Source of the DNA: Acidobacteriota bacterium
GTDB lineage: Bacteria > Acidobacteriota > Thermoanaerobaculia > Gp7-AA8
DNA length: 64,000 bases
NCBI GenBank assembly: GCA_021781455.1
Contig: JAJXWV010000064.1
Location: 1-64,000, forward strand
Reading direction: 5' to 3'
Within the stretch, counting starts at the first letter, position 1. Each line of letters opens with the position of its first letter. A program made the position numbers and the translations under genes. The notes beneath the pieces were generated by a model, which did no database searches, was not told the DNA's origin, and saw only the letters and a list, made by a program, of their open reading frames with translations. Of the stretch, positions 1 to 64,000 are shown in pieces.

Positions 1-1023
1 GCCGAGCAGTTCCAGGAGAAGGCGTACGAGGCGCTCGCGCAGACCGACTGTGCGGGATGCGGATTCGACACCTGCAACGACTACGCACACGCGCTCGCCA
101 CCGGCGAGACGAAGGACACATCCCTCTGCATCTCCGGTGAAGCGGAGACGCAGGCCGCACTCGACAAGCTTCTCGCGTCGCGGAATGCCGCACCGCAAAC
201 CACGACTGCTGCTGCGCCACCGGCGCCTGCGCCGCAGCCCGTCGCTGTCGCACCGCAGGCCGCTCCCGTGGCCGCGATGTCGGCCGAACAATTCCAGGAG
301 AAGGCGTACGAGGCGCTCGCACAGACCGACTGTGCGGGCTGTGGATTCGACACCTGCAACGACTACGCACACGCGCTCGCGACGGGCGAGACGACGGATA
401 CCTCTCTCTGCATCTCCGGTGACGGGGAGACGCAGGCCGCACTCGACAAGCTTCTCGCCGCGCGGAACGCGGCGCCGCAAACCACGACTGCTGCCGCGGC
501 ACCGGCGGCTGCTCCGCAGCCCGTCGCTGTCGCACCGCAGGCCGCTCCCGTGGCCGCGATGTCGGCCGAACAATTCCAGGAGAAGGCGTATGAGGCGCTC
601 GCGCAGACCGACTGCGCGGGATGCGGATTCGACACCTGCAACGACTACGCACACGCGCTCGCTACCAGCGAGACGAAGGACACCTCGCTCTGCATCTCCG
701 GTGAAGCGGAGACGCAGGCCGCACTCGACAAGCTTCTCGCCGCGCGGAACGCGGCGCCGCAGGTGGCTCCGGCTGCTCCGGTTGCCGCGACGGCCACGCC
801 CGCGGTCACACCGATGGCTGCCACCTCGATCCCCGTCGCCGCGCCGCAGCCCGCCGGCAATTTCCAGGAGCAGCTCTACGACGCGCTCGCGCAGACCGAC
901 TGCGCGGGTTGCGGATACGACACCTGTAACGACTACGCGCACGCACTCGCCAACGGAGAGACGAAGGACATTTCGCTCTGCATCTCCGGCGACGAGGAGA
1001 CGCGCGCAAAACTGGCGAAGCTC
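1..1023 (+). repeat. Tandem coding repeats, 282-bp unit
   Basis: Units start at 1, 283, 565 and about 853. The first three are spaced exactly 282 bp (94 codons) and are almost identical at DNA level, including linkers. The fourth is offset by 288 bp, has a different linker and is more diverged, so the first three look like recent duplications or are kept alike by recombination. Confidence 0.9.
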
Positions 1024-1059
1024 ATGACCGACGCAGGAAAGGAGATCGAGGGCGCCTAG
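1..1059 (+). CDS. Tandem four-cysteine Fe-S domain protein, 5' partial; probable C-terminal tail of NuoB
   Basis: The frame is open from base 1 to the TAG at 1057-1059, so the gene begins upstream. The visible 352 residues are four copies of a ~60-residue domain joined by Ala/Pro-rich linkers. The first copy has Cys at visible residues 17, 20, 25 and 43, i.e. C-x2-C-x4-C-x17-C, followed by Ser-Gly. This is the pattern of the small 4Fe-4S domain (PF04060-type) found in RnfB and in corrinoid/acetyl-CoA synthase proteins. It lies 67 nt before nuoC, where nuoB normally sits, and NuoC carries the same domain, so fusion to NuoB is the likeliest identity. No NuoB core residues are in the window, so this is inference. 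The domains would add up to four clusters to the peripheral arm or dock an electron donor such as ferredoxin. Confidence 0.75.
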
Positions 1060-1126
1060 CCTGCAGTCTCGATCGGAGCGTCCTCAGCTCGCGGTCGGCA
1101 CTCGGTACCCGCGGACTCAACCATCC

Positions 1127-2119
1127 ATGGCTGAAGAAAACGTCACTCATCGACCGGCTCCTGCTGCGGCAGCCAAGCCGGCCGGTCGAAGCGCCGACGA
1201 GATCCGACACGACCCGCTCGTCGCCGCGACGGTCGAGCGCGTCGGCGAGTCGGTCCTCGACGCGAAGGAATTCGCCGGCGAGATCACGCTCATCGTCGAC
1301 CGGGACGACCTGGTCAAAGTCGCGAAGGCCTTCAAGGACGACGGGTTCAAGTATCTCGTCGACCTCGCCGGCGTCGACTACTCCACCTATCCGGGCTACA
1401 AAGGCGACCGCTTCGGCGTGTCGTACATGCTCTATTCGTTCGGGAAGAACAAGCGCATCCGCCTGCGCACCTATACCGACGAAGCCACGGCGATCCCCTC
1501 GGTCAGCGCCGTCTGGAAGACCGCGAACTGGCAGGAGCGCGAGGTCTACGACATGTTCGGGGTCGAGTTCTCGAACCATCCGAACCTCGAGCGCATCCTG
1601 ATGTGGGAAGGCTTCAACGGGCATCCGCTTCGAAAGGACTTCCCGATCCGTGGCATCGACACCGGTGCGCGGATCTATCCGGAGGTCTTCCCCGAAGGCG
1701 GCGGCCCGAAGGCCGGCTCGACCGGCAAAGACGCCAAGGACGTGAACGTTTACCAGGGGCCGTGGACGAACCGCGGCTTCGGCATTCCGGCGCGCACCGG
1801 GCAGAAGACGCAGATGGAGCCGGCGCCGGAGCTGGCCGGTGCGGTCGCGGAAACGGCCAAGCCGAGCGACGAAGCACCCTGGCATGATCCGGACCTGGCC
1901 ATCGACCAGCGGCTGGACATGGCCAAGGCGCTGGATCTCAAGGCCAAGCTGTTCGCGGCGATGGCCCAGACCGACTGCACGGCCTGCGGCTGGGATTGCG
2001 AAGGCTACGCGGCTGCCCTGGCGGCGGGGGAGACGAAGGACATTTCCCTTTGCGTTCCCGGCGAGCAGGAAACCGAGTCGATGCTGCAGAAGCTGATGAA
2101 AGACGCTGGAAAAATGTGA
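1127..2119 (+). CDS. nuoC: NADH-quinone oxidoreductase subunit C with C-terminal Fe-S domain
   Basis: Peripheral-arm 30-kDa subunit of complex I. Residues ~65-175 hold the NuoC core, with the family signature around [12 protein letters not shown], the [10 protein letters not shown] stretch and HPLRKDFP. At 330 aa it is much longer than the usual 150-220. The extra C-terminal part contains [14 protein letters not shown] followed by SLCVPG, a Fe-S domain homologous to the four repeats upstream but with spacing C-x2-C-x3-C-x17-C, one residue shorter in the middle. The N-terminal ~30 residues are Ala/Pro-rich. The ATG at 1127 is the only sensible start; no Shine-Dalgarno is visible. Translation probably follows the upstream gene, and nuoD begins 68 nt later. 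Confidence 0.93.
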
Positions 2120-2187
2120 GCCGGCCGGTGGCCCCAGCGCGCCACCGCCGATTCGCCACTCACCACGGGCCACTCTGAGAGACAAAC

Positions 2188-3303
2188 ATGTTCGACGTCC
2201 ACGAAATGGAAGTGAACTTCGGTCCGCAGCACCCGTCGACGCACGGCGTGCTGCGCGTGATCCTGAAGATCGACGGTGAGCGGATTCTCGATGCCAAACC
2301 GATCATCGGCTACCTGCATCGCGGCACCGAGAAGCTCTTCGAGAACATGGCCTATCCGCAGTGCGTGCCGCACACCGACCGGATGGACTACGTGGCCTCG
2401 GCCACGAACAATCTCGGGTTCGTCGAGACCGTGGAGAAGCTCCTCGGTATCACCAGCCAGATTCCCAAACGCGCGCAGCTCATCCGGGTGATGCTGAGCG
2501 AGCTGCAGAGGATCTCCTCGCACCTCCTGTGGCTGGCCACCCACGCCATCGACCTGGGGGCCATGACGCCGTTCTTCTACACGTTCCGTGAACGAGAAGA
2601 AATCCTCGACATGTTCGAGGCCTACTGCGGCGCGCGCCTGACACTCAACTGCATGCGCATCGGCGGCATGCCCGACGACCTGCCGGCAGGGTGGCTCGAA
2701 GACCTCGAGGCCTTCACCGCGAAATTCGATGCCTGCATCGACGAGTACGCGGCGCTGCTGAACTCGAACCGGATCTGGAAACGCCGCACCGTCGGCATCG
2801 GCGTGATCTCGCCCGAAGAAGCGATCGACTGGGGCCTGACCGGACCGCCGCTGCGCGGCTCGGGCGTGGAATGGGATCTTCGCCGCGCCCAGCCTTACGA
2901 ATGCTATCCGGAGCTCGAGTTCGACATCCCGGTGGGCAAGAACGGCGACACATTCGACCGTTACCTGGTGCGCATGGAAGAAATGCGGCAGGCGAACCGG
3001 ATCCTCAGGCAGTGCATCCCCCTGGTCAAGGCCACTCCGGCCGGCGACATCAAGGCCAAGATCTCCAAGGTCGTACGGCCGCCGGAGGGTGAGGTCTACC
3101 ACTCCATCGAATCGCCGAAGGGCGAGCTGGGCTACTACATCATTTCGGACGGGAAGAGTCAGAGCGCCTACCGCTGCCGCGTGCGTCCGCCCTCGTTCGT
3201 CAATCTCCAGGCGCTGCCGGCCATGTGCAAGGGTCACCTCGTCTCCGATCTGGTGGCGCTGATCGGCACGATCGACATCGTCCTCGGGGAGGTGGACCGA
3301 TGA
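2188..3303 (+). CDS. nuoD: NADH-quinone oxidoreductase subunit D (49 kDa)
   Basis: Peripheral-arm subunit that forms the quinone pocket with NuoB. The start region has the family signature [15 protein letters not shown], then [10 protein letters not shown] and the PHTDRMDY motif; the C-terminus ends in the expected VLGEVDR. Length 371 aa is slightly shorter than the ~390-400 typical of the family because of a compact N-terminus. A purine-rich gagagac lies just before the ATG. In many genomes nuoE-F-G follow; here the next gene is nuoH. Confidence 0.96.
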
Positions 3304-3307
3304 AGAC

Positions 3308-3387
3308 GAAATTGAAAATGACGAAATTGAAAATTGAAAATGAACTCACACCGGTGTCTTCAATTTTCAATTTTCAATTTTCAATTC
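3308..3387 (+). repeat. Heptamer array forming a long A/T-rich hairpin between nuoD and nuoH
   Basis: The 100-bp gap between nuoD and nuoH has AAATTGA-type heptamers on the left (3308-3344) and CAATTTT heptamers on the right (3361-3381, three exact copies plus a partial). The two arms are complementary, so the transcript can fold into a long A-U stem with a CACCGGTGT-containing loop. The base composition is strikingly unlike the surrounding GC-rich operon. The nuoH Shine-Dalgarno GGAGGT (3392-3397) lies just outside the hairpin. Confidence 0.85.
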
Positions 3388-3403
3388 CCGTGGAGGTGGC
3401 GTC

Positions 3404-4609
3404 GTGAATCCCTGGATGCACTACCTCCTCTGGCCCTGCATCAAATTCGCGATTGCCATCACGATCGTCCTGACGGTGGTGGCAGGCATGACCTGGATCG
3501 AGCGCCGGCTGCTGGGCCTGATGCAGGCGCGCCTGGGACCGAATCGCGTCGGACCCCAGGGCCTGTTCCAGATCATCGCCGATCCGATCAAGCTCCTCAT
3601 GAAAGAGGACATCATGCCGTCCGCGGCGGAGAAGGTGGTCTACGTCCTCGGGCCGATGATCCCCCTGCTGCCGGCATTCCTGGTGTTCTGTCTCATCCCG
3701 TTCGGGCCTCCGCCGGCCTTTGCCGTGACGCGCGTGAACGTCGGCCTGCTGCTGATCGTGGCCCTGACCTCGACCTCGGTCTACGGCATCATCCTGGGCG
3801 GCTGGGCTTCCAACAACAAGTACTCGCTCATGGGCGGTCTTCGCTCCGCGGCCCAGATGGTCTCGTACGAAGTCCCCTTCGGTCTGTCGATCGTCGGCGT
3901 GCTGATGCTCTGTGGCAGCTTCGACCTGGTGAAGATCATCGAATACCAGGAACGGCACGTCTGGAATCTGTTCCCGCAGCTCGTGGCGGCGTTCATCTTC
4001 TTCGTGTCGATGAACGCGGAGAGCAACCGCACGCCCTTCGATCTTCCGGAGGCGGAGTCGGAGCTCGTGGCCGGCTACCACACCGAGTACTCGGGGATGA
4101 AGTTCGCCTTCTACATGCTGTCCGAGTACGCCTCGATGCTGGTGAATTCCTGCCTGATGACGAGCCTCTTTCTCGGCGGCTGGACGCTGTCGGTGGGTGG
4201 CTACGGTGTGACCACGGCAGCGCTGCGCAGCATGGGGTTGTTAGGCGGAGTCATCGGCGCGGCGATCTTTTTCGGCAAGGTCATGACCTTGATGCTCGTG
4301 TACGTGTGGTTCCGGGCCACGTTCCCGCGCTTCCGCTTCGACCAGCTGATGGACCTCGGGTGGAAGTGGATGATCCCGCTGGCATTGGCCAACATCTTCG
4401 TCACCGGCATTCTCATCCTCGCCGCGGGCACTCTGAAAATAGGAGCCGACACGTATTGGTACGGCGAGCTGGCGCTGAGCATCGTCGGCGCGGCAGTGCT
4501 CGCATTCACTCTCTTCCTCATCACCCGCGGCCGGCCCGCAGCCACGGTCGCCGCACGTCCCACTGAGCCACCGAAGGTGATTCATGCTAGTCGAGTATCC
4601 GAAGCCTGA
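3404..4609 (+). CDS. nuoH: NADH-quinone oxidoreductase subunit H
   Basis: Membrane subunit (ND1) that contacts the quinone tunnel. The protein has about eight to nine hydrophobic segments. Hallmarks are ERRLLGLMQARLGPNRVGPQG near residue 35, and further on ESNRTPFDLPEAESELVAGY, the conserved loop lining the quinone site. GTG at 3404 is chosen because GGAGGT sits at 3392-3397. Length 401 aa includes a ~40-residue C-terminal extension beyond the last helix, which overlaps the start of nuoI by 26 nt. Confidence 0.96.
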   Translation: MNPWMHYLLWPCIKFAIAITIVLTVVAGMTWIERRLLGLMQARLGPNRVGPQGLFQIIADPIKLLMKEDIMPSAAEKVVYVLGPMIPLLPAFLVFCLIPFGPPPAFAVTRVNVGLLLIVALTSTSVYGIILGGWASNNKYSLMGGLRSAAQMVSYEVPFGLSIVGVLMLCGSFDLVKIIEYQERHVWNLFPQLVAAFIFFVSMNAESNRTPFDLPEAESELVAGYHTEYSGMKFAFYMLSEYASMLVNSCLMTSLFLGGWTLSVGGYGVTTAALRSMGLLGGVIGAAIFFGKVMTLMLVYVWFRATFPRFRFDQLMDLGWKWMIPLALANIFVTGILILAAGTLKIGADTYWYGELALSIVGAAVLAFTLFLITRGRPAATVAARPTEPPKVIHASRVSEA

Positions 4610-5150
4610 TTGGACCGAGAAGTTCCTCCTCCTCGACCTCCTGGAGGGGTTGAAGACGACACTTCGCGAGCTGTTCAAGCCGAAGGTCACCATCCGTTAC
4701 CCCGAAGAGCGGATGGAGCCGACGGACCGGTTCCGCGGAATGTTCCGCTTCTCCTATGACCGCTGCATCGGCTGCAAGCTCTGCGCGGCGGCCTGCCCGA
4801 TCGACATCATCTACATCGACGTCCATGACGAGACGCAGATGATCGACGGCAAGCCGAAGAAGCTGAAGGTCCTCGACCGCTACGACATCGACGTCAAGCG
4901 CTGCATGTTCTGCGCGCTTTGCGAGGAAGCCTGCCCGACCAAACCGAAATCGGTGTGGCTGACTTCGAAAACCTACGAGCTGGCCACGTACGACCGGGGC
5001 GACCTCTACTTCAACATGCAGCAGCTCGAATACTGGGGCGACCGGCCGAAATACACGGGCCTTCCCGAAGAAGGCGAAGAACCGAAGCAAGTGGACCAGG
5101 GATCCGAGGTGCCCGCTGCGGCACGCCTGATCACAGGGAGCGCCGAGTGA
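4584..5150 (+). CDS. nuoI: NADH-quinone oxidoreductase subunit I
   Basis: Ferredoxin-like subunit carrying clusters N6a and N6b next to the membrane arm. Two C-x2-C-x2-C-x3-C-P motifs are present: Cys 61/64/67/71 (CIGCKLCAAACP) and Cys 107/110/113/117 (CMFCALCEEACP). The C-terminal ~40 residues form a charged tail without recognised motifs. It overlaps nuoH by 26 nt and nuoJ by one base (TGATG), so translation is coupled on both sides. Confidence 0.95.
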   Translation: MLVEYPKPDWTEKFLLLDLLEGLKTTLRELFKPKVTIRYPEERMEPTDRFRGMFRFSYDRCIGCKLCAAACPIDIIYIDVHDETQMIDGKPKKLKVLDRYDIDVKRCMFCALCEEACPTKPKSVWLTSKTYELATYDRGDLYFNMQQLEYWGDRPKYTGLPEEGEEPKQVDQGSEVPAAARLITGSAE

Positions 5151-5833
5151 TGGATTCCCTCACTGCAAACGTTCCCCTGCTGCTGTTCCTCATCGTCGGC
5201 ACGATCGCCGTGGCCTCATCGATTCTCGTCGTGGCCATGCGCAACCCGGTGCACTCGGCGCTCTTTCTCCTGGTGACCTTCCTCTGTGTGGCCATGCTCT
5301 TCATCATGCGTGGCGCGGACTTCGTCGGTGCGGTGCAGGTCCTGGTCTACGCCGGCGGCATCATGGTCCTGTTCCTCTTCGTGGTCATGCTGATCAACGT
5401 CCGATCGCTCCCACATGAGCGCATGACCTCACCGTTTCTTCTCGGCGGTCTGGCGGTCGGAGCGGCGATCTTCGTCCTCTTCGCCACGATCGTGCGAACG
5501 GGCGCCTATCACGACGAAGTGAACCGGCCGGACCTGCTCAGGAGCACATCCACCCACATCACCGAGACGGTCAGGGCGGCGGACGGCACGGTGGCGACCC
5601 GGCACGTCGTCCGGCACCACATCGTCGGAAACTCCGAGGCCGTCGGATCGGCTCTGTACCAGGACTACCTGGTGCCGTTCGAGGTGGCCTCGCTGTTCCT
5701 GCTGGTCGCCATGATCGGCGCGATCGTCATCGGGAAACGCGAGCTCAGCGCGCTCGAGGAAGAAACCGTCCCCGACTTCATCCTGGAAAGAATGGAAACC
5801 GAAGCCGACGTGAAGGAGGTCGTGAATGCCTAG
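5150..5833 (+). CDS. nuoJ: NADH-quinone oxidoreductase subunit J
   Basis: Membrane subunit (ND6) of complex I, 227 aa. Helices 1-3 are followed by the VLVYAGGIMVLFLFVVML segment that bears the conserved pi-bulge helix. Between helices 4 and 5 is an insertion of about 50 polar residues (around VNRPDLLRS to VRHHIVGNS), longer than usual. The ATG at 5150 overlaps the nuoI stop by one base; an upstream in-frame extension inside nuoI is spurious. The last eight bases overlap nuoK. Confidence 0.93.
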   Translation: MDSLTANVPLLLFLIVGTIAVASSILVVAMRNPVHSALFLLVTFLCVAMLFIMRGADFVGAVQVLVYAGGIMVLFLFVVMLINVRSLPHERMTSPFLLGGLAVGAAIFVLFATIVRTGAYHDEVNRPDLLRSTSTHITETVRAADGTVATRHVVRHHIVGNSEAVGSALYQDYLVPFEVASLFLLVAMIGAIVIGKRELSALEEETVPDFILERMETEADVKEVVNA

Positions 5834-6128
5834 TACGCAAGCGTACCTGATGCTTTCGGCGACGCTCTTCTGCGTCGGGCTGATCGGCGTGATCATCCGC
5901 CGCAACATGATCACGGTGCTCATGTGCGTGGAACTGATGCTCAACGCCGTGAACATCAATCTGGTTGCCTTCTCCGATCGCCTCTCCTCTCTGGAAGGGC
6001 AGATCTTCGCCATCTTCATCATCACCATCGCGGCCGGCGAAGCGGCGGTCGGGCTGGCCATCATCATCCAGCTCTACCGGCTGCGAACGTCGATCAACGT
6101 CGATGAGGCGAGGGAACTCCATGGTTAG
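5826..6128 (+). CDS. nuoK: NADH-quinone oxidoreductase subunit K
   Basis: Small antiporter-like membrane subunit (ND4L), 100 aa, three helices. The conserved glutamates of helix 2 (CVELMLNAVNIN) and helix 3 (AAGEAAVGLAI) are both present; these belong to the proton path. An AGGAGGTCGTG segment just before the ATG serves as ribosome site inside the end of nuoJ. Confidence 0.96.
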   Translation: MPSTQAYLMLSATLFCVGLIGVIIRRNMITVLMCVELMLNAVNINLVAFSDRLSSLEGQIFAIFIITIAAGEAAVGLAIIIQLYRLRTSINVDEARELHG

Positions 6129-6158
6129 ACTCGAATCCCGGCACAGCGGAGGCCGTTC

Positions 6159-8327
6159 GTGAACGGCGATCTCCTTCTGCTGATCCCTTTGCTTCCGGCG
6201 TTAGGCGCCCTGATCAACGGCGTCCGTGCCTTCGCCACACCGCTGGCTCCGAAGAACCGCACCCTGACGAACCTGTTCGCCATCGGTACCACAGGCCTCT
6301 CGGCGATCATCGCGACGATCGCCGTCCTCACCTACGTCGGACAGGGCACGACCGCCGCGTTCGAGCAGGTGTACTACACGTGGATTCCGGCCGGCATCGG
6401 TCACCTCACCGGCGGCGGACTGGCCAACTACGCCATCGACTTCGCGTTCCGCATCGACCCGCTCTCCTGCACGATGCTGATGGTCGTGACCTGGGTCGGC
6501 TTCCTGATCCACGTCTACTCCACCGGCTACATGTCGCACGAGACCGGCTACACGAGGTTCTTCACCTACCTGAACCTCTTCATGTTCATGATGCTGCTGC
6601 TGGTGCTCGGCGCCAACTACCTGGTCATGTTCGTGGGCTGGGAAGGCGTCGGCTTCTGCTCGTACATCCTGATCGGCTTCTACTACGACAAGAACTTCGC
6701 TGCCGACGCGGGTAAGAAGGCTTTCATCGCCAACCGCATCGGCGACTTCGGCTTCCTTCTCGGGCTGTTCCTCATCTTCAACTATTTCGGCACCGCCGAC
6801 TACTCGAAGGTCTTCGCCCTGGCCTCCGCGAATCCCGCGCACTACAGCGGGATCACCACAGCCATCTGCCTGCTGCTGTTCGTGGGCGCCTGCGGCAAGT
6901 CCGCACAGATTCCTCTCTACGTCTGGCTGCCTGACGCCATGGCCGGCCCGACGCCAGTCTCGGCCCTGATCCACGCCGCCACGATGGTTACGGCGGGCGT
7001 CTACATGGTTGTCCGCTCCAACGTGCTCTTCCGCATGTCACCCACGGCGATGCTGGTCGTGGCCATCGTCGGCGCGGCAACGGCCATCTTCGCGGCGACG
7101 ATCGGCGTGGCCCAGAACGACATCAAGAAGGTGCTCGCGTACTCGACGGTCTCGCAGCTCGGATTCATGTTCATGGCTGCGGGCGTCGGCGCGTTCACCG
7201 CGGCGATCTTCCACCTGATGACGCACGCCTTCTTCAAGGCCTGCCTCTTCCTCGGCGCCGGTTCCGTCATTCACGGATGTGGCGGGGAGCAGGACATGCG
7301 CAAGATGGGCGGCCTTCGCAAGTACATGCCGAAGACGCACTGGACGATGCTGATCGCCACGCTGGCCATCGCCGGCACGCCGTTCTTCGCGGGGTTCTAC
7401 TCCAAGGACGAGATTCTGGCGGGAGCGTTCGCGTACTCACCCGTAATCTGGCTCGTCGGCGTCGTCGCTGCCGGATTCACAGCCTTCTACATGTTCCGGC
7501 TGTACTTCATGACCTTCCACGGCCAGTACCGCGGATTCGACGTAGTCGGCATCGAACAGTCGGAACCGGAGCACGGGGGCGAGGATCTCATTCCGGCCCA
7601 GGCGCATCTCGACCAGGGTGACAAGCACACCGACAAGGCTCACGGCCACCACGCCCATGCGCACTCGCCGCACGAGTCTCCGTGGAGCATGACCGGCGTG
7701 CTGATCGTGCTGGCCTTCCTGGCCCTGGTCGGTGGTTATGTCGGCTGGCCGGCGGCTCTGGGCGGCTCGCATCCGACGCCGTTCCAGCGCTGGCTCGAAC
7801 CTGTTCTGCTGTCCATCGGCAACCACCCGTGGGAGTTTCACGAGGGCAGCGCCACCGTGGAGATCCTGCTGATGGCCTCCTCGGTCGCCATCGCCGGCCT
7901 CGGTGTGCTGCTGGCGTTCCTCTTCTATCTGCGCGACCAGACGTGGTCCGTGCCGAAGCGGCTCGCCACGCGCTTCCGCCTCGTCTACCAGATGGTGGCG
8001 AACAAGTACTACGTCGACGAGATCTACGGTGCGACCGTGATCCGCGGCACCATTGTCCTCAGCCTGGCCATGTCGTGGTTCGACAAGTACATCGTCGACG
8101 GACTGGTCAACACGATCAGAAATGTGACCGTCGTCGTCTTCGGCCACGGTTCTTCGCAGTTCGACAAGTACATCGTCGACGGTGCCGTCAACGGCATCGG
8201 ATTCACGGCGCAGGGCGGCTCGACATTGCTGCGCCGGGTGCAAAGCGGTTTCGTCCAGAACTACGCATTGATCATGGGCGGGGGCATCGTCCTGCTGGCC
8301 GTGGTCTATCTCTTCACCAAGGCATAG
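6159..8327 (+). CDS. nuoL: NADH-quinone oxidoreductase subunit L
   Basis: Large antiporter-like subunit (ND5), 722 aa. It shows the GWEGVGFCSYILIGFYY region with the channel glutamate, the KKAFIANRIGD motif, LPDAMAGPTPVSALIHAATMV and the broken-helix lysine region. GTG at 6159 is preceded by GCGGAGG (6146-6152). Two oddities: a His-rich loop (GHHAHAHSPH, ~residues 490-515) between late helices, and a duplicated FDKYIVDG-VN motif near the C-terminus encoded by an exact 23-bp direct repeat. Confidence 0.96.
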   Translation: MNGDLLLLIPLLPALGALINGVRAFATPLAPKNRTLTNLFAIGTTGLSAIIATIAVLTYVGQGTTAAFEQVYYTWIPAGIGHLTGGGLANYAIDFAFRIDPLSCTMLMVVTWVGFLIHVYSTGYMSHETGYTRFFTYLNLFMFMMLLLVLGANYLVMFVGWEGVGFCSYILIGFYYDKNFAADAGKKAFIANRIGDFGFLLGLFLIFNYFGTADYSKVFALASANPAHYSGITTAICLLLFVGACGKSAQIPLYVWLPDAMAGPTPVSALIHAATMVTAGVYMVVRSNVLFRMSPTAMLVVAIVGAATAIFAATIGVAQNDIKKVLAYSTVSQLGFMFMAAGVGAFTAAIFHLMTHAFFKACLFLGAGSVIHGCGGEQDMRKMGGLRKYMPKTHWTMLIATLAIAGTPFFAGFYSKDEILAGAFAYSPVIWLVGVVAAGFTAFYMFRLYFMTFHGQYRGFDVVGIEQSEPEHGGEDLIPAQAHLDQGDKHTDKAHGHHAHAHSPHESPWSMTGVLIVLAFLALVGGYVGWPAALGGSHPTPFQRWLEPVLLSIGNHPWEFHEGSATVEILLMASSVAIAGLGVLLAFLFYLRDQTWSVPKRLATRFRLVYQMVANKYYVDEIYGATVIRGTIVLSLAMSWFDKYIVDGLVNTIRNVTVVVFGHGSSQFDKYIVDGAVNGIGFTAQGGSTLLRRVQSGFVQNYALIMGGGIVLLAVVYLFTKA
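8079..8182 (+). repeat. 23-bp exact direct repeat inside nuoL
   Basis: The 23 bases at 8079-8101 recur exactly at 8160-8182, 81 bp (27 codons) apart and in frame. Each encodes FDKYIVDG followed by a residue and VN. Confidence 0.9.
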
Positions 8328-8346
8328 GGCCGAGGGAGCAACTCTG

Positions 8347-10002
8347 ATGGGTATCTACGACAATCCGGGCGTTCCGATCCTTTCGATCATCACCTACATC
8401 CCGTTGATCGGCGCGCTGTTCATCGTGTTCTTCTCCGATCTTCTTTTCGGAAAGGGCAACACCAAGGCGATCAAGTACGCGGCCACGGTCGTGGCGGGCA
8501 TCGACTTCGTGGTCTCGATTCCGCTCTGGATCTACTTCGATCCGAAGGCCACCGGCGACCGCATGTTCCAGTTCCGTGAGTTGATCGACTGGATCCCGGC
8601 CATCGGCGTCAAGTACTCGTTCGGCATCGACGGCATCGCCTTGCTGCTCATCCTCCTGACCACGCTGACCGGGTTCATCGCCATCTACTCGTCGTACAGC
8701 GCCATCAACCATCGCGAGAAGGAGTATTACGTCCTGCTCCTCCTGCTGCAGACGGGCATGATCGGCACCTTCTGCGCGCTGGATTTCTTCCTCTTCTACG
8801 TGTTCTGGGAAGTGATGCTCGTGCCGATGTACTTCCTGATCGGCATCTGGGGCGGCGCGCGCAAACTCTACGCGGCCATCAAGTTCTTCCTCTACACACT
8901 GGCCGGATCGGTGCTGATGCTGCTCTCGATCCTGGCGTTGTACTTCTTCAACGATGGCGGGATCCCGTTCCTCAACATCAAGGGACTCGGCAACCCCGCC
9001 ACGTTCAGCGTGCTGCAGTACCACAACATCGGACACCTGATTCCGCCGCAGCTGCAGTTCTGGATCTTCCTCGGCTTCTTCTTCGGTTTCGCCATCAAGG
9101 TGCCGATGTTCCCGTTCCACACCTGGCTGCCGGACGCCCACACCGAAGCGCCGACGGCCGGTTCCGTCATCCTGGCGGCGGTTCTCCTGAAGATGGGCGG
9201 CTACGGATTCATCCGTTTCGCGCTGCCGATTCTGCCGGACGCCACCAAGCAGCTGATCACGCCGATCGTCGTGCTCGCGCTCATCGGCATCGTGTACGGC
9301 GCGCTCGTCACGCTGGTACAGAAGGACATGAAGAAGCTGATCGCGTACTCGTCGGTCTCGCATCTCGGCTTCGTGATGCTGGGCATGTTCGCCTTGAATC
9401 CGATGGGCCTGCGCGGCTCGGTGCTGCAGATGATCAACCACGGCATCTCCACCGGAGCGCTCTTCCTTCTGGTCGGCATCATCTACGAGCGGCGGCACAC
9501 GCGCGAGATCTCCGAATACGGCGGACTGGCCAAGCAGATGCCGATGTACGCGACGCTCTTCCTGATCGCGGCTCTCTCCTCGATGGGCCTTCCGGCGCTG
9601 AACGGCTTCATCGGCGAGTTCACGATTCTCCTCGGCGCCGCGAATCGAAGCATGGTCTGGGCGGGCTTCGCCGGACTGGGGATCATCCTCGGTGCGGCGT
9701 ACCTGCTGTGGCTCTATCAGCGCGTGTTCTGGGGACCGCTCGACAATCCTCTGAACAAGGTGCTTCTCGATGTCAACCGCCGCGAGCTGCTGACCATCCT
9801 GCCGCTGATCGCCTGCATGGTGTGGATCGGCATCGCTCCGGGCATCTTCTTCGACACGATCAAGGAGCCTGTCGACTACATCGTGCGCAAGGTGGAGCCA
9901 ACCTACTTCGATAAGCAGATCACCTTGACTCCGGCTGCCGCCGTGAGGCCTGCGCCTGCCGCGAAAGCCGTCGCCGTGCCGCACATTGCGGAGGCGAGAT
10001 GA
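8347..10002 (+). CDS. nuoM: NADH-quinone oxidoreductase subunit M
   Basis: Antiporter-like membrane subunit (ND4), 551 aa. Motifs include FYVFWEVMLVPMYFLIGIWGG with the conserved glutamate, FPFHTWLPDAHTEAPTAGSVILA, and the QKDMKKLIAYSSVSHLG segment with its lysine. A GAGGGA ribosome site (8333-8338) precedes the ATG. The Ala/Pro/Val-rich final ~30 residues extend past the last helix. Its stop overlaps nuoN by four bases (ATGA). Confidence 0.96.
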   Translation: MGIYDNPGVPILSIITYIPLIGALFIVFFSDLLFGKGNTKAIKYAATVVAGIDFVVSIPLWIYFDPKATGDRMFQFRELIDWIPAIGVKYSFGIDGIALLLILLTTLTGFIAIYSSYSAINHREKEYYVLLLLLQTGMIGTFCALDFFLFYVFWEVMLVPMYFLIGIWGGARKLYAAIKFFLYTLAGSVLMLLSILALYFFNDGGIPFLNIKGLGNPATFSVLQYHNIGHLIPPQLQFWIFLGFFFGFAIKVPMFPFHTWLPDAHTEAPTAGSVILAAVLLKMGGYGFIRFALPILPDATKQLITPIVVLALIGIVYGALVTLVQKDMKKLIAYSSVSHLGFVMLGMFALNPMGLRGSVLQMINHGISTGALFLLVGIIYERRHTREISEYGGLAKQMPMYATLFLIAALSSMGLPALNGFIGEFTILLGAANRSMVWAGFAGLGIILGAAYLLWLYQRVFWGPLDNPLNKVLLDVNRRELLTILPLIACMVWIGIAPGIFFDTIKEPVDYIVRKVEPTYFDKQITLTPAAAVRPAPAAKAVAVPHIAEAR

Positions 10003-11531
10003 ACTGGAACGACGTCGCCGTCCTGCTGCCCGAGATCATCGTCACGATCGGCGCGTCGCTCCTGCTGCTCGGGCCGTTTCTTCGGCGCAAGCCCCGGCCG
10101 GCCGGCATGTCGCTGGGCCTGGGAGCCGGCCAGCCCGCCGAGGTCTCCACGGGAGACGAGTCGGCGAAATGGTGGATGCTGGCCCTGCTCGTCATCACTG
10201 CGATTTCTCTGATCGGCGTTTCGTGGGCCGCTGAAGGACTGGCGCTGTCCGCCGGTTTCTCGCAGATGTTTGCCCTCGACGCGTTTTCGATCTTCTTCAA
10301 GCTGCTGTTCATCGTGGTCATCGCCATGGTGGCGCTGCTCTCCGACGATTTTCTCCGCGAGTCGCGCTACTCGGCGTGGGAGTACTACTCGCTCCTCGGC
10401 TTCGCCCTCTGCGGAATGATGTTCATGGCTTCGGGCGTGAACCTGATCACGATCTGGGTCGGCCTGGAGCTGATGTCGCTCTCGAGCTACATCCTGGCGG
10501 GCTATTACAAGAACGAGGAGAAGTCGACCGAGGCGGCGATGAAGTACTTCATCCTCGGGGCGGTGAGCTCGGCCATCCTGTTGTACGGAATCTCGCTGAT
10601 CTACGGCGTCTGCGGCTCGCTGAACCTGATGGACATCGAGAAATCCCTGTCGACGCTGATCTCGAATGACGCCCTGATGTTCGGGATCATGCTCCTCGCC
10701 GCCGGCCTCTGCTTCAAGGTGGCGGCGGCACCGTTCCACGTCTGGACGCCTGACGTCTACGTCGGCGCGCCGACGCCCATTACCGCGTTCCTGTCCACGG
10801 CCTCGAAAGCGGCGGCCTTTGCGATCTTCGCGCGCATCTTCTATTCAGCGCTGCACGATTTTCATCTCGACTGGAGCAACGTGCTGGCCACAGTGTCGGC
10901 GCTCTCGATGATCGTCGGCAATCTCGCCGCCATCACGCAGACCAACATCAAACGCCTTCTCGCTTACTCGTCGATCGGACATGCCGGGTACGTCCTGCTT
11001 GGCATCATCTCCCTGAGCGACTGGGGCATCCGCGGCATCCTGATCTACACCACCGTCTACGTGTTTGCCACTCTCGGCATCTGGGCCACGATCCTGATGA
11101 TGCGCCGTCACGAGTACGCCGGCGAGGAGATCGACGATTTCGAGGGCCTCTCCAAGCGCGCGCCGTTCTGGGCATTCGCCATGGTCATCTTCCTGTTGTC
11201 GCTGGGAGGCATTCCGCCGACGGCAGGATTCATCGGCAAGTACTACCTTTTCTCCGCGGCGATTGAGGCTGGGTATGGCTGGCTGGCGATCATCGCAGTG
11301 GTCATGTCGGCGGTGTCGATCTTCTACTACTTCAAGATCGTCGTGGCGATGTACCTGCGCGAAGGGAAGGAGGCGGACATGGTGATCACGCGCCCGCTGC
11401 AGGTCGTCGGCGCGGTGGCCCTGGCGGTGACGCTGATTTTCGGCGTCCTTCCCGCCCCGCTGATCACGCAGGTCGAACAGTCGTCGCACTGGATGGCGAC
11501 ACGGGCAGCCGTCCCGCATGTCGGACGATGA
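9999..11531 (+). CDS. nuoN: NADH-quinone oxidoreductase subunit N
   Basis: Third antiporter-like subunit (ND2), 510 aa. Present are WVGLELMSLSSYILAGYYK, the KYFILGAVSSAILLYG segment, PFHVWTPDVYVGAPTPITAFLS and the TNIKRLLAYSSIGHAGY lysine helix. It is the last nuo gene and overlaps the following F0 gene by 14 nt, so complex I and F0 genes are probably on one transcript. Confidence 0.96.
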   Translation: MNWNDVAVLLPEIIVTIGASLLLLGPFLRRKPRPAGMSLGLGAGQPAEVSTGDESAKWWMLALLVITAISLIGVSWAAEGLALSAGFSQMFALDAFSIFFKLLFIVVIAMVALLSDDFLRESRYSAWEYYSLLGFALCGMMFMASGVNLITIWVGLELMSLSSYILAGYYKNEEKSTEAAMKYFILGAVSSAILLYGISLIYGVCGSLNLMDIEKSLSTLISNDALMFGIMLLAAGLCFKVAAAPFHVWTPDVYVGAPTPITAFLSTASKAAAFAIFARIFYSALHDFHLDWSNVLATVSALSMIVGNLAAITQTNIKRLLAYSSIGHAGYVLLGIISLSDWGIRGILIYTTVYVFATLGIWATILMMRRHEYAGEEIDDFEGLSKRAPFWAFAMVIFLLSLGGIPPTAGFIGKYYLFSAAIEAGYGWLAIIAVVMSAVSIFYYFKIVVAMYLREGKEADMVITRPLQVVGAVALAVTLIFGVLPAPLITQVEQSSHWMATRAAVPHVGR

Positions 11532-11754
11532 TCGGTCGCAGTATCAGGGATTCTATGAAGCCCTGACTCTGGGGCTGATGTTTCCCGTGGCCATCGGAGT
11601 AGGGTACTTTCTGGGCCACTGGCTCGACGGCCTCCTCGGGATCAAGCCGTGGCTGACCATCATCTTCACGGTTTTCGGAGTGGCCGCAGCGTTCGTGAAC
11701 CTCTTCCGCACGGCGGCGCAGTCCGATGGAAAACCTTCCGACGGAAACAAATGA
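11518..11754 (+). CDS. AtpZ/AtpI-type small F0 accessory membrane protein
   Basis: A 78-aa protein with two hydrophobic helices: LGLMFPVAIGVGYFLGHWLDG and WLTIIFTVFGVAAAFVNLFR. The Gx3GYFLGxWLD pattern and position ahead of atpI/atpB match the ATPase_gene1 (AtpZ) family, implicated in F0 assembly and divalent cation uptake. The start lies inside nuoN and the end overlaps the next gene by 29 nt. Confidence 0.8.
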   Translation: MSDDDRSQYQGFYEALTLGLMFPVAIGVGYFLGHWLDGLLGIKPWLTIIFTVFGVAAAFVNLFRTAAQSDGKPSDGNK

Positions 11755-12130
11755 CGAGAACGCCGCGGTGGTGTTGTGGCGGGTCAAGAGGAACAGCGTT
11801 GCCGCCTATGTGATTTTTGCGGTTTTTGTGGCGATTTCGCGTGGTTTTCGGCCATTTGTCGGATTGACTTGCAGTGCGGCCGTGACTATCATCAGCTTCC
11901 TTTGGCTGGAGGAGATCATCACGACTCTGCTCCAGCCGTCACCACGGTTACGCGCAGGGAGGGTGGTCTTGCGAACGCTCGCGCGCTTCGCTCTCCTGGG
12001 TGTAGCTCTCTCGGTCACTATTCTCGTTGCCCGTTTTGATGCGGTAAGTGTGTTACTCGGATTCTCGGTCGTGGTGGTGGGAATCATTGGCGAAGCTGTT
12101 TACGCGACGTACCGCAGCTTCGTGGTCTAA
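11726..12130 (+). CDS. AtpI-like ATP synthase subunit I
   Basis: A 134-aa protein with four predicted helices, of the size and position of ATP synthase subunit I, which helps assemble the c-ring. Sequence similarity to the family is weak by eye; the call rests on topology and on the four-base gap to atpB. Its codon composition is less GC-rich than its neighbours. Confidence 0.65.
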   Translation: MENLPTETNDENAAVVLWRVKRNSVAAYVIFAVFVAISRGFRPFVGLTCSAAVTIISFLWLEEIITTLLQPSPRLRAGRVVLRTLARFALLGVALSVTILVARFDAVSVLLGFSVVVVGIIGEAVYATYRSFVV

Positions 12131-12134
12131 CTGA

Positions 12135-12836
12135 ATGGAACACGAAAACTCGATCCTCTACGAGCCGTTCAACCGGTACATCTGGCACCACGCCTTCGGC
12201 TTTGACGTGCCCGATCACGTCATCAACGCCCTGCTCGTCTTTCTGATCTGCTGCGTGGTCTTCCCGCTGGCCTCGCGCCGGATCAGCAAGGACAACCCGG
12301 GCCCGCTGCAGCACATCCTCGAGCTCACCGTGAAGGGGCTGAAGGATCTGCTCCACGACATCGTCGGAGAACACGGCGACGAGTACCTGAACATCATCGG
12401 GGCGTTCACGGTGTTCATTTTCCTCTCGAACATCTTCGGTCTTTTCTACTTCCTGGCTCCTCCGACCAGCAACCCGAACACGACCTTCGCCCTGTCGATC
12501 TCCTCATTCCTCTATTTCAACTGGATGGGCATCCGGAAGCAGGGGCTCGGACATTACCTGAAGCACTTCATGGGTCCGATCTGGTGGCTCGCGCCGCTGA
12601 TGTTTCCCATCGAGATCATCGGCAACTTCGCGCGGATCCTTTCGCTGGGCATGCGTCTCTTCGGCAACATCTTCGGCGAGCACACCGCCACGGGGATCTT
12701 CATGGGCCTGGTGCCGCTGGTGGTGCCGTGGCCGATGATGGCTCTGGGCATCTTCGGAGCCGTCCTGCAGACATTCGTCTTCATCATGCTGACGATGGTG
12801 TACATCAGTGGCGCCACGGCAGCGGAGGAACACTAG
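12135..12836 (+). CDS. atpB: ATP synthase F0 subunit a
   Basis: Stator membrane subunit that forms the ion half-channels, 233 aa. The essential arginine is in ARILSLGMRLFGNIFGEH; the PIEIIGNFARILSL helix and the final ALGIFGAVLQTFVFIMLTMVYI helix are typical. The ATG follows the upstream stop directly. It is followed 38 nt later by atpE. Confidence 0.95.
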   Translation: MEHENSILYEPFNRYIWHHAFGFDVPDHVINALLVFLICCVVFPLASRRISKDNPGPLQHILELTVKGLKDLLHDIVGEHGDEYLNIIGAFTVFIFLSNIFGLFYFLAPPTSNPNTTFALSISSFLYFNWMGIRKQGLGHYLKHFMGPIWWLAPLMFPIEIIGNFARILSLGMRLFGNIFGEHTATGIFMGLVPLVVPWPMMALGIFGAVLQTFVFIMLTMVYISGATAAEEH

Positions 12837-12874
12837 TTCCGGTTTTACGGAATCTGAAAAGGAGGAGAATCGGA

Positions 12875-13201
12875 GTGAACAAGCGAATCGTTTTTCTGTT
12901 CGTCGTGATCGCGCTCATGGCGGTTTCGTCGTTCGCGCAGACCACGCCGTACCAGCCGCTGTCGGGAGCGAGCCAGACCGGCGTCCGCTGGGGCCTGGTC
13001 TCGGCGGCATTCGTGCTCGGCATTGCTGCCGCTGCCGGCGCCATCGGTCAGTCCCGCGCGATCGCGGCGGCCTGCGAAGGCATCGCCCGCAACCCGTCCG
13101 CGGCCGGCGCAATCCGCCTCTCGATGATCATCGGCCTCGCGCTCATCGAGTCCCTGGTCATCTACGCGCTCATCATCGCGTTCATCGTTCAGGCGAAATA
13201 G
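12875..13201 (+). CDS. atpE: ATP synthase F0 subunit c with sodium-type ligand set
   Basis: Ring-forming rotor subunit, 108 aa. GTG at 12875 is chosen because AAAGGAGG lies at 12858-12865. The N-terminus (to about SSFAQ) looks like a cleavable signal or extra helix, as in some sodium-type c subunits. Helix 1 ends in GAIGQSRAIAAACEGIARNPSA and helix 2 is ALIESLVIYALIIAF. Aligned by hand to the Ilyobacter c subunit, the helix-1 Gln (13 residues before the loop Arg), the ion-binding Glu followed by Ser, and the Tyr five residues after the Glu all coincide. This is the sodium-ligand pattern, although the Thr after Ser is Leu here. A terminator follows. Confidence 0.93.
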   Translation: MNKRIVFLFVVIALMAVSSFAQTTPYQPLSGASQTGVRWGLVSAAFVLGIAAAAGAIGQSRAIAAACEGIARNPSAAGAIRLSMIIGLALIESLVIYALIIAFIVQAK

Positions 13202-13225
13202 CTCGGCATCATTCGGGAAAGCGCG

Positions 13226-13257
13226 ACGGCCCGGCGGCAACGCCGGGCCGTTTCGTT
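13226..13257 (+). terminator. Rho-independent terminator after atpE
   Basis: An 11-bp perfect stem (13226-13236 with 13241-13251) closed by a GCAA tetraloop is followed by a T-rich run TTTCGTTTT. It ends the nuo-F0 transcript. Confidence 0.9.
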
Positions 13258-13313
13258 TTGGGCGAAGGTGCTTGCCGCCGCGCCGATGGCGACTCGAGCC
13301 AGAAAGGCGGAGC

Positions 13314-13330
13314 CTCAGGACTCAGGACTC
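13314..13330 (+). repeat. Short heptamer repeat CTCAGGA
   Basis: Two exact copies of CTCAGGA (13314-13320 and 13321-13327) plus a partial third lie in the spacer before the small membrane gene. One of several 7-bp-period arrays in this window. Confidence 0.6.
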
Positions 13331-13389
13331 GTCGGCGCTCCGCTCCGTGGCACTGCCGTTGCTGAGCTCAGGTGCATGGAGGTACCGAC

Positions 13390-13557
13390 GTGAACTGGTT
13401 CAACCTTGCGTTCATCGGTTGGGTCATCCTGATCATTGCGCTGGCAATCGCCGCATACATGCTGCACGCTCCGATGGTATGGATCGGAATCGGAGCGCTG
13501 GCGCTGCTCGGGATCGGGATCATCACATCCGTCAGCCACGCCAAACCGCGGATCTGA
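13390..13557 (+). CDS. Small two-helix membrane protein, unknown function
   Basis: A 55-aa protein made almost entirely of two hydrophobic helices separated by a short APMVW turn, ending in a positively charged tail (HAKPRI). GTG at 13390 is preferred because GGAGGT is at 13378-13383; another GTG lies at 13372. It stands alone between the F0 terminator and a convergent gene. I do not recognise the family. Confidence 0.6.
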   Translation: MNWFNLAFIGWVILIIALAIAAYMLHAPMVWIGIGALALLGIGIITSVSHAKPRI

Positions 13558-13583
13558 GAAAGTGGCCAACGTTGCCAACGAAA

Positions 13584-13606
13584 AACGCCGGCGCTGGGCC
13601 GGCGTT
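13584..13606. terminator. Bidirectional terminator between convergent genes
   Basis: A 9-bp perfect stem (13584-13592 / 13598-13606) with GCTGG loop. Read on the - strand it runs into TTTTTCG; on the + strand it is followed by a C/T-rich tract. It sits between the + small membrane gene and the - secreted protein gene. Confidence 0.75.
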
Positions 13607-13636
13607 CTCTTCGACTCCTGCTGTTGAGCCGTCAGC

Positions 13637-14665
13637 TCATTCGGAGGACATCATCCTGCGCATGGCGTCAACCGCGCCTTCCAGTGAGAGCTTCTCGCTC
13701 AGAGCGATCGAGCGGAGCGGCGACCACGCGCCGTCCTTGTACAGGAGATATCTGACCGTATTCGGGCCGTTGAAGTAGTACGCGAGGCTGCCGTCGGCGG
13801 ACGAAAGGGCGGAGAATCCATCGGCTGAGTCGACCACTGCCACCGGAGTCGGGATCGCGCCGTCCCTGACACCGATCGGGATGCGCAGCCGGCCGTTCGC
13901 GACCGGCTTCAGCGTGATGCGGTGCATCGTGCCGCGGCGGACGTCGCCGAACACGACATCCACCGTGTCATGCGCCGTGGATTCGAGAACGACCGGGTGC
14001 CGCAGGAGCTCGTTGTCCACCGGCGCGGCGAGGAGCGGCTCGGGGTTGTAGATGAAGTCGGAAAGATTCTGAACCCGAATCGAAGTGATGTTGCCGTTGT
14101 CCGTCGTCAGCATCGCATAGCGAGCCCGGTCGCCGTTGCCGCTCTCCTCCCACCACACCGCGTGCACCGTTACCTCGGGGAACGAGGAGACGTTGCCGTT
14201 CGCGTCCTGCTGCTCGGTCTTTCGCGTGATCCCGATGCGCAGGTTCCTCCGAAAGTTGTAATCGACGCTATCGAGTGTCGCTGGCGTTCCCCACGTTCCG
14301 TCGCGATACGAACAGAAACTGAGGTCGCTCGTGAAACCGCTGCTGTTCAGGGTTTCCCAGAAGATGAACAGAGTATTGCTCGTCTCGTCGTAGCCGAGTG
14401 CCGGATCGAGGTTGTAGCCCACCGACAGCGTGGCGGGTACCGGAATGCTCGTCGACTCGTTGTCATGCTGGACGGTGAGGACCAACGCGCGCAGCGACGA
14501 CGGCTGGACATCGGGCAAAGCTTCGGGCGGTACGCTCTCGACGGTGTACAGCGTGCCGTCCAGGGCGAGAAGCGTGTCGCGGTCCGTGCCGGCCGCGTGC
14601 AGCAGCACGGGGCAGAAGAGCGCGATGGCGGCGACGAGGGTGAAGCGGAGCCAGTGTCTGTTCAT
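13637..14665 (-). CDS. Secreted protein of unknown function
   Basis: A 342-aa protein with a clear signal peptide (MNRHWLRFTLVAAIALFCPVLLHAAG). The mature part is rich in beta-prone repeats of the type 'WGTPATLDS', 'WSPLRSIALSE', 'LFIFWETLN', which suggests a beta-propeller or lectin-like fold. There are no catalytic motifs I recognise. The start overlaps the stop of the upstream TPR gene by four bases, so it belongs to the HTH-TPR operon. Confidence 0.75.
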   Translation of the reverse strand: MNRHWLRFTLVAAIALFCPVLLHAAGTDRDTLLALDGTLYTVESVPPEALPDVQPSSLRALVLTVQHDNESTSIPVPATLSVGYNLDPALGYDETSNTLFIFWETLNSSGFTSDLSFCSYRDGTWGTPATLDSVDYNFRRNLRIGITRKTEQQDANGNVSSFPEVTVHAVWWEESGNGDRARYAMLTTDNGNITSIRVQNLSDFIYNPEPLLAAPVDNELLRHPVVLESTAHDTVDVVFGDVRRGTMHRITLKPVANGRLRIPIGVRDGAIPTPVAVVDSADGFSALSSADGSLAYYFNGPNTVRYLLYKDGAWSPLRSIALSEKLSLEGAVDAMRRMMSSE

Positions 14666-15537
14666 AATTTCAAATTCACCATGCGCCGGAGATCCAGGGC
14701 GAAAAGAACGTTCTTGAGGTTCCGGAAGTCGGGATAGAACGTCGCCAGCCGTTCGAAGTGGTGCTCGGCGGTCTCGGTGTCGCCTGACTTGTAAGCGACT
14801 TCGCCGAGGAGGTAGTGCGCGTTCCGGATCTGACGGTTGTCGTTGGCTATGGCGAGGGCCTGCTCGCCGTACGACTTCGCGCGATCGAGCTCGCCCTTGT
14901 CGATGTGCCCGTAACAGAGATCGATGTACGCCTCGGCCCGTCCCATCGCGTCTTCGAGCAAGTCGAGGGCCTGGTGGATGAAGGCGATGCCGACGTCGGT
15001 GTTGTCCTTGAGCAAATGGCAGTACCCAAGATTTTCCAGGGCGTATCCACGGCTCAGGCGCTGCAGCGGATCGCCGCTATCGAGGACGGTCAGGGCGGAC
15101 TCGAAACACTCGATGGCCCGGCCGATCTGCGAGTCCATCTCGTAGACGTTCCCGAGGTCAACCAGGACCGCGCGCTTGTAGGCGAGATCGCTGGCTTCTT
15201 CAGCAGCGTTCAGGGCGAGCTGGCCGTAGAAGAGTGCGCGCTTGAAATCACCCTCGAGTCGATTCTTGTACTGAAGGGCATAGGCGGCGAGGCAGACGTG
15301 ACGCGGGTTTCGACGGCGCATGATCACGCGCGCCAGTTCCTGGACCTCCGGTCCGCCTCGTTCCAGTGCGATGAGCGCGTCGGCCTTGTTGATCGTGATC
15401 AGCTCGCGCGCGGCCTCGTCGACCACAAGGGCCAGAGCCTCGTCGTAGAGCGCTAGGCCTGCCTCGAGATCGTTTTCGCGGACCTTCGCCAGGCCGGCCT
15501 GCCGCAACTGCTCAACTCTGGTCTCGACGCTAAGCAT
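14662..15537 (-). CDS. TPR-repeat protein
   Basis: About 291 aa of helical repeats with TPR-type spacing, for example GNVYEMDSQIGRAIECFESAL, ENLGYCHLLKDNTDVGIAFIHQAL and GEVAYKSGDTETAEHHFERLA. There is no signal peptide or membrane segment, so it is cytoplasmic. The ATG at 15537 (MLSVETRV) is chosen because it gives an 8-nt overlap with the HTH gene. The pairing of an XRE regulator with a TPR protein resembles peptide-responsive regulatory pairs, but no ligand can be inferred. Confidence 0.8.
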   Translation of the reverse strand: MLSVETRVEQLRQAGLAKVRENDLEAGLALYDEALALVVDEAARELITINKADALIALERGGPEVQELARVIMRRRNPRHVCLAAYALQYKNRLEGDFKRALFYGQLALNAAEEASDLAYKRAVLVDLGNVYEMDSQIGRAIECFESALTVLDSGDPLQRLSRGYALENLGYCHLLKDNTDVGIAFIHQALDLLEDAMGRAEAYIDLCYGHIDKGELDRAKSYGEQALAIANDNRQIRNAHYLLGEVAYKSGDTETAEHHFERLATFYPDFRNLKNVLFALDLRRMVNLKL

Positions 15538-15889
15538 CCCCACCCTCGCCCTCTCCCTCGTCATCCCAGTGCTCGGTCTCCTGGCGGCGCTTGAACTCGA
15601 TGAAAGCCTCGATTTCCTTTTGCGCCGTGGGACTGAGCGATTTCAGTTTCTGGAACACGCTCTCGGTCCGCTCGTTCTCCTCAAAGAAGTCGCCGATGCT
15701 GAGGTCGAACGTCTGCAGAATTCGCAGCAGCGCGTCGAGGCCCACCTTGTACTCGCCCTGCTCCATCCGGGAAAGATCCGACTGATGAATGCCGATCTTT
15801 TCGGCGAGCTCCACCTGAGTTAGCTTTCGCTGGCGGCGGAGCTGCCGGATCTTTCGTCCCACGAGTTCGAGCTGGACTGGCCTGTTCAT
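15530..15889 (-). CDS. XRE-family helix-turn-helix regulator
   Basis: A 119-aa cytoplasmic DNA-binding protein. The HTH is GRKIRQLRRQRKLTQVELAEKIGIHQSDLSRMEQGEYKV near residues 12-50, followed by a helical dimerisation part and an acidic Glu/Gly-rich tail. ATG at 15889 (MNRPVQL) is preferred; a longer reading frame would run into the divergent permease promoter. It heads a three-gene - strand operon with the TPR protein and a secreted protein, and faces the ABC permease gene across 48 bp. Confidence 0.85.
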   Translation of the reverse strand: MNRPVQLELVGRKIRQLRRQRKLTQVELAEKIGIHQSDLSRMEQGEYKVGLDALLRILQTFDLSIGDFFEENERTESVFQKLKSLSPTAQKEIEAFIEFKRRQETEHWDDEGEGEGGDA

Positions 15890-15911
15890 GCGTCTTTCGT
15901 TGACTTTTATG

Positions 15912-15925
15912 CTATTAGACAATAG
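15912..15925. promoter_or_regulatory. Palindrome in the divergent HTH / ABC-permease spacer
   Basis: CTATT-AGAC-AATAG is an inverted repeat with 5-bp arms in the 48-bp region between the two divergent start codons. The A/T-rich spacer also has a TTGACT (15900-15905). It could be the operator of the neighbouring XRE regulator; inference from position only. Confidence 0.45.
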
Positions 15926-15937
15926 GATGCCGCGGCT

Positions 15938-16735
15938 TTGCAAGCAGCATTCGCCTCGGTCGAGGCGCGAGGTCCAGCCATCAAGCAAGACCTGCATCTC
16001 CTGAGCGAGCTCATCAAGCGTGACTTCGTTGCCCGGTTCACCGGTTCCGCTCTCGGATGGCTGTGGGCCGTCCTCCAGCCGGCCATTCTGATCGCGGTCT
16101 ACTGGTTTGTCTTCACGTTCATGATCCCGGCACCCCCGCCGGGCGGCGGCGACAAGTACATCTACTTTCTCATGGCCGGCCTGATCCCGTGGATTGCCAT
16201 CAACGAAGGCCTGATGCGATCGCTGACCTCCATCGTCGACAACGCCGCCATGGTTCGCAAACTCCCGCTCCGCAGCGAGCTGCTGGTGATCGTCCCGAAC
16301 GCCTCGGCGCTCATTTTCGAAGCCGTGGCTCTGCTCCTGTTCGCCATCGGTCTCACCATCGTCCGCGGATTCCCGGTGATGGCCTGGATCCTCCCGGTCG
16401 CTCTGGCGATGCAGTTCGCGCTGCAGATGGCTCTGGCGCTCTGTCTCGCGGCTGCCTACGTTTTTCTTCGAGACGTTGGGCAGATCCTCGGATTCGTGCT
16501 CTCGGTCGTTTTCTTCATCAGCCCGATCCTTTATCCTGCCGGAGGTCGATTCGGAAGCATCCTCGCCTGGAACCCACTTACGCCGCTGATCGGGCTCTTT
16601 CGCACTGCGATGCTCGGGACACCGTTACCTGACGCGTCCTCGATCGTCTTCCTTCTGGTCGCGACATGCGCGGCCTCGGCGGCGAGCTTCCTGTTCTTTC
16701 GCCGGGTGCAACCTTTTCTCGTCGACCTGATCTGA
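15938..16735 (+). CDS. O-antigen/polysaccharide ABC transporter permease (Wzm type)
   Basis: A 265-aa ABC-2 type inner-membrane protein with six hydrophobic segments. LLSELIKRDFVARFTGSALGWLWAVLQPA and FFISPILYPAG are family hallmarks of polysaccharide export permeases. TTG at 15938 is the start that gives the normal N-terminus; no ATG or GTG is in register nearby, so the initiation site is uncertain. Its ATPase partner is not adjacent; the best candidate lies at 25324-26547. Confidence 0.88.
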   Translation: MQAAFASVEARGPAIKQDLHLLSELIKRDFVARFTGSALGWLWAVLQPAILIAVYWFVFTFMIPAPPPGGGDKYIYFLMAGLIPWIAINEGLMRSLTSIVDNAAMVRKLPLRSELLVIVPNASALIFEAVALLLFAIGLTIVRGFPVMAWILPVALAMQFALQMALALCLAAAYVFLRDVGQILGFVLSVVFFISPILYPAGGRFGSILAWNPLTPLIGLFRTAMLGTPLPDASSIVFLLVATCAASAASFLFFRRVQPFLVDLI

Positions 16736-16766
16736 ACTGTCCTCTACCCAACAAGGAGATTTCTTC

Positions 16767-18566
16767 ATGCCCAGATACATCGTTGGTGGCGTTGCGCTCT
16801 TCGCCGTTCTCTCAATCGGCGGCGGCGCGCTCAGTGCGCAGCCTGCGCCGTCCGGCCAGCAGCCGCCCGCCGCGACTTCAACTGCGACAGCGACGGCTGC
16901 GAGCCCGACGCAGATCGACGGCGGCACTCCTCATTTCATCAAGCCGGAGACGCCGGAGGAGCGGCGGGAGAGAGTCGGCCCGGTCGACCCGGGACCGAAT
17001 CCCGACGAGAAGACGATCTTCTACCGCCATGGACTGGCGTACCACATTGCGAAGTACGAGAAACGATGGGCCGCCTTCGACCAGCCCGATCCGAGGGACG
17101 TCCGGCCGTTCGCGTACGCCCCGTTCGCCAATGAGATTTACCAGATGAACGACAACTGGGTGTGGGTCTGGGTCCTGGAACCCGGGCAGGAGCAGTCGCC
17201 GGCTGGAGTGAAGCCCGCGCCGGCCGCGCCGGCCAAGGAAGCTGAGAAGCCACAGCCACGCTACACACCGGAGCAGGTGAAGATCCTGAGCGCTGTCAAA
17301 TCCCAGTTCACGCCGCTCGATGTTCCAGCTGCCGATGTCGTGTTGAAGTTCGAAGAGGCTTCGTCGGGTTTGCCGAAGAGCGGCTCCTGGCGAAACTCAC
17401 TGACCGTAGGCGACATGAACGGCGATGGAATCCCCGACATCATTGCGCCGCCGCAGCGCGGTGGCGACGGGATTCCCTCGGTCTATCTGGGTGACGGTAA
17501 GGGACACTGGCGGCCGTGGAACGAAGCGGTCTGGCCGTACCGGCTCGATTACGGCAGTGTCGTCGCTGCGGATTTCAATAAGGATGGCCATATGGATTTG
17601 GCGTTCGCCGTGCATCTGCTCGGCGTCCGCGTTTTTCTCGGGGACGGCAAGGGCCACTTCACCGACTCGAGCAAAGGCTTGCCGAGCAACGACTGGGGCT
17701 CGCGGCGCATCGTCGTGGGTGACTTCGATGGCGACGGCTATCCCGATCTCGCCGCCATCAGCGAAGGTCCGGCTCCCAACCGGCCACAGTCCCCGGCCGG
17801 GAAGATCCGGCTCTTCCTGAATCGGGATCACGGCGCGCGGTGGAAGTCGGTCGACCTCGCGCCATTCAACAGCCAGGTCGCTGGTGATTACCTGGCCGTG
17901 GGAAATTTCAACCGTGACAAAGTTCCCGACTTCGTCGCGGGCTCGATTTACTTCGGAAGTACCGACAACCTCTTTCTTTCAACCAAAGGCAAATTGAAAT
18001 GGACGGAGCCACCGGCCTCGATCAGGCCGGCCGGCTACACGTTTGCCGTGGGCGCAGGGCGGTTCAGTTCGAAGAAGATCGATGACGCGATCATGTCCTA
18101 CGTGGCTTTCTTCCCCCAGGATGCGGAGCCGTTCGTCGGAAAGCCGGAACTGAGCACGATGGCCGGCATCGATCGGGTCAGCTTCGCCGGTGGGAAGCAG
18201 ACGCGGACACCCATTCTGCGATTCGCCGGCGATCGCCCGATTTCCGGCCTTGCCGTCGGAGATTTCGACGGCGATGGGAACATGGATATCCTCTTTTCAC
18301 GGTTCCAACCGACCAGAGAATTCGTGATTCTTCTGGGCGACGGGAAGGGCGGCTTCAAACGCGCCGCGGTTGAAGGCCTGAAGATCGAGCCGCTCACCAA
18401 CTACGACATCACGGTTGCAGACGTCAATGGTGACGGACGCCCTGATGTCATCGTGGGATACGAAACTGGCGGCACCACGAAGCTGGGCGACCAGTCCGGG
18501 TCGATTCGGGTCTTCCTGAATCGCGGAGTCCAGGTGAAGAAGGCGAGCGCGACGACTGCCCAATGA
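16767..18566 (+). CDS. Secreted FG-GAP/VCBS repeat protein
   Basis: A 599-aa protein with a signal peptide (to about ALSAQ) followed by a Pro/Ala/Thr-rich linker. From residue ~210 on, repeated units end in DMNGDGIPDI, DFNKDGHMDL, DFDGDGYPDL, DFDGDGNMDI and DVNGDGRPDV, calcium-binding loops of VCBS/FG-GAP blades that fold as a beta-propeller. AAGGAGA (16754-16760) precedes the ATG. The region at residues ~75-155 resembles no domain I know. Probable cell-surface or extracellular protein. Confidence 0.85.
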   Translation: MPRYIVGGVALFAVLSIGGGALSAQPAPSGQQPPAATSTATATAASPTQIDGGTPHFIKPETPEERRERVGPVDPGPNPDEKTIFYRHGLAYHIAKYEKRWAAFDQPDPRDVRPFAYAPFANEIYQMNDNWVWVWVLEPGQEQSPAGVKPAPAAPAKEAEKPQPRYTPEQVKILSAVKSQFTPLDVPAADVVLKFEEASSGLPKSGSWRNSLTVGDMNGDGIPDIIAPPQRGGDGIPSVYLGDGKGHWRPWNEAVWPYRLDYGSVVAADFNKDGHMDLAFAVHLLGVRVFLGDGKGHFTDSSKGLPSNDWGSRRIVVGDFDGDGYPDLAAISEGPAPNRPQSPAGKIRLFLNRDHGARWKSVDLAPFNSQVAGDYLAVGNFNRDKVPDFVAGSIYFGSTDNLFLSTKGKLKWTEPPASIRPAGYTFAVGAGRFSSKKIDDAIMSYVAFFPQDAEPFVGKPELSTMAGIDRVSFAGGKQTRTPILRFAGDRPISGLAVGDFDGDGNMDILFSRFQPTREFVILLGDGKGGFKRAAVEGLKIEPLTNYDITVADVNGDGRPDVIVGYETGGTTKLGDQSGSIRVFLNRGVQVKKASATTAQ

Positions 18567-18685
18567 ATACCCCGGTACCTCGATTGAATGAGCCGCGGAG
18601 CAGCGAGCAAGGCCAGTTGGTGGCCGCGGGTGCCGCCATGGCAGATCGTCCCGATCGTCATATGGGGAAGTCGCATAAAAACCTA

Positions 18686-18714
18686 TTGACTCCCTGACGC
18701 TTTGGCCATAGGCT
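18686..18714 (+). promoter_or_regulatory. Promoter TTGACT-17-TAGGCT
   Basis: TTGACT at 18686-18691 and TAGGCT at 18709-18714 are separated by exactly 17 bp. Transcription would start near 18721 and give a ~100-nt leader before the secreted-protein start at 18824. The rest of the 257-bp spacer shows nothing else. Confidence 0.6.
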
Positions 18715-18823
18715 ACGCGAAACTGTGTCATCCAAAAACTCTTGGGAGGTGATCGTATCGTTCGCGGGAAACATCGCAGCCGATGATCAAAAATTCACGA
18801 AACAAGTGTGTAGGAGAAGACAA

Positions 18824-20581
18824 ATGAAGAAACTGATGATCCTCGCCGCGGTCGCCGCCCTTTTGGTTGCAGGGCCGGCCTCCGCTCAGTGGGGCCGGCA
18901 CGCGGTGGCCGAGCCGAACGCGACATTCGCGTTTGGTACTGCCGGCGCAGCCGCAGGTCCCTCGACGACCAACAACGACGACTCGTGCGATATCTCAACC
19001 GCGCCTGCCGCCACTCTGCTTCTGCCGTACTTTGAAGTCGATCCGACCCAGCGCGGCACGACGACCTTCTTCACAGTCGTCAACACGAGCGCTGTTCCGC
19101 AGATCGCTCACGTGACGATCTGGACGGACTGGTCGTACCCGGTTCTCGACTTCAACATCTACCTGACCGGCTATGACGTTCAGCCGATCGACCTGTACGA
19201 CGTCATCGTCAACGGCGTGATCGCGCCGAACGGCACCGCCACCCCCGGTACCGGTATCGGTGGCACGGCGCCCACTTATGCCACTTCGTCGTTCGCTGGC
19301 TATGGCAACACGACCAATGGCAAGACGAACGGTGGCAGCGGTTCGACGTACAACACCTACAACTTCATCGGGAACCCGAACTTCAACCCGGCCGTCTACA
19401 CGGCAGCTTTGAACACCAGCGGCGTTCCGGCTTGCTCGCAGCTGCCAGGTCAGCTCCGGCAGGATACGCAGCAGGCGGTTCTCTCCGCACTGACGACCGG
19501 CATCTACAACCCGAGCGCAGCAGCGGGTGCTTGCGGTACGACCGAGGTCGGCGGCGTTCACGCCAACGCAATCGGCTATGTCACGATCGACGTGAACGCG
19601 AGCTGCAACACCCTGTTCCCCACGGACGCGACGTATTACAGCGGTACCACCGGTATCCTGTATGACAACGTCCTGACGGGCGATTACGAGATCCTCGACA
19701 AGGCCACTGGCACCAACTACGCTGGTGGCAACCCGCTGGTCCACATCCGGGCGATCCCCGAGGGTGGCAATGCTGGCTCGCTGCCGACGGATCCTACTGT
19801 CCTTGCGGCGACAAACCTGCCGTACACGTTCTATAGCCGCTACATCAATACGACCACCGGTGGTGTGGCGAATAATCGTGACCGCCGTCAGCCGCTGCCC
19901 TCGATCTTCGCCGCGCGCTGGATCCAGGGTGGTCCGCTTTCTCTGAACACCAACTACCGCATCTGGCGTGAAGGCGTCACCGGCGCTGTTGGTGCTGCGG
20001 CTGGATCGACGTTCCCGACGCCGACCACCTGCTCCAACGCCGTCGATAACTCGACAATCCCGCTCACCGAGTTCGTCCGCTTCGACGAGCACGAGAACTT
20101 CCTGACTGCCTCTGGTCCGACCGGCTGCCCGTATTCGCCGTGTCCCCCGGGACCGTCGGGAATCACGCTGCCTGAGACGTCGAGCCCGTCCGTTACCAGC
20201 TCGACATTCCCAGCGGCGAGCTTCGCCTCGGGTGACGTCGCAGGCTGGATGTACATGAACCTCAACAACAACGACACCGCGGCTCCCACGCTGAACGCCG
20301 GAGCCACCGGTCCGTTCTTCGATGGCACTCGTGCATCGCAGAACTGGGTCATCGTCGCCTTGTCCGGAAGCGGGTCGTCGGCCGGCGCGTACAGCGTCGA
20401 CTTCGACGCGACATGGCTTGGCAACGGCTGCTCGGGTGCGGTCGGTGCCAGCTCGCTCACTGGCGGCACCTACGTCATCGGTCCGTTTGGTGGTACTCCG
20501 GTTTGCCCGGCAGGCTTCACTTGCACGTCGAACGGCGTGTCAACGGCGCCTGGCTACACTGGCACCAACGTGACTCCGTAA
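18824..20581 (+). CDS. Secreted Ser/Thr/Gly-rich surface protein, unknown function
   Basis: A 585-aa protein. ATG at 18824 is chosen because it starts a standard signal peptide (MKKLMILAAVAALLVAGPASAQ) and is preceded by TAGGAGAAG (18811-18819). The mature protein is rich in Gly, Thr, Asn and Pro, contains a few Cys, and has beta-rich stretches such as TTFFTVVNTSAVPQIAHVTIWTDW. It has its own promoter and a strong terminator, which suggests high expression. No family recognised. Confidence 0.78.
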   Translation: MKKLMILAAVAALLVAGPASAQWGRHAVAEPNATFAFGTAGAAAGPSTTNNDDSCDISTAPAATLLLPYFEVDPTQRGTTTFFTVVNTSAVPQIAHVTIWTDWSYPVLDFNIYLTGYDVQPIDLYDVIVNGVIAPNGTATPGTGIGGTAPTYATSSFAGYGNTTNGKTNGGSGSTYNTYNFIGNPNFNPAVYTAALNTSGVPACSQLPGQLRQDTQQAVLSALTTGIYNPSAAAGACGTTEVGGVHANAIGYVTIDVNASCNTLFPTDATYYSGTTGILYDNVLTGDYEILDKATGTNYAGGNPLVHIRAIPEGGNAGSLPTDPTVLAATNLPYTFYSRYINTTTGGVANNRDRRQPLPSIFAARWIQGGPLSLNTNYRIWREGVTGAVGAAAGSTFPTPTTCSNAVDNSTIPLTEFVRFDEHENFLTASGPTGCPYSPCPPGPSGITLPETSSPSVTSSTFPAASFASGDVAGWMYMNLNNNDTAAPTLNAGATGPFFDGTRASQNWVIVALSGSGSSAGAYSVDFDATWLGNGCSGAVGASSLTGGTYVIGPFGGTPVCPAGFTCTSNGVSTAPGYTGTNVTP

Positions 20582-20608
20582 TTTCCCACTCTCGTAGTCA
20601 GCTGTAAG

Positions 20609-20639
20609 GCGGGCCGGGTTTTCCCGGCCCGCTTTTTTT
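20609..20639 (+). terminator. Rho-independent terminator
   Basis: A 10-bp perfect GC stem (20609-20618 / 20623-20632) with TTTT loop and a run of seven T. A small second hairpin (TGCCCT-GTT-AGGGCA) follows at 20641-20655. Confidence 0.93.
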
Positions 20640-20768
20640 GTGCCCTGTTAGGGCATTTCGATCATCGCGAATTGAATCAGTCCAGGATCCGCCCGGCGTG
20701 GGCCGCGGCGATCCGAGCGGGTCGTTCGCCAGCCCTTCACTTTTCGCCACCGAAGCCCATGGTTTCAA

Positions 20769-20797
20769 TTGACATGAGAGGTCTGTGCGAATAACAT
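20769..20797 (+). promoter_or_regulatory. Promoter TTGACA-17-TAACAT
   Basis: A consensus -35 TTGACA (20769-20774) is followed after 17 bp by TAACAT (20792-20797). It lies 35 bp before the start of the giant PKD protein. Confidence 0.7.
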
Positions 20798-20831
20798 TTT
20801 CATTGTCGAGGTCCGGTCCTCAGGAGGTCGT

Positions 20832-23800
20832 GTGAAGCGTAATGTTATTTGGGTGTCTGTAGCCGCAGTTCTAGTGTTGGCGGCTCAGGTCGCGAGCGCT
20901 CAGGTGTACACGTTCCCGCCACCATCAGACACGCCAGGTACGACGGTGCTCTGCTCTACCTGTGACCCCGGCAACCTCGGTCTCCCGATTTATCCCTATG
21001 CCGACCCGCTTCGATACACCGGCCGTTATCTCGACTCGGTCTACACGAATACGATGCAGCAGCCGTTTCGCACGGCTCGAGCCGTCTGGGGCGCCTATGT
21101 CTCGCGTCAATCGAATCGCGTGTACATGGTCATCGGCAGCGCCGTAGCGGTTTACAACCTCGATACGTTCTTTACGCGCCTGGCGGCCCGCCCGGCGGAA
21201 ACTCTGATGCCGGTGACCGCCGTCCCGGTGAATTGGCAGTACTTCGGAACGGGACGAGGACCCGTCGAGAAGTTTCTCAAGTGGGACAAGTGGTTTTATG
21301 CCGAGAACACGCCTTCCGGATGGTGGATCGCCGTCGTCGACGGACAAGACAGGCTGATGGCGATCGACAATGACGACCGCGGATACATCTATATCGCGAC
21401 GTCCGTTTTCGGCTGGGGCATCCTCTACGACGACGGCAAGAGCGACGGCGGCTTCTTGCAGTCCAACTACCAGAGCGCGCGTTATCCGGCGCCAGGCGAG
21501 ATCTCCGGTCCTAACGAGGCCCGTGTCTTCAAATCGAGCTCGAACCGCTACTACGTGACGGTTTCGGGCGGTTCGGCGTACTCGAACGTCTGGGACGTGA
21601 CCAATCCAAAGAATCCCGTTCGGAAAGCCGATACGACGTACCCGGTCATCAGCCCTGCTAAGACGACCGATCGCGTGGCGTTCATCACTCCCGACTCGCA
21701 GTTGCGCATTTACTCGATCGACGGGCTGGTTTCCGGGCAGCCGCCTCTCGAGTCGCAGCCGCCATCAGGAAAATGGGCGAGCAGTGTGACGACGGACGGC
21801 ACGAATTTTTACGTGTACGGCGTGGACAGCACCAATAGCATCATCGTGACGAAATACGTGCCGAACGCCGACCGCACGCATTACGCCCCGGTGGTGCTGC
21901 GTACAGGCAAAATTGGTTCTCCCGGAAAGATTCATTACGATTCCGGGTATATCACCCTTCAGTCGTCGCGCTCGGTGTACCTGTACCGGGTCACGGACGT
22001 CGGTCTGGTCGAGATTCCTCTGAATGACTACATCGGCAAGTACTACAACGGTGTATCCGGATATGCGGCTGCGGGCGGTGACGTGTACAACGTGGTTCCC
22101 GTCGTCAAAGACGGGAGGCTCTATCTGATCGTTTCCGGCTTCGACCTCGGAGACGTCTATGAAGTGCGCACCGCAGACGGCCTGAGCGTGGCAGCCGCCA
22201 CCGGGGGCCCGGTGGGCACCCCGAACCTGAACGCACCCGCGCGGACGAGCACGGTGTTCTATGGCGACATTGCGCAATTTTCGGCGTCGTCATCGACGAC
22301 GACCCCCCAGGTGCTGCAGTGGGACTTCGGCAACCCGAACGGCGCCGCAGGGGGCGATCCGATCACTTCAAATACAGCGACGACCACGCTCACACCGGGC
22401 GCGGTATCAACTGCCAATCACCAGTACTCGGGCGTGACGAAGCCGACGTGCTCGGTCGCCCCTTGCGCGATCGCGCCTTTCACAGTCGGCGTATCGGGAG
22501 GTCCGTCGAGCACTCTCAATCCGGCCTCGCTCTCCTTTACAACGGCGCCGCCGCAGGTGAGGCTGGGCGTTACGGATGGCGTCAATGCGCCGTTCTTCAA
22601 GTACATCGACTCGAACTTTCTCAAATACCTCGTGGCTCAGCCCAACGCGTCAGCTCCGATTCCGATCGTCGTTGGCGACTATTTCGTCGACGCTTCCGAC
22701 GGAGACACGGAAGGCCACTACGACACATGGGCGGTGGACGGCGGTCTCGCCGTGTCGACTGCCGCGTATGCCGACGCCACGCGCTATACACAGCAGTCGG
22801 TTGGCGCATGCGGCGCTCATACGCTGGCCTTCGCCGGCCATTATGGGCCGTACAACCGCAACACCTTCACGACGCTGCTGAGCACGAACGGCCAGGGCGA
22901 CTACCCGGTGACGCTGCCGACATTCAACTACAACGTCAACGCCGTCTCCGCAGCCGTCAAGCCCGACCCCTCGAATGGTTTGCTGTTCCACAGCGCTTCA
23001 CGTATTACATCGGACACCTCGACCCTCAGCGCCGCTCTGGCCGGCAGCCTGGGGTGGCAGTGGGATCTCGTCGACGGCAACCTCCAGCCGATACCGAACG
23101 GTGCCGGGCCGAAGAGCAGCGGCACCAGCCCCACGTGGCCTCCATCCGACTGGGCGGTCGACAAGTCTCTGATTCAAGCCGATGGTCTGCGGGTGCGCCT
23201 GACGGTCTATCTGCCGGCCGGTACAGCGGCTCCGTGCGGGATGACGCTCGACGAGCTCGGGAGGCCCGTCAGCAGAGCGTACTCCGATCCTCTGGCGCGC
23301 CCCGTGGCCACACTGAAGGGCACCTGCGATGCGAGTATGGTCTGTCATTTCTATGTGGACTCCGCCGGCGCGGACATGAGCCTCTGGACCTTCAAGTGGA
23401 CGACCAGCCCGGTCGCCGCGATCAACACGCCGCCGACGTCGTGCCAGTGTTCCACGTTCGATCCGATCTTCACGACCGTCGGTACGTACAACGAGGCCGT
23501 ATCAGTCGACGTTTCGAACGCCATCGGAACTACCTCGTTGACGACCACGTTCTCGTACAACAAGCAGGCCAGTCAGTGCGGCACGATGACTCTGTACAAC
23601 GTCTTTCCGATCGTCACGCCGGCCGGGACCTGTCCCAATGGAAAGTGTCCGGCCAATACGCCGCTTCAGTTCGACGTGGGCACCGACGGCACGTACAACC
23701 TCGGTTGCGATACGCACCAGTTCAGTTGGGACTTCGGGGACAACACGCCCTCGTCGTCCCTCAAGAATCCAACGCATCCGTTCGCCGCTTCCCCTACGCC

Positions 23801-25136
23801 GTACACAGTCCGTCTGCGAATCAAGAACTCGACCCAGGACTGGTTCACGACGTCGCCGCTGACGCTGACTGCCGCCAGCAGCACACCGATCGGTCAATGC
23901 GGCTCAGGCATGACGTCCGCCAACATTTACCCTGTCGTCGCGATTGGCGCCTGTCCTAGCAGCACGTGCCCAGCCTCTACGCCTATTCAGTTCAATATCG
24001 TTACGAACGGCTACAACTTGAGCTGCGACACGCATTACTTCGACTGGAACTTCGGGGACGGCACGGCGCATTCGACCCTTCAGAATCCGACGCACGCGTT
24101 TGCACCAACGAACGGCTCGTACAGCGTTGTTGTGAAAATCAGGAATTCGACACAGCAGTTCACCACCGATCCGCTCGTTCTCCGGACAAGCGGTGGCTCG
24201 CAGCTGACGTGCGGTCCGATGAACTCCAGCACGTTGTCGGTCGCGGCGTCCCCCAGCCAGTGTCCCGGCAACGTCTGCCCGCCTAACACCCCCATCTACT
24301 TTACGGTCCAGGCATCGAACGGGTACAACCTGAGCTGTGCCAACCACACATTCACCTGGGACTTCGGCGATGGAACGGCACCGGTTTCGGGCGCGAGCAC
24401 CTTCAGTCATCCATTCGCCGTTTCCAGTACGCCCTATCAGGTGAAGGTGACGATCTCCAACGGCACCGGCGCTCCGTTCACGACCCTCCCAGTCAGCATT
24501 CAGGTCCGAGACACGACGGTCGGCTGCCCGACGATGACGAGCGCCAACGTCTATCCCATCATCACGCCGGCCGGGGCGTGTCCGGGGTGGACCTGCCAAC
24601 CCGGCCAGATCATCACGTTACAGGTAGATACGAGCAGCTACACCTTCGCTTGCTCGACTCACACGTTCACCTGGGACTTCGGCGATGGCAAGCCGCCGGT
24701 CCTCGGGACGAACCCGATTCAGCACGCGTTCGCACCGAGCGCCACGCCTTACCTGGTGAAGGTCACGATCGCGAATACATGGCAGACCTTCACGACGACG
24801 CCCCCTCTGTCCATCACGGTCAAGCCCACCGGCAACCCGGCCACTTCCACAACTCCGGTCTCGATCGAGACGGACGCGGTCGGCGCCGGCGTATACAAGT
24901 TCACGCCGGTCATCGCTTCCGGATTGGGTGTGAAGTTCCACTGGGATCTTCGTCTCGATGGCGCGGCTACCCCAATTGAGGAAGTCGACAAATACGATGC
25001 GACTGCGTTCCAGCCCACGAGCCCACTCGCGCTGGGAAAGTCGTACCGCATTACAGTCACCGTCGACGACGCCGCGGTCAATTCGATCGTGATCACGCCG
25101 ACGCCTCCACGTCGACGCAGTACCACACACACGTGA
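20832..25136 (+). CDS. Giant secreted protein with beta-propeller-like N-terminus and cysteine-bearing PKD repeats
   Basis: A 1434-aa exported protein. GTG at 20832 follows AGGAGG (20822-20827) and starts a signal peptide (to about QVASAQ). Residues ~80-480 look like a WD/beta-propeller surface protein (for example WWIAVVDGQDRLMAIDNDDRGYIYIAT). A first PKD-like segment (LQWDFGNPNGAAGG) follows. From about residue 915, four consecutive ~105-residue PKD units carry WDFGD or WNFGD motifs and each has a conserved set of cysteines. The C-terminus is short and Arg-rich with no obvious sorting signal. Probably an extracellular adhesin or structural protein, followed by a terminator. Confidence 0.83.
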   Translation: MKRNVIWVSVAAVLVLAAQVASAQVYTFPPPSDTPGTTVLCSTCDPGNLGLPIYPYADPLRYTGRYLDSVYTNTMQQPFRTARAVWGAYVSRQSNRVYMVIGSAVAVYNLDTFFTRLAARPAETLMPVTAVPVNWQYFGTGRGPVEKFLKWDKWFYAENTPSGWWIAVVDGQDRLMAIDNDDRGYIYIATSVFGWGILYDDGKSDGGFLQSNYQSARYPAPGEISGPNEARVFKSSSNRYYVTVSGGSAYSNVWDVTNPKNPVRKADTTYPVISPAKTTDRVAFITPDSQLRIYSIDGLVSGQPPLESQPPSGKWASSVTTDGTNFYVYGVDSTNSIIVTKYVPNADRTHYAPVVLRTGKIGSPGKIHYDSGYITLQSSRSVYLYRVTDVGLVEIPLNDYIGKYYNGVSGYAAAGGDVYNVVPVVKDGRLYLIVSGFDLGDVYEVRTADGLSVAAATGGPVGTPNLNAPARTSTVFYGDIAQFSASSSTTTPQVLQWDFGNPNGAAGGDPITSNTATTTLTPGAVSTANHQYSGVTKPTCSVAPCAIAPFTVGVSGGPSSTLNPASLSFTTAPPQVRLGVTDGVNAPFFKYIDSNFLKYLVAQPNASAPIPIVVGDYFVDASDGDTEGHYDTWAVDGGLAVSTAAYADATRYTQQSVGACGAHTLAFAGHYGPYNRNTFTTLLSTNGQGDYPVTLPTFNYNVNAVSAAVKPDPSNGLLFHSASRITSDTSTLSAALAGSLGWQWDLVDGNLQPIPNGAGPKSSGTSPTWPPSDWAVDKSLIQADGLRVRLTVYLPAGTAAPCGMTLDELGRPVSRAYSDPLARPVATLKGTCDASMVCHFYVDSAGADMSLWTFKWTTSPVAAINTPPTSCQCSTFDPIFTTVGTYNEAVSVDVSNAIGTTSLTTTFSYNKQASQCGTMTLYNVFPIVTPAGTCPNGKCPANTPLQFDVGTDGTYNLGCDTHQFSWDFGDNTPSSSLKNPTHPFAASPTPYTVRLRIKNSTQDWFTTSPLTLTAASSTPIGQCGSGMTSANIYPVVAIGACPSSTCPASTPIQFNIVTNGYNLSCDTHYFDWNFGDGTAHSTLQNPTHAFAPTNGSYSVVVKIRNSTQQFTTDPLVLRTSGGSQLTCGPMNSSTLSVAASPSQCPGNVCPPNTPIYFTVQASNGYNLSCANHTFTWDFGDGTAPVSGASTFSHPFAVSSTPYQVKVTISNGTGAPFTTLPVSIQVRDTTVGCPTMTSANVYPIITPAGACPGWTCQPGQIITLQVDTSSYTFACSTHTFTWDFGDGKPPVLGTNPIQHAFAPSATPYLVKVTIANTWQTFTTTPPLSITVKPTGNPATSTTPVSIETDAVGAGVYKFTPVIASGLGVKFHWDLRLDGAATPIEEVDKYDATAFQPTSPLALGKSYRITVTVDDAAVNSIVITPTPPRRRSTTHT
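23577..24836 (+). repeat. Four PKD units with conserved cysteine quartet
   Basis: Units begin at 23577, 23898, 24210 and 24525 (spacing 321, 312, 315 bp). Each reads C-(x)-MT..., then C-P-x2-x-C-(P/Q) about 15 residues later, then a Cys ~20 residues further just before the H-x-F-x-W-(D/N)-F-G-D motif. The DNA is diverged, so the repeats are old and under protein-level selection. Confidence 0.85.
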
Positions 25137-25180
25137 TGCGAGGCGGAAGTGGCGGCTGGGTTTTCGCCGCTCAATTCGAA

Positions 25181-25207
25181 AAGGCGGGCGCTTCGCCCGC
25201 CTTTTTT
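25181..25207 (+). terminator. Rho-independent terminator
   Basis: Stem GGCGGGCG / CGCCCGCC (25183-25190 / 25194-25201) with CTT loop, flanked by AA/TT and followed by six T. Confidence 0.92.
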
Positions 25208-25311
25208 GTGCGTCGGACCGGGTCGCGTCGCGACGGCCGCAACCCGCAGAGCTCGGCTGATTCTGATCGATGCGTGGTGCGGTCGCTTGGACGTGGGGCG
25301 CCGCCGCTCCG

Positions 25312-25317
25312 TAGAAT
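25312..25317 (+). promoter_or_regulatory. -10 element TAGAAT six bases before a start codon
   Basis: TAGAAT ends 6 nt before the ATG at 25324; TTGGAC (25287-25292) is a possible but loosely spaced -35. No Shine-Dalgarno lies between, so the message would be leaderless or nearly so. Confidence 0.6.
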
Positions 25318-25323
25318 GGGCTG

Positions 25324-26547
25324 ATGCAACTGGCAGTGCGTGCGGTCGAGTTGTCGAAACAGTACAGCGTCTACCGGAAACCCGCCGACCGGCTCATCGA
25401 GTTCGTCATGCGGCGCCCTCGTCACTCCGTCTTTTCCGCTCTCGAGGCGGTCACGTTCGAAGTGGAGAAGGGAGAGACCATCGGCATCGTCGGTCAGAAT
25501 GGGGCCGGCAAGAGCACTCTTCTCAAACTCCTCTGTGGTATCGCGCAGCCGACCAGCGGCATGCTCGAGACCCACGGTACGATCTCGTCGATTCTCGAGC
25601 TCGGCACCGGTTTTCATCCAGAATTCACCGGCCGTGACAACGCTGCGCTGAACGCGGCAATCCTCGGCCTCTCTCCGGCGGAGATCCGCCGGCGGCTTCC
25701 CGACATTCTCGAGTTCTCCGAGCTGGGAACGTTTCTCGACCGGCCGGTGAAGACGTACTCATCGGGCATGTACATGCGGCTGGCTTTTTCCGTGGCCGTC
25801 AACGTCGATCCCGACATCCTGGTCATCGATGAAGCGCTGGCCGTCGGCGACGGGCATTTTCAGAAGAAGTGCATGGACAAGATCCGGCAGTTTCAGGAGC
25901 AGGGGAAGACGATCCTTTTCTGCTCTCACGCGCTCTACTACGTGACGCAGATCTGCCGCCGCACTCTCTGGCTCGATCGCGGCTCCCTGGTGCAGTACGG
26001 ACCTTCGGTCGATGTCGTTCACGACTACGAAACGTTCCTGCTGCTGCGAGACCGCGAGCGACCGGCAGCCGAGATTGCCGAGGCGGAGCGGCCGGTTTCT
26101 CCGGTGCGCATTCGCGAGGTCGTGGTCTGCGACGGCAACGGCGAGCCGCGCGATCGTTTTGATCGCGGCGAAGACGTTCAGATTCGGCTGAGGATCGAGG
26201 CCGACAACCCGCGGCAGCCCATTCACGTGCTCGTCGGCGTCAACCGCTCCGCCGATGATCTGCAGTGCTTTGCGGTCGGAACGCACAGTGACGGTCTCAG
26301 CCCGTCTTCGGGAAAGCGCGATTATGAAGTGACGGTCAGGCTGCTCGAGCTTCCGCTCACGCGGGGCGAATACGATGTTTTTGCGTTCGTCGGCGACGAG
26401 AACGCGATGGCAGTCTTCGACCGCCGCGAACTGCATCCAGGGTTCTCGGTGACAGGCGAGCGCTTCGAGGTCGGCGTGATGGAGGTGAAGCACGACTGGC
26501 AGCTCGAACCTGCCGCTACCGTCGTCGCTGGTGCGGTCCGCAGATGA
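25324..26547 (+). CDS. O-antigen/polysaccharide ABC transporter ATP-binding protein (Wzt type)
   Basis: A 407-aa ATPase that powers polysaccharide export. Walker A is GQNGAGKST (57-65), signature YSSGM (145-149), Walker B ILVIDE (165-170), and LELGTGFHPEFTGRDN is the family-typical segment. Residues ~250-400 form the extra C-terminal domain that in Wzt proteins recognises the terminal modification of the glycan. It begins the polysaccharide gene cluster and overlaps the next glycosyltransferase by four bases. Partner permease is probably the gene at 15938. Confidence 0.92.
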   Translation: MQLAVRAVELSKQYSVYRKPADRLIEFVMRRPRHSVFSALEAVTFEVEKGETIGIVGQNGAGKSTLLKLLCGIAQPTSGMLETHGTISSILELGTGFHPEFTGRDNAALNAAILGLSPAEIRRRLPDILEFSELGTFLDRPVKTYSSGMYMRLAFSVAVNVDPDILVIDEALAVGDGHFQKKCMDKIRQFQEQGKTILFCSHALYYVTQICRRTLWLDRGSLVQYGPSVDVVHDYETFLLLRDRERPAAEIAEAERPVSPVRIREVVVCDGNGEPRDRFDRGEDVQIRLRIEADNPRQPIHVLVGVNRSADDLQCFAVGTHSDGLSPSSGKRDYEVTVRLLELPLTRGEYDVFAFVGDENAMAVFDRRELHPGFSVTGERFEVGVMEVKHDWQLEPAATVVAGAVRR

Positions 26548-27581
26548 TCTCGCTGCTCGTCGTCAATTACCGCAGCTGTGCGCTGGCGGCGGAGGCGATC
26601 CGTTCGGCGCGCGCAGCCTCCCTGACTCCGCTGCAGGTCGTAGTCGTCGACAACTCGTGCGACGAGCGGGAAGCGGCCGCGTTGCGGCGGCACTGCGACG
26701 TCCTCATCGCTTCGCCGGTGAATCGCGGTTACGCGGGCGCCATCAACGACGGCCGGCGCCGATGTGACGGCGAGGTCATCGTCGTCTCGAATCCCGACGT
26801 CATTTACGGAGAACGCGCGATCGAAACGCTGGCCGGCACACTGGCCGGCAGGATCACGGTGGCCGGACCGGCATTGTATTGGGACGAGAGTTTCCGATGG
26901 ATCCTTCCGCCGAGCGACCGTCACGCAGGCCTCGGCGAGGTAGATCGCATTCTGGCCAGCCGCTCCGACACGTGGTGGCGCGCGCGCGACCGGCGGCGGA
27001 TCCGTCAGCGCCTCGCGTTCTGGAGCGCTGCCGGGCCGTTGCACGTCCGCGCGATTTCGGGAGCGGTCATGGCCATTCGCGCCGATGCCTTTGATCGCGC
27101 CGGCGGATTCGACGAGAGGTTCACGCTCTACTTCGAGGAGAATGACTTCCTCCGTCGAATCGACGAACGGGGCGAGAGCATCGCCTACGTTCCTGCGGCG
27201 CACTGCCAGCACCTGTACAACCAGAGCGCATCGCAGGAGTCGGCGAAGGCTGGGGCGCTGTATGCGGAATCGGAAGCGAAGTACTTCGCGAAATGGAACG
27301 GTCCGCTTGCAGCGCGTTTCCTGGGGAAACTGCGACGTCCGCCCGGCGAACACCCGGCCGTGCCGCTCCGCGGTGCTCTGGAAGTGCCGGCCGGCCACTT
27401 CGTCGAAATCTCGCCCGATTCGTCGTTCCAGGTCGCAGCCGGGTATTTCCCCGATGGCGCGGGGCGCCTAGACCTTCCACCTGCGGCGTGGGACGCGTTC
27501 CACGGTGACAGGCTCTATCTGCGTACGATCGAGCGAAGTACAGCGCGCGTCGGCACAACCTATGTCAGGTACAAGAGTTGA
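26544..27581 (+). CDS. Family 2 glycosyltransferase
   Basis: A 345-aa GT-A fold enzyme related to rhamnosyltransferases. N-terminal MISLLVVNYRSCALA, VVDNSCD, NRGYAGAINDG and SNPDV are the nucleotide-sugar motifs, and the FDERFTLYFEENDFLRRI segment carries the family acceptor/catalytic ED. The last ~70 residues form a separate beta-rich domain. Start overlaps the Wzt stop (ATGA). Confidence 0.87.
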   Translation: MISLLVVNYRSCALAAEAIRSARAASLTPLQVVVVDNSCDEREAAALRRHCDVLIASPVNRGYAGAINDGRRRCDGEVIVVSNPDVIYGERAIETLAGTLAGRITVAGPALYWDESFRWILPPSDRHAGLGEVDRILASRSDTWWRARDRRRIRQRLAFWSAAGPLHVRAISGAVMAIRADAFDRAGGFDERFTLYFEENDFLRRIDERGESIAYVPAAHCQHLYNQSASQESAKAGALYAESEAKYFAKWNGPLAARFLGKLRRPPGEHPAVPLRGALEVPAGHFVEISPDSSFQVAAGYFPDGAGRLDLPPAAWDAFHGDRLYLRTIERSTARVGTTYVRYKS

Positions 27582-27582
27582 T

Positions 27583-27588
27583 TAGAAT
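27583..27588 (+). promoter_or_regulatory. -10 element TAGAAT six bases before a start codon
   Basis: TAGAAT ends 6 nt before the ATG at 27595 and begins two bases after the preceding stop codon. No Shine-Dalgarno is present. Confidence 0.55.
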
Positions 27589-27594
27589 GGCGCC

Positions 27595-29094
27595 ATGAGC
27601 TCGACTAGCGTGTCGGTGCTGGTACCGATGGCAGGCCCGCAGCTCGAGTTCCAGTCGACCGTCAACACGATTCGCGCATACCTGGCGTCGACAGGCCTGG
27701 CATTTGAGGTATTGCCGATCAAACCCACTGCAAGCGAGCGGTACGGCGTTCTATTGCGCCGCGGTGCTGCTGAAGCCACCGGCGACGCGATTGTCATCGT
27801 GGACCCGGATCTGCCGTATCGAGTCGAAGCGATTGGAGACGCCGTGGCTCTCATCGACTCGGCCGCCACGGACATCGTCTTTGGCTCGACGGGTGCCATC
27901 GCTTCGCGGCATCTGCTACTGCGGTGGCTCATCGGCGCGCTGCCTGATCGGACGATCCGCTTGAAGGCATTCTCCCGCGAGGCCGCGCGGCTCGTTCTCG
28001 AAGAGACGAAGCTCGCCGGCGAGGAGTGCGATCTGGAGGTCGCGTTCCTCGCGAACAAGTACGGGTTTCGTGTCGAGACTCTGCACCTCGACCTGCAGCG
28101 CTCAGTCAGCTCGAAGCGAACATTCACCCCGGCGAGCGTCTATGCCGCGATCCGTATCCGGATGATCAATCGCCGCATGGGCTACCGCGCCGGACGCCGC
28201 TGTCCGGTCTGTTTTTCGAACGACGTTCGAACGCTGGCGCAGATCTCGGGAAACGTAGTGAGGATCTGCTCGCGCTGTAAGTGTCGGTATCTAAACGATT
28301 TCACCAGGAGCAGCGGTGTGGGTCCGCCACGGCGCGCCTTGCGTGCGCACCCTCCGGCCGGCGAGGGCGAGCCGCCGGTCGGGAAGCACTCGGATCGCGC
28401 GCGGCAGAAGACCAGCGGCCGGCGGTTGTCGACTTTACGGCGGCATCTGGCGCCGCGTGCACGCGTGCTGGAGGTCGGTGTGCGGGATGGGAGTTTCGGA
28501 GCCGCCGCGGGGAGCGAGTTCGAGTACGTCGGCATCGATTACGCCATGGCGGCCGTCCGCAACGCCCGAGCGCGTGGTCTGGAGGTGTACGCCGCGGCTT
28601 TGTCGAACTTCGTCAACACCGGGCGCTCGTTCGACGCGGTCGTCCTGCACCACGTCTTCGAGAACATGCCTGACCCGCACGACGCCCTGGCACGGATCAA
28701 GGATCTCCTTCGGCCCGGGGGGTTTCTCTTCCTGACGACGTTCGATACCGAGGGGCTGCTCTACGTCGTTACCGAGAAGAAACTGTTTGCGCAACTCTTC
28801 GGGCAACACCTGGTCCTCTACTCGCGGTCGGCGCTGATCGAACTTCTGGAGCGCTCGGGATTCGAGATCGACACGATTGGTCCCGATTTCGAATATCGCG
28901 ACCATCGCCTCGTGCGCCACTGGATCGGGTCGCACTGGCCGGGGCTGGCACCGCTCGTCAGCGCGATCATCCGGCTCCTACCCGACCCGATGCTCGTCAG
29001 TTCGGGGTCGATCCGGATCATTGCGCAGAGACGCGCGGGCGCACCCATCGACACGCGCGTGGTGCGATCGGCGGAACCGACGCATGCCCGCTGA
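27595..29094 (+). CDS. Glycosyltransferase-like / zinc-ribbon / SAM methyltransferase fusion
   Basis: A 499-aa multidomain protein. Residues 5-190 resemble a GT2 domain of the polyprenyl-phosphate type (SVSVLVPMAG, IVIVDPDLPYR, and a second half like LKAFSREAARLV). Residues 203-230 have CPVC and CSRCKC, a probable zinc ribbon. From ~290 comes a class I methyltransferase: motif I VLEVGVRDG, then YVGIDYAMAAVRNARARGLEVY and FDAVVLHHVFENMPDPHDALARI. It lies in the export gene cluster, so it may add and methylate a sugar at the chain end. No direct evidence for the substrate. Confidence 0.75.
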   Translation: MSSTSVSVLVPMAGPQLEFQSTVNTIRAYLASTGLAFEVLPIKPTASERYGVLLRRGAAEATGDAIVIVDPDLPYRVEAIGDAVALIDSAATDIVFGSTGAIASRHLLLRWLIGALPDRTIRLKAFSREAARLVLEETKLAGEECDLEVAFLANKYGFRVETLHLDLQRSVSSKRTFTPASVYAAIRIRMINRRMGYRAGRRCPVCFSNDVRTLAQISGNVVRICSRCKCRYLNDFTRSSGVGPPRRALRAHPPAGEGEPPVGKHSDRARQKTSGRRLSTLRRHLAPRARVLEVGVRDGSFGAAAGSEFEYVGIDYAMAAVRNARARGLEVYAAALSNFVNTGRSFDAVVLHHVFENMPDPHDALARIKDLLRPGGFLFLTTFDTEGLLYVVTEKKLFAQLFGQHLVLYSRSALIELLERSGFEIDTIGPDFEYRDHRLVRHWIGSHWPGLAPLVSAIIRLLPDPMLVSSGSIRIIAQRRAGAPIDTRVVRSAEPTHAR

Positions 29095-30076
29095 GCCGCT
29101 CACGATTCGGGCGTACAAGCCCGGCGACGAGAGTGCGATCCTCGATCTCTTCCGCCGCGCGTTCGGTGTCGAGCGGAGCATCGCCCACTGGCGCTGGGAG
29201 TTTCTGGAGAACCCGTTCGGCGCGGAACACATCACGGTTGCGGTGGACGACGGGGGAAGGCTCGTCGCGCATTTCGCGGGCTATCCGGTGCCCTTCCGGC
29301 GCGACGGCGCGGATCTCCTCGCTCATCAGATGGTCGACATCATGACCGATCCATTGGTCCGGCACATCGGCCGCGGGCCGACGAGCGTCTTCGTGCGGTG
29401 CATGGCGCACTTCTACGAGACGTTCTCGGAAGGGAAGATCGCCTTCAATTACGGCTTCGACGTCGGTAGCGGGCAGACGCTGTTTCTTCGGTACCTGCGA
29501 GGTCAGGTCGTCGAACCGGTTGGCTACCGGGCGCGCGACCTGATGGCGAACCCGCTCAGACCGGCCAATCGATGGCAGCGGCGCTTGCGCGGCTTTCAGT
29601 TCGAGCTCGTGAAGCGCGCGACGGATGAATGGGACGATCTCTTCGAACGGAGCTGGCGCGACTACGGCCAGCTCGTGCGGCGCGATCGCGCATACGTGCA
29701 GTGGCGTTATCTCGACTGTCCCGATATCCCGTACATCGTGGTGGCCGTGCGCCGGTGGAAGCGGCTCGTCGGATGGATGGTCCTCCGGATCCGTGACCAA
29801 AGGCTGAGCCTGGGAGATGCCCTGTTCGATCGTCGCCATCCGGAAGCTCTCGAGCTTGTCTTGAGGCACGTGGTCCCGCAGTACCCGGTGAGCCTTCTCG
29901 ACGGCTGGTTCTCGCTACGGCCTGCATGGTTCAGCACCCTCCTCGACAACCTCGGAATGACGAGCAGCGACGAGCCTCAGGGGCTCTCGATGATCGCCGC
30001 AACCTTTACCGAGCCCGGAGCGATCGAGCACCTCCGCCAGACCTACTACACGATGGGCGACAGCGATCTGTTCTGA
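29084..30076 (+). CDS. GNAT-family acetyltransferase
   Basis: A 330-aa protein. N-terminal LTIRAYKPGDESAILDLFRRAFG and HWRWEFLENPFG resemble the GNAT enzymes found in exopolysaccharide loci. The central part carries YVQWRYLDCPDIPYIVVAVR, and the second half repeats an acetyltransferase-like segment. ATG at 29084 gives an 11-nt overlap with the previous gene. Probably modifies a sugar amine or hydroxyl of the exported glycan. Confidence 0.72.
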   Translation: MPAEPLTIRAYKPGDESAILDLFRRAFGVERSIAHWRWEFLENPFGAEHITVAVDDGGRLVAHFAGYPVPFRRDGADLLAHQMVDIMTDPLVRHIGRGPTSVFVRCMAHFYETFSEGKIAFNYGFDVGSGQTLFLRYLRGQVVEPVGYRARDLMANPLRPANRWQRRLRGFQFELVKRATDEWDDLFERSWRDYGQLVRRDRAYVQWRYLDCPDIPYIVVAVRRWKRLVGWMVLRIRDQRLSLGDALFDRRHPEALELVLRHVVPQYPVSLLDGWFSLRPAWFSTLLDNLGMTSSDEPQGLSMIAATFTEPGAIEHLRQTYYTMGDSDLF

Positions 30077-30129
30077 GCGCTCCAACCCGGCTCGCCTCGT
30101 GCATCGCGAGAATCGATCTCGGCCGTGGG

Positions 30130-30135
30130 TACAAT
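30130..30135 (+). promoter_or_regulatory. -10 element TACAAT before the response regulator
   Basis: TACAAT ends 10 nt before ATG 30146. A GTG at 30125 and an ATG at 30134 are in frame but overlap the hexamer, which argues for the 30146 start. Confidence 0.5.
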
Positions 30136-30145
30136 GGTTCCGTCG

Positions 30146-30562
30146 ATGAAGGACTCAGAGCCGCAGCAGCCAGCGCCGGCGAAGCATCTCGCCGAGGTCG
30201 GGAAGAAGCGCGTTCTCGTCATCGACGATGACCTGCCGATCCGCGGCATGCTCGCCGCGGCGCTCCGGCAGCACGGCTATCAGGTGCTGCTGGCGGGCGA
30301 TGGCGCGGAAGGGCATCGTGCTCTGACGATCCACAAGCCCGACATCGTCCTGCTCGACCTGGCCATGCCCGATGTCAACGGCTGGGACTTCCTGCAGCGC
30401 CTTCAGGAGACGGGGCACCTCGGCACAGTGCCGATCATCGTCGTCTCCGCACACTTGCGCGTGGAGCCTCAGGCCATTCTGCAGATGGGCGTCAAGGCCA
30501 TTCTTCCGAAGCCGTTCAATCTGCCGGAGCTCATCGATCTGATCGAGCATCTGTCGCCGTGA
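30146..30562 (+). CDS. Single-domain response regulator
   Basis: A 138-aa CheY-like receiver without output domain. RVLVIDDD has the acidic pair, VLLDLAMPDVNGWDFL the phospho-accepting Asp, and KAILPKPFN the conserved Lys; IIVVSAH supplies the Ser. The first ~20 residues are a polar extension. No kinase gene is nearby. Its stop overlaps the methyltransferase gene (GTGA), so the two are translated together. Confidence 0.88.
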   Translation: MKDSEPQQPAPAKHLAEVGKKRVLVIDDDLPIRGMLAAALRQHGYQVLLAGDGAEGHRALTIHKPDIVLLDLAMPDVNGWDFLQRLQETGHLGTVPIIVVSAHLRVEPQAILQMGVKAILPKPFNLPELIDLIEHLSP

Positions 30563-31227
30563 GCGAAGACGAGGTTCACGTTCGTATCTCGTCGCGATTT
30601 TCGACGGCGCTGCTGCGCCGGTACGTCCGCTCGAAGCTGTCCACCGACCCGCTCTACGCCGCCGTGGCCGACAGGCTGCGCGATCATGGCCACCCCGTGG
30701 TCGACGTCGGCTGCGGTATGGGGCTGACCGAGTGTTATCTGCGTGAGCACGGGTACTCCGGCCCGATCGCCGGCGTCGATTACGACGAGCGAAAAATCGC
30801 GGAGGCCTCGAGGGTGTGCGCTTCGTACGCGGATCTGGAGTTCGCGATTGCCGACGCCGTGGGTGCCATTCGGCGCGGCTCCAGTGTGCTGCTCCTCGAC
30901 GTCCTTCACTATCTCGGCTCGCGAGAGCAGGTGCAGCTTCTCGAGTCCTGCGCGGAGGCAGTTCCTGTCGGCGGCGTCGTCATCATCCGGGACGCGGTGC
31001 AGGACGGCAGCTGGCGTTACCGCCTGACGTATTTCGAGGAGACCTTCGCCCTCACGGTGCGCTGGTTGAAGGCTGCGCGGTTGAACTTTCCACGCCGGGA
31101 GCTCGTCGTCGAGCCGTTCGCCAGGCGCGGTTTCGACGTGGAGGTGACGCCGCTCTGGGGACGGACGCCGTTCAACAACTATCTCTTCGTTTTCAGGCGC
31201 ACCGCATCTGGAAGGACGAACGAGTAG
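30559..31227 (+). CDS. Class I SAM-dependent methyltransferase
   Basis: A 222-aa enzyme. VVDVGCGMGLTECYL is motif I, GPIAGVDYDERKIAEA the acidic-loop region, and SSVLLLDVLHYLG motif post-II. The GTG start overlaps the response-regulator stop by four bases. Substrate unknown. The last 49 bases overlap the convergent deacetylase gene. Confidence 0.82.
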   Translation: MSEDEVHVRISSRFSTALLRRYVRSKLSTDPLYAAVADRLRDHGHPVVDVGCGMGLTECYLREHGYSGPIAGVDYDERKIAEASRVCASYADLEFAIADAVGAIRRGSSVLLLDVLHYLGSREQVQLLESCAEAVPVGGVVIIRDAVQDGSWRYRLTYFEETFALTVRWLKAARLNFPRRELVVEPFARRGFDVEVTPLWGRTPFNNYLFVFRRTASGRTNE

Positions 31228-31934
31228 CCGCGGCTTCGTGCCGCGGCGATCACCGCTTCGATCGCCTCGAGAGACCACGGGCGGCCCTGATGCAGAACGA
31301 CGATCGCGCCGGGCTCCAGCCCGGCCTCGATCGAACGCACGATCCCGGCGACGTCGCTCTTCACTGCGTCGAAGCCGCGGCTGCTCCAGCCGATCAGGCG
31401 CATGCCGCGTTTGCGGAGAACGGGGTGTACGAACGGATTCTTCATCCCGACCGGCGCGCGGAACAACGTCGGCGCCGTGCCGAGAATCGAGCTCAGGACG
31501 TCATCGCATTGCTCGATCTCGCGGCGGACCGAACCCGGCGGGAGACACCAGAAGGAAGCGCTGGGATGCGTTTGCGAATGATTGCCGATCTGGTGACCGT
31601 GCCGGGCGATCTCCGCCACCAGGTCCGGCGCCGCTTCCGCGAGCGTGCCTTTGACGAAGAAAGTGGCTCGAATGCCTCGGCTTTCGAGCAAGTCGAGGAG
31701 AGCGGGCGTGTCCTCAGTCGGCCCGTCGTCGATGGTCAGCCACAGCTCCTTTGCGGCGGCGTCGAAAGCGGTGAAGACCGGGCCGAGCCACTGCGAGCTC
31801 GGCCGCAGGGTCGGGTACAGAAGCAGAGCGTGCGAAAGGGCCAGGATGCCAAGGCTCGGCCAGGGCCAGCGCCAGACGAAGACGAGGAAGACGACCGGCG
31901 CGGCACAGGCGAACGTCAGGATGGCTCGGCGCAT
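31179..31934 (-). CDS. NodB-family polysaccharide deacetylase
   Basis: A 251-aa protein with two N-terminal hydrophobic stretches, so probably membrane-bound facing the periplasm. Catalytic motifs are present: TIDDGP (motif 1), HGHQIGNHSQTH (metal-binding His pair), RAPVG (motif 3) and VVLHQG near the end. It removes acetyl groups from amino sugars. It starts inside the preceding membrane protein gene (19-nt overlap). Confidence 0.88.
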   Translation of the reverse strand: MRRAILTFACAAPVVFLVFVWRWPWPSLGILALSHALLLYPTLRPSSQWLGPVFTAFDAAAKELWLTIDDGPTEDTPALLDLLESRGIRATFFVKGTLAEAAPDLVAEIARHGHQIGNHSQTHPSASFWCLPPGSVRREIEQCDDVLSSILGTAPTLFRAPVGMKNPFVHPVLRKRGMRLIGWSSRGFDAVKSDVAGIVRSIEAGLEPGAIVVLHQGRPWSLEAIEAVIAAARSRGYSFVLPDAVRLKTKR

Positions 31935-32473
31935 CGCTTCTCCATGTCGCGCACCCGGTCACGCAGCAGCCACATCATGACTGCGGCCGCAGCGTTCAGC
32001 ACGGCCGCGACGAGCGATGCGATCGCCATTCCCTTCGCGAAGCCGTGCTGCGTCGCGAACCATGCCGACGCCGCGAGAAATGCCGCCATCGTGGCGAACG
32101 AGTTCGCCGGGACGTTGTCGCGATCGTGTCGCCGACGGATACGCCGCCACAGCGGCATCACGACGAGACCGACTGAGTAGAACGGGATCTGCAGGACGAT
32201 CGGCGTGGCGATCGCAGCGATCACGAGGGCCAGCGGAAGCGGTATCCAGAAATGCAGAATGGCGGCACAGTAGCCGGTCGTGGCCACCAGCACCCAGATG
32301 GCCACGGTGAACATCTCGAACGTGTTCTGGCCGCGGTCGATGGCCAGCATGCCAGGCACGGGCGGCTCGGCGCGGCTCATCGCCGTGCGCGTGTAGCCGA
32401 CCAGGCGAAAGAGTGCGAGGTTCGACCGCGACGGGAGTGATCGGGCGGTGGGTCGATTCGGAATTCCGGTCAC
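31916..32473 (-). CDS. Four-helix membrane protein, unknown function
   Basis: A 185-aa protein with about four hydrophobic segments (such as TVAIWVLVATTGYCAAILHFW and SLVAAVLNAAAAVMMWLL). GTG at 32473 is chosen because it overlaps the upstream stop as GTGA and has GAGGAG seven bases ahead; an internal ATG (MSRAEPP) is possible. It sits between an acyltransferase and a deacetylase, so a role in lipid or polysaccharide modification is likely but unproven. Confidence 0.62.
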   Translation of the reverse strand: MTGIPNRPTARSLPSRSNLALFRLVGYTRTAMSRAEPPVPGMLAIDRGQNTFEMFTVAIWVLVATTGYCAAILHFWIPLPLALVIAAIATPIVLQIPFYSVGLVVMPLWRRIRRRHDRDNVPANSFATMAAFLAASAWFATQHGFAKGMAIASLVAAVLNAAAAVMMWLLRDRVRDMEKRCAEPS

Positions 32474-33384
32474 GGCCGGCTCTCCTCGAACACCGGCTCG
32501 AAGGTGAACCACTGGAACCATGAGTCGGCAATGACGCGTTCCAGCTGGACGGCCCAGCGCGTCACCGCGTTCTGCAGGATCTCATCGCGGTTGTGCCGGT
32601 CCCGATCGACGCGGATCGGTTCGCAGGTGACGAGCCGATAGCGCCGCCTTCCGGCGCGGATGATGAAGATCGGATAGATCGGCACGCCGGCGGCCATGGC
32701 CAGCGCGAACGGCCCGGTCGGCAGCTGCGTGACTTTTCCGAACAGGACGGCATTTGCCGAGGCGACGCCGGGTGTGACGCGATCGCCCTGGATGGCCACG
32801 ATCTGTCCCTGGCGCAAGCCGTGAAGGAGGTCGAGCGCGAGCTCGTGTGCGCGGGTGTTGAAATTGATGTTTACGGCCTCGCCAACTGTTCGCCCGTGCA
32901 GGTCCTCCTCGAATTCGCGCGTCTGTGGATCGACTTCGGGCGCGCGGACCATCAGCAGTTTTTGCGCCGTAGTCTCGCCGAACATCTGTGCGCCGAGATC
33001 GTAGCTGCCCATGTGCGCGGTGAGCATGATCGCTCCGCCGGAGCGTGCCTGGAGGTCGGCGAAATGCTCGTGACCGATGAATTCCCAGTCCGGCGTGACG
33101 CGCGTCTCCTGCAGGCGGGCGTTGTCGGTGATGGTCCAGGCGTAGTTCCAGAAGACGCGCCAGGTGCGGAAGAAGTTCGTCAGGGCCAGCGAGCCGGGTT
33201 TGATCGTGCGCAGGTTGTGCATCACACCGCGCCGGACGGGTCCCCAAAGCAGGAAGAACAGAGACCACCAGGCCATGACGATGGGCTCGATCCAGAGGGG
33301 CACGTTGAGCACGGCCCAATGCAGGAACTGGCGCCAGAAGACGCCGCGCACGAGAAATCGACGCCACCAGGCGGGCTCACTCAC
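32470..33384 (-). CDS. LpxL/HtrB-like lysophospholipid acyltransferase
   Basis: A 304-aa inner-membrane enzyme. The catalytic H-x4-D variant is in MLTAHMGSYDLGAQ, and VAIQGDRVTPGV matches the family's second block; PIYPIFIIRAG is the third. GTG at 33384 (VSEPAWWRR) is preceded by TATCAT (33396-33391) six bases upstream. It would acylate lipid A or a related lipid, supporting an outer membrane. The following genes on this strand are tightly overlapped. Confidence 0.85.
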   Translation of the reverse strand: MSEPAWWRRFLVRGVFWRQFLHWAVLNVPLWIEPIVMAWWSLFFLLWGPVRRGVMHNLRTIKPGSLALTNFFRTWRVFWNYAWTITDNARLQETRVTPDWEFIGHEHFADLQARSGGAIMLTAHMGSYDLGAQMFGETTAQKLLMVRAPEVDPQTREFEEDLHGRTVGEAVNINFNTRAHELALDLLHGLRQGQIVAIQGDRVTPGVASANAVLFGKVTQLPTGPFALAMAAGVPIYPIFIIRAGRRRYRLVTCEPIRVDRDRHNRDEILQNAVTRWAVQLERVIADSWFQWFTFEPVFEESRP

Positions 33385-34562
33385 CGCTGGATGATATCGT
33401 CGAGCTTCGCGTCCAATGAAGGAAGTTGTGAGCGGAGCAGCTCGAACAACGCGCTGGTCATCAGCTCGTCGTCTCCCGGATAGGTGGGGATGAAGCGCAG
33501 TGGAAAGCGGGAGAAGATCTCGGCGTCGCTGCGGCGGCGCATCTTCTGAACGGCGGCACGTTTTTCCGCCAGCCGCGACTCGTTCCGCAGAATCCAGTCG
33601 AAGGCGCGGAACTGCATCGTGGTCAGGGGGTCGTCGATGGCCACCAGGGGCTCGGGCCCGCGAATCCTGCGGCGCAGGCGGGCGCCGAGGTGCCGGCGGG
33701 CGGCCTGCGATCGCGAAGACGGCACTCCCATTTCGCGAGTCAGTTCCGAGGCGCGAGGATTGCGCGTGGTTGCGTAGTGGTGAAGCCGGTGCAGGTAGGT
33801 CAGGAAGATCGAGCCGGCCGCTTCGCGGAGATTCTCGAAGTTCTTGATGGCGGTCTGCATGGCGTTGCGCTCGAAGAGCACGCCCCGTTCGAAACTGCCG
33901 AGCCGGTCGCTCGTCGCGGCAGAGGCATGCCTGACGATCGCGCGCGGCTCGTAGACGGCGCGTTTTCCGGCGATCCACGTCCGCCAGCCGAAGTCGACGT
34001 CTTCCAGGTAGGCGAAGTAATCGCCGTCGAAACCACCGAGCTCGAGCAGCGGCTCACGTCGCGAGATCATGTTGCCGCCGCAGGCGAAGAGAATCTCCCC
34101 GCCGGGAGGAGGCTCGGGCCTGGCGTCCAGCGGCATGCGGAAGCCGTTCTGGAAGGCGTGGCCGTCGAAGGTCACGAACCCGCCGATGAAATCGATGCGG
34201 CGCCCGGAAACGTCGACGATCTTTCCGCCGACGGAAACGACGTCCGCGGGCGCCTCGTCGATGGCTCGGACGATCGAGGCCAGCCATCCCGGTTCGGTGA
34301 CGGCGTCGTTGTTCAGGAAAACGACGTTCCGCGCACGTGAGGTGGAGAGGGCCGCGGCGATGCCGCCGGTGAAGCCTCGATTCTCGCCGAGCGGAAGAAA
34401 ACGGATGCCTGGATACCGGGAGGGGATCTCCGCGACGGAGCCGTCCACCGAGCCGTTGTCCACCACCGAGACCACGGATCCGTACACCTCCACGAGCTGC
34501 GGCTCGAGAGAGGCCAGGCAGGCCAGCGTGTCGCGCTTGCCATTCCAGTTGAGAATGATCAC
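33381..34562 (-). CDS. Family 2 glycosyltransferase (rhamnosyltransferase-like)
   Basis: About 393 aa. VIILNWNGKRDTLACL, VVDNGSVDGSV, NRGFTGGIAAAL, VFLNNDA and the later FDGDYFAYLEDVDFGWR are all GT2 motifs, the last containing the ED pair. The start is unclear: GTG at 34562 is the first normal start codon, but similarity to the family begins two codons earlier, and a CTG at 34583 follows a GGAGG. The C-terminal ~150 residues are Arg-rich and helical. Confidence 0.82.
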   Translation of the reverse strand: MIILNWNGKRDTLACLASLEPQLVEVYGSVVSVVDNGSVDGSVAEIPSRYPGIRFLPLGENRGFTGGIAAALSTSRARNVVFLNNDAVTEPGWLASIVRAIDEAPADVVSVGGKIVDVSGRRIDFIGGFVTFDGHAFQNGFRMPLDARPEPPPGGEILFACGGNMISRREPLLELGGFDGDYFAYLEDVDFGWRTWIAGKRAVYEPRAIVRHASAATSDRLGSFERGVLFERNAMQTAIKNFENLREAAGSIFLTYLHRLHHYATTRNPRASELTREMGVPSSRSQAARRHLGARLRRRIRGPEPLVAIDDPLTTMQFRAFDWILRNESRLAEKRAAVQKMRRRSDAEIFSRFPLRFIPTYPGDDELMTSALFELLRSQLPSLDAKLDDIIQR

Positions 34563-34579
34563 GTCGACGGTGGTCGCGC

Positions 34580-35803
34580 TCAGGAACGGCCTCCCATACG
34601 GCGCTTGAGCCGGTCGATGATCGACGGCGGGTGCTCGGGGACCTGCAGGCGCACCGCGAACTTTTCCTTCGATTCGTCGATCCGCGGCGCGCGGCAGAAC
34701 TCCAGCAGCGGCGCCAGCGACTGCGACCACTGATGGTCCTGCACGAAGGCCCGCGTTGCGGAGACCATCGCCTCGTGCCTGGTGTGTTCCGTCAGGATCG
34801 ACACGATGCCGCCGGCGAAAGCCTCGGGAGAGTCATCGCGCACGACCACGCCCGCTCCATACCGCGAGAGGATCTCGTCGGTTCCCGGAGCCGAGCTCGT
34901 GACGATCGGCAGCGCGCCCCAGAGGTAGTCGTAAATCCTTGTGCGCATCGCGAGGTCGGTCTCGATCGACTGCGGGAAGGTGAGCAGCGCCAGGGAGTGA
35001 CGATCGAAGAATTCCCCGCGCCTGTCGTAGGGCGTCCACGGCACGAAGTCGACGAAGTCGTATCTCTTCGACCTCACATGCTCGATCGCCTCTGCGGCTT
35101 TTCCCTGAGGCGTCAGGTCGGGATTCGGATGACGGGTGAAGGTCAGCGTCATCGCGGGGAGCGTCTGCCGGGCGATGGCCACCGCTTCGATCGCCGTGAT
35201 GGGATCGTACCAGTCGTAGATTCCGCCGAAGAGAACGGCCGGCCGGTCGAGGTCGCGCACCACGCGAGAACGCAGCGGCTGCACGCCGAAGGGAGCGACG
35301 CGCAGCAGGTGATCGAGGTGAGGATCCGCTTCGAAGGCGAGCGGGTTGAGCCGGCCGGCGGCGATCATCGTGCCGAGGTAGAAGAGGCGCTGCGCCTCCG
35401 AAGCGCAGAGGAAGAAATCGCCATGAGCGAGGGAGTTGAGAAGAGTGGCGTGATCATGGTCGAACACTTCGCCGCCCCGGCTCTCGAAGTAGTGCAGATT
35501 CTCGATGATGAAGGGATCGTAAAGATCGACGGCCGCCGGGATGCGCTGGGCATGTGCGAAGACGTCGTTCGCGGCGTGTCCCTGCACGACGAGGACATCG
35601 CTCCGGCCGCTGAAGTCCCGGAGGTTCTCCGGAGAGATCGCTCCGCAGCGGCAGCCTTCCAGCACCCCGCCGTCGGGCGAAAGGAGGGCCACCTCGTGGC
35701 CGTCGCGGCGCAGCGCGGCGGCCATTTCGACGAAGCGGATGCCGATGCCGGCTGGCTGGCGATGCCCGAGCGGCTCGGGGCAGACGAGAAGAACCCGGCT
35801 CAA
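34580..35803 (-). CDS. GT-B glycosyltransferase (group 1-like)
   Basis: A 407-aa enzyme. N-terminal VLLVCPEPLGHRQPAGIGIRFVEMAAAL is a GT-B donor-side start. The C-terminal half has VLFGGIYDWYDP and the LWGALPIVTSSAPGTDEILSRYGAGVVV segment, equivalent to the nucleotide-binding region of group 1 transferases. Overlaps the upstream gene by four bases. Acceptor unknown. Confidence 0.82.
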   Translation of the reverse strand: MSRVLLVCPEPLGHRQPAGIGIRFVEMAAALRRDGHEVALLSPDGGVLEGCRCGAISPENLRDFSGRSDVLVVQGHAANDVFAHAQRIPAAVDLYDPFIIENLHYFESRGGEVFDHDHATLLNSLAHGDFFLCASEAQRLFYLGTMIAAGRLNPLAFEADPHLDHLLRVAPFGVQPLRSRVVRDLDRPAVLFGGIYDWYDPITAIEAVAIARQTLPAMTLTFTRHPNPDLTPQGKAAEAIEHVRSKRYDFVDFVPWTPYDRRGEFFDRHSLALLTFPQSIETDLAMRTRIYDYLWGALPIVTSSAPGTDEILSRYGAGVVVRDDSPEAFAGGIVSILTEHTRHEAMVSATRAFVQDHQWSQSLAPLLEFCRAPRIDESKEKFAVRLQVPEHPPSIIDRLKRRMGGRS

Positions 35804-37710
35804 CCCCGGCTCCGCACTTTCTCGATCATGTTGTGCAGTTTCCAGGTGCGCGAGGCATAGATCATGTCCAGCATCGACTGCAGGCGACGGATCTCGGCGT
35901 ACAGCGCCTGGATGGTGGTCTGCATGTCACGGCGGCCGGCGGTGGCCGCTGCGTGCTCTTCCTCGAGCCTGGCCAGGGCCACGGATTTTTCGCTGATCTC
36001 GTGCGCAGCCCGGTCGAGTGCGGCCTGCGCTCCGCCCTGAAAGCCTTCCAGCTCGCGCATGCGCGTCACGTTCCGCACCGCGTCCTCGTGCAGTGCCTGC
36101 AGCTTCGCCAGAAGGTCGGCCTTGTCGCGCTCGAAGCGCTCCACGCTGATCTCGAGGTGGTGCGCCCGCCCGCGCTGCTCGACGACATCGCTGTTGGCCG
36201 TTCCGAGGCGATCCTTCTGCCGTTCGAAAGCATTGGCGAAGACGTTCGGATCGAGCAGCGTCTGATGTTTTCGCCAGACTTTGAGCTTGGCTTCACGGAA
36301 TGCGGTTGAGCCTTCCGGAGCCGCCAGGGTGATGGATGTGCCGGCCTGGACATGGCGGATTTCGCAGGTGATTCGCGGCACGTGCACGAAGGTTCCGCGG
36401 CCGGAGAGGCGGATGAGGAAGTCCCAGTCCTCGAAGAGGTCGAACTGCGGGTCGAAGCCGCCCAGGGCCAGGAAGTCGTCGCGGCGGACGAGCAGCGTCG
36501 GCAGCGGGATGTAGTTGTCGATGAGGAGCAGATCGCGATCGTAGTCGTCGCCGAAGAGCCTGAGCCGCGCCGTGGTTTCCATCGTTCCCGACTCGCCGAT
36601 GTGCACGAATGCCGAAACGGCGTCGGCGTAGCAGGCGGCAACGGGTGAGGCCACGGCGGCCCGGGACAGCACGTCGAGGTGAGGGGGATAGTAGATGTCG
36701 TCGTCGTCGAGGAAGGCGATGAAGGGATTGGCCGCCGCCTCTACCCCGCTGTTCATGGCTCGCGAGCGTCCGCGGGGCGACTCGTGCTGGACGAGCTTCA
36801 CTCCGGTGCCGCAATCGGGAGTGGCACCACCATCGTTCACGACCAGGACTTCGGCGGGGTAGCCGGTGGCGCGGATCGACTGCAGCGCTTCGCGGAGAAG
36901 GGCCGGCCTGTCCTTCGTCCGAACGATGACGCTGATCGGCAGTGGCTCGCGTTCGACGGACAGAGCGCCGCGCGCATCGCCGACCGCATGCTGGAGCGCG
37001 CTGAACGGCTGAGTGCGGAGCGACGCCAGAGGAAGCGTGTAGTAGGCCTCCGCATACTGAACGGACGATGGGAGGGTCATCGACCGGAACGCGTTCAGTC
37101 CACGGGCGAAGGCCACGTAGTCGCGGATCTCGAGCTGTGACGCGTGCGCGGCGATGGCCTCCCATTTCACGCCTGCGACATCGGTGATGTCGACGAGCGT
37201 GTTCGGCCGGAGCGGCTGGCTGACCTCGTAGAAGGCGATCTGCGCCACGGCCAGTTCGGCGAACAACGCCTCATCACTCTGGATGAGCGTGCAGAATTCG
37301 GAGGCCAGCGCGAGATGGTCGGGGTGAATCTCGATGGGGCTCGGAACCAGGATGAGGTCGGGATGGAACGACTGCAGCGCCTCGCGCAACCGGTCGCGGA
37401 GCTCGCCGCCGCGAGCTTCCAGATGCCGGTCGGGAAAGCGCAGGAAATCGACGTCGGCGATTCCCACGACCGCCAGCCCGCGGGAGCACTCCTCCTCGCG
37501 CCGGCGACCGTAGTCGGCGCGGTCGGCCGATGCGATCGCTTCGGTGCCGTCGGTGGCGACGACGGCGCGCACTTTCCGTCCTTCGCGGGTGTGCTGGGCC
37601 AGCAATCCGCCGCAGCCGATCACTTCGTCGTCAGGATGAGGAGCGAGGACGAGCAGCCGTTCGCCGCGAAGCTGGGACGCTGTAAACGGGATCGCCTCGG
37701 CCTCGTGCAT
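35800..37710 (-). CDS. PIG-L deacetylase / GT2 glycosyltransferase fusion with coiled-coil tail
   Basis: A 636-aa fusion. Residues 17-220 are a LmbE/PIG-L de-N-acetylase: APHPDDEVIGCGG (zinc His/Asp) and HPDH (129-132). Residues 257-490 are a GT2 domain: PISVIVRTKDRPALLREAL, VVNDGG, RSRAMNSGVEAA, DDDD (336-339) and FEDWDFLIRL. Residues ~505-625 are a coiled coil ending in IYASRTWKLHN, a tail seen on other cell-surface glycosyltransferases. ATG at 37710 is supported by a perfect TATAAT ten bases upstream. It would deacetylate and glycosylate the same glycan. Confidence 0.85.
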   Translation of the reverse strand: MHEAEAIPFTASQLRGERLLVLAPHPDDEVIGCGGLLAQHTREGRKVRAVVATDGTEAIASADRADYGRRREEECSRGLAVVGIADVDFLRFPDRHLEARGGELRDRLREALQSFHPDLILVPSPIEIHPDHLALASEFCTLIQSDEALFAELAVAQIAFYEVSQPLRPNTLVDITDVAGVKWEAIAAHASQLEIRDYVAFARGLNAFRSMTLPSSVQYAEAYYTLPLASLRTQPFSALQHAVGDARGALSVEREPLPISVIVRTKDRPALLREALQSIRATGYPAEVLVVNDGGATPDCGTGVKLVQHESPRGRSRAMNSGVEAAANPFIAFLDDDDIYYPPHLDVLSRAAVASPVAACYADAVSAFVHIGESGTMETTARLRLFGDDYDRDLLLIDNYIPLPTLLVRRDDFLALGGFDPQFDLFEDWDFLIRLSGRGTFVHVPRITCEIRHVQAGTSITLAAPEGSTAFREAKLKVWRKHQTLLDPNVFANAFERQKDRLGTANSDVVEQRGRAHHLEISVERFERDKADLLAKLQALHEDAVRNVTRMRELEGFQGGAQAALDRAAHEISEKSVALARLEEEHAAATAGRRDMQTTIQALYAEIRRLQSMLDMIYASRTWKLHNMIEKVRSRG

Positions 37711-37720
37711 GCTGCGCGGG

Positions 37721-37726
37721 ATTATA
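37721..37726 (-). promoter_or_regulatory. -10 element TATAAT ten bases before a start codon
   Basis: A consensus TATAAT on the - strand ends 10 nt before ATG 37710 with no Shine-Dalgarno. It would drive the - strand polysaccharide operon (37.7 to 31.2 kb). Confidence 0.65.
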
Positions 37727-37778
37727 GGAGCGTTGCCACTGTGCTCGACTTGACGGATCATTGCCCCCGGGCTCCAGA

Positions 37779-38837
37779 GTGAGTGGTTCGGAACAGACAT
37801 CCTCGGCAGTCGGATCGAATGACCGGCTCCTCAGCGACATCGTCGCCCTGATCCAGCAGCTGACAGGGCGCGATGTTCGCAGCGGCAGCCGCGCCGACCT
37901 GTTCGCCGGCGCGTTTTCGGCTCTGTTCGAGTGCATGCCCTTCGACGTGGCCGTGGCCGTCATGCTGGAGCAGAACCTCGACCTCTACGTTTCTACGCGG
38001 GCCGACGGAAACTCGTTGGTGGACGAGTCGCTGATCAACCGGGTCCGCGAGACCCTGCAGAAAGTCATTCCGGCCTCATTTGCAGCCACGGACATCGTGG
38101 TCATGTCCGAGAGCCACGATCTTCCCGCTGGCAGCAGCAGTCAGAGTCTGCGTCATCAGGCCTACGCGATCCTGACCCTGGACGGGCGGACGGCCGGCCT
38201 CCTGGTGGTCTATCGCGATGATCCGCCCTTCAGCCCCGGACACGAACAGGTCGTGGAGATCTTCACGGCCCAGATGTCGTTGCTGATGGCCAATCTCAGC
38301 GCCCGCGAGCAGATCCTCAATCTCGCCGACACCGATTACCTGACCGGCATCTGGAACAAGCGATCGCTGCGGCGGCAGCTCCTTCAGGAGATGGAACGCG
38401 CACGCACGTTGAAAGTGCCCCTGGCCGTTCTCGTGCTCGACATCGACGATTTCAAGCAGATCAACGACACGCTGGGCCACACCATCGGCGACGTCGTGCT
38501 GTCGGAGTTCTGCGGCGCGGTTCGTGAGTCCCTGCGGCCGCCCGATTTCTTTGCGCGGTTCGGCGGCGACGAGTTCGTGGTCATCCTTCCGCACACGGAC
38601 CGCGACGGTGCCGAAGCCGTGGCCGAGCGGATCCTGGAGAGGGTGCACGGCCTGACGATCATCACGGACGAGGAAACCGCGGTGCGTTGCTCGGTGTCGA
38701 TCGGCGTGGGGACGTTCCGGGTTCAGGACAGCAGCGCGAACGACATGCTGCGGCGCGCCGACGAGCGCCTGTACATCGCCAAGCGCCGCGGGAAGAATCG
38801 AGTGGTGGCCGACGACGTTCGCGGCGAAGAGCGATAG
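37779..38837 (+). CDS. Diguanylate cyclase with N-terminal GAF-like domain
   Basis: About 352 aa. The N-terminal ~165 residues look like a GAF sensor (FECMPFDVAVAVMLEQ, AYAILTLDGRTAGLLVVYR), joined by a helix to a complete GGDEF domain: DTDYLTGIWNKRSL, LDIDDFKQINDTLGH, RFGGDEFVVILP. An RPPD stands five residues before GGDEF, i.e. the product-inhibition I-site. It synthesises c-di-GMP. GTG at 37779 is favoured; an in-frame TTG lies at 37761. It is divergent from the PIG-L/GT2 operon, so c-di-GMP may link to surface glycan. Confidence 0.9.
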   Translation: MSGSEQTSSAVGSNDRLLSDIVALIQQLTGRDVRSGSRADLFAGAFSALFECMPFDVAVAVMLEQNLDLYVSTRADGNSLVDESLINRVRETLQKVIPASFAATDIVVMSESHDLPAGSSSQSLRHQAYAILTLDGRTAGLLVVYRDDPPFSPGHEQVVEIFTAQMSLLMANLSAREQILNLADTDYLTGIWNKRSLRRQLLQEMERARTLKVPLAVLVLDIDDFKQINDTLGHTIGDVVLSEFCGAVRESLRPPDFFARFGGDEFVVILPHTDRDGAEAVAERILERVHGLTIITDEETAVRCSVSIGVGTFRVQDSSANDMLRRADERLYIAKRRGKNRVVADDVRGEER

Positions 38838-38840
38838 ACT
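38835..38840 (+). promoter_or_regulatory. -10-like TAGACT before tpiA
   Basis: TAGACT ends 10 nt before ATG 38851 and overlaps the stop of the upstream cyclase gene. No ribosome site is visible. Confidence 0.4.
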
Positions 38841-38850
38841 CCGCTCCGCC

Positions 38851-39606
38851 ATGCGGAACCGTTACGTCATCGCCAACTGGAAAATGAATCTCCCGCCCGA
38901 GGGAATCGGGGCTTATCTCGACGAGCTCGGGAGTGCGCCGAAGCGCGATGCCAGGCTCATCGTCGCACCTCCGTTCGTCTACATTCCGGAAGTCGTCAGG
39001 AAAGGCCGTGGCATCGCCGTCGCCGCGCAGAACTGCGGCGACCAGAAGTCCGGCGCGTTCACCGGCGAAGTCTCGGCGGCGATGCTCCACGACGTCGGCG
39101 CGCGATTCGCGATCGTCGGCCACTCGGAACGCCGCAACGTCTACAAGGACACCGACGAGATGATCGGCCGCCGGATGGCCATGGCCCTGGAGAACGGCCT
39201 CACGCCGGTTCTCTGCATCGGAGAGGATCTGCGCGTGCGCGACGCGGGTGGCGTGGCGGAGCATCTTTCGAGTCAGATCCGCGCCGTCTCGTCCGACGCT
39301 CTCGGCCTCTCCGGCGAGGTCGTCGTCGCTTACGAGCCGATCTGGGCGATCGGAACCGGCCGGAACGCCAGCGGCGCCATGGTGGCCGAGACGGTCGCCG
39401 ACATCCGCAGCGCCCTGCAGCGGCACTGGCCCTCTTCGCGATGGGACGCACCGATCCTGTACGGCGGCAGTGTCACGCCGGACAACGTTGGCGACCTCGT
39501 GGCCAACGGCAACATCGACGGGTTTCTCGTCGGCGGAGCGAGCCTCGATTCGCGAAAGTTTCTGGCCATTTACGACGGGCTGGTGGGCAGGCTGGCACGA
39601 GCTTGA
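38851..39606 (+). CDS. tpiA: Triose-phosphate isomerase
   Basis: Glycolytic enzyme, 251 aa, normal length. Substrate-binding NWKMN (Asn9, Lys11), catalytic His in VGHSERR, catalytic Glu in AYEPIWAIGTG and the phosphate loops YGGSV and GFLVGGASL are all intact. Confidence 0.97.
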   Translation: MRNRYVIANWKMNLPPEGIGAYLDELGSAPKRDARLIVAPPFVYIPEVVRKGRGIAVAAQNCGDQKSGAFTGEVSAAMLHDVGARFAIVGHSERRNVYKDTDEMIGRRMAMALENGLTPVLCIGEDLRVRDAGGVAEHLSSQIRAVSSDALGLSGEVVVAYEPIWAIGTGRNASGAMVAETVADIRSALQRHWPSSRWDAPILYGGSVTPDNVGDLVANGNIDGFLVGGASLDSRKFLAIYDGLVGRLARA

Positions 39607-39631
39607 CTTCAGGTGTCGTACGGGGAAGAAT
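39603..39631 (+). promoter_or_regulatory. Promoter TTGACT-17-AAGAAT before secG
   Basis: TTGACT (39603-39608) overlaps the tpiA stop and is followed after 17 bp by AAGAAT (39626-39631). It would give secG its own 40-nt leader. Confidence 0.5.
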
Positions 39632-39673
39632 TCCGCGCCTCAGTGGGTTAGCAGCCACGGCACCGGAGACTTC

Positions 39674-39952
39674 ATGATCATCGCTTTGGTAGTACTACAC
39701 GTCATCATCAGCCTTTTTCTCTGCCTCGTCGTGCTCGTGCAGCAGGGCAAGGGGGCGGATCTGGCCGGTGCGTTCGGCGGCGGCGGATCGCAGACGGCGT
39801 TCGGAGCGCGCGGCGCGACGACGCTGCTTCACAAGCTGACGACCGCGTTCTTCATCCTCTTCGTCCTGACCTCGATCTCGCTGGCGATCCTGCAGGCGCA
39901 TCCGCGCGGCTCGATCATGAACTCGACGCCGGCCGCTCCGGTCTCCAAGTAA
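39674..39952 (+). CDS. secG: Protein-export membrane protein SecG
   Basis: A 92-aa SecYEG translocon subunit. Two helices flank the conserved VVLVQQGKGADLAGAFGGGGSQTAFGARG loop. ATG at 39674 has GGAGA just upstream; earlier in-frame sequence belongs to tpiA and is not coding. A tRNA follows. Confidence 0.93.
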   Translation: MIIALVVLHVIISLFLCLVVLVQQGKGADLAGAFGGGGSQTAFGARGATTLLHKLTTAFFILFVLTSISLAILQAHPRGSIMNSTPAAPVSK

Positions 39953-39981
39953 GGCGCCTCACGCGCCCGGTTCTTTCGATT

Positions 39982-40066
<85 letters not shown>

Positions 40067-40077
40067 CCTCGAGAGCA

Positions 40078-40100
40078 AAAGACCCGCTCGGGTCTTTTTT
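40078..40100 (+). terminator. Terminator after tRNA-Leu
   Basis: Stem AAAGACCC / GGGTCTTT (40078-40085 / 40090-40097) with GCTC loop followed by a T run. Confidence 0.88.
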
Positions 40101-40146
40101 GTTTTGGGGCGCCTTCCCGGATCGTCATCGCCGCCGGCCGCGGCTC

Positions 40147-40467
40147 CTACCGCTCCGCGATTCTCCGGTCGTAGTCGGCGGCCCGGTCGAGGAATCCCTC
40201 GATGGAACGGCCGAGCGACAATTTCTCCGTGAGGTCGGCCGCCTTGTCGAACTCGACGCGCAGGCGCTGGGCCTCGGCGAGATAGTAGTCGCGCAGCCCT
40301 GACTCGATCTTGAACTCCGGATATTTCTCCGCGAGCCCTCGCATCCACTCCTCGACCTGCCGTCGGCGGTCCTTGTCGCCGTTGCCGGTCTTGAGATCGT
40401 TGAGCAGCGTCTCGACGACGCCACCGAGGATTTGCTGTCGCTCGGGAGTGATCGGTTCGTTTGCCAT
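40147..40467 (-). CDS. Small helical protein, unknown function
   Basis: A 106-aa, charged, all-helical protein (for example TLLNDLKTGNGDKDRRRQVEEWMRGLAEKYPEFK) without signal peptide. ATG at 40467 (MANEPITPERQ) is preferred because TAACAT lies seven bases upstream (40480-40475). Divergent from the carboxylase pair. Family not recognised. Confidence 0.6.
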   Translation of the reverse strand: MANEPITPERQQILGGVVETLLNDLKTGNGDKDRRRQVEEWMRGLAEKYPEFKIESGLRDYYLAEAQRLRVEFDKAADLTEKLSLGRSIEGFLDRAADYDRRIAER

Positions 40468-40550
40468 GGGCGGGATGTTATCAGTCTGCCCGGCGCCGTC
40501 CATCGCCGGGAGCTTGCGGCGGGCTCACCGGTTGCCAGGCGTCGTTCGAC

Positions 40551-40556
40551 TACAAT
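40551..40556 (+). promoter_or_regulatory. -10 element TACAAT before accC
   Basis: CGACTACAAT places TACAAT eight bases before the GTG at 40565. The same ten bases occur ahead of the pseudokinase gene at 42604-42613. Confidence 0.6.
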
Positions 40557-40564
40557 GCCCCGCC

Positions 40565-42064
40565 GTGAAAGTGCTGGTAGCGAACCGCGGCGAGATCGCC
40601 GTGCGCATCATTCGAGCCTGCCGCGAGCTCGGTTACCCGACCGTGGCCGTGTATTCGGAGCCCGATCGTGCCGCGCTTCACGTGGTCTATGCAGATCAGG
40701 CCATTCCGATCGGTCCGGCACCGTCCCGCGAGAGCTATCTGCGCATCGATCGGATCATCGACGCGGCGAAGACGACCGGCGCCGACGCGGTCCATCCCGG
40801 ATACGGCTTCCTGGCGGAGAATGCCGAATTCGCCCGCGCCTGCCGCGATGCCGGCCTGCTGTTCATCGGCCCCTCGCCGGAGTCCATCGACGCCATGGGG
40901 TCGAAGACCGAGGCGCGTCAGCGGATGAAGGCGGCCGGAGTGCCGGTCGTGCCGGGCCTGACCGAAGCGGTGAAATCGTTCGACGAAATTGCCGCGTTCG
41001 CGGCGCAAGCCGGTCTGCCGATCATGATCAAGGCGGCCGCGGGCGGTGGCGGCAAGGGCATGCGCCTGGTTACCCGCGAAGACGAGCTCCGCCAGGCCTA
41101 CGAGCGGACGACGAGCGAGGCTGCGTCGTTTTTCGGCAATCCGGCCGTGTATGCGGAGAAGTTCGTGGAGTCGCCGCGGCACATCGAGGTACAGATCGTC
41201 GGCGACCAGCATGGCAATCTGGTCCACCTCGGTGAGCGCGAGTGCACTCTGCAGCGCCGTCATCAGAAGGTCGTGGAGGAGTGCCCGTCGCCCGTCGTCG
41301 ACGAGGAGCTTCGCCAGCGTCTCGGCGCCATGGCCGTCAAGGCGGCCGCGGCGGTGAGCTACTACTCCGCGGGAACGATCGAATGTCTCATGGGGCCTGA
41401 TCGCCAGTTCTATTTCCTGGAGATGAACACGCGCCTGCAGGTGGAGCACCCCGTGACCGAGATGGTCTGGGGCGTCGACCTGGTGAAGGCGCAGTTGCTG
41501 ATCGCCCAGGGCGGCAAGCTGCCGTGGCGACAGGAACAGCTCAAGCCGAGCGGCCACGCCATCGAATGCCGCATCTACGCCGAGGATCCGGCGAGGAAGT
41601 TCGCGCCGTCGCCAGGGCTGATCCGGTACATGAACCTGCCGCAGGGTCCGGGCGTACGGAACGAGAACGGCGTTTATCCCGGATACACCGTGCCGGTGTT
41701 CTATGACCCGATGCTGTCGAAGCTCGTCTGCCATTCATCCACTCGTGCCGATGCCATCGAGCGGATGAAGCGGGCGCTCATGGAGTACCGGATCCAGGGC
41801 ATCGAGACCACGATTCCGTTCTTCACGTTCCTGATGAACCATCCCGATTTCCGTGCGGCGCGGTTCGATACCGGATTCATCGACGGGCTCCTGCCGCAGC
41901 TCGCCTTAGGCCCGAACCGCCTCGACCGCGAGCGCGTCGATGCTGCCATTGCCGCCGCGGCGATCCTGGCGTTCGAAGACGCTGAACGCGTACAACTGCC
42001 GGCTGACCAGGATTCGCAGTGGAAGCGGGCCGGCCGTGAAGAAGCCGTGCGGGGGGGCCTGTGA
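40565..42064 (+). CDS. accC: Biotin carboxylase subunit of acetyl/propionyl-CoA carboxylase
   Basis: A 499-aa ATP-grasp enzyme that carboxylates biotin. KVLVANRGEIAVRIIRACRELG is the family start, GGGGKGM the glycine-rich ATP loop, GERECTLQRRHQKVVEECPSP and FLEMNTRLQVEHPVTE the active-site blocks. GTG at 40565 fits the conserved N-terminus; the frame is open further upstream but that part is not conserved. About 50 residues longer than AccC of fatty-acid synthesis, so a propionyl- or methylcrotonyl-type role is equally possible. Overlaps the carrier gene as GTGA. Confidence 0.93.
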   Translation: MKVLVANRGEIAVRIIRACRELGYPTVAVYSEPDRAALHVVYADQAIPIGPAPSRESYLRIDRIIDAAKTTGADAVHPGYGFLAENAEFARACRDAGLLFIGPSPESIDAMGSKTEARQRMKAAGVPVVPGLTEAVKSFDEIAAFAAQAGLPIMIKAAAGGGGKGMRLVTREDELRQAYERTTSEAASFFGNPAVYAEKFVESPRHIEVQIVGDQHGNLVHLGERECTLQRRHQKVVEECPSPVVDEELRQRLGAMAVKAAAAVSYYSAGTIECLMGPDRQFYFLEMNTRLQVEHPVTEMVWGVDLVKAQLLIAQGGKLPWRQEQLKPSGHAIECRIYAEDPARKFAPSPGLIRYMNLPQGPGVRNENGVYPGYTVPVFYDPMLSKLVCHSSTRADAIERMKRALMEYRIQGIETTIPFFTFLMNHPDFRAARFDTGFIDGLLPQLALGPNRLDRERVDAAIAAAAILAFEDAERVQLPADQDSQWKRAGREEAVRGGL

Positions 42065-42558
42065 AGCTGATCGCCCGCTACGAGGACACCGACATCGCGG
42101 TCGAGGTGGAGCGGCACGCAGACGGTTATCGCGTCACCCTCGGCGATCGTTGCTTCAGTGTCGACCTGGTGCACGCCGGCCGATACGTGCGGTCCCTCCG
42201 ACTCGAGGACGGTACGCAGTACAGCCTCGTGCACAACCGCATCGGGAACATGCACGAGATCATGATGGGCGGATCGAGGATCGAAGTGGAGATCATCGAT
42301 CCCCTCGCTCTGCGCCGGAAATCGCGTGAGGATGCCGGAGGGGAAGGCGGCGTCGTCAAGGCGCTGATGCCCGGCCGGATCGTGCGCATCCTCGTCGAGT
42401 CGGGTCAGGCGGTCGAGAAGGGCACTGGTCTGCTGATTCTCGAAGCGATGAAGATGGAGAATGAAATCCAGGCGCCCGTCGACGGCACGGTGGCGGAGAT
42501 CTTCGTGAAGCCGGGTGACACGGTCGAAGGCGGCGCAGCGCTGGTTCACATCGACTGA
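42061..42558 (+). CDS. Biotin carboxyl carrier protein
   Basis: A 165-aa carrier. The biotinylated Lys is in the classic EAMKMEN motif near residue 140; VKALMPGRIVRILVESGQAVEKG and APVDGTVAEIFVKPGD are the lipoyl/biotinyl fold. The N-terminal ~85 residues resemble the linker domain that precedes BCCP in propionyl-CoA carboxylase alpha chains, here split from its carboxylase into a separate gene. No carboxyltransferase is in the window. Confidence 0.9.
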   Translation: MKLIARYEDTDIAVEVERHADGYRVTLGDRCFSVDLVHAGRYVRSLRLEDGTQYSLVHNRIGNMHEIMMGGSRIEVEIIDPLALRRKSREDAGGEGGVVKALMPGRIVRILVESGQAVEKGTGLLILEAMKMENEIQAPVDGTVAEIFVKPGDTVEGGAALVHID

Positions 42559-42607
42559 GGGCTTCGTTTGGACGGTCCCCCTCGGTCCCGGCTGACGGCT
42601 GTCCGAC

Positions 42608-42613
42608 TACAAT
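42608..42613 (+). promoter_or_regulatory. -10 element TACAAT six bases before a start codon
   Basis: TACAAT ends 6 nt before ATG 42620, within the same CGACTACAAT word found before accC. Confidence 0.6.
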
Positions 42614-42619
42614 ACTGGC

Positions 42620-45481
42620 ATGTCCGCAATCGATCCGCTTTCCCCCGGGAGCGAGATGGAGCCGTTCCGGTTCACGGAACGGCTGGGCTCGTCGGTCTGG
42701 AAGGCGGAAGACAGCAGAAGCGGAAAGAGTGTTGCGGTCAAGGTGCTCACGCGCCAGCTTCCGAGGGAAGCGGCGCGGCGCGAGCAGGTCATCCGAGAGG
42801 TGCGCCTGGGCGCGGCTCTCTATCACGCCTTTCTCGTTCCCATCCTCGATGTCGTCGTCGCCGGCGACGCCCTCCTGCTGGTCATGGAGCTCCTCGACGT
42901 GCAGCCCCTTTCCGCGTATCTCGGCGGAAAGCCGCGCTCCCGCGTCGAGTTTTTCCGGAGCGCCTACCAGATCGCGGATGTGCTGAAGCTCCTTCAGGCC
43001 CGCAACATGGTCCACGGCAACGTCAACGGTGACTCGGTGATGATCGCGCCGACCGGTCAGATCCGGCTCGGCGGGCTCAACGCCCTGAATCTCCTTCAGC
43101 GAAAGGAGGGGACGTCATCGGGGGCCTACCAGCAGAAGGGGAGCGATCCGAGAACGGTCGCCTACATGGCCCCCGAGCAGATCGCCGGACAGGCCGTCGA
43201 TGCGCGCACGGACGTGTTTTCCCTCGGCGTCGTGCTTTACGAGATCGCCACCGGCGCGCTGCCGTGGAACGCGACCACCGCCGGTGACCTGGCGCGCGCG
43301 GTCGTCGAGGGGCAGCCGCAATCTCCGCATGCGCGCAATCCTCAGATCGCCGCCGACGTCATGGGCGTCATCGGCCGCTGCCTGTTCAAGGATCCCTACC
43401 GCCGGCATAAAGACGCCAAGGCAGTCGCCGACGACGTCGTCAAGCTCGATCCGGAGGCGCTGAAGTTCGCGACCGAGCTTGCCAAACGGACCAACACCAT
43501 CGTCCCGGCGCAGGTCGCCAGTGACGCGCGTTCCGTGATTCTCCTGCTGGGCGACATCGTCGATTACGACCAGCTTTACGCCACACACCCTGATACAGCC
43601 ATGCAGGCCGCGGCGCGAATGCAGCAGATTCTCAGCGAATCGGTGTACCTGTTCGACGGGAAGATTGCCGATCCGTTCGGCTCGAGGCTGATGGGCGAGC
43701 TGCCGACCGTGGAAGCGGCGATCGAAGCGGGACGAAAAGCGGAATTCGATTTCTCCCCCGATCAGCAGGGCGACAATCTCATCCAGGTACGGCTCCTCCT
43801 TCACGCCGGTGACATCTCGACGAAGGACGGCGCACCCAGCGGCGACTGCATCAACAAGGGATTCGCCGCCCTTTCGCGCCTGCCGCCCTTGCAGCTCTTC
43901 ATCAGCGAAGACTTCGTGAAGAAGGGCCGCGGTAATCTGCGGCTTCGTGACGCCGGCGCGCGCGGCGGCCTCAAGCTGTACGAGATCGCGCCGGCCGAAC
44001 CGGTGCCGGAGCCGGCGACCGCACCCGTCGAAACGGTGGCCGCGGTGGATGACGCCGGAGCTCCGCCCATGGTTCCGCGTCGCCACCGCGCTCTGCGATG
44101 GTCGGCTCTCGGTCTGGTGCTGCTGCTCGCGGGCATCGGAGGAATCGTGCTGAGCCGGCGGCATCGTTCGAATGTCGCGGCGCCGAGCGTGGCGGCCAAG
44201 CCGGTTGTCCAGTATCCGCGCACGCTGGTCATCGACGGCTTTTCCGCGGAGGGTGCGGACCCGGCGATGCTCGAGCGCGCCCAGGCCATTCGACTGGCCT
44301 CGATCGAGATCCTGCGCAGCGTGCCCGATCTTCATATTCTCGACGCGCCCAGCGGGGATGCCGTCACGGTGAAGGCGATGATCCGGGCCGGTGCCGCAGG
44401 ACCGGAGATCGTCCCCACTCTCAGCGGCCCGCACCCGGCCACGGGAGCGGCCACGCCGGCTCCCGACGCAGCGGCCGGCGTTGCGGCCATCGTTCAGTGG
44501 ATCGCCGCGCAGGCTCACGTTCGTGCCACCACGCCCCCGCCCGATGCGCTGAACGCATTCGCCGACGCTCTGACCGCACGACAGAACAAGGACGACGCAA
44601 AATACGAGAGCTCGCTCCGCGCGACCACCACAGCAGATCCGAACTTCCTTCCCGCGCAGCTGATGGCAATGGCCTTTTTCGAATCCAAGGGCAACGCCGC
44701 CGACGCGTTCGCCGCCGCAAAACAGGTCTTTGCTCTCGCCCCCGATCGCGTGGACACCGCGAGGAAAGTCGCTGCGGGCGGTCTTGCGTCCGGCGACCTG
44801 GGCCTCGCATTCAGCGCCTACCGTGCGATCCTCAAGAACCAGCCGAATGACCCGGAAGCGTTGAACATGATCGGCCGCTACGCTGCGTCTGTTGGCGATG
44901 CTGCTCGCTTTGGCGCAGTCCTGAACCGGCTGAAGAGCGTTCCCGCTGTCGAGCGCGCCGTTCACGAGCCCGATCTGCTCGTCGCCTCCGGAAAGATCGA
45001 GAGCGCCATCGACCAGTACTACAACATCGAAGTCGACGTGCCGAACAACCCGGCACTGTCGCTCAAGATCGGCCGCATCGCGGTCTTGCGGCATACGATG
45101 CCGATTGCCGAGCTCGAGCTCGGAAAACTGCAGAAGTCCGATCCCGGATATGGATATCCGCTGCTGAAGGCGTACGTTGCCGCGCAGCAGGACTCGAAAG
45201 CCGGCGCGGAAGCGGAATTGAAATCGGCGCTGGCGGCCTCGCGCCCGGGCGACGACTACTGGACCAGCGCAGCCGAGGTCTACGCCATCCTTGGCGACAG
45301 CAAGGCCGTCGTCGACTCACTGCAGAAAGCCGCCGACCGCCGCGAGCCGACCATGGCCTACATCCTCACCGACCCGCTTTTTAACTACCTGGCGAACGAT
45401 GCAGGTTTCCAGGCGGTTCGTGCCATAGTGGCCCAGCGCCAGCAGGAGATTCGTGCGGCGCTCGCCCAGGCACCGATCTAG
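42620..45481 (+). CDS. Pseudokinase / cyclase-like / TPR membrane protein
   Basis: A 953-aa protein. Residues 15-275 have the bacterial Ser/Thr kinase fold: Lys41 in VAVKVL and YMAPEQ (182-187) are present. However the catalytic HRD is HGN (132-134), DFG is GGL (151-153) and the glycine loop is degenerate, so phosphotransfer is unlikely. Residues ~304-455 resemble a class III nucleotidyl cyclase domain (SVILLLGDIVDYDQLY, LLLHAGDIS, SGDCINKGFAALSRL, LFISEDF) but the second metal Asp is not evident. One membrane helix spans ~492-512, followed by a ~440-residue outer part with TPR-like repeats. It may act as a ligand-sensing scaffold. Confidence 0.85.
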   Translation: MSAIDPLSPGSEMEPFRFTERLGSSVWKAEDSRSGKSVAVKVLTRQLPREAARREQVIREVRLGAALYHAFLVPILDVVVAGDALLLVMELLDVQPLSAYLGGKPRSRVEFFRSAYQIADVLKLLQARNMVHGNVNGDSVMIAPTGQIRLGGLNALNLLQRKEGTSSGAYQQKGSDPRTVAYMAPEQIAGQAVDARTDVFSLGVVLYEIATGALPWNATTAGDLARAVVEGQPQSPHARNPQIAADVMGVIGRCLFKDPYRRHKDAKAVADDVVKLDPEALKFATELAKRTNTIVPAQVASDARSVILLLGDIVDYDQLYATHPDTAMQAAARMQQILSESVYLFDGKIADPFGSRLMGELPTVEAAIEAGRKAEFDFSPDQQGDNLIQVRLLLHAGDISTKDGAPSGDCINKGFAALSRLPPLQLFISEDFVKKGRGNLRLRDAGARGGLKLYEIAPAEPVPEPATAPVETVAAVDDAGAPPMVPRRHRALRWSALGLVLLLAGIGGIVLSRRHRSNVAAPSVAAKPVVQYPRTLVIDGFSAEGADPAMLERAQAIRLASIEILRSVPDLHILDAPSGDAVTVKAMIRAGAAGPEIVPTLSGPHPATGAATPAPDAAAGVAAIVQWIAAQAHVRATTPPPDALNAFADALTARQNKDDAKYESSLRATTTADPNFLPAQLMAMAFFESKGNAADAFAAAKQVFALAPDRVDTARKVAAGGLASGDLGLAFSAYRAILKNQPNDPEALNMIGRYAASVGDAARFGAVLNRLKSVPAVERAVHEPDLLVASGKIESAIDQYYNIEVDVPNNPALSLKIGRIAVLRHTMPIAELELGKLQKSDPGYGYPLLKAYVAAQQDSKAGAEAELKSALAASRPGDDYWTSAAEVYAILGDSKAVVDSLQKAADRREPTMAYILTDPLFNYLANDAGFQAVRAIVAQRQQEIRAALAQAPI

Positions 45482-45495
45482 CCTCAACATCGAAC

Positions 45496-45906
45496 ATGAT
45501 CGTCACAGCCAGACTGACCTTCTCCGCAGCGCACCGTCTGCACAACCCGGAGCGCGATCCCGACTGGAACCGCCGCACATACGACAAGTGTGACAACCCC
45601 GGCGGACACGGCCATAACTACGTGATCGAGGCCAGCGTTCAGGGAAAGATCGATCCGGAAACGGGGATGGTCATCGATCTCAAGCGGCTCAAGGACATCA
45701 TGCGCGAACGGGTCGTCGACCGCGTCGATCACAAGAATCTCAATGAGGACGTGGAGTTTCTTCGCGGCGTGATCCCCACGGCCGAGAATCTGGCCCGGGC
45801 CTTCTGGCGCGAACTGGCGCCGGCCATTCGCGAGGGCGAGCTCTGCGAGCTGGTGCTGCGCGAGACGGAGCGCAACTCGGTCCGTTATCGGGGAGAAGAC
45901 GACTGA
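45496..45906 (+). CDS. 6-pyruvoyl-tetrahydropterin synthase / 6-carboxytetrahydropterin synthase family
   Basis: A 136-aa enzyme acting on dihydroneopterin triphosphate. Zinc ligands are His13 (FSAAHRL) and His38/His40 (GHGHNY); the catalytic Cys32 is in YDKCDNPGGHGHNY; PTAENLA and the RETERNS Glu complete the site. Whether it makes the queuosine precursor (QueD) or a pterin cofactor cannot be decided, since no queC/E/F or pterin genes lie nearby. Confidence 0.88.
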   Translation: MIVTARLTFSAAHRLHNPERDPDWNRRTYDKCDNPGGHGHNYVIEASVQGKIDPETGMVIDLKRLKDIMRERVVDRVDHKNLNEDVEFLRGVIPTAENLARAFWRELAPAIREGELCELVLRETERNSVRYRGEDD

Positions 45907-46139
45907 TGAACTACGACCTGGCCATCATGGCTCTGGAAGGGCTGGTCCGATCGCCGATGCGCGTCCGCATGGAAGGCGACGAAATCGTCATCGAGGGCGA
46001 GCCGTCCGCGTTCAAGGATCTCGCCCGCCTCTGCCTGCTCCTCGGGGGCGACACCGTCGGCGGGGCCGAGGAATTCGAGTTGCAGTCGAACGTGCACGTA
46101 CACGGCTCACCGCTGCGCCTCCGGCTAACGAGCTCGTAG
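45906..46139 (+). CDS. Small protein, unknown function (Imm32-like pattern)
   Basis: A 77-aa protein whose ATG is directly downstream of the QueD-type stop. Pattern MRVRMEGDEIVIEGEPSAFKDLARLCLLLG followed by HVHGSPLRLRLTSS recalls small proteins annotated as immunity protein 32, with a helix between beta strands. No toxin gene lies next to it. Low certainty on family. Confidence 0.55.
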   Translation: MNYDLAIMALEGLVRSPMRVRMEGDEIVIEGEPSAFKDLARLCLLLGGDTVGGAEEFELQSNVHVHGSPLRLRLTSS

Positions 46140-46140
46140 G

Positions 46141-46240
46141 AGTGCGGGCGTCCCGCCCGCACCCGCGGCACGTCTCGTGCCGCGGTGAAAGAACCGAATG
46201 GACTGACTTCGGCCATATCCCGCCGGACGGGACGCCCGCA
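46141..46240. repeat. Palindromic REP-like element
   Basis: Two perfect hairpins follow the coding end: 46142-46150 / 46154-46162 (9 bp, TCC loop) and 46163-46172 / 46176-46185 (10 bp, TCT loop). A 13-bp inverted copy of the first arm (46143-46155) recurs at 46228-46240. None has a T-tract, so this looks like a mobile palindrome rather than a simple terminator, although it lies between convergent genes. Confidence 0.8.
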
Positions 46241-46273
46241 GACCACAGACCACGGAAGGCAGCGGTCTTTGTT

Positions 46274-46329
46274 CCGCGGTCTGCGGTCCGCGGTCTGCGG
46301 TCCGCGGTCTGCGGTCCGCGGTCTGCGGT
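46274..46329. repeat. Four perfect copies of a 14-bp unit (two alternating heptamers)
   Basis: CCGCGGTCTGCGGT is repeated four times exactly, that is CCGCGGT and CTGCGGT alternating, and the array stops eight bases before the apt stop codon. A related heptamer pair (GACCACA/GACCACG) occurs at 46241-46254. Confidence 0.93.
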
Positions 46330-46336
46330 CTGCTCT

Positions 46337-46864
46337 CTAGTACTGCAGCAGCGTGTGAATTTTCGTGTTCGCGTCCAGTTTGCGACGGCCTTCGAGGAAA
46401 GACAACTCGATGACCATGGCCAGGCCGATGAGCTTCGCGCCGAAACCGTGCACGAGGGACGCGGCCGCGGCTGCGGTGCCGCCGGTGGCCAGGACGTCGT
46501 CGACGACGATGACGCGGTCGTCGGGAGTGAGGGCGTCGTCGTGGATCTCCAGGATGTCCTTGCCGTACTCGAGGACGTATTCATGCCGACGGCAGTTCCA
46601 CGGAAGCTTGCCCGGTTTGCGAATGGGAACGAATCCGGCGTTGAGAGCTCGCGCCACGCAACTTCCGAAGATGAAGCCGCGAGACTCGATGGCCACGACG
46701 TTGGTGATGCCCTCGTCGCGGAAGGGCTCGGCCAGCCACTCCATGGTCTTGTCGAGGGCCATCGGGGAGTGAAGCAGGGGAGTGATGTCCTTGAAGACGA
46801 TCCCTGGCTTCGGAAAGTCGGGGACGTCGCGGATGAAGGAGCGGAGCTGTTCCGGAGAGGTCAT
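46337..46864 (-). CDS. apt: Adenine phosphoribosyltransferase
   Basis: Purine-salvage enzyme converting adenine and PRPP to AMP, about 175 aa. The PRPP motif VIVVDDVLATGGT and the N-terminal IRDVPDFPKPGIVFKDITPLL are intact, as are IESRGFIFG and VPIRKPGKLPW. ATG at 46864 is preferred over the GTG immediately before. It lies 10 nt after the acylphosphatase stop. Confidence 0.95.
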   Translation of the reverse strand: MTSPEQLRSFIRDVPDFPKPGIVFKDITPLLHSPMALDKTMEWLAEPFRDEGITNVVAIESRGFIFGSCVARALNAGFVPIRKPGKLPWNCRRHEYVLEYGKDILEIHDDALTPDDRVIVVDDVLATGGTAAAAASLVHGFGAKLIGLAMVIELSFLEGRRKLDANTKIHTLLQY

Positions 46865-46874
46865 CACGGTCGTA

Positions 46875-47150
46875 TCAGAACTTCACGTCGAAGTCGGGCA
46901 GTCGGCCGGAATAGTCCTTCGACTCCTGCTCGATGTTGGTCACTTCTGCGTAGCGCGGGCCTTCCTTCAGTTCCTCGATCCACTCGTCGATGGCGCTCTT
47001 CTCGCCTTCGACGGCTGCTTCGACCGAGCCGTCTCGCGTGTTCGTGATCCAGCCCTTGAGTCCCAGGCGGCGGGCGACGCGCGTGGCGAAGAAACGGTAG
47101 CCCACGCCCTGGACCTTGCCGTGGATCCGCAGAAGGCGCATCTCTTTCAT
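46875..47150 (-). CDS. acyP: Acylphosphatase
   Basis: A 91-aa enzyme hydrolysing acyl phosphates. The signature GKVQGVGYRFF has the catalytic Arg and GWITNTRDGSVEA the catalytic Asn. A TACAAT (47165-47160) lies nine bases upstream of the ATG; there is no ribosome site. Confidence 0.94.
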   Translation of the reverse strand: MKEMRLLRIHGKVQGVGYRFFATRVARRLGLKGWITNTRDGSVEAAVEGEKSAIDEWIEELKEGPRYAEVTNIEQESKDYSGRLPDFDVKF

Positions 47151-47187
47151 AGGACGCGAATTGTATGACGGACACGGCGCCGCCGCA

Positions 47188-47640
47188 TCAGCGTCGGCGC
47201 TTGCGCCGCTGTCGAGTGCTGGGCGCCGGTGACTTCTTCGGCGCAGGTTTGGCCGGCGCCTGGACCACGATCGTTTTCGGCGGCGCGTTCTTCACTTCTT
47301 CCACGGACTGCTGCAGCCGTGTGATCGCGGCGGCCTCCTGTTCCCGATCGCGCCTGAGCGCAGCAAGGTCGTTCTGCAGGCGACTGAGCTCGGCGTCGCC
47401 GATTTTCACCAGCGCAACTGTCGCGGCCGCGGCCGCGTCTGTCCGCGGATACTGCTGCACGATGTTCGACAGCGAGTCGCGGGCCCGCTCGGTCTTTCCT
47501 GCATTGAGATCGCTGTGCGCCTGCCTCAGAAGGGCATTGGCCTGGATGTCGTTCGGAACCGTGAGCACCAGGTAGGCGACGATCGCTCCCAGGATCGAGG
47601 AGATCACCGCGGTGCCGATCAGCAGCGCACGTGCACGCAA
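47188..47640 (-). CDS. Membrane-anchored coiled-coil protein, unknown function
   Basis: A 150-aa protein. One N-terminal helix (LLIGTAVISSILGAIVAYLVL) is followed by a TPR-like helix pair, a coiled coil (LSRLQNDLAALRRDREQEAAAITRLQQ) and a Lys/Pro/Arg-rich tail ending in RQRRKRRR. TTG at 47640 is chosen because GGAGGT stands five bases ahead. The basic tail could bind nucleic acid or acidic polymers. Confidence 0.62.
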   Translation of the reverse strand: MRARALLIGTAVISSILGAIVAYLVLTVPNDIQANALLRQAHSDLNAGKTERARDSLSNIVQQYPRTDAAAAATVALVKIGDAELSRLQNDLAALRRDREQEAAAITRLQQSVEEVKNAPPKTIVVQAPAKPAPKKSPAPSTRQRRKRRR

Positions 47641-47683
47641 TGCGCACCTCCGCTGAAGTTGCGTGGTTCCGGACCGTGCCGTG

Positions 47684-48301
47684 CTATTCGGCCCAGCCGA
47701 AGCGGCCCACCAGAGGGACGAACTCCGCCTCGCCGCAGTCCTCGATCTGCCATCGTGTGCCGACCTGTGTCACCCGCGCCAGCCGCTGCGAGCCTCCGGT
47801 GCCGATCGGCATGAGCAGCTTTCCGCCTCTCTTCAGTTGCTGCATCAGCGGCTCGGGCACTTCCGGTCCGGCCGCGGCCACGATGATCCGGTCGAACGGC
47901 GCCTGATCCGACCAGCCGTAGGTGCCGTCGAAGACCTTGACCGTGACGTTGTGGATGCCCAGGGCGCGGATCAGCTCGGCAGCCCGCAGCGCGAGGTCGT
48001 TGATTCGTTCGATGGAGAAGACTTTTCCGCACAGCTTCGACAGCACCACCGCCTGGTATCCCGTTCCCGTGCCAATCTCCAGGACCTTTTCGCCGCCGGT
48101 GAGCTCGAGCAGCTCGATCATGCGGGCCACGATGAACGGCTGGGAGATCGTCTGCTTCGACCCGATCGGCAGAGCGCCGGGACCGTAAGCCTTCGCCGCG
48201 ACCACCAAAGGGACGAAAAGATGGCGCGGCACCTCGCGCATGGCCTGCAGGACCCGCTCGTCGCGGATTCCGCGCGCGGCGACGTGCCGATCGACCATCA
48301 G
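47684..48301 (-). CDS. pcm: Protein-L-isoaspartate O-methyltransferase
   Basis: Repair methyltransferase, 205 aa from ATG 48301. MREVPRHLFVP, QTISQPFIVARMIELL, VLEIGTGTGYQAVVL and FDRIIVAAAG are the family motifs. The frame is open back into surE but has no other start codon in the 45-nt gap. Paired with surE, as in the stationary-phase survival gene clusters of many bacteria. Confidence 0.92.
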   Translation of the reverse strand: MMVDRHVAARGIRDERVLQAMREVPRHLFVPLVVAAKAYGPGALPIGSKQTISQPFIVARMIELLELTGGEKVLEIGTGTGYQAVVLSKLCGKVFSIERINDLALRAAELIRALGIHNVTVKVFDGTYGWSDQAPFDRIIVAAAGPEVPEPLMQQLKRGGKLLMPIGTGGSQRLARVTQVGTRWQIEDCGEAEFVPLVGRFGWAE

Positions 48302-48344
48302 GGCGCGCTGATGCGCGAATTCGCGCTCCTGCGCGGCGCGATCC

Positions 48345-49106
48345 TCACTTTTTCCCAGGGGCGCCAAGGATCTCCTCGAGCGGCTTGAGCCGCGGGATCG
48401 ATTCGTGATGCGTGAGGTCGAGGTGCAGAGGAGTGATGGAAACGAAGCCGTTCTCGATGGCCTCGAAATCGGTGCCCTGTCCCGGATGCCAGGTCGGCGC
48501 GCCGCCGCCAATCCAGTAATACGAGCGGCCGCGGGGATCGCGCCGCTCGATGATGCCCTCGGTGTAGATCCTTCGCCCCAGTTTCGTCACGCGCACTCCG
48601 GCGAACTCGCCGACGGGGAAGTTGACGTTGAGGATGATCCGGGGGTTCGGCTTGTCTTCCAGAAGCCGGGTCACGAGCCTCGCCGCGAAGGCGGCGCAGC
48701 GGTCGAATGAATAGTGCTCGCCGACCAGCGTCGAAAACGCAACCGAGGGGATGTTCAGAAGCGCTCCCTCGAACGCCGCGGAGATCGTGCCGGAGTAGGT
48801 GACGTCGTCGCCGAGGTTCGGGCCGAAGTTGATTCCGGAGACGATGATGTCGGGGCGGTGCTCGTTCATCAGCTTCAGCACACCGAGGTTCACGCAATCG
48901 GTGGGCGTGCCGTCGACGATCCACTCGTTCTCTTCGAGCTGCAGAAGCCGCAGCGGCCGATTCAGCGTGAGCGCGTGGGAGGCCGCGCTCTGCTCGCGAT
49001 CCGGCGCCACGATGAGCACTTCTCCGAGCGGCCGGACTGCCGCCGCCAGCTTGCGCAGGCCCTCGCTGTAGACGCCGTCGTCGTTGGTGATCAGGATCCG
49101 TGGCAT
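48345..49106 (-). CDS. surE: 5'/3'-nucleotidase SurE
   Basis: Metal-dependent survival nucleotidase, 253 aa. ILITNDDGVYSEGLRKLAAA holds the metal Asp pair; VAPDREQSAASHALTLNRPLR and GTPTDCVNLG, SGINFGPNLGDDVTYSGTI are intact. ATG at 49106 matches the family start and has TACGAT eight bases upstream (49120-49115). It is the last host gene before the prophage. Confidence 0.96.
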   Translation of the reverse strand: MPRILITNDDGVYSEGLRKLAAAVRPLGEVLIVAPDREQSAASHALTLNRPLRLLQLEENEWIVDGTPTDCVNLGVLKLMNEHRPDIIVSGINFGPNLGDDVTYSGTISAAFEGALLNIPSVAFSTLVGEHYSFDRCAAFAARLVTRLLEDKPNPRIILNVNFPVGEFAGVRVTKLGRRIYTEGIIERRDPRGRSYYWIGGGAPTWHPGQGTDFEAIENGFVSITPLHLDLTHHESIPRLKPLEEILGAPGKK

Positions 49107-49124
49107 TGGCGTGCATCGTACCAG

Positions 49125-49159
49125 CTGAGTGCTGAGTACTGAGTGCTGAGTACTGAGTG
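49125..49159. repeat. Five copies of a heptamer (CTGAGTG/CTGAGTA alternating)
   Basis: CTGAGTG, CTGAGTA, CTGAGTG, CTGAGTA, CTGAGTG follow one another without gaps in the surE upstream region, just outside the probable prophage end. Confidence 0.92.
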
Positions 49160-49319
49160 GGCGGTCATTCTGTGAGTTCGCGGAATCTTTGGGGTTGCCG
49201 GACATGGGCGGACACCGCCGGACGCACGCGTGGAAGTGTAGAGGATCTCGGGAGTTGAGGCGAGATCGCCGCCCGGGTCCGCGAAGGGGCGGTTTGGGGC
49301 GGCGGCGGGCCGCTGTGGC

Positions 49320-49541
49320 GATCAGCGGAAGTCAGTCGATACGATCATCGAACGCGCGGAAAGGCCCGTGTAATGGCGTCTTAAGCGGCTTTCGAACGCG
49401 TCCGTCGTGGGTGCTCGCGAAACGCGGCGCCCGCTGATCAGCGGAAGTGGTCGCGAACAGCGGAAGTTGAAGGTAAGTCGCGATGCATGGGGAGGTTGGG
49501 CGCGCGCGGAGCGGGAATGAGGGCGAGCGATCAGCGGAAGT
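49320..49541 (+). repeat. Candidate transposase-binding end repeats
   Basis: GATCAGCGGAAGT occurs at 49320-49332, 49436-49448 and 49529-49541, and as GAACAGCGGAAGT at 49455-49467, all in the same orientation. A weaker CGGAA-TCTTT match is at 49181-49191, about ten bases inside the proposed end. Several similar sites at irregular spacing inside the phage end is the layout of Mu attL/attR. Confidence 0.65.
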
Positions 49542-49995
49542 TTTTTATTACAGACGTCTCTAATTGAGCCGTGAAACGTCCGAGCATCGCTTTCTGACCT
49601 TCGATGACCTTGATCGCGTCGCCGATCGTCTGAGGGAACGCCTTCCTACACTGCCGGCGGCTGAAGGCCATCTGAGCCGCGAGAGAGGAGAAGCCGGGCT
49701 GTCCCGCGGCGGCCGATGCGCTCGCGAGCTCCATGTAGAGCGCGGCGATCTTCGACTGCTGCTCAGGCGTGATCGTGCCGCGCCGCTTGTTCGCCTGGCG
49801 CCGCTTCTCGTGAGCGAAGCTCGTGAAGCCGAGGTGCTCGAAGCGGCGCATCAGTCGATCGAATCCTTTTTCGTCGAGGTCGCGCGCCGACGCTACGCCG
49901 GCTTCGGCATGCAGGATCGCCCGGTAGCTATCCTCGTCGAGCGCGAGACGGCTCTTGGCGACGTGGACGAGGGCGATCTGCGCGTGAGTGATCAT
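49531..49995 (-). CDS. GemA-like phage regulatory protein (DUF1018)
   Basis: A 154-aa protein. MITHAQIALVHVAKSRLALDEDSYRAIL and the SARDLDEKGFDRLMRRFEHLGF segment match the Mu gp16/GemA family that modulates host gene expression. The ATG overlaps the DUF5131 stop by four bases. It is the last gene of the early operon and ends beside the phage end repeats. Confidence 0.75.
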   Translation of the reverse strand: MITHAQIALVHVAKSRLALDEDSYRAILHAEAGVASARDLDEKGFDRLMRRFEHLGFTSFAHEKRRQANKRRGTITPEQQSKIAALYMELASASAAAGQPGFSSLAAQMAFSRRQCRKAFPQTIGDAIKVIEGQKAMLGRFTAQLETSVIKNFR

Positions 49996-50999
49996 CGCCG
50001 GAATTCCTTCCACTCGCGGCCGTCGAGAAGGCAACCTGCCACTTTCTTGCCGACGCGGGTGATACCGATCGCGTCGAGGGAGTGGCCCGGCGGCGGCACA
50101 TCCCCAACCGGAAAGAACCGACCATCCTGCTCGAGCCAGTGGGAAATAGGGGAAAGATCGGATCGGTCGAGCGTGCGTCGCCACTCGCCCCACTGCTTGA
50201 AGAAGAACGGCACGTGGGCGGCCTGGCACTGATCACGGAGGGAGCGTGCCCAGTCGGGATGCATCGGGCGGGCGTGCGGGCCTGACTCACCGCCGACGAT
50301 CACCCAATCGACACGCGGGACGTAGTAGCACGGCCGCCCCATGTCGGTCTGCTCTCCCGTGAGCGCATCGACCTGATAGAAACCATCGGGCGCGTCAGCG
50401 TGCGAGTCGACGTCGACATATCGCAGGTTGACAGCGCTGAGCAGCGGCTCAAGCGACAAGAAACGGACGACCGCGGGAATCCGGAGAACGTGGCCGAGCC
50501 GCTGCTCAAGTGTCTCCTGATTCTCTGCGCTGCCGCCGATCCAGACGTGCGGGGGTGCGATGTCGTCGTCGATCCACGCGTCGAGCATGACGCAGCCGCG
50601 GGAGTACTCGCGCACGGCTTCGAGGCGCCGGCGGAAGTTCTCCGGCCGTTTTGTCAGCAGCAACCAATCGAGTGCGGTGCAGTCCTCGATGTCACAGAGC
50701 AGGCCATAGAGCCACGGGATCGGCACCTCATCGTCGAGCCAATCGCCGAGCGAGAGCGGGAAGACCCGCCGACGAACGCCTTCACGCTTCGCGGCCTCGT
50801 TCCACTTGTACGGGAGATTTCGATACGACTCAGCAGCGAGCACGCGCTCAGCGCCTTCTCCCCAATGGCCGAGGACCTTCGGATTGCGTTTGCTCTGCGT
50901 CTCCGCATAGCAGTGATCGCACCCGGCGCTCACGTGCCGGCAGCCGCGCCAAACGTTGTAGGTTTGATCAGTCCACTCGATCTTCGAGTTCTCACCCAT
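49992..50999 (-). CDS. DUF5131 (phage Gp37/Gp68) family protein
   Basis: A 335-aa protein. IEWTDQTYNVWRGCRHVSAGCDHCYAE carries Cys20, Cys27 and Cys30, the radical-SAM-like C-x6-C-x2-C signature of this family; WVIVGGESGPHARPMHPDW and VPFFFKQWGEW are further family blocks. Common on phages; the enzymatic role is unknown. Cargo or early function in this prophage. Confidence 0.85.
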   Translation of the reverse strand: MGENSKIEWTDQTYNVWRGCRHVSAGCDHCYAETQSKRNPKVLGHWGEGAERVLAAESYRNLPYKWNEAAKREGVRRRVFPLSLGDWLDDEVPIPWLYGLLCDIEDCTALDWLLLTKRPENFRRRLEAVREYSRGCVMLDAWIDDDIAPPHVWIGGSAENQETLEQRLGHVLRIPAVVRFLSLEPLLSAVNLRYVDVDSHADAPDGFYQVDALTGEQTDMGRPCYYVPRVDWVIVGGESGPHARPMHPDWARSLRDQCQAAHVPFFFKQWGEWRRTLDRSDLSPISHWLEQDGRFFPVGDVPPPGHSLDAIGITRVGKKVAGCLLDGREWKEFRR

Positions 51000-51342
51000 T
51001 CTTCTTCCCGAGCTCCTTCATGACTTGTTCGAGGTGGGCGCGCTTTGCGGTTTTCGGATAGCGGGCGAGCGCGATCTGGCGGCTGATCTTCGAGGACGTA
51101 GAGGCCGACGCCGGCGCCTCACGCTGGAAGGTGCAGTGGTTCGGGAAATGCGGCTTGTAGAACTTCAGGCCGCTGAAGGCGTAGTGAGCGAGCTCAGAGC
51201 GCTTGCAGACACGGCCGCTTGTCCCGCCGAGGATCACGACCGTGCCGTCGTTGTGTGGAACGGCCTCGATCGGGAGCTTCTTGCCGGTGTCCTCCATCGT
51301 GATCCAGAGGAGCTCGACGCCACAATGAGGGCAGGTGCTCAC
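50992..51342 (-). CDS. Phage protein with N-terminal CxxC, unknown function
   Basis: About 116 aa from the GTG at 51342, which overlaps the preceding stop as GTGA. It begins STCPHCGVELLWITMEDTGKKLPIEAVPHNDGTVVIL; another Cys and a His lie later (HFPNHCTF), so a zinc site is possible. The C-terminus is Lys-rich. Confidence 0.65.
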   Translation of the reverse strand: MSTCPHCGVELLWITMEDTGKKLPIEAVPHNDGTVVILGGTSGRVCKRSELAHYAFSGLKFYKPHFPNHCTFQREAPASASTSSKISRQIALARYPKTAKRAHLEQVMKELGKKNG

Positions 51343-51626
51343 TGCGTCCTCTCTTCCGCCGCCGGCTTCTCGCGAGGCTCCCAATCACTGCCGTGGTCGA
51401 AGCTCATGGCCCGCTGTTCCAGGCCGGGGCCGTAGAACTCCAACTCAGTCAGGCCGCACGCGCGGAGTATCCGGTGGAGGGTTACGACCTTGAGTGAGGA
51501 GATCCGCCTTCCGGTCTCCCACGAGCTGAGCGTCCGGTGGTTGATGTGTACTTCCCGCGCGACCTGCTTCTGAGTGAGCCCCGCCAGGCGGCGCGCCTCG
51601 CGCAGACGAAGAATCAGATCCATCAT
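51339..51626 (-). CDS. XRE-family HTH protein
   Basis: A 95-aa DNA-binding protein with LREARRLAGLTQKQVAREVHINHRTLSSWETGRR as a complete HTH. The tail is acidic. ATG 51626 overlaps the upstream stop by four bases (a second Met follows). Function in the lytic/lysogenic circuit is likely but unspecified. Confidence 0.8.
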   Translation of the reverse strand: MMDLILRLREARRLAGLTQKQVAREVHINHRTLSSWETGRRISSLKVVTLHRILRACGLTELEFYGPGLEQRAMSFDHGSDWEPREKPAAEERTQ

Positions 51627-51997
51627 CGCTTCACCTCGATCTCCAGTTGCCCGACGATCGGGCCGACGACTGAGCTGTTGCGGTAGGCGCGGGCGTGCTT
51701 CAGGTTCGAGACGCCGCGCCGGATGAAATGCTGATAGTTCTCTTCGAGCTCGCGCTCGTTGCGGATGACGTAGTAGCCGAAAGGCCGCGAGGTCGCGGTC
51801 CCGATCGGCCAGGAGCGCTCCTCGACGAGGAACTTCACGAGCGCCTGCACGTCGCGGCTGCTGATCCCGAGCTCGTCCGCGATCAGATGCATCGAGACGG
51901 CGTTCTCGCGGCCCTGGTGGGCGCGGAGGATGAGCAGCACCTTCGCGGCCTTCGCTCGATCCGGGGCCGGCACGAGGCTGAGCTGCTCGCCGGTCAT
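51623..51997 (-). CDS. Winged-helix-like phage protein
   Basis: A 124-aa protein. The segment KVLLILRAHQGRENAVSMHLIADELGISSRDVQALVKFLVEE is a probable winged-helix DNA-binding fold with FGYYVIRNERELEE as the wing. ATG at 51997 overlaps the previous stop (ATGA). Confidence 0.65.
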   Translation of the reverse strand: MTGEQLSLVPAPDRAKAAKVLLILRAHQGRENAVSMHLIADELGISSRDVQALVKFLVEERSWPIGTATSRPFGYYVIRNERELEENYQHFIRRGVSNLKHARAYRNSSVVGPIVGQLEIEVKR

Positions 51998-52296
51998 GAC
52001 ACGCTCCGCATCGTCGCGCCGCGCTCGTGCAGCCACGCTCGCAGCACGATCATTCCGTCCGGCGTGGGCTGGTAGAAGTAACGCCGCTTGCCGGCGAGCC
52101 GCGTGACGAGATTGCGATCGAGGAGCGATTGCAGATGGCCGTACCACTCCCAGATCTCGCGCGGCCAGTCCGCGCACGCCCACTCAGGCAGACGCTGAAC
52201 GACAGATTCCCGCAGCTCGACGGCCGAGATGCACCCGTGGTCGACGATCACCGCGAGCATAGCGATGGCGCAGAGCGAGAGATCGTCACTCGACAC
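51994..52296 (-). CDS. Small winged-helix-like phage protein
   Basis: A 100-aa protein. GTG at 52296 is selected because GGAGGT lies five bases ahead. GHLQSLLDRNLVTRLAGKRRYFYQPTPDGMIVL is typical of the recognition helix and wing of a winged-helix domain. It resembles the next gene in outline; both may derive from one duplication. Confidence 0.6.
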   Translation of the reverse strand: MSSDDLSLCAIAMLAVIVDHGCISAVELRESVVQRLPEWACADWPREIWEWYGHLQSLLDRNLVTRLAGKRRYFYQPTPDGMIVLRAWLHERGATMRSVS

Positions 52297-52570
52297 GTGA
52301 GACCTCCTGGCGTACCGCATGGGTGCGCGACTCCCGCAGCGCGTTCTTTCCTGCCTCGGTGATCGACGCGACCCAGCCGCGGCTGGCAGAGATCAGATAG
52401 ATGAGATCGCACTTGCGCAGATGGTCGAGCGTGAGCCAGAGCTCGGTCGCCGGCATGCGCGCCTCGAAGTGCTGTTCGAGCGCGTTGACGTTGACCGAGC
52501 CGCAGCGGCTGATCGCGTCGAGGACATCTGCGGGGCGAGGATCGAGAGGCTTGCTCATCGGGCTGCTCAT
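52286..52570 (-). CDS. Small winged-helix-like phage protein
   Basis: A 94-aa protein. LWLTLDHLRKCDLIYLISASRGWVASITEAGKNAL again looks like a winged helix. The start ATG at 52570 lies at the end of a 37-bp hairpin element that is repeated upstream of the next gene; a second Met is five codons in. Confidence 0.58.
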   Translation of the reverse strand: MSSPMSKPLDPRPADVLDAISRCGSVNVNALEQHFEARMPATELWLTLDHLRKCDLIYLISASRGWVASITEAGKNALRESRTHAVRQEVSRVE

Positions 52571-52597
52571 CAGGTCCGGAGCACCACCTCCGGACGA
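52561..52597 (-). repeat. Duplicated hairpin/ribosome-site element, copy 1
   Basis: This 37-bp element contains GTCCGGA-(8 nt)-TCCGGAC, a perfect 7-bp hairpin. On the - strand the loop and stem hold GGAGGTGG, and the ATG of the 94-aa gene ends the element. Copy 2 is at 52867-52903 with one mismatch. Confidence 0.85.
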
Positions 52598-52623
52598 CCG
52601 CGCGCGTGGCGCGGTTTCGCGTG

Positions 52624-52845
52624 TCAGACGGTGGCCGGCGAGGCGTCGAAGAAGTACTCCTGGCCGGGGACGAAGAACGCGTGAAGCTCTGTCGCGTCGT
52701 TAGCGAAGAGGCTCAGAGCGCCGTTGGGAAACGTCGGCTGCGGCGAGCTCGGATCGGTGGACGTCGACGGCCGTAGCGTCACGCCGCCGCCCTTGTTCGG
52801 CGGCTGCTGGCCGGTCACGGATTCACAGAAGAACTTGAAGCGCAT
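52624..52845 (-). CDS. Small phage protein, unknown function
   Basis: A 73-aa protein with no recognisable motif; the middle is Pro/Ser/Thr/Gly-rich (NKGGGVTLRPSTSTDPSSPQ) and the end is ALSLFANDATELHAFFVPGQEYFFD. An AAGAAGGAG ribosome site precedes the ATG. Copy 2 of the hairpin element lies immediately upstream. Confidence 0.55.
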   Translation of the reverse strand: MRFKFFCESVTGQQPPNKGGGVTLRPSTSTDPSSPQPTFPNGALSLFANDATELHAFFVPGQEYFFDASPATV

Positions 52846-52866
52846 AGTGGATCGATCTCCTTCTTT

Positions 52867-52903
52867 GGCTGCTCATCAGGTCCGGAGCGCCACCTCCGGA
52901 CGA
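52867..52903 (-). repeat. Duplicated hairpin/ribosome-site element, copy 2
   Basis: 36 of 37 bases match copy 1; the mismatch is in the hairpin loop. The ATG at the end of the element here opens only a 17-codon reading frame that overlaps the start of the 73-aa gene. The rest of 52846-52972 shows nothing else. Confidence 0.85.
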
Positions 52904-52972
52904 TCCCGGCGCCCGCGGCACCGGGATTTCACACAAAGCCAGAGTGCTATGAATTGCTCACTGAATAGGGCA

Positions 52973-53503
52973 TCACCTCCGTTTTGAACGCGCAGCCTGC
53001 TGCGCCTCGATGGCCTTGCGGTCAATCGTGAGCTTCGGCTCGTTGCCGGTCTCTTCGATCGTGAAGCCGATCGACTCGCGCTTCGCCTCGGGCACGGGAG
53101 CGGCGGCGAGCGCGTTCTTGTCGACCGTCTCGCCGCGATCCTTCACGACGCCGGCCGCGAAACCGAGCCGCTTGAGGTTCGCGATGAGCTTCACTTCTTC
53201 GATGAGGAACCGCACCGCCTTGCCGACCTTGGTGAACGAGATCGTGCCGAACATGAACTTTCGGCGCTTCGCGTCTCCGAACTCGCGGCGGTGTTTCTTG
53301 GCGAACTGCAGGACCGCGGCCTCACGCTCGGCGCGCTCCTCCTTCAGTTCTTTGATGGACACTGCGGCCTGCTCTTCGATGGCCTGCGTCCGCTTCCTGA
53401 GGGCGTTCTCCTGCGCCTCGATGTCGAGGTCGAGCTTCGCGACCACGCCGATCTCAGCCTCCACGTCCTCCCACGTCGCCAGGGTCCCGGTCTTCTTTTT
53501 CAT
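52973..53503 (-). CDS. Gam-like host-nuclease inhibitor
   Basis: A 176-aa protein of the Mu Gam family, which binds DNA ends and blocks exonuclease, a Ku homologue. MKKKTGTLATWEDVEAEIGVVAKLDLDIEAQENALRKR and FGTISFTKVGKAVRFLIEEVKLIANLKRLGF fit the coiled-coil and beta core. ATG at 53503 is chosen by family length; a GAAAGAG lies just upstream. Confidence 0.82.
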   Translation of the reverse strand: MKKKTGTLATWEDVEAEIGVVAKLDLDIEAQENALRKRTQAIEEQAAVSIKELKEERAEREAAVLQFAKKHRREFGDAKRRKFMFGTISFTKVGKAVRFLIEEVKLIANLKRLGFAAGVVKDRGETVDKNALAAAPVPEAKRESIGFTIEETGNEPKLTIDRKAIEAQQAARSKRR

Positions 53504-53600
53504 CGCTCTTTCATTGCCTCCGCTCTGCCCCCGCGATCCACTCACACCCACCCGCCGCCGCTCCACCCCTCCCCCTGATCGCGGGGACAAACGCAAACAA

Positions 53601-54011
53601 TCAATTGATGACGTGCTGCGCGAACTCCTTCATGCGCTCCATGGCGCGGCGAATCCCCCGGCGATACAGCGCTAAGGAAGACCTGAGGACGATGCTGAGA
53701 GCCGCGCCGCGCTGACCAAGAAAATCGATCGTGTGGTCGGCCGCGTCTTCGCCGAGCGCCTCGCGGAGCCGGAGATCGAGCGCAGCAGCTTCGACCAGAT
53801 CCGTCCGCGAAAGCTTCGTGTCCGCGAGGATCGAGCAGCCGCGCGGGACGCCCTGCGCGTCGTAGTCGATGAGGACCTCGTGAGTCGCGAGGGCCCGGCA
53901 GATCACCTCGATGCAGGTGAGCGGCAGGCGCGTGGCCATCGCATCGAGGGCGCTGCAGGCCGCTTCGCGCTGCTCGCGCGTGAGCTCGGAGATCTCAATG
54001 CGCTCCTGCAT
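53601..54011 (-). CDS. Phage early protein, unknown function
   Basis: A 136-aa mostly helical protein beginning MQERIEISELTREQREAACSALDAMA. No domain recognised. Overlaps the end of the coiled-coil gene by 17 nt. Confidence 0.6.
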   Translation of the reverse strand: MQERIEISELTREQREAACSALDAMATRLPLTCIEVICRALATHEVLIDYDAQGVPRGCSILADTKLSRTDLVEAAALDLRLREALGEDAADHTIDFLGQRGAALSIVLRSSLALYRRGIRRAMERMKEFAQHVIN

Positions 54012-54744
54012 GGTCGCCTCCTTCGATGCTGACCGCGGTCGCGGGCGCCTCTGTGATCAGCGATTTCTGCTGGTCAGGCGGGAGGATCTGCAGCACCTTC
54101 TCGACGCTGTACTTGACGTACACCTCGCCGGCGGGCTTGCGGTAGGTGACGATGTGCATGTCGGCGCGCAGCGCATCGCCAGCAGCGAAGAACACCTTGC
54201 GGGCGGCCATCTCATCGAGGAAGTGCTTGTCGTTGATCGGCGCCTTGACTCGCTCCTCACCGCGCGCGAGCTCCCAATGGTGGCGACCCTCGAAGAACAG
54301 GCCGCGGATCTGGTACGCGAACACCGCGGTGATGTCGGAGATGACCTCGTCTTCTGCTGGCTGAGCGGGCTCTTCGTCGCCAGCCGGCGCATGGATGAGC
54401 GCGAGCTGCGCGTCCTCGTCACGGTCGCGGAGCTGCGCTTCGAGCGTGGCGATGCGCGCGTTTGCTTCTTCGAGCGCGGCCGAGGTTTCGAGGAGCTGCT
54501 CGGCCATCCGCCTCGCGGCGCGCTCGGCTTCGTCGCGGCCGATGATGTTCGACTGCGCGACGTACTTCGCCCGATCGACCTCGATGCGCGCGGCCTTCAG
54601 CTCGCCTTCGAGCTCCGCGTTCTGCTTGTGGAGTGCCGCGAGATCGGCGATGAGCGTGTTCCGCTCGGACTGAAGCCGGTCGACCTGCTCGCGCAGATCG
54701 ACCGTGGGAGTGAAGAAGCTTCGAACGCGATCGAGGATGCTCAC
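53995..54744 (-). CDS. Phage coiled-coil protein, unknown function
   Basis: A 249-aa protein. Residues ~15-110 form a long coiled coil (LREQVDRLQSERNTLIADLAALHKQNAELEGELKAA). The C-terminal ~100 residues look globular (VFAYQIRGLFFEGRHHWEL..., VYVKYSVEKVLQILP). Between MuB and Gam; function unknown. Confidence 0.65.
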   Translation of the reverse strand: MSILDRVRSFFTPTVDLREQVDRLQSERNTLIADLAALHKQNAELEGELKAARIEVDRAKYVAQSNIIGRDEAERAARRMAEQLLETSAALEEANARIATLEAQLRDRDEDAQLALIHAPAGDEEPAQPAEDEVISDITAVFAYQIRGLFFEGRHHWELARGEERVKAPINDKHFLDEMAARKVFFAAGDALRADMHIVTYRKPAGEVYVKYSVEKVLQILPPDQQKSLITEAPATAVSIEGGDHAGAH

Positions 54745-55055
54745 AGGGTCGCCTCCTCAGCCGGTTCGCTCGGCTCCTCGTCGTCGTTGACACCGACGAA
54801 CGCCAGCTTCGACCGCTTCAGGCCGAACCGCTCGCGGAGCTCGCGCATCACGTCCAGGCGGTCGAGCTCCCTCTTCTCGGCGAGCGTGGCGAGCACGCAG
54901 ATCGCCGCTTCGAGATGCGACGCGAGGCCGAGCTGCATGATCGCGACGTCGACGACACGGAGGACCTCGTCGCGTGCCGGCGCGGGGAGAGTGGAGAGCG
55001 CGTTGACGATCTCATCGCGCGCGCGCTGGTTCGGGCGCGTGAGGGCGCGGCTCAT
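54741..55055 (-). CDS. Phage early protein, unknown function
   Basis: A 104-aa helical protein with acidic C-terminus (NDDEEPSEPAEEATL). ATGA overlaps on both sides tie it to the MuB-like gene and the coiled-coil gene. Confidence 0.6.
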   Translation of the reverse strand: MSRALTRPNQRARDEIVNALSTLPAPARDEVLRVVDVAIMQLGLASHLEAAICVLATLAEKRELDRLDVMRELRERFGLKRSKLAFVGVNDDEEPSEPAEEATL

Positions 55056-56080
55056 TCCTCACCTCCGCCGAGCTGCTTGAGCTCACTGATGGCGCGGACG
55101 ACGTGGCCCTTGGTCACGGGCTTGGTCTGGGCGAGCATCTGCGCGATGCGGCAGATGTTGACCACGCGCCGGAACCCGCCGTTATTGGCGGCCTCGTACT
55201 GGAGCATCGCCATCGCCTCGGCAACGACGGCGTCGGCGATCATCTGGCTCGCGACCATGCGGATGTCCTTCGCCGTGATGTCGTGAGCGCCGAGGTGAAG
55301 ACGAGCGACGACGCGGGAGGCGAACTGCGTGTACGCGGTCGAGCTCATGCCGCGGCTGCCGCCGGCGCTGTTGCGGAAGCCCTCGTAGGTCGACTCGTTG
55401 CCGAGGAGGATCAGAGCCACGCGTGCCTGATCGTGGATGCAGCGCAGCTCGTCGATGCATTCCTGGACGAGGAAGTGCGATTCGTCGACGAGGAGAGTCC
55501 GGTCGGTGCCGGCGAGTGCGCTGACGATCTCGCGGCGCGCGTGCGCGGGGCTGCGGCGCCGGCTGTCGTCCTTGGTCACGACCATGCAGAGCTCGGAGAG
55601 CACCGCCCACTTCGTGTTCAGGTCGGGCGCGGCGGAGAAGTAGATCGAGCTGGGGTGCGACTCGCGATAGTCGAAAATCGTCTTCGTCTTCCCGAGTCCG
55701 CTCTGCGTTGCGATGACAGCGACCGCGCTGGTCGCTTCGGCCATAAAGATTGCGCGCTCGATCCGGGCGGCAATCGAGGTCCTGACGTACTTCGGCCCGA
55801 TGCCGATCGACTGCTGCTGATCCCGCAGATCGAGATAGTTCTCGATCGCGAGCGCGACGGCGCTGTTGTCGCCGGCGTAGGTGCCGGCGAGGAACAGCGA
55901 AACGGTCGAGTTCGAGAGGCTGACGCGCTTGGCGACTTTCGCCTGGCTGACCTCCTCTGTATCATTGAGATGCTTTCGCAAGCGGAGTCGGACTCGATCG
56001 ATTCGCTCTGTGGAGAGCGCTGGCGGCTCGTGTGACGACGAGCCGCTTTTTGCTGCGGGGAACGGTTGAACGACGGTCAT
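55052..56080 (-). CDS. MuB-like AAA+ ATPase, transposition target selector
   Basis: A 342-aa protein. An N-terminal HTH (QAKVAKRVSLSNSTVSLFLAGTYAGD) is followed by an AAA+ core with Walker A QSGLGKTKT (126-134) and Walker B TLLVDES (195-201). This is the architecture of Mu B, which binds target DNA and activates the transposase; the gene lies directly downstream of the transposase gene, as in Mu. Confidence 0.9.
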   Translation of the reverse strand: MTVVQPFPAAKSGSSSHEPPALSTERIDRVRLRLRKHLNDTEEVSQAKVAKRVSLSNSTVSLFLAGTYAGDNSAVALAIENYLDLRDQQQSIGIGPKYVRTSIAARIERAIFMAEATSAVAVIATQSGLGKTKTIFDYRESHPSSIYFSAAPDLNTKWAVLSELCMVVTKDDSRRRSPAHARREIVSALAGTDRTLLVDESHFLVQECIDELRCIHDQARVALILLGNESTYEGFRNSAGGSRGMSSTAYTQFASRVVARLHLGAHDITAKDIRMVASQMIADAVVAEAMAMLQYEAANNGGFRRVVNICRIAQMLAQTKPVTKGHVVRAISELKQLGGGEE

Positions 56081-56110
56081 GAAAGTGGGCCTCCTTCTTT
56101 GCCGGCGGCT

Positions 56111-58405
56111 TCAGTCGCCGACGAGCTCGTGGTGATGGGCGAGACAGAACGGGCCGCGCTCGGCCGCGTTCGGGCAATCGAGAGTCGCTGAGCAGAACCC
56201 CGCGTCCTCGCGTTCGCGGCGCCGGCGCTCGTCATCGAGGTTCGCGAGCGTGAGAGTGACGCCGGCCGGCTCCTCCTCGTCGGTGGATCGAACCTCGTCG
56301 TGTACGCGGTGGAGGGCGGCGAGCGCGGCGAGATCGTCCAGCGGTGGCGGCGTGATCGCAGCGGCGAGCTGGCGATCAGCGGGAGTGATGAGACCCGCGC
56401 CGTCGAGACGGTCGCGGTATTCCTCCAGCCGGCGGGCGATCGAGGACTGCGGCAGGAGCACCGTCGCGCCACTCCTCTCCCCTTCTGCCTTGGCGAGGAG
56501 CTGGCGGTTGGCGCCGCGCTCGCGCTCGGCGATCGCCTGGAGAAGGGCGAACCGATTCGCCTTGAAGCTGGCGAGATCACGATGCGCAGAGAGGTTGCCG
56601 AAGAACCGCACCTGGCGGCGCAGCTCCTTGTTGATCCGCGCCTCCTCTTTGAGGTTGCCGACCGTGATCGGGTCGTCAGTGTCGTAGGTCGACAGTCCCC
56701 ATAGCGTCGCCTCGCAAAGGAACGCGCCCTTGCCGGCGCAGCCGCACGCGATCGAGCGCGAGCGGTCGAGCTTGGAGGTGGTGTGTTGGCAGCCGGTGAG
56801 GACGATCGCGCGCCGCACGTCCTCGGGATTGACGAGGAGCTGTACGTTGCGGCCCATCTCGGCGAGCGCGATGGCCGGCTCGGCGATCTGATACTCGTTC
56901 TGCCCAACGACGATCCGGCCGCCCGCGCGCACCTGCCGCGCGTGGTAGTGCCAGAACGCGAGGGCGAACCCCTTCTCGTCCGGATCGCGGCGCGGGATGC
57001 GCGTCTCGGCGAGGACTTCGAGAGGCGACCGGCCGCTCATCGCCTGCCCGCGGTGGCCGCGGCGCATGTTGTACCGGTCGATCTCGGCCGTGAGGAGGGC
57101 GCGGAAGGATTCGAAGTCGAGGAGCTGCTCGGGGTGCTTGTACAACTCGGCGGAGCGTTCTGTGCGCTTGCCGAGCGCGCCGACGTAGGCGGCATTGCCC
57201 GACCAGATCTGACGGACCCATGTGCCGAAGAGGCGTTCGATGTTCTTCGAGCGCGCGCGCCGGGGAATGGCGAAGATGATGCGCACGCCGAGCGACGCGA
57301 GGAGATTGTTGAGGTAGTCGTCGTTGAACGGAGTGGCCTCGCCGCGGCGGATCGCGCGGCCGAAGGCGGATTTGAAGTCCTTCCCGTTGTCGACGTAGAC
57401 GATCTCGGGCAGCCCGTGTGCCTCGATGAGCTGACGGAGCGCGCGGAGGATCGTGTCGGAATTCGGATAGCTGAGCGAGGCGATCCACGAAACGACCGCG
57501 CGCGAGGCGACGTCGATGAACACCGTCGTCCAGACGCGGTGACCGTGCTTGCATCCGTCCGGGCCGCAGATCGTGCCGCCGCAGCTCACCCACAGATCAG
57601 TGATGTGGTGATCCGCCTGGACGATCTTGAGTGCCGGGAAGTTGTAGTCGCGGCGGATCGTGACGAGCCAGCGCTCGTCGTGATCCTGATCCTCACGCGT
57701 CGCGCGGCGCACAGCGTCCGGGATCTTCTCGGCGAGGCGATAGAACGCGTTGTCGGCCGCGGGCAGCTCGACGTGCACAACCTCTTCCGCCCACATTCTG
57801 GTGTCGCGGATCGCGTCCGCAATCGAGGGTTGCTCGCCATCGGTGTAGCGCGACCAGAAGAATGCGCGGGCACGCTCGGGAATCACGCCTTTGTCGCGGC
57901 GGCTGGAGCCGTCGATCCGGTCGACGAGGCCGTCAATGCCATAGGTGCGGTACGCAGTCGACCAGCGCTCCAGCGAGGACCTCGAGATCGCGCCGACGTC
58001 GGGATTCGCGGCTCGATACTGCTCGACCCATCGTTCGCGCGCTTCCCTGACTCCGCGCTGCGAACCCCACTCGCGCGTGAAGAGGTCGAAGGCAACGACG
58101 GCGGCCATGCGGCACGACGCGCGCTGGCGCTGGTTCTCGGTGGCGTTCTCGAACGAGAGAGTCGGCGGGATGAAGCCAGCGGCGTCGGCCAATGCGGGCC
58201 GCGTTAGGTCGGGATGAGCTTGGAGGTAGCGCACCTGCGCGTCGGCCGGGAGGTTCTCCAGTGCAACTTCGATGGCGTTCGCGTTCCTGCCTCGAACAGT
58301 GCGGCGCGGCTCACCATAACGGCCGCTCGACGCGGCCTGTCTGATCCACCGCTCGGTTACGCCGAGCAGTGCAGATGCGGCATCCGTTGGCAGCCAGATG
58401 GTCAT
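56111..58405 (-). CDS. MuA-like DDE transposase
   Basis: A 764-aa transposase. An N-terminal Mu-type HTH (LPTDAASALLGVTERWIRQAA) is followed by a second DNA-binding part and the catalytic core. Probable DDE residues are Asp265 (IVQADHH), Asp339 (IVYVDNGKDF) and Glu390 (RSKNIERLFG), close to D269/D336/E392 of phage Mu. A beta-barrel domain follows, and the C-terminus has a Cys/His cluster (CSATLDCPN...FCLAHHH) that could bind zinc. Start overlaps the upstream gene by four bases. Confidence 0.93.
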   Translation of the reverse strand: MTIWLPTDAASALLGVTERWIRQAASSGRYGEPRRTVRGRNANAIEVALENLPADAQVRYLQAHPDLTRPALADAAGFIPPTLSFENATENQRQRASCRMAAVVAFDLFTREWGSQRGVREARERWVEQYRAANPDVGAISRSSLERWSTAYRTYGIDGLVDRIDGSSRRDKGVIPERARAFFWSRYTDGEQPSIADAIRDTRMWAEEVVHVELPAADNAFYRLAEKIPDAVRRATREDQDHDERWLVTIRRDYNFPALKIVQADHHITDLWVSCGGTICGPDGCKHGHRVWTTVFIDVASRAVVSWIASLSYPNSDTILRALRQLIEAHGLPEIVYVDNGKDFKSAFGRAIRRGEATPFNDDYLNNLLASLGVRIIFAIPRRARSKNIERLFGTWVRQIWSGNAAYVGALGKRTERSAELYKHPEQLLDFESFRALLTAEIDRYNMRRGHRGQAMSGRSPLEVLAETRIPRRDPDEKGFALAFWHYHARQVRAGGRIVVGQNEYQIAEPAIALAEMGRNVQLLVNPEDVRRAIVLTGCQHTTSKLDRSRSIACGCAGKGAFLCEATLWGLSTYDTDDPITVGNLKEEARINKELRRQVRFFGNLSAHRDLASFKANRFALLQAIAERERGANRQLLAKAEGERSGATVLLPQSSIARRLEEYRDRLDGAGLITPADRQLAAAITPPPLDDLAALAALHRVHDEVRSTDEEEPAGVTLTLANLDDERRRREREDAGFCSATLDCPNAAERGPFCLAHHHELVGD

Positions 58406-59049
58406 CGCTGCGCCTCCGCGCGGATCTGCGTCAGGTCGAAGAGATCGACGAGCGACACCGGCTTTTCGAGAATGTCGGCGACGGCGAGGCGAATGGCCTC
58501 TGCCTGCAGGACGGTCGGTTGCCGGGTGCCTTTGCGAATGGAGAGGAGCTTGTCGTCCGGAAATAAATCCGACGCTGCGCCCACGCGCGAGAGCGAATGC
58601 ACGAGCTTGTGGAGCAGCGATACCTCCCCAATGCCTTGCGCGGCGAGGAACTTTTCGAGACGCGTGGTTGCGGGGATGCGGCGGTAATTACTCGGCCGGT
58701 GAGGCTCATCGCAATTGGGACAACGCAAGGAGGCAGGCTGCGCGACCTGCACGGGGTAGCTGCGCGCGATGGTCCCGAGCGTCGTGGTCACCAGCGAGGC
58801 GGGTTGCTCGGGCTGTGCGGAATCGCTGCGCCCGCATGTCTGCTGCCTTCGCAGCGCTTCGAGGTCAGCAACGAGGAAGCGGAACGTCCTGCGCTTGCGA
58901 TTCGGTGGCGACACCGTGCGGAACGCGAGCGCCCCGACGTTGCAGTACGCATACAGCCCGCTCATGGAAACGCCGAGGTACTTCGCCGCGGCTCGTGAAT
59001 CGAGTTCGACGCCCGCCGCAGGCGCGCCAACCGTGCTGGCTGAGCTCAT
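58402..59049 (-). CDS. Excisionase-type HTH protein with CxxC
   Basis: A 215-aa protein. The N-terminal HTH (ELDSRAAAKYLGVSMSGLYAY...) is MerR/excisionase-like. The middle has CPNCDEPH and the C-terminal ~80 residues are helical (LHKLVHSLSRVG..., RLAVADILEKPVSLVDLF). Its HTH is paralogous to the membrane-anchored protein at 60967-61365. It occupies the place between ner and A, so it probably regulates early transcription or transposition. Confidence 0.72.
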   Translation of the reverse strand: MSSASTVGAPAAGVELDSRAAAKYLGVSMSGLYAYCNVGALAFRTVSPPNRKRRTFRFLVADLEALRRQQTCGRSDSAQPEQPASLVTTTLGTIARSYPVQVAQPASLRCPNCDEPHRPSNYRRIPATTRLEKFLAAQGIGEVSLLHKLVHSLSRVGAASDLFPDDKLLSIRKGTRQPTVLQAEAIRLAVADILEKPVSLVDLFDLTQIRAEAQR

Positions 59050-59285
59050 GACGCCTTCTCCAAGCGCTTCCTCGCCGACTGAAGATTGAAGAGTTGGTGA
59101 AGGTCAACACGGCGCCGAGAGAGCACGGAACAGGCGTGCGCGACCTCGACGGCGGATGTCAGGCGTGGCGTTGCGCCCTGGCGCAAGTAATAGATGAGAC
59201 GTACCGAGAGGCCCGATTCTTCGGCCAACGCCTCAACCGTGATCCCGTTGGCCACCATGAAACGTGCGAGCTTGCTGCTGTGCAT
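59046..59285 (-). CDS. Ner/Cro-like early repressor
   Basis: A 79-aa protein with LARFMVANGITVEALAEESGLSVRLIYYLRQGATPRL as HTH. First gene of the - strand early operon, divergent from the S24 repressor. Start ATG 59285 follows AAGTAT by seven bases, so the early transcript is probably leaderless. Confidence 0.82.
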   Translation of the reverse strand: MHSSKLARFMVANGITVEALAEESGLSVRLIYYLRQGATPRLTSAVEVAHACSVLSRRRVDLHQLFNLQSARKRLEKAS

Positions 59286-59287
59286 GA

Positions 59288-59360
59288 TGCAGATACTTGC
59301 ACATTGCAGATATATGCGTCAAGTGCAAAATCTTGCACGCTGCGTGTCTCCGGCTATATC
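59288..59360. promoter_or_regulatory. Phage immunity operators and divergent promoters
   Basis: A 13-bp direct repeat TGCAGATA..TGC is at 59288-59300 and 59305-59317 (17-bp period). A perfect inverted repeat GTGCAA-AATC-TTGCAC is at 59323-59338, and another TTGCAC at 59297-59302. On the - strand TTGACG with an 18-bp spacer to AAGTAT serves the early operon; on the + strand TTGCAC (59333-59338) with a 16-bp spacer to TATATC (59355-59360) serves the repressor. Operators overlap both promoters. Confidence 0.75.
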
Positions 59361-59372
59361 TTCCTCAGCGTT

Positions 59373-60302
59373 GTGGTTGCCCGGGTTCCTCATCGCACGC
59401 CGTTCTTCGAGCTTGGTCAGGCGATCAAACGCGCGCGCCTTGCGAAAGGGCTTCGGCAGAGGGAGGTTGCAAAGGCTGCGGAGATGAGTCTCCGGCAATT
59501 GACGATGGTTGAAGCGGGAGAGAATGTTTCGCTCTCATACATCGAACGGTTGGTCGAGTTCCTTGGCATCGAGGAGCTGCCACTCGGGCGCGCGGTCGTA
59601 AACGTGAGGCGCGGCGCCCCGGCACGCCTTCGAGAGATCGTGCTCGACGCGAGTCGCTTGGCCGAAGGGATTTCGACGTTCCTCTACAGCCTCAATTTCC
59701 GCGAACAAGATGACGGAGATCTCGAACTCTCGACGCCATCACCCACTGCGGCCGAGCTTCCTACCCCCGCCACAGGAAAACACCTAGACCACGAAGACGT
59801 GCGTGACGGCACCAGCGACTTTCCCCCGCCTCCCATTCCGATCGATCAGTGGATCGAGCGGGACACCGACCGGCCGCGTTCACTGCACGCATGGCTGGTG
59901 CCGGTCGCGACGGAGGTCGCTGCCGGCATTCCGCGCGATACGGACGATCTGCTCATTCCGTCAGCGCACGTGCTGAACACCCTGAAAGAGGTTCGCGACG
60001 AGCGGCGGAAGGTCGTGAAGATCCTGGGCGACTCGATGCATCCGACGCTGCGCAACGGCTGGAAGGTGTTGCTCGATCCCGCCCGTGGCCTCTTTCAACC
60101 GGGGAAGATCGTGATGGTCTATCTGCGCGATGCGGGAACGACGATCGGCATGCTCGCTCGCGGCACCCTCGACGGGGAATTCAAGATCGTCAAACGCAAC
60201 CCCGACTACGGCGGGCCAATCGAGATCGAGCTCGCTCATGGGGAGTGGTATCCGATCGGGACCGTCACGACGATCGTCGAGGCGCCGATCGAGGTGGACT
60301 GA
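59373..60302 (+). CDS. S24 LexA/CI-type self-cleaving phage repressor
   Basis: About 309 aa from GTG 59373. N-terminal HTH IKRARLAKGLRQREVAKAAEMSLRQLTMVEAG; C-terminal S24 peptidase domain. Numbered from this start, the scissile Ala184-Gly185 is in VAAGIP, the nucleophile Ser221 in GDSMHPTL, and Lys274 in IVKRN the likely general base. This predicts RecA-stimulated cleavage and induction by DNA damage. A GTG start with a promoter over the operators suggests autoregulation. It is divergent from ner. Confidence 0.9.
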   Translation: MVARVPHRTPFFELGQAIKRARLAKGLRQREVAKAAEMSLRQLTMVEAGENVSLSYIERLVEFLGIEELPLGRAVVNVRRGAPARLREIVLDASRLAEGISTFLYSLNFREQDDGDLELSTPSPTAAELPTPATGKHLDHEDVRDGTSDFPPPPIPIDQWIERDTDRPRSLHAWLVPVATEVAAGIPRDTDDLLIPSAHVLNTLKEVRDERRKVVKILGDSMHPTLRNGWKVLLDPARGLFQPGKIVMVYLRDAGTTIGMLARGTLDGEFKIVKRNPDYGGPIEIELAHGEWYPIGTVTTIVEAPIEVD

Positions 60303-60320
60303 CGCAAAAGGGGGAAAGCT

Positions 60321-60881
60321 ATGAGATCCGTTGCTGTGGCAGTGACGTCCTTCGGAGTGCTGCTACTAAGCGCAATGCCGCTGTTAGCTGAATGGACTCA
60401 GCAACCGAAGGACTTCCACGGAGTCCCGTTCGGAGCCAACGAAGAGGCGGTTCGAAAGGTCCTCGATCCCGACCAGAAGAAGAGCGCGGCCAACTGCCAC
60501 ACCATTCAGCGCGATCGAATGTGCGACGAGAGTTTCAAGATCGGCGACGTCCAGGTGATCGCCAGCTACTGGCTCACCGATGACGCCATGCGAACGGTGC
60601 ACGTCACGTTCAGCGGGAAGGATTTCGCTTTCATCCGCAGCGCATTCATCGAGCGATACGGCGACCCCGAATCGGAGATGACAGAAGAGTGGAGGAACCG
60701 CGCCGGCTCGTCATACCAAAACGTCGTACTGAAGTGGCGCGGCGACCTCGTTCAAATCCAGCTCTTCCAGCGTGGAGCGCGACGCGATGACGGCGTCGCG
60801 ATCCTTAGCTACGTGCCGTGGCTCGAAAAGCAGGTGAAGAGAGACTCGGATGCCGCCAAAGAGGCGTCGAGGAAGTTCTGA
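60321..60881 (+). CDS. Secreted protein, probable lysogen-expressed cargo
   Basis: A 186-aa protein with a signal peptide (MRSVAVAVTSFGVLLLSAMPLLAEW). The mature part has two Cys (ANCHTIQRDRMC) that may form a disulfide and a DFHGVPFGANEEAVRKVL start typical of small periplasmic proteins. AAGGGGG precedes the ATG 18 nt after the repressor stop, so it would be expressed in the lysogen. No family name recognised. Confidence 0.68.
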   Translation: MRSVAVAVTSFGVLLLSAMPLLAEWTQQPKDFHGVPFGANEEAVRKVLDPDQKKSAANCHTIQRDRMCDESFKIGDVQVIASYWLTDDAMRTVHVTFSGKDFAFIRSAFIERYGDPESEMTEEWRNRAGSSYQNVVLKWRGDLVQIQLFQRGARRDDGVAILSYVPWLEKQVKRDSDAAKEASRKF

Positions 60882-60953
60882 TTCCCGCCCCGCGCTCACA
60901 AGCGTTGCGCGATTCGCAGGGCGCGTGAATTACTTCCGGCCGCGGCAACGGTT

Positions 60954-60959
60954 TACAAT
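60954..60959 (+). promoter_or_regulatory. -10 element TACAAT seven bases before a start codon
   Basis: TTTACAAT ends seven bases before the GTG at 60967, the same arrangement seen at host genes in this window. Confidence 0.5.
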
Positions 60960-60966
60960 TTGAGCC

Positions 60967-61365
60967 GTGGTCCAGGTCGGCGGGCAGGAAATGGGTGTGG
61001 TGGTGTGCGCGGGCGGCGAGCGTGAGCTCGATTCGCACGCTGCAGCGACGTACCTGGGCGTTTCGGTCTCGACGCTCTATTCCTACGTGGAGAACGGCGA
61101 CCTCCCGTACCGCGATCTCAATTCGAGGGGAGAAGAGCGGAGGCGCCGGCGCTTCCGGTTTCTGCTGCGTCACCTCGAAGCGTTCCGCAAGAAGCAGTTC
61201 GTGGGCGCCCTCGCCTGCGTTGTACTCGCCTTCACGTCAGTGTTATGCGTGCCATCGCCCGCCTTCTCCCCGTTCGATCCGCCGCCGATGGTCGACACTG
61301 ACGGCGACGGCATCCCCGACGCGATCATCCCGACGTCGGTGCGACTCCGCGGTCAGCACTCCTGA
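60967..61365 (+). CDS. Membrane-anchored excisionase-type HTH protein
   Basis: A 132-aa protein. Residues ~20-77 are an HTH (ELDSHAAATYLGVSVSTLYSYVENGDLPYR then RRRRRFRFLLRHLEAFRKKQ) closely similar to the N-terminus of the 215-aa early protein. The basic end leads straight into a membrane helix (FVGALACVVLAFTSVLCVPS) and a short outer tail with DTDGDGIPDAI, a calcium-loop-like motif. The helix orientation predicts DNA binding inside and the tail outside. No zinc or effector domain. Confidence 0.7.
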   Translation: MVQVGGQEMGVVVCAGGERELDSHAAATYLGVSVSTLYSYVENGDLPYRDLNSRGEERRRRRFRFLLRHLEAFRKKQFVGALACVVLAFTSVLCVPSPAFSPFDPPPMVDTDGDGIPDAIIPTSVRLRGQHS

Positions 61366-61427
61366 CTGCGCTACCGGGGCCGCAAATCCTCCGTCCCTCT
61401 CGCAGATCTGCTGATCGCGCGCAGTGG

Positions 61428-61556
61428 GTCATAACGAGTCCTAAGCGGTTGTAAGCGGTTCGAACGGCACGCAAGCCGTCATAAGCGTCCAGAGCACGGA
61501 GATCGCGCGTAAGCGCTCCGAGTGCGTCATAACGCTTCCGATCGCTGGAAGCGATC
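61428..61556 (+). repeat. Iteron-like direct repeats and palindrome in phage spacer
   Basis: GTCATAACGAGTCC (61428), GTCATAAGCGTCC (61478), GCGTAAGCGCTCC (61507) and GTCATAACGCTTCC (61526) are related direct repeats; TAAGCGGTT occurs twice in tandem at 61442-61460. A perfect inverted repeat GATCGCT-GGA-AGCGATC ends the cluster at 61540-61556. It fills most of the 248-bp gap. A similar word (GTCTTAAGCGGCTTTC) lies at 49378 among the end repeats. Confidence 0.7.
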
Positions 61557-61613
61557 CCGACTCCCGCCCTACCGTCCACTCGTGAGCAGCAACAACAAAC
61601 AGTGGAGGGCGTG

Positions 61614-62363
61614 ATGAACCTGTTCCCAAGAGGTCCAGGCAGAGCGATCGGACTGCTCTGTCTTCTCACAATCCTGATCTGTTCGGCGGCGTTCGCCGAG
61701 GCGCGGTCGGTGCGCCTGATCTACGCAGACAACGAGAACTGGCGAGCGCATCTGCTCGTGACCTGCGATGACCCGGACGGCTGCGAGGTCATGCTATCAA
61801 GCTGTCCCATCGGTCCGGTGCCCACATTTACCCTGGCTGCCGGCGAGTCACGCATCGCGCCTAACTTCAGGCGCCTGCAGTGCACCGCAGACACCATCGG
61901 GCTGGCATCGCTCACGATCCTGCGAGGCAATCCTCGTCTTTCGACGAGTGCGCTCTTCCGCGATGTTCGGGGCGCCGGCATCGCGTCGGTCGAGATCGCG
62001 CCGATCGTCATGACCTCGCCAGGTGGAACACTCGAAGCGCGCCTCGTGCAGAACGACGACGACTACACAACGATGTTCGCGCTCTTCAGCGATGGCAATG
62101 CGACGGCATTCGGAACCGCACTCGTGTTCGACGAGACGAACCAGCTGGTTGGAACCGAAGAGTTCGACATATCGCCAGGGTTCAATTTTCTGCCGCTCAA
62201 AACGAGCATCCATGCCGGCCGGCTGGAAATCTTCGAGGGCACGGTGGGCTACGGCTGTCCTGGCTGCGACTACGCACCGCCGATCGGCGGCGTGGCGTTC
62301 GTGAACTGGCGCGCCGGCGGATCGCCGCGGGCCGTGCCACTCGTCGCGCGCGCCTCTCCCTAG
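61614..62363 (+). CDS. Secreted protein, unknown function
   Basis: About 249 aa with signal peptide (LLCLLTILICSAAFAEA). Four to six Cys and beta-type sequence (SVEIAPIVMTSPGGTLEARLV...). ATG 61614 has GGAGGG four bases ahead. Second exported product of the prophage; no domain recognised. It may be a lysogenic-conversion gene. Confidence 0.68.
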   Translation: MNLFPRGPGRAIGLLCLLTILICSAAFAEARSVRLIYADNENWRAHLLVTCDDPDGCEVMLSSCPIGPVPTFTLAAGESRIAPNFRRLQCTADTIGLASLTILRGNPRLSTSALFRDVRGAGIASVEIAPIVMTSPGGTLEARLVQNDDDYTTMFALFSDGNATAFGTALVFDETNQLVGTEEFDISPGFNFLPLKTSIHAGRLEIFEGTVGYGCPGCDYAPPIGGVAFVNWRAGGSPRAVPLVARASP

Positions 62364-62435
62364 CGGTGCTGCCTTGCGTCTGTCGACGAACCGCCTAACA
62401 GGCGCGTCGCCGGCAGAGCGGGAGGCAGCGCCGCA

Positions 62436-62639
62436 ATGAATACGGCATGGATGATTCGGATCACGATCGTCTTCACGCTGGGGATCATTCTGCTCGCCGG
62501 TTTCGGCGTGGCGCGGTTCTTTGATCTGGTCGTCCAGGGATGGCCCGCGCTCGCGACGCTCCTCGGAATCATGATCGGCGGCAAGACGTGGGAGCGCGTG
62601 AAAGAGCTGAACATCAGCGCTCCGGGGACGGTGAAGTGA
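62436..62639 (+). CDS. Holin-like small membrane protein
   Basis: A 67-aa protein with two hydrophobic helices and a short basic tail (GKTWERVKELN), the size and shape of a phage holin. GGGAGG lies ahead of the ATG. It overlaps the next gene by one base (TGATG). Confidence 0.6.
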   Translation: MNTAWMIRITIVFTLGIILLAGFGVARFFDLVVQGWPALATLLGIMIGGKTWERVKELNISAPGTVK

Positions 62640-63262
62640 TGTTGCAGAAAATCGTTCCCGCATGGCTCTCGCTCGGCGTGCTCAGCGCGATCGTCGTCGG
62701 CGCGCTGGCTCTGGTCGGCTGGATCAAGCCATATCTGCAGGGACCGGACCTCGGGCTCACGACGATCTATCGACCGAAGCCGGTGCCGGTGAAGGTGGAG
62801 ACGGTCAAGTGGCTGAGTAAGGTCGAAGTCAGGCGCGAACAGATCACCGTCCCGATCGAGGTGATCCGCGAGGTGCCGGAGCAAGAGGCGGAGCACCTCC
62901 ATGCGAACTTCGGGCTCAGCCTCCTCGATCTCAAGGCTGAGAACAAGGAGCTCGTCGACGTCCTCGCCGTTCCTCGCGCGCCCTACGGCGGCGAGATGGC
63001 GATCACGGCCGGCACCGTGACGGGAAAGGTCGACGGGATCTTCCGTCCGCACGCTGCGCCGTTCATCGAGTTCGGTGGAATCCGCGAAGTGGGTCTCGAC
63101 TACGACCCGCTGCAGGCGCGAGCGCACGGCTACTACCGGCAGGATCTCGTGCGCGTGGGGCCGGGAATCGTCAACGGCAAAGTGTTCGCGGCAGTGCCGC
63201 TCACGCCAGGCGGCCCGGCTCCCGACTACGGGGTGACGATCGGCGTGGCGGTGAGGTTCTAG
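62639..63262 (+). CDS. Phage membrane-anchored protein, unknown function
   Basis: A 207-aa protein with one N-terminal helix (WLSLGVLSAIVVGALALVGWI) followed by a charged KVETVKWLSKVEVRREQITVPIEVI segment and a Gly/Pro-rich beta-type end. It follows the holin-like gene, where lysis or spanin genes are common, but it has no lysozyme motif. Confidence 0.58.
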   Translation: MLQKIVPAWLSLGVLSAIVVGALALVGWIKPYLQGPDLGLTTIYRPKPVPVKVETVKWLSKVEVRREQITVPIEVIREVPEQEAEHLHANFGLSLLDLKAENKELVDVLAVPRAPYGGEMAITAGTVTGKVDGIFRPHAAPFIEFGGIREVGLDYDPLQARAHGYYRQDLVRVGPGIVNGKVFAAVPLTPGGPAPDYGVTIGVAVRF

Positions 63263-63264
63263 CG

Positions 63265-63432
63265 ATGTATTTCCGTCTTTGTGCCGTCGCCGTGGGCGGG
63301 CTCCTCCGCGCCGGGCGCGTCGTGGCGGGAATGGGCCCCTGCCGCGCGGGCGCGTGCTGGGAGGGAGCGCGCGGGCGCGTCGAGTCGAGCTCGTCCCGGC
63401 GCGCGGCACAAGGGTTTGGGAGAGTCGACTGA
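63265..63432 (+). CDS. Possible small phage protein
   Basis: A 55-codon frame starting ATG 63265 directly after the preceding stop and ending TGA at 63430-63432, which overlaps the next ATG (TGATG). Product is Arg/Gly/Ala-rich with three Cys. The coupling supports it; the biased composition argues for caution. Confidence 0.4.
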   Translation: MYFRLCAVAVGGLLRAGRVVAGMGPCRAGACWEGARGRVESSSSRRAAQGFGRVD

Positions 63433-63728
63433 TGTTCACGCGATCCGACATCGAGCTGCGCATCTGGGACGACTACGAGACGGGTGAGACGGTCGCGGTT
63501 GCGACCACCCGCCTCGCGGTCGCCGTGGTGCTTCCCCAGGATGTCGAGGGCGGTGACGCGGTCGAGATGCAAACGAGAGTCGAGCGCGCGAAAGAGCAGG
63601 CGCTCGCGGCTCTTCTGGCTGATCCGGCGCGGTACGTCGTGCCGGCCGGCATCAAACCGATGCGCCTGCACTACGACTCCGACCGGGCGGCTCTGGCTCG
63701 CGCGAGCGGAGGGAAGGCAGCCGAGTGA
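63432..63728 (+). CDS. Small phage protein, unknown function
   Basis: A 98-aa protein, MFTRSDIELRIWDDYETGETVAVATTRLAVAVVLP... then a helix and a Lys/Arg-containing end. Coupled to the neighbours by TGATG overlaps. Confidence 0.62.
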   Translation: MFTRSDIELRIWDDYETGETVAVATTRLAVAVVLPQDVEGGDAVEMQTRVERAKEQALAALLADPARYVVPAGIKPMRLHYDSDRAALARASGGKAAE

Positions 63729-63880
63729 TGACGCGGGAGGACAAGCGGGTGCACGCGATTCTGGGCACCGGACAAGAACGCTTCGAGCGGTCCGCTGCGC
63801 TCCGGGTGCTGCCTTCTCTTGGCTTGCGCGCGGGGCGCCTGCGAGTTCCGGTCGGTCGGCTGGGTGAGGTGAAACCGTGA
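63728..63880 (+). CDS. Possible small phage protein
   Basis: A 50-aa, Arg-rich protein starting at the TGATG overlap and ending TGA at 63878-63880, which overlaps the next GTG. Supported only by the chained overlaps. Confidence 0.42.
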   Translation: MTREDKRVHAILGTGQERFERSAALRVLPSLGLRAGRLRVPVGRLGEVKP

Positions 63881-64000
63881 ACGTGAATTGGGAAATGGTC
63901 GCCGGCATGGTCGCAGCGTCGCTGCTGACCGCGGTCTTCATCTGGCTCGTGACGCGGTCGTTCCGTTCCTACGCGGATGACGCGGTGAAGCCGGTGCACG
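63877..64000 (+). CDS. Phage membrane protein, 3' partial
   Basis: GTG at 63877 overlaps the previous stop (GTGA). The first 41 residues include a membrane helix (MVAGMVAASLLTAVFIWLV) and continue out of the window. Confidence 0.6.
   Translation, partial: MNVNWEMVAGMVAASLLTAVFIWLVTRSFRSYADDAVKPVH

Follow-up and report, generated by a model that had tools for sequence, protein, structure and literature searches.

A PIG-L deacetylase–GT2 glycosyltransferase–coiled-coil fusion of a soil Acidobacterium and its putative role in surface-glycan assembly

The window (the whole stretch of DNA analysed, 64,000 nucleotides of contig JAJXWV010000064.1) comes from a soil Acidobacterium and codes for a single chain that combines a PIG-L de-N-acetylase, a GT2 glycosyltransferase and a coiled coil. 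Its open reading frame is extendable to position 37800 (35800..37800, minus strand; 666 codons counted from the first ATG). Alignments of most full-length homologues start at residues 23-33 of this frame, with a few beginning at 12-16 or further on. M31 at position 37710, the very end given in the original prediction, is hence the likely start of the protein, and M14 a less likely one. The gene has the following organization, with residues in the numbering of the 666-codon frame:

35800..37710, minus strand: PIG-L–GT2–coiled-coil fusion gene, 636 amino acids from the likely start M31
37036..37665, minus strand: PIG-L de-N-acetylase domain, residues 46-255 (Pfam, fold, conservation)
36346..36939, minus strand: GT2 glycosyltransferase domain of GT-A fold, residues 288-485 (Pfam, motifs, fold)
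35851..36249, minus strand: coiled coil, residues 518-650 (long helices, heptad test)
35803..35862, minus strand: conserved C-terminal tail resembling I-Y-x-S-R-T-W-K-[LV]-H...GR

The original prediction of these three parts on one chain is borne out by the single frame, the Pfam matches, the domains of an AlphaFold2 model and heptad periodicity. PIG-L (PF02585) matches residues 50-166 (E 4.2e-28; 98.8 bits, cut-off 28.2) and Glycos_transf_2 (PF00535) residues 290-410 (E 3.9e-14; 53.4 bits, cut-off 23.3). In the model (mean pLDDT 83.8, pTM 0.56) the PIG-L and GT-A domains are accompanied by two long helices at 488-554 and 561-635 in the numbering from M31.

The PIG-L head carries HPDDE and HPDH motifs, with H55, D57, D58, H159, D161 and H162 identified by motif conservation. 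H55, D58 and H162 are presumably the metal ligands, an assignment carried over from MshB. Of 39 fused rows, 38 keep H55, D57 and D58, the exception (L108) being truncated at its start, and all 39 keep D161 and H162; the five residues are kept together in 15/15 split rows. Thr or Ser replaces the conserved histidine H159 in 12 of the 39 fused rows. The GT2 head displays DxD and ED catalytic motifs and a GT-A fold; D323, D365-D368 and E457-D458-W459 are conserved in 36 fused proteins with few or no exceptions. Judged from sequence, the active-site motifs are intact in both heads and near-invariant across homologues. The PIG-L head superimposes with Z scores of 23.6-24.0 over 198-222 residues on BshB (6p2t), LnmX (5bmo) and diacetylchitobiose deacetylase (3wl4), which have the PIG-L/LmbE fold and zinc motif in common with it, but whose solved structures show single-domain enzymes and whose substrates differ or are unknown. 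The GT2 head matches chondroitin polymerase (2z86, Z 24.3) and AvpGT (9jn3, Z 23.5). Loss of the zinc ligands, which had been named as the finding that would speak against the fusion's proposed role, appears not to have occurred according to motif conservation and fold match. A thiol-biosynthesis deacetylase role was rejected since the NCBIfam equivalog cut-offs are far from reached (BshB1 73.6/182.5 bits, BshB2 63.2/195.25, MshB 29.1/224.35), as was that of the mycofactocin glycosyltransferase MftF (75.5 bits, equivalog cut-off 280).

The heptad periodicity of residues 515-655 was matched by 0.04% of 5000 shuffles (0.14% were as high for the first helix, 5.4% for the second alone), and the SMC model of NCBIfam matches the region weakly (E 7.7e-4). 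Among the homologues, sorted into families, coil length in family f1 mostly steps by heptads: 9/14 rows share the same remainder modulo 7 (p 2e-4 on the assumption of unrelated rows), compared to 12/28 over all families and 7/25 for a control linker, in a test chosen after the lengths had been seen and ignoring kinship. In genus g19 the coil is lengthened by 63-bp repeats (21 amino acids, three heptads), with 8 copies in L130 and 2.6 in L132. Searches of the window gene and of the L138 coil turned up no such repeats, and they were discarded as a general trait of the coil. A 20-residue stretch of the window protein's tail has a hydrophobic moment that a fraction of 0.73 of shuffles reach (one sequence, one index), which speaks against the amphipathic, membrane-associated helix expected at the C-terminus of a WbdD-type terminator. 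The conserved tail is lacking in 10 of 15 split PIG-L proteins, several of which also lack the coil.

The fusion gene is surrounded by these features:

34580..35803, minus strand: GT4-like glycosyltransferase, the next operon gene (Pfam matches below cut-off)
33381..34730, minus strand: GT2b, a GT2 (start uncertain, 34562 or 34730)
32470..33384, minus strand: LpxL/PatA-like acyltransferase (Lip_A_acyltrans, E 9.8e-11)
31916..32521, minus strand: small protein, membrane-like by eye (no Pfam match)
31179..31934, minus strand: NodB-type polysaccharide deacetylase (Polysacc_deac_1, E 2.1e-30)
37761..38837, plus strand: GGDEF protein resembling diguanylate cyclases, divergently oriented, its GGDEF motif intact; an optional neighbour
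29084..30076, plus strand: tandem-GNAT acyltransferase (Acetyltransf_9), a recurrent PIG-L partner
26544..27581, plus strand: GT2a, a GT2, after Wzt
25324..26547, plus strand: Wzt ATPase whose C-terminus forms a carbohydrate-binding domain (Wzt_C 42.4 bits, cut-off 30.4)
15938..16735, plus strand: Wzm permease (ABC2_membrane, E 2.7e-09)

The minus-strand genes overlap or nearly touch, consistent with one operon. The second deacetylase predicted to belong to it, NodB, is indeed encoded on the same strand and carries DDGP, HSQTH and RAPVG, which we take to be CE4-like motifs. In a survey of 54 PIG-L loci NodB was found in 15, confined to families f1 and f2, which places it outside the conserved core. 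The LpxL/PatA-like gene is likewise in 15/54 loci, f1 and f2 only. Homologues of the small protein are present in 14/16 f1 loci, the remaining two being short contigs, and some other families carry a GT2b homologue as a fusion with the PIG-L-linked GT2. The genes that recur around the fusion across loci code for GT4 (33/54), more GT2s, Wzt with a carbohydrate-binding domain and the tandem-GNAT acyltransferase. In the window Wzt lies ~10 kb from the fusion on the opposite strand and Wzm 20 kb away; within flanks of up to ~10 kb, Wzt was found in 17/54 loci and Wzm in 4/54. The survey left out L119, L120, L146 and L154, without PIG-L at the set score, and L007, from the same genome as L109; the latter was left out of the PIG-L trees.

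A survey of architectures, proposed with the original prediction, shows that the fusion recurs: both domains are on a single frame in 42/60 related genomes (a count read from the homologue table, many frames being checked stop to stop). The pairing of PIG-L with GT2 is sparse in other phyla. Among the matches listed, the fusion was found in 1/179 genomes sampled from the phylum's other classes, 4/398 genomes on the Pseudomonadota side and 6/198 on the Desulfobacterota side. The PIG-L tree shows fused and split forms intermingled. A topology that groups every fused domain together is rejected (p-AU 1e-64), the 54 rows require a minimum of 8 changes between the fused and split states, and an origin by a single fusion event is rejected on this tree. 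The GT2 gene of split loci lies at most 6 kb from PIG-L in 10/15 cases. On a tree that includes PIG-L paralogues, these are placed only tentatively (long branches, weak forks), and one f5 row (L123) is placed outside the f5 group.

The association with the tandem GNAT extends beyond the phylum. There, a GNAT profile match above 60 bits is found in 9/16 PIG-L loci versus 1/51 loci with a related GT2 but no PIG-L (Fisher p 2.4e-6, in a test ignoring relatedness); controls had to carry a GT2 above 100 bits, L062 was removed, 14 stretches were added, and L204 and L216 were too short to count. An earlier count of loci of at least 8 kb (13/14 with PIG-L, 49/56 without) gave 8/13 versus 1/49, with controls that contained L062 (Acidobacteriota, no such GT2) and six weak-GT2 loci. 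Restricting the comparison to rows of two of the searches gives 6/12 versus 0/10 (p 0.015). The GNAT is lacking in 7 of the 16 PIG-L loci outside the phylum. In families f2, f5, f6 and f7 it is absent from the stretch retrieved around the fusion; a homologue is encoded elsewhere in the genome in f2, f6, 6/7 f5 and 10/11 f7 genomes. Marinomonas (L044) has the GNAT and Wzt on one chain (ABC_tran, Wzt_C and Acetyltransf_9). The recurrent partnership with the GNAT suggests renewed acylation of the freed amine. The glycan was predicted to be partly deacetylated, a description that may be incomplete if its amine is re-acylated.

We infer that the fusion protein works in the cytoplasm, where it helps to assemble a surface glycan exported by an ABC transporter (Wzm/Wzt). 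It is somewhat probable, in our estimation, that it is a two-headed enzyme of an exported glycan that adds a sugar and de-N-acetylates a HexNAc, whose amine is then probably re-acylated. The GT2 head would transfer a sugar onto the lipid-linked glycan, and the zinc PIG-L head would strip the N-acetyl group from a HexNAc of the same glycan; the simplest candidate is the sugar that the fusion GT2, or the neighbouring GT4 or GT2b, has just attached. The coiled coil and conserved tail may keep the protein in a membrane-side assembly complex. The tandem-GNAT protein probably acylates the freed amine before or at Wzt export, resulting in a swap of the N-acetyl group. The intact motifs and the long coupling of PIG-L and GT2, fused or split, make it very probable that deacetylation and transfer belong to one pathway. 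The stronger claim that both act on the same substrate goes further than a shared chain can prove, since gene fusion can mirror co-regulation without a common substrate. Weighing against the two-headed enzyme as a whole are the H159 replacements in some fused rows, the families and outside loci in which the GNAT is not beside PIG-L, the small share of loci with Wzt or Wzm, and the 20 kb between Wzm and the fusion in the window.

A fusion protein with two catalytic heads on a coiled coil is reminiscent of WbdD (E. coli O9a), WbbB (K. pneumoniae O12) and ORF6 (O7), multi-module coiled-coil proteins of ABC-transporter-dependent O-polysaccharide assembly (PMC11231755). In those systems too catalytic modules are variably fused or split on coiled-coil proteins and Wzm/Wzt with a carbohydrate-binding domain is nearby; the modules are a methyltransferase/kinase or Kdo transferase there, instead of PIG-L and GT2, and neither 'deacetyl' nor 'PIG-L' occurs in the main text of PMC11231755. 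The fusion might be a terminator and ruler like WbdD, its N-terminal heads capping the chain with a sugar that is de-N-acetylated and then acylated, its coil setting the minimum length before capping and Wzt recognising the capped end for export. The order of N-terminal catalysis, coiled coil and C-terminal region described for WbdD (PMC11231755) is that of the fusion, the window Wzt_C is above cut-off, and the f1 heptad steps and g19 three-heptad extensions are in line with a ruler. We nevertheless consider this rather unlikely: by one index the tail of the window protein looks no more amphipathic than its shuffles, most split PIG-Ls dispense with the tail and several with the coil, the window gene and the L138 coil showed no repeats, and the heptad test was post hoc. 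Its most specific form, a new terminator type in which a terminal HexNAc is added and de-N-acetylated at a coil-set distance, the tandem GNAT acylates the amine and Wzt reads the N-acyl amino sugar as export signal, is distinctly unlikely. If the ruler reading were true, an amino-sugar cap would join the methyl, methylphosphate and Kdo terminators (PMC11231755).

PIG-L could instead act before assembly, on a nucleotide- or lipid-linked monosaccharide, the fusion to GT2 merely channelling the donor or primer. Its relatives BshB and MshB have small glycosides as substrates, and the fold is equally close to BshB and to diacetylchitobiose deacetylases (Z 23.9-24.0). Scores far below the BshB1, BshB2 and MshB cut-offs argue against such a precursor enzyme, and the several glycosyltransferases and Wzt nearby favour an assembly-stage role, making it a fairly improbable explanation. 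The PIG-L family name also evokes a GPI/PIM-like glycolipid, with deacetylation of a GlcNAc-inositol lipid and acylation by the LpxL/PatA-like gene product. Within NCBIfam this acyltransferase scores best, though below cut-off (44.5/209 bits), against the model for phosphatidylinositol mannoside acyltransferase, but its gene is limited to f1 and f2 loci and inositol-1-phosphate synthase (PF01658) has no match in the source genome (0/1; found in 6/14 control genomes), although inositol might be taken up from outside. We therefore discarded this glycolipid as main reading and hold it to be most improbable.

The two-headed enzyme of an exported glycan has other partial parallels. In Pseudomonas, WaaG (GalNAc transferase) and the PIG-L protein DnpA/PA5002 are encoded with PA5003, an annotated GNAT in P. 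syringae that we liken to the window GNAT by annotation, so that PIG-L and GNAT genes are adjacent in a glycosyltransferase cluster. The authors speculate that GalNAc transfer is followed by deacetylation and then alanylation, giving GalN(L-Ala) (PMC10579960; PMC8005017 Table 1), with the alanyl transferase left open. Here the proteins are separate, the glycosyltransferase is WaaG and the product is LPS core rather than that of a Wzm/Wzt cluster; dnpA deletion is reported there without effect on LPS synthesis, leaving the precedent itself unproven (PMC10579960). In the open literature, covered by titles and the starts of abstracts with most subscription papers outside the search, no description of a PIG-L–GT2 fusion was found. 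Such a natural fusion to one glycosyltransferase names the acceptor system to test in a tractable two-domain protein; it has persisted across one bacterial class, and in several phyla it is associated with a single acyltransferase family and in part with Wzt.

The Caulobacter holdfast proteins HfsH (deacetylase) and HfsK (tandem GNAT, c-di-GMP effector) are a pair thought to act on one surface glycan, with a c-di-GMP connection; the authors speculate that an acetyl group is first removed and an acyl group then put on (PMC5362036). The passages on this pair name HfsH a polysaccharide deacetylase, not PIG-L, and mention no glycosyltransferase fusion. At the window, the opposite neighbour had been put forward as a maker of c-di-GMP. 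The divergent gene does have an intact GGDEF motif, but its link to the fusion is weak: it is missing from 5/16 f1 loci that keep the fusion (L105, L107, L108, L109, L113) and, among the 54 loci, is found outside f1 in f2 only, so that c-di-GMP control as a conserved trait finds no support. A stretch on the Desulfobacterota side (L197) also carries a GGDEF gene (132 bits).

The gene at 35800-37710 on the minus strand is a single open frame, as read from the ORF and from homologue alignments, and its product matches both PIG-L (E 4.2e-28) and Glycos_transf_2 (E 3.9e-14) of Pfam. The original prediction of a deacetylase fused to a GT2 glycosyltransferase and a coiled coil is thus borne out: the fusion is real, conserved and coherent. 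Translation likely starts at M31 of the longest ORF, where alignment to most homologues begins. The AlphaFold2 model, built from a 38-row alignment, has two folded domains and, C-terminal to them, two long helices (mean pLDDT 83.8, pTM 0.56), a pTM at which the relative placement of the domains is not trustworthy. Its PIG-L part has a fold match to BshB, LnmX and diacetylchitobiose deacetylase (Z about 24); for the GT part the matches are to GT-A enzymes, among them a chondroitin polymerase domain (Z 24.3) and AvpGT (Z 23.5). The closest solved chains by sequence are archaeal diacetylchitobiose deacetylases and AvpGT (9jma), respectively. Heptad periodicity of residues 515-655 exceeds that of shuffles (a fraction of 0.0004 as high; 0.054 for the second helix alone).

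Across 36 aligned fused proteins there is little or no variation at the residues of the PIG-L motifs or at GT2 D323, D365-D368 and E457-D458-W459. A count over 39 fused PIG-L domains and 15 split ones, the latter encoded apart from GT2, finds H55, D57 and D58 in 38 fused rows and all split ones, the only exception being L108, whose start is cut off. D161 and H162 are present in every row. H55, D58 and H162 are presumably the zinc ligands, as in MshB-type structures. Residue 159 is His in 27/39 fused and 15/15 split rows and Thr or Ser in 12/39 fused ones, which still keep the remaining zinc-motif residues.

All 60 relatives scanned have some match, the nearest named record in the scan being a MAG labelled Acidobacteria gp7; the source genome belongs to the Acidobacteriota. 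According to the match table PIG-L and GT2 lie on one frame in 42 relatives (36 with a single unbroken spanning match, four with two pieces in the same frame, two with a contig end inside GT2) and apart in 17; one (G015) is unassignable because its contig ends. A stop-to-stop frame check was made for relatives whose stretches were fetched. The phylum sample comprised 199 genomes, 20 of the same class and 179 of other classes, with up to 6 candidates scored per genome. In the other classes a match spanning both domains was found in one of the 179 genomes (G075), among the matches listed. Spanning or same-frame matches (E up to 1e-25), again among those listed, occur in 4/398 genomes of the phylum of a Marinomonas genome and in 6/198 of that of a Desulfobacteraceae genome, the latter six including the centre genome itself (G239) and one cut at a contig end (G645). 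Some of these fusions include further modules: PIG-L+GT2+RgpF+HAD (L193), PIG-L+GT2+GT2+GT4 (L195) and PIG-L with three GT2 stretches (L197). In a Desulfobacterales MAG (L008:8001-9752) the PIG-L and GT2 genes share a frame with one stop codon between them.

A coil and then an SRTWKLH...GR-like motif end the fused proteins of families f1 (where the C-terminus lies in the stretch) and f10 and part of those of f5. Stand-alone PIG-L keeps such a tail in 5/15 split loci and lacks it in the other 10: L147 and L150 have the tail of the fused proteins, that of L118 (SKRWKLH) is similar, and in Marinomonas L032 and L044 its place is taken by a related SWR motif, which also terminates fusions L009 and L194 elsewhere. 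Between the GT2 motif and the tail Trp, f1 proteins have 166 to 201 residues, with 9/14 lengths in one class modulo 7; over all families this is 12/28, compared to 7/25 for the PIG-L-to-GT2 control distance. The coil of genus g19 is lengthened by 63-bp (21-aa, three-heptad) tandem repeats, with 8 copies up to the contig end in L130:10529-11031 and 2.6 copies in L132:8765-8929. A search of the coils of L138 and of the window fusion found no repeats of this type.

On the PIG-L tree fused and split forms form one group in f4 (nine rows, support 100/99) and in six of the seven f5 rows (support 99/95). The 54 non-paralogue rows require no fewer than 8 changes between fused and split, and a single clade of all fused rows is rejected (p-AU 1e-64). 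Some split families have the same GT2 joined to the next glycosyltransferase, GT2b, instead of PIG-L, and L140, L142 and L151 carry all three on one chain. A GT2 partner lies at most 6 kb away in 10/15 split loci; none was seen in the fetched stretches of L118, L141, L145, L152 and L153. Pairwise distances of PIG-L, GT2, GT4, GT2b, GNAT and Wzt correlate (r 0.78-0.93, uncorrected for the species tree), as expected for co-inherited genes. The fusion and splitting, linkage and distance data therefore show stable parts whose packaging varies.

The f1 minus-strand order is fusion, GT4, GT2b, LpxL-like, small protein, NodB. It faces MT2, REC, GNAT, MT, GT2a and Wzt; GGDEF and TIM flank it at the opposite end. 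Partner counts over 54 PIG-L loci, lower bounds because flanks differ in length and obtained with GT2 profiles that can cross-match, are GT2 49, GT2b 45, GT4 33, GNAT 32, GT2a 27, Wzt 17, TIM 16, NodB 15, LpxL-like 15, GGDEF 12 and Wzm 4. The first inference, that deacetylation and transfer act on the same substrate, is plausible and has gained support; its weakest part is the argument from c-di-GMP and NodB, since GGDEF adjoins the fusion in 11/16 f1 loci and NodB occurs in 15 of the 54 loci. The window Wzt has a Wzt_C domain above the Pfam cut-off. Wzm and Wzt lie 8.6 kb apart; the interval (16767-25136, plus strand) encodes an FG-GAP protein, a PKD-domain protein of 1434 aa and a third product that has no Pfam match.

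Of the 60 relatives, 54 have a match to the GNAT protein (330 aa, PF13527). Outside the phylum the count covered stretches of 8 kb or more: there the GNAT profile exceeds 60 bits in 9/16 PIG-L loci versus 1/51 control loci that have a related GT2 but lack PIG-L (Fisher p 2.4e-6, kinship of loci ignored). A smaller first sample gave 8/13 versus 1/49; the enlargement added L206 (PIG-L, GNAT), L205 and L207 (PIG-L, no GNAT) and nine GNAT-less controls. Beside stand-alone PIG-L in Marinomonas, Wzt and GNAT form one chain in L044:3638-5965 (Acetyltransf_9 25.1 bits, cut-off 25) and in L032:5107-7878, where GNAT is detected by the custom profile (78 bits) and not by Pfam. The modest GNAT model (pLDDT 63.4) resembles amine-acylating tandem-GNAT enzymes, Eis2 and N-myristoyltransferases (Z 13-14.6), a likeness of predicted shape that shows no function.

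The simplest mechanistic account is an assembly line in which transfer would be followed by deacetylation, re-acylation and export. GT2 would transfer a sugar onto a lipid-linked glycan on which PIG-L would expose an amine, GNAT would acylate this amine and Wzm/Wzt would export the product. Two published pathways are discussed along the same lines, with separate proteins. In one of them, Pseudomonas WaaG/DnpA, WaaG hydrolyses UDP-GalNAc and the mature core contains GalN(L-Ala); its authors' speculation is that deacetylation by DnpA comes first and that an undefined transferase then adds alanine (PMC10579960). Table 1 of PMC8005017 shows PIG-L and GNAT genes next to each other within the core gene cluster. 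Counting against this precedent, dnpA deletion is reported to have no effect on LPS synthesis. Packaging of the fusion is like that of ABC-dependent O-antigen systems, in which some proteins carry one module and others several, with the terminator on a coiled-coil ruler (PMC11231755); the fusion is therefore said to work like them. It is not classed as a terminator: termination would be a putative role at most, and its tail did not pass a simple amphipathicity test. The PIG-L–GT2–coiled-coil fusion is a novel variant of kinds already known.

Elsewhere in the window, a Mu-like transposable phage or remnant occupies about 49990-60300:
49992-50999, DUF5131
52973-53596, Mu Gam-like
55052-56080, AAA_22 ATPase
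56111-58405, rve transposase
59094-60302, repressor-like, HTH and Peptidase_S24

At the other end, an ORF at 268-1059 (plus strand), in which the Fe-S cluster family PF04060 matches three stretches, precedes the gene of a complex I 30-kDa subunit (Complex1_30kDa; 1127-2119, plus strand) with a C-terminal PF04060 domain of its own, an arrangement that looked unusual for complex I genes.

Follow-up and report, generated by a model that had tools for sequence, protein, structure and literature searches.

What can a protein do that joins a kinase-like domain and a cyclase-like domain, neither apparently able to catalyse its reaction, to a membrane helix and a series of repeats? The question was raised by a preliminary description of one open reading frame (42620-45481) in a stretch of 64,000 nucleotides, here called the window, from an acidobacterial genome of 4.88 Mb in 90 contigs. 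The predicted product of 953 residues carries, in order, a PknB-like kinase domain, a class III cyclase fold, a membrane helix, an alpha/beta domain and TPRs, which we located as follows:

42620..45481, + strand: gene for the 953-residue pseudokinase-pseudocyclase-membrane helix-TPR protein (open reading frame)
42653..43462, + strand: predicted pseudokinase domain, residues 12-281 (K41, APE 184-186, D198 and R262 kept; N134 and G152 substituted; Gly loop deleted)
43526..43987, + strand: predicted pseudo-cyclase domain of class III fold, residues 303-456 (D312 and N412 kept; substitutions D351, S355 and A416)
44099..44155, + strand: predicted single membrane helix, residues 494-512 (Kyte-Doolittle peak 2.09)
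44216..44515, + strand: small alpha/beta domain of ~100 residues, 533-632 (secondary structure of the model)
44540..45469, + strand: TPR-type helical repeats, residues 641-950, ~310 residues (Pfam, structure matches and model)

A protein search identified orthologues throughout the family: the 17 other genomes each have one, so that the gene is present in 18/18. Identity to the window protein was 69% within the genus, ~47-55% for most members and 30-38% for the three most distant; the orthologues in G007 and G012 are truncated at contig ends. An AlphaFold-type model of the full-length protein had a local confidence of 84.4 and a pTM of 0.47, the latter leaving the relative placement of the domains uncertain.

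The kinase fold itself was readily recognized. Pfam Pkinase matched residues 24-269 (1.6e-25), PK_Tyr_Ser-Thr matched at 2.2e-27, and Mycobacterium PknB structures matched residues 24-294 at 2.9e-25. Alignment to PknB identified K41 as the beta3 Lys and placed H132-GNVNGD-S139 at the HRDxKxxN position, indicating that the catalytic Asp is replaced by Asn134 and the metal-binding Asn by Ser139. The DFG position corresponds to G152-L153-N154, and five of the six positions of the Gly-rich loop are gapped. The kinase was thus read correctly as dead in the preliminary description, which had reported HGN in place of HRD (residues 132-134) and retention of Lys41 and the APE region (184-186). Its reading of DFG as GGL reached the right conclusion, loss of the Asp, from a motif one residue off: G151 lies just before the true motif, GLN.

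These losses are shared by the whole family. The HRD Asp was found in 0/18 orthologues (Asn in 16, Glu in 2, as HGN, HLN, HQN or HGE) and so was the DFG Asp, Gly occupying its position in all 18; no conserved substitute acidic residue was found at either motif among the 18. The beta3 Lys was present in 18/18, the alpha-C Glu position was acidic in 17/18, and residues of the kinase-fold core (P185 and E186 of APE, D198 and R262) were invariant. Intact HRD/DFG motifs, named in the preliminary description as evidence that would tell against it, occurred in none of the orthologues that it had proposed to survey. The presence of the same losses in all family genomes also ruled out chance or misassembly. 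Since the PknB R10 position, compared by eye as part of the back-to-back dimer residues, was not conserved, we make no claim of a PknB-type back-to-back dimer. Of the three residues that define an active Hanks-type Ser/Thr kinase (beta3 Lys, HRD Asp and DFG Asp) only the Lys is kept, and the protein falls within the general definition of a bacterial pseudokinase, for which the absence of one or more of the three from a kinase fold suffices (PMC12599244). From its residues, the domain is predicted to be catalytically dead.

All 21 further kinases of the same genome that are readable at the three positions have the complete set of Lys, HRD Asp and DFG Asp (this count leaves out the match at C43:181911-182690). 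Kinase fragments that stop at the end of a contig or of a match likewise retain both Asp wherever these can be read, and L139, a partial match, carries Glu in place of the Lys. Among relatives from elsewhere, the full set is found in 123 of the 129 readable ones. A maximum-likelihood tree grouped the 18 kinase domains of the family in one clade (support 100/99) on a long stem, which suggests a single inactivation followed by vertical descent. A separate acidobacterial pseudokinase, L040 (JAJYCN010000055.1), has Asn for the Lys, HGG for HRD and GFG for DFG; behind it lie a membrane helix and what is probably a beta-propeller.

The second domain escaped Pfam, no cyclase family matching any of the 18 members. 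A profile built from the 18 orthologues nevertheless matched class III cyclases in the PDB (3mr7, 2.5e-7), and an AlphaFold model of the domain alone (pLDDT 90.9) had class III cyclases as its best solved matches in Foldseek, Rv1900c first (E 9.2e-11, TM 0.67/0.73). Structure prediction, one of the checks proposed at the outset, supports the cyclase-like fold that had been suspected.

Catalytic positions were read from the 3mr7 alignment. Metal Asp 1 corresponds to D312 (Asp in 14/18 orthologues, Glu in 4/18). The purine-binding Lys is replaced by Asp351, with Asp in 18/18 and Lys in 0/18. Metal Asp 2 is Ser355 in the window protein and Pro, Ala, Lys, Gln or Arg in the others (Asp in 0/18), while the catalytic Arg is Ala416 in the window protein and is found in 0/18. 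The transition-state Asn (N412) was present in 1/18, the window protein only. The preliminary description had noted one missing metal Asp; that Asp is indeed gone, and the losses extend to the purine Lys and the catalytic Arg. Because activity in class III cyclases takes two metal Asp, the purine Lys, the Asn and the Arg, the domain would be unable to catalyse in any of the orthologues. Since metal Asp 2, Lys and Arg are all missing, it should be able to fill neither side of a class III heterodimer, and these residues rule it out as the active half of one. The domain is conserved like the rest of the protein (mean pairwise identity 0.51, against 0.49 for the kinase and 0.48 for the TPR region). 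Two further cyclase-like proteins were noted: L220 (G000:C43:196383-196925), encoded in the same genome, carries FHA- and GAF-like domains and a class III cyclase that looks intact, and L221 (G000:C40:245572-246006) is short and membrane-anchored, with an unusual first metal motif (VCDVG) together with GD at the second metal site and SRLE.

The membrane helix proposed in the preliminary description was recovered by hydropathy as a single predicted helix at ~494-512, with a peak at the matching place in 18/18 orthologues. A second hydrophobic peak, around residue 71, lies within the kinase N-lobe and was read as fold core rather than as a membrane helix. Because the domains ahead of this one helix are of cytosolic type, we infer a topology with the N-terminus inside and the alpha/beta and TPR domains outside. 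The repeats are of TPR type: TPR_14 was found in 17/19 members (23.7 bits in the window protein, against a cut-off of 23.5), TPR_19 reached 1.8e-12 in other members, TPR structures matched the region at up to 1e-48, and the model shows helix pairs up to the C-terminal end. They cover ~310 residues and not the ~440 first estimated, being preceded by the alpha/beta domain of ~100 residues. This domain had no Pfam match. Its topology in the predicted model may resemble that of TolB-N/FlgO-like domains; a FlgO search gave no match anywhere, its controls being likewise silent.

The gene has been maintained as a single copy. The cyclase profile matched exactly once in each genome of the order, and reading frames were intact over their full length, or up to the contig end, in 18/18 genomes. 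Nei-Gojobori omega was 0.11-0.27 in six of the seven close pairs where it was defined and 0.5-0.6 in the remaining pair, G009/G016, values that are rough at a dS of ~0.8-1.8. We conclude that the gene is under purifying selection. A profile of the C-terminal part retrieved the family genomes and a single sister-family genome at 1e-137 or better; it found no further orthologue in a 148-genome sample of the class, where the next match (1e-11) was a generic TPR, and none was found in a 297-genome sample of the phylum.

The sister-family orthologue (G018, L158:7635-9617, - strand) has the pseudo-cyclase, the membrane helix and the TPRs, and lacks the kinase. Its cyclase is also without metal Asp 2. 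Like the window gene it lies between accB and queD, starting 10 nt after accB. Pseudo-cyclase, helix and TPRs are thus the core that both families have in common, the kinase having been gained in one or lost in the other; with the sister family represented by one genome, the sample is too small to decide between gain and loss. In other families of the class, inspection of the site downstream of accB revealed different open reading frames.

This conserved setting is made up in the window of the following features:

40565..42064, + strand: biotin carboxylase accC (NCBIfam accC, 1.6e-192; GTG start, its own TACAAT 14 nt before)
42061..42558, + strand: biotin carboxyl carrier accB, 61 nt upstream of the pseudokinase gene (synteny)
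42608..42613, + strand: TACAAT, a -10-type element, 12 nt before the ATG
45496..45906, + strand: QueD/6-pyruvoyl-tetrahydropterin synthase-family gene, 14 nt downstream (TIGR00039, 4e-29, below the curated cut-off; synteny)

All four genes, accC, accB, the pseudokinase gene and queD, run in one direction with short gaps. Of the 16 family genomes with the accB flank available, 14 have accB adjoining the gene, as does the sister family; for queD the count is 16/17. In genus g4 the accCB pair lies ~22 kb off and the gene is still near queD; in G009 it is queD that lies ~7 kb off. A TAYAAT sequence was found 12-18 nt ahead of the ATG in 16/18 orthologues, mostly at exactly 12 nt. Only seven occur on both strands of the 64-kb window, one of them at 40551-40556, before accC, and no obvious Shine-Dalgarno sequence accompanies them at the start of either the pseudokinase gene or accC. 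The element looks like the gene's own leaderless-type -10 element, and leaderless transcripts are probably made in this lineage; co-transcription with accCB need not then be the sole source of its mRNA. A two-hexamer sigma-70 scan found nothing, the conserved -10 becoming apparent only from the comparison of orthologues. Elsewhere in the window, a GGDEF diguanylate cyclase gene (37761-38837, + strand, 2.5e-44) lies just upstream of the triosephosphate isomerase gene, and a Mu-like element (49531-58405, - strand) carries GemA, an AAA ATPase that is possibly MuB-like, a DUF5131 gene and a 764-residue rve-domain transposase that is possibly MuA-like.

Does the protein belong to a known kind? Seven families of bacterial pseudokinases are distinguished in a 2025 review (PMC12599244). 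We compared six of them (ActPs1, ActPs2, ActPs3, GLW, DLHK and CP1) by their stated hallmarks; DYD, the seventh, is marked by a family-specific residue pattern. ActPs1, with all three catalytic residues substituted, and ActPs3, with all catalytic motifs lost, are both excluded by the invariant Lys41. ActPs2 is defined by a beta3 Lys to Arg change, a DFG deletion and a long activation-loop insertion; here the Lys is kept, GLN is present and there is no insertion of ~250 residues. GLW has GLW for HRD and Leu or Trp for the beta3 Lys, against HGN/HLN/HQN/HGE and Lys. DLHK retains the HRD Asp, absent here, and has no membrane helix; CP1 also has no membrane helix and is linked to a COG3899 ATPase, whereas here a helix is predicted and no such domain was found. 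On these hallmarks the 953-residue protein belongs to none of the six.

Likenesses of architecture were followed in the same way. The TOMM kinase/cyclase fusion (TIGR03903) also has a kinase and a cyclase annotated in one chain; it was rejected at 46.6 bits against a cut-off of 705.75, the match covering the kinase part only. Hanks-type receptor kinases of Acidobacteria share a kinase inside, one helix and a sensory part outside, and in the same genome several kinase domains precede a membrane helix; unlike the present protein, these kinases are catalytically intact and have no further, dead enzyme domain. Two working models come closest, and the protein is a member of neither. In Mycobacterium tuberculosis the pseudokinase of MviN/MurJ (ActPs3) recruits FhaA after phosphorylation by PknB (PMC12599244), and so provides a bacterial pseudokinase in a membrane protein acting as a recruitment platform; ActPs3, however, lacks the beta3 Lys and has activation-loop deletions, and no cyclase or TPR is described for it. 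In receptor guanylyl cyclases (GC-A, GC-C) an external ligand part and one helix are combined with a cytosolic pseudokinase, which is believed to act as scaffold and transmitter (PMC10400071), and a class III cyclase domain comes after it. Here the order is reversed, pseudokinase-cyclase-helix-outside instead of outside-helix-pseudokinase-cyclase, which excludes membership; in addition the cyclase is dead, TPRs lie outside, the protein is bacterial, and the model has no long helix between pseudokinase and cyclase. The words cyclase, TPR and Acidobacter are absent from the 2025 review (PMC12599244), and a partial search of the open-access literature, which counts as weak evidence, returned no bacterial pseudokinase fused to a dead cyclase, in agreement with the earlier impression of an undescribed arrangement. 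The combination of a transmembrane pseudokinase with a second pseudoenzyme is what seems to be new.

Class III cyclases act as dimers, and the cyclase fold normally dimerises. We think it reasonably probable that the protein is a non-enzymatic, single-pass membrane scaffold or receptor, and the combined losses suggest that two signalling enzymes have been reused as a binding scaffold. The external alpha/beta and TPR part would bind an envelope ligand or protein, and altered spacing or oligomeric state would be relayed to the inside through the single helix. In the cytosol, the pseudo-cyclase may hold two chains together, and the pseudokinase, its core kept and its active site dismantled, would offer a docking surface for a client, possibly an active Ser/Thr kinase of the same cell or kinase substrates. 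The folds and residue losses support the first description of a pair of disabled signalling domains next to a membrane helix and repeats; of the "nucleotide- or partner-sensing scaffold" then proposed, the scaffold is a fair reading and nucleotide sensing finds no support.

Three observations count against a scaffold: the invariant Lys41 is not obviously required by a pure one, the placement of the domains in the full-length model is uncertain, and G009/G016 shows the higher omega. One alternative is a nucleotide sensor, in which a dead domain still binds nucleotide and signalling depends on cytosolic ATP, GTP or cyclic nucleotide. Some pseudokinases do bind nucleotides despite missing motifs (reviewed in PMC4718504), and Lys41 (18/18) and the acidic residue at the alpha-C Glu position (17/18) keep the idea alive; loss of the Gly loop, the DFG Asp, the HRDxKxxN Asn, metal Asp 2 and the Arg of the cyclase, and the change of its purine Lys to Asp, make it unlikely. 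The same Lys could serve an atypical enzyme, with a kinase fold performing a different reaction or Mg-independent phosphotransfer, and kinase-fold enzymes without canonical motifs exist in SidJ and SelO (PMC12599244). With the Gly loop deleted, the metal-binding Asp and Asn gone and no conserved replacement acidic residue at HRD or DFG, we give this a slim chance.

Synteny speaks for a local regulator of the neighbouring biotin-dependent carboxylase (AccC/AccB) or of the QueD-family enzyme, given accB in 14/16 family genomes and the sister family and queD in 16/17. The displaced carboxylase pair of g4, the displaced queD of G009 and the gene's own conserved -10 element render this improbable. 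Because the same genome has an intact-looking class III cyclase and such cyclases are dimeric, the pseudo-cyclase might be the silent half of a heterodimer, pairing with an active partner such as the FHA-GAF-cyclase L220 and modulating it. It could supply neither half-site, with metal Asp 2, Lys and Arg missing and the Asn found in the window protein only, and the idea is very improbable. A decaying relic, which two dead catalytic domains might suggest, is scarcely credible for a gene with open frames in 18/18, low omega in 6/7 pairs and a conserved promoter element.

Returning to the membrane scaffold, we tentatively entertain a further possibility: a new kind of bacterial receptor, in which two former signalling enzymes in succession, a kinase and a class III cyclase, lie behind a TPR sensor and are kept for allostery or assembly alone. 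Such a receptor would mirror the receptor guanylyl cyclases with its topology reversed and both enzyme domains dead, its pseudokinase having been added to an older pseudo-cyclase-helix-TPR protein at the accB-queD locus, or lost in the sister family. Few bacterial pseudokinases have been put to experimental test (PMC12599244). The present one, single-copy and inherited vertically, is kept in every family genome examined and is fused to a second pseudoenzyme; the other readable kinases of the window's genome look active, and the sister family provides a natural kinase-less version. The role of a kinase fold after catalysis is gone thereby becomes a testable question in one protein, and animal receptor guanylyl cyclases, with their pairing of pseudokinase and cyclase, gain a bacterial counterpart for comparison.
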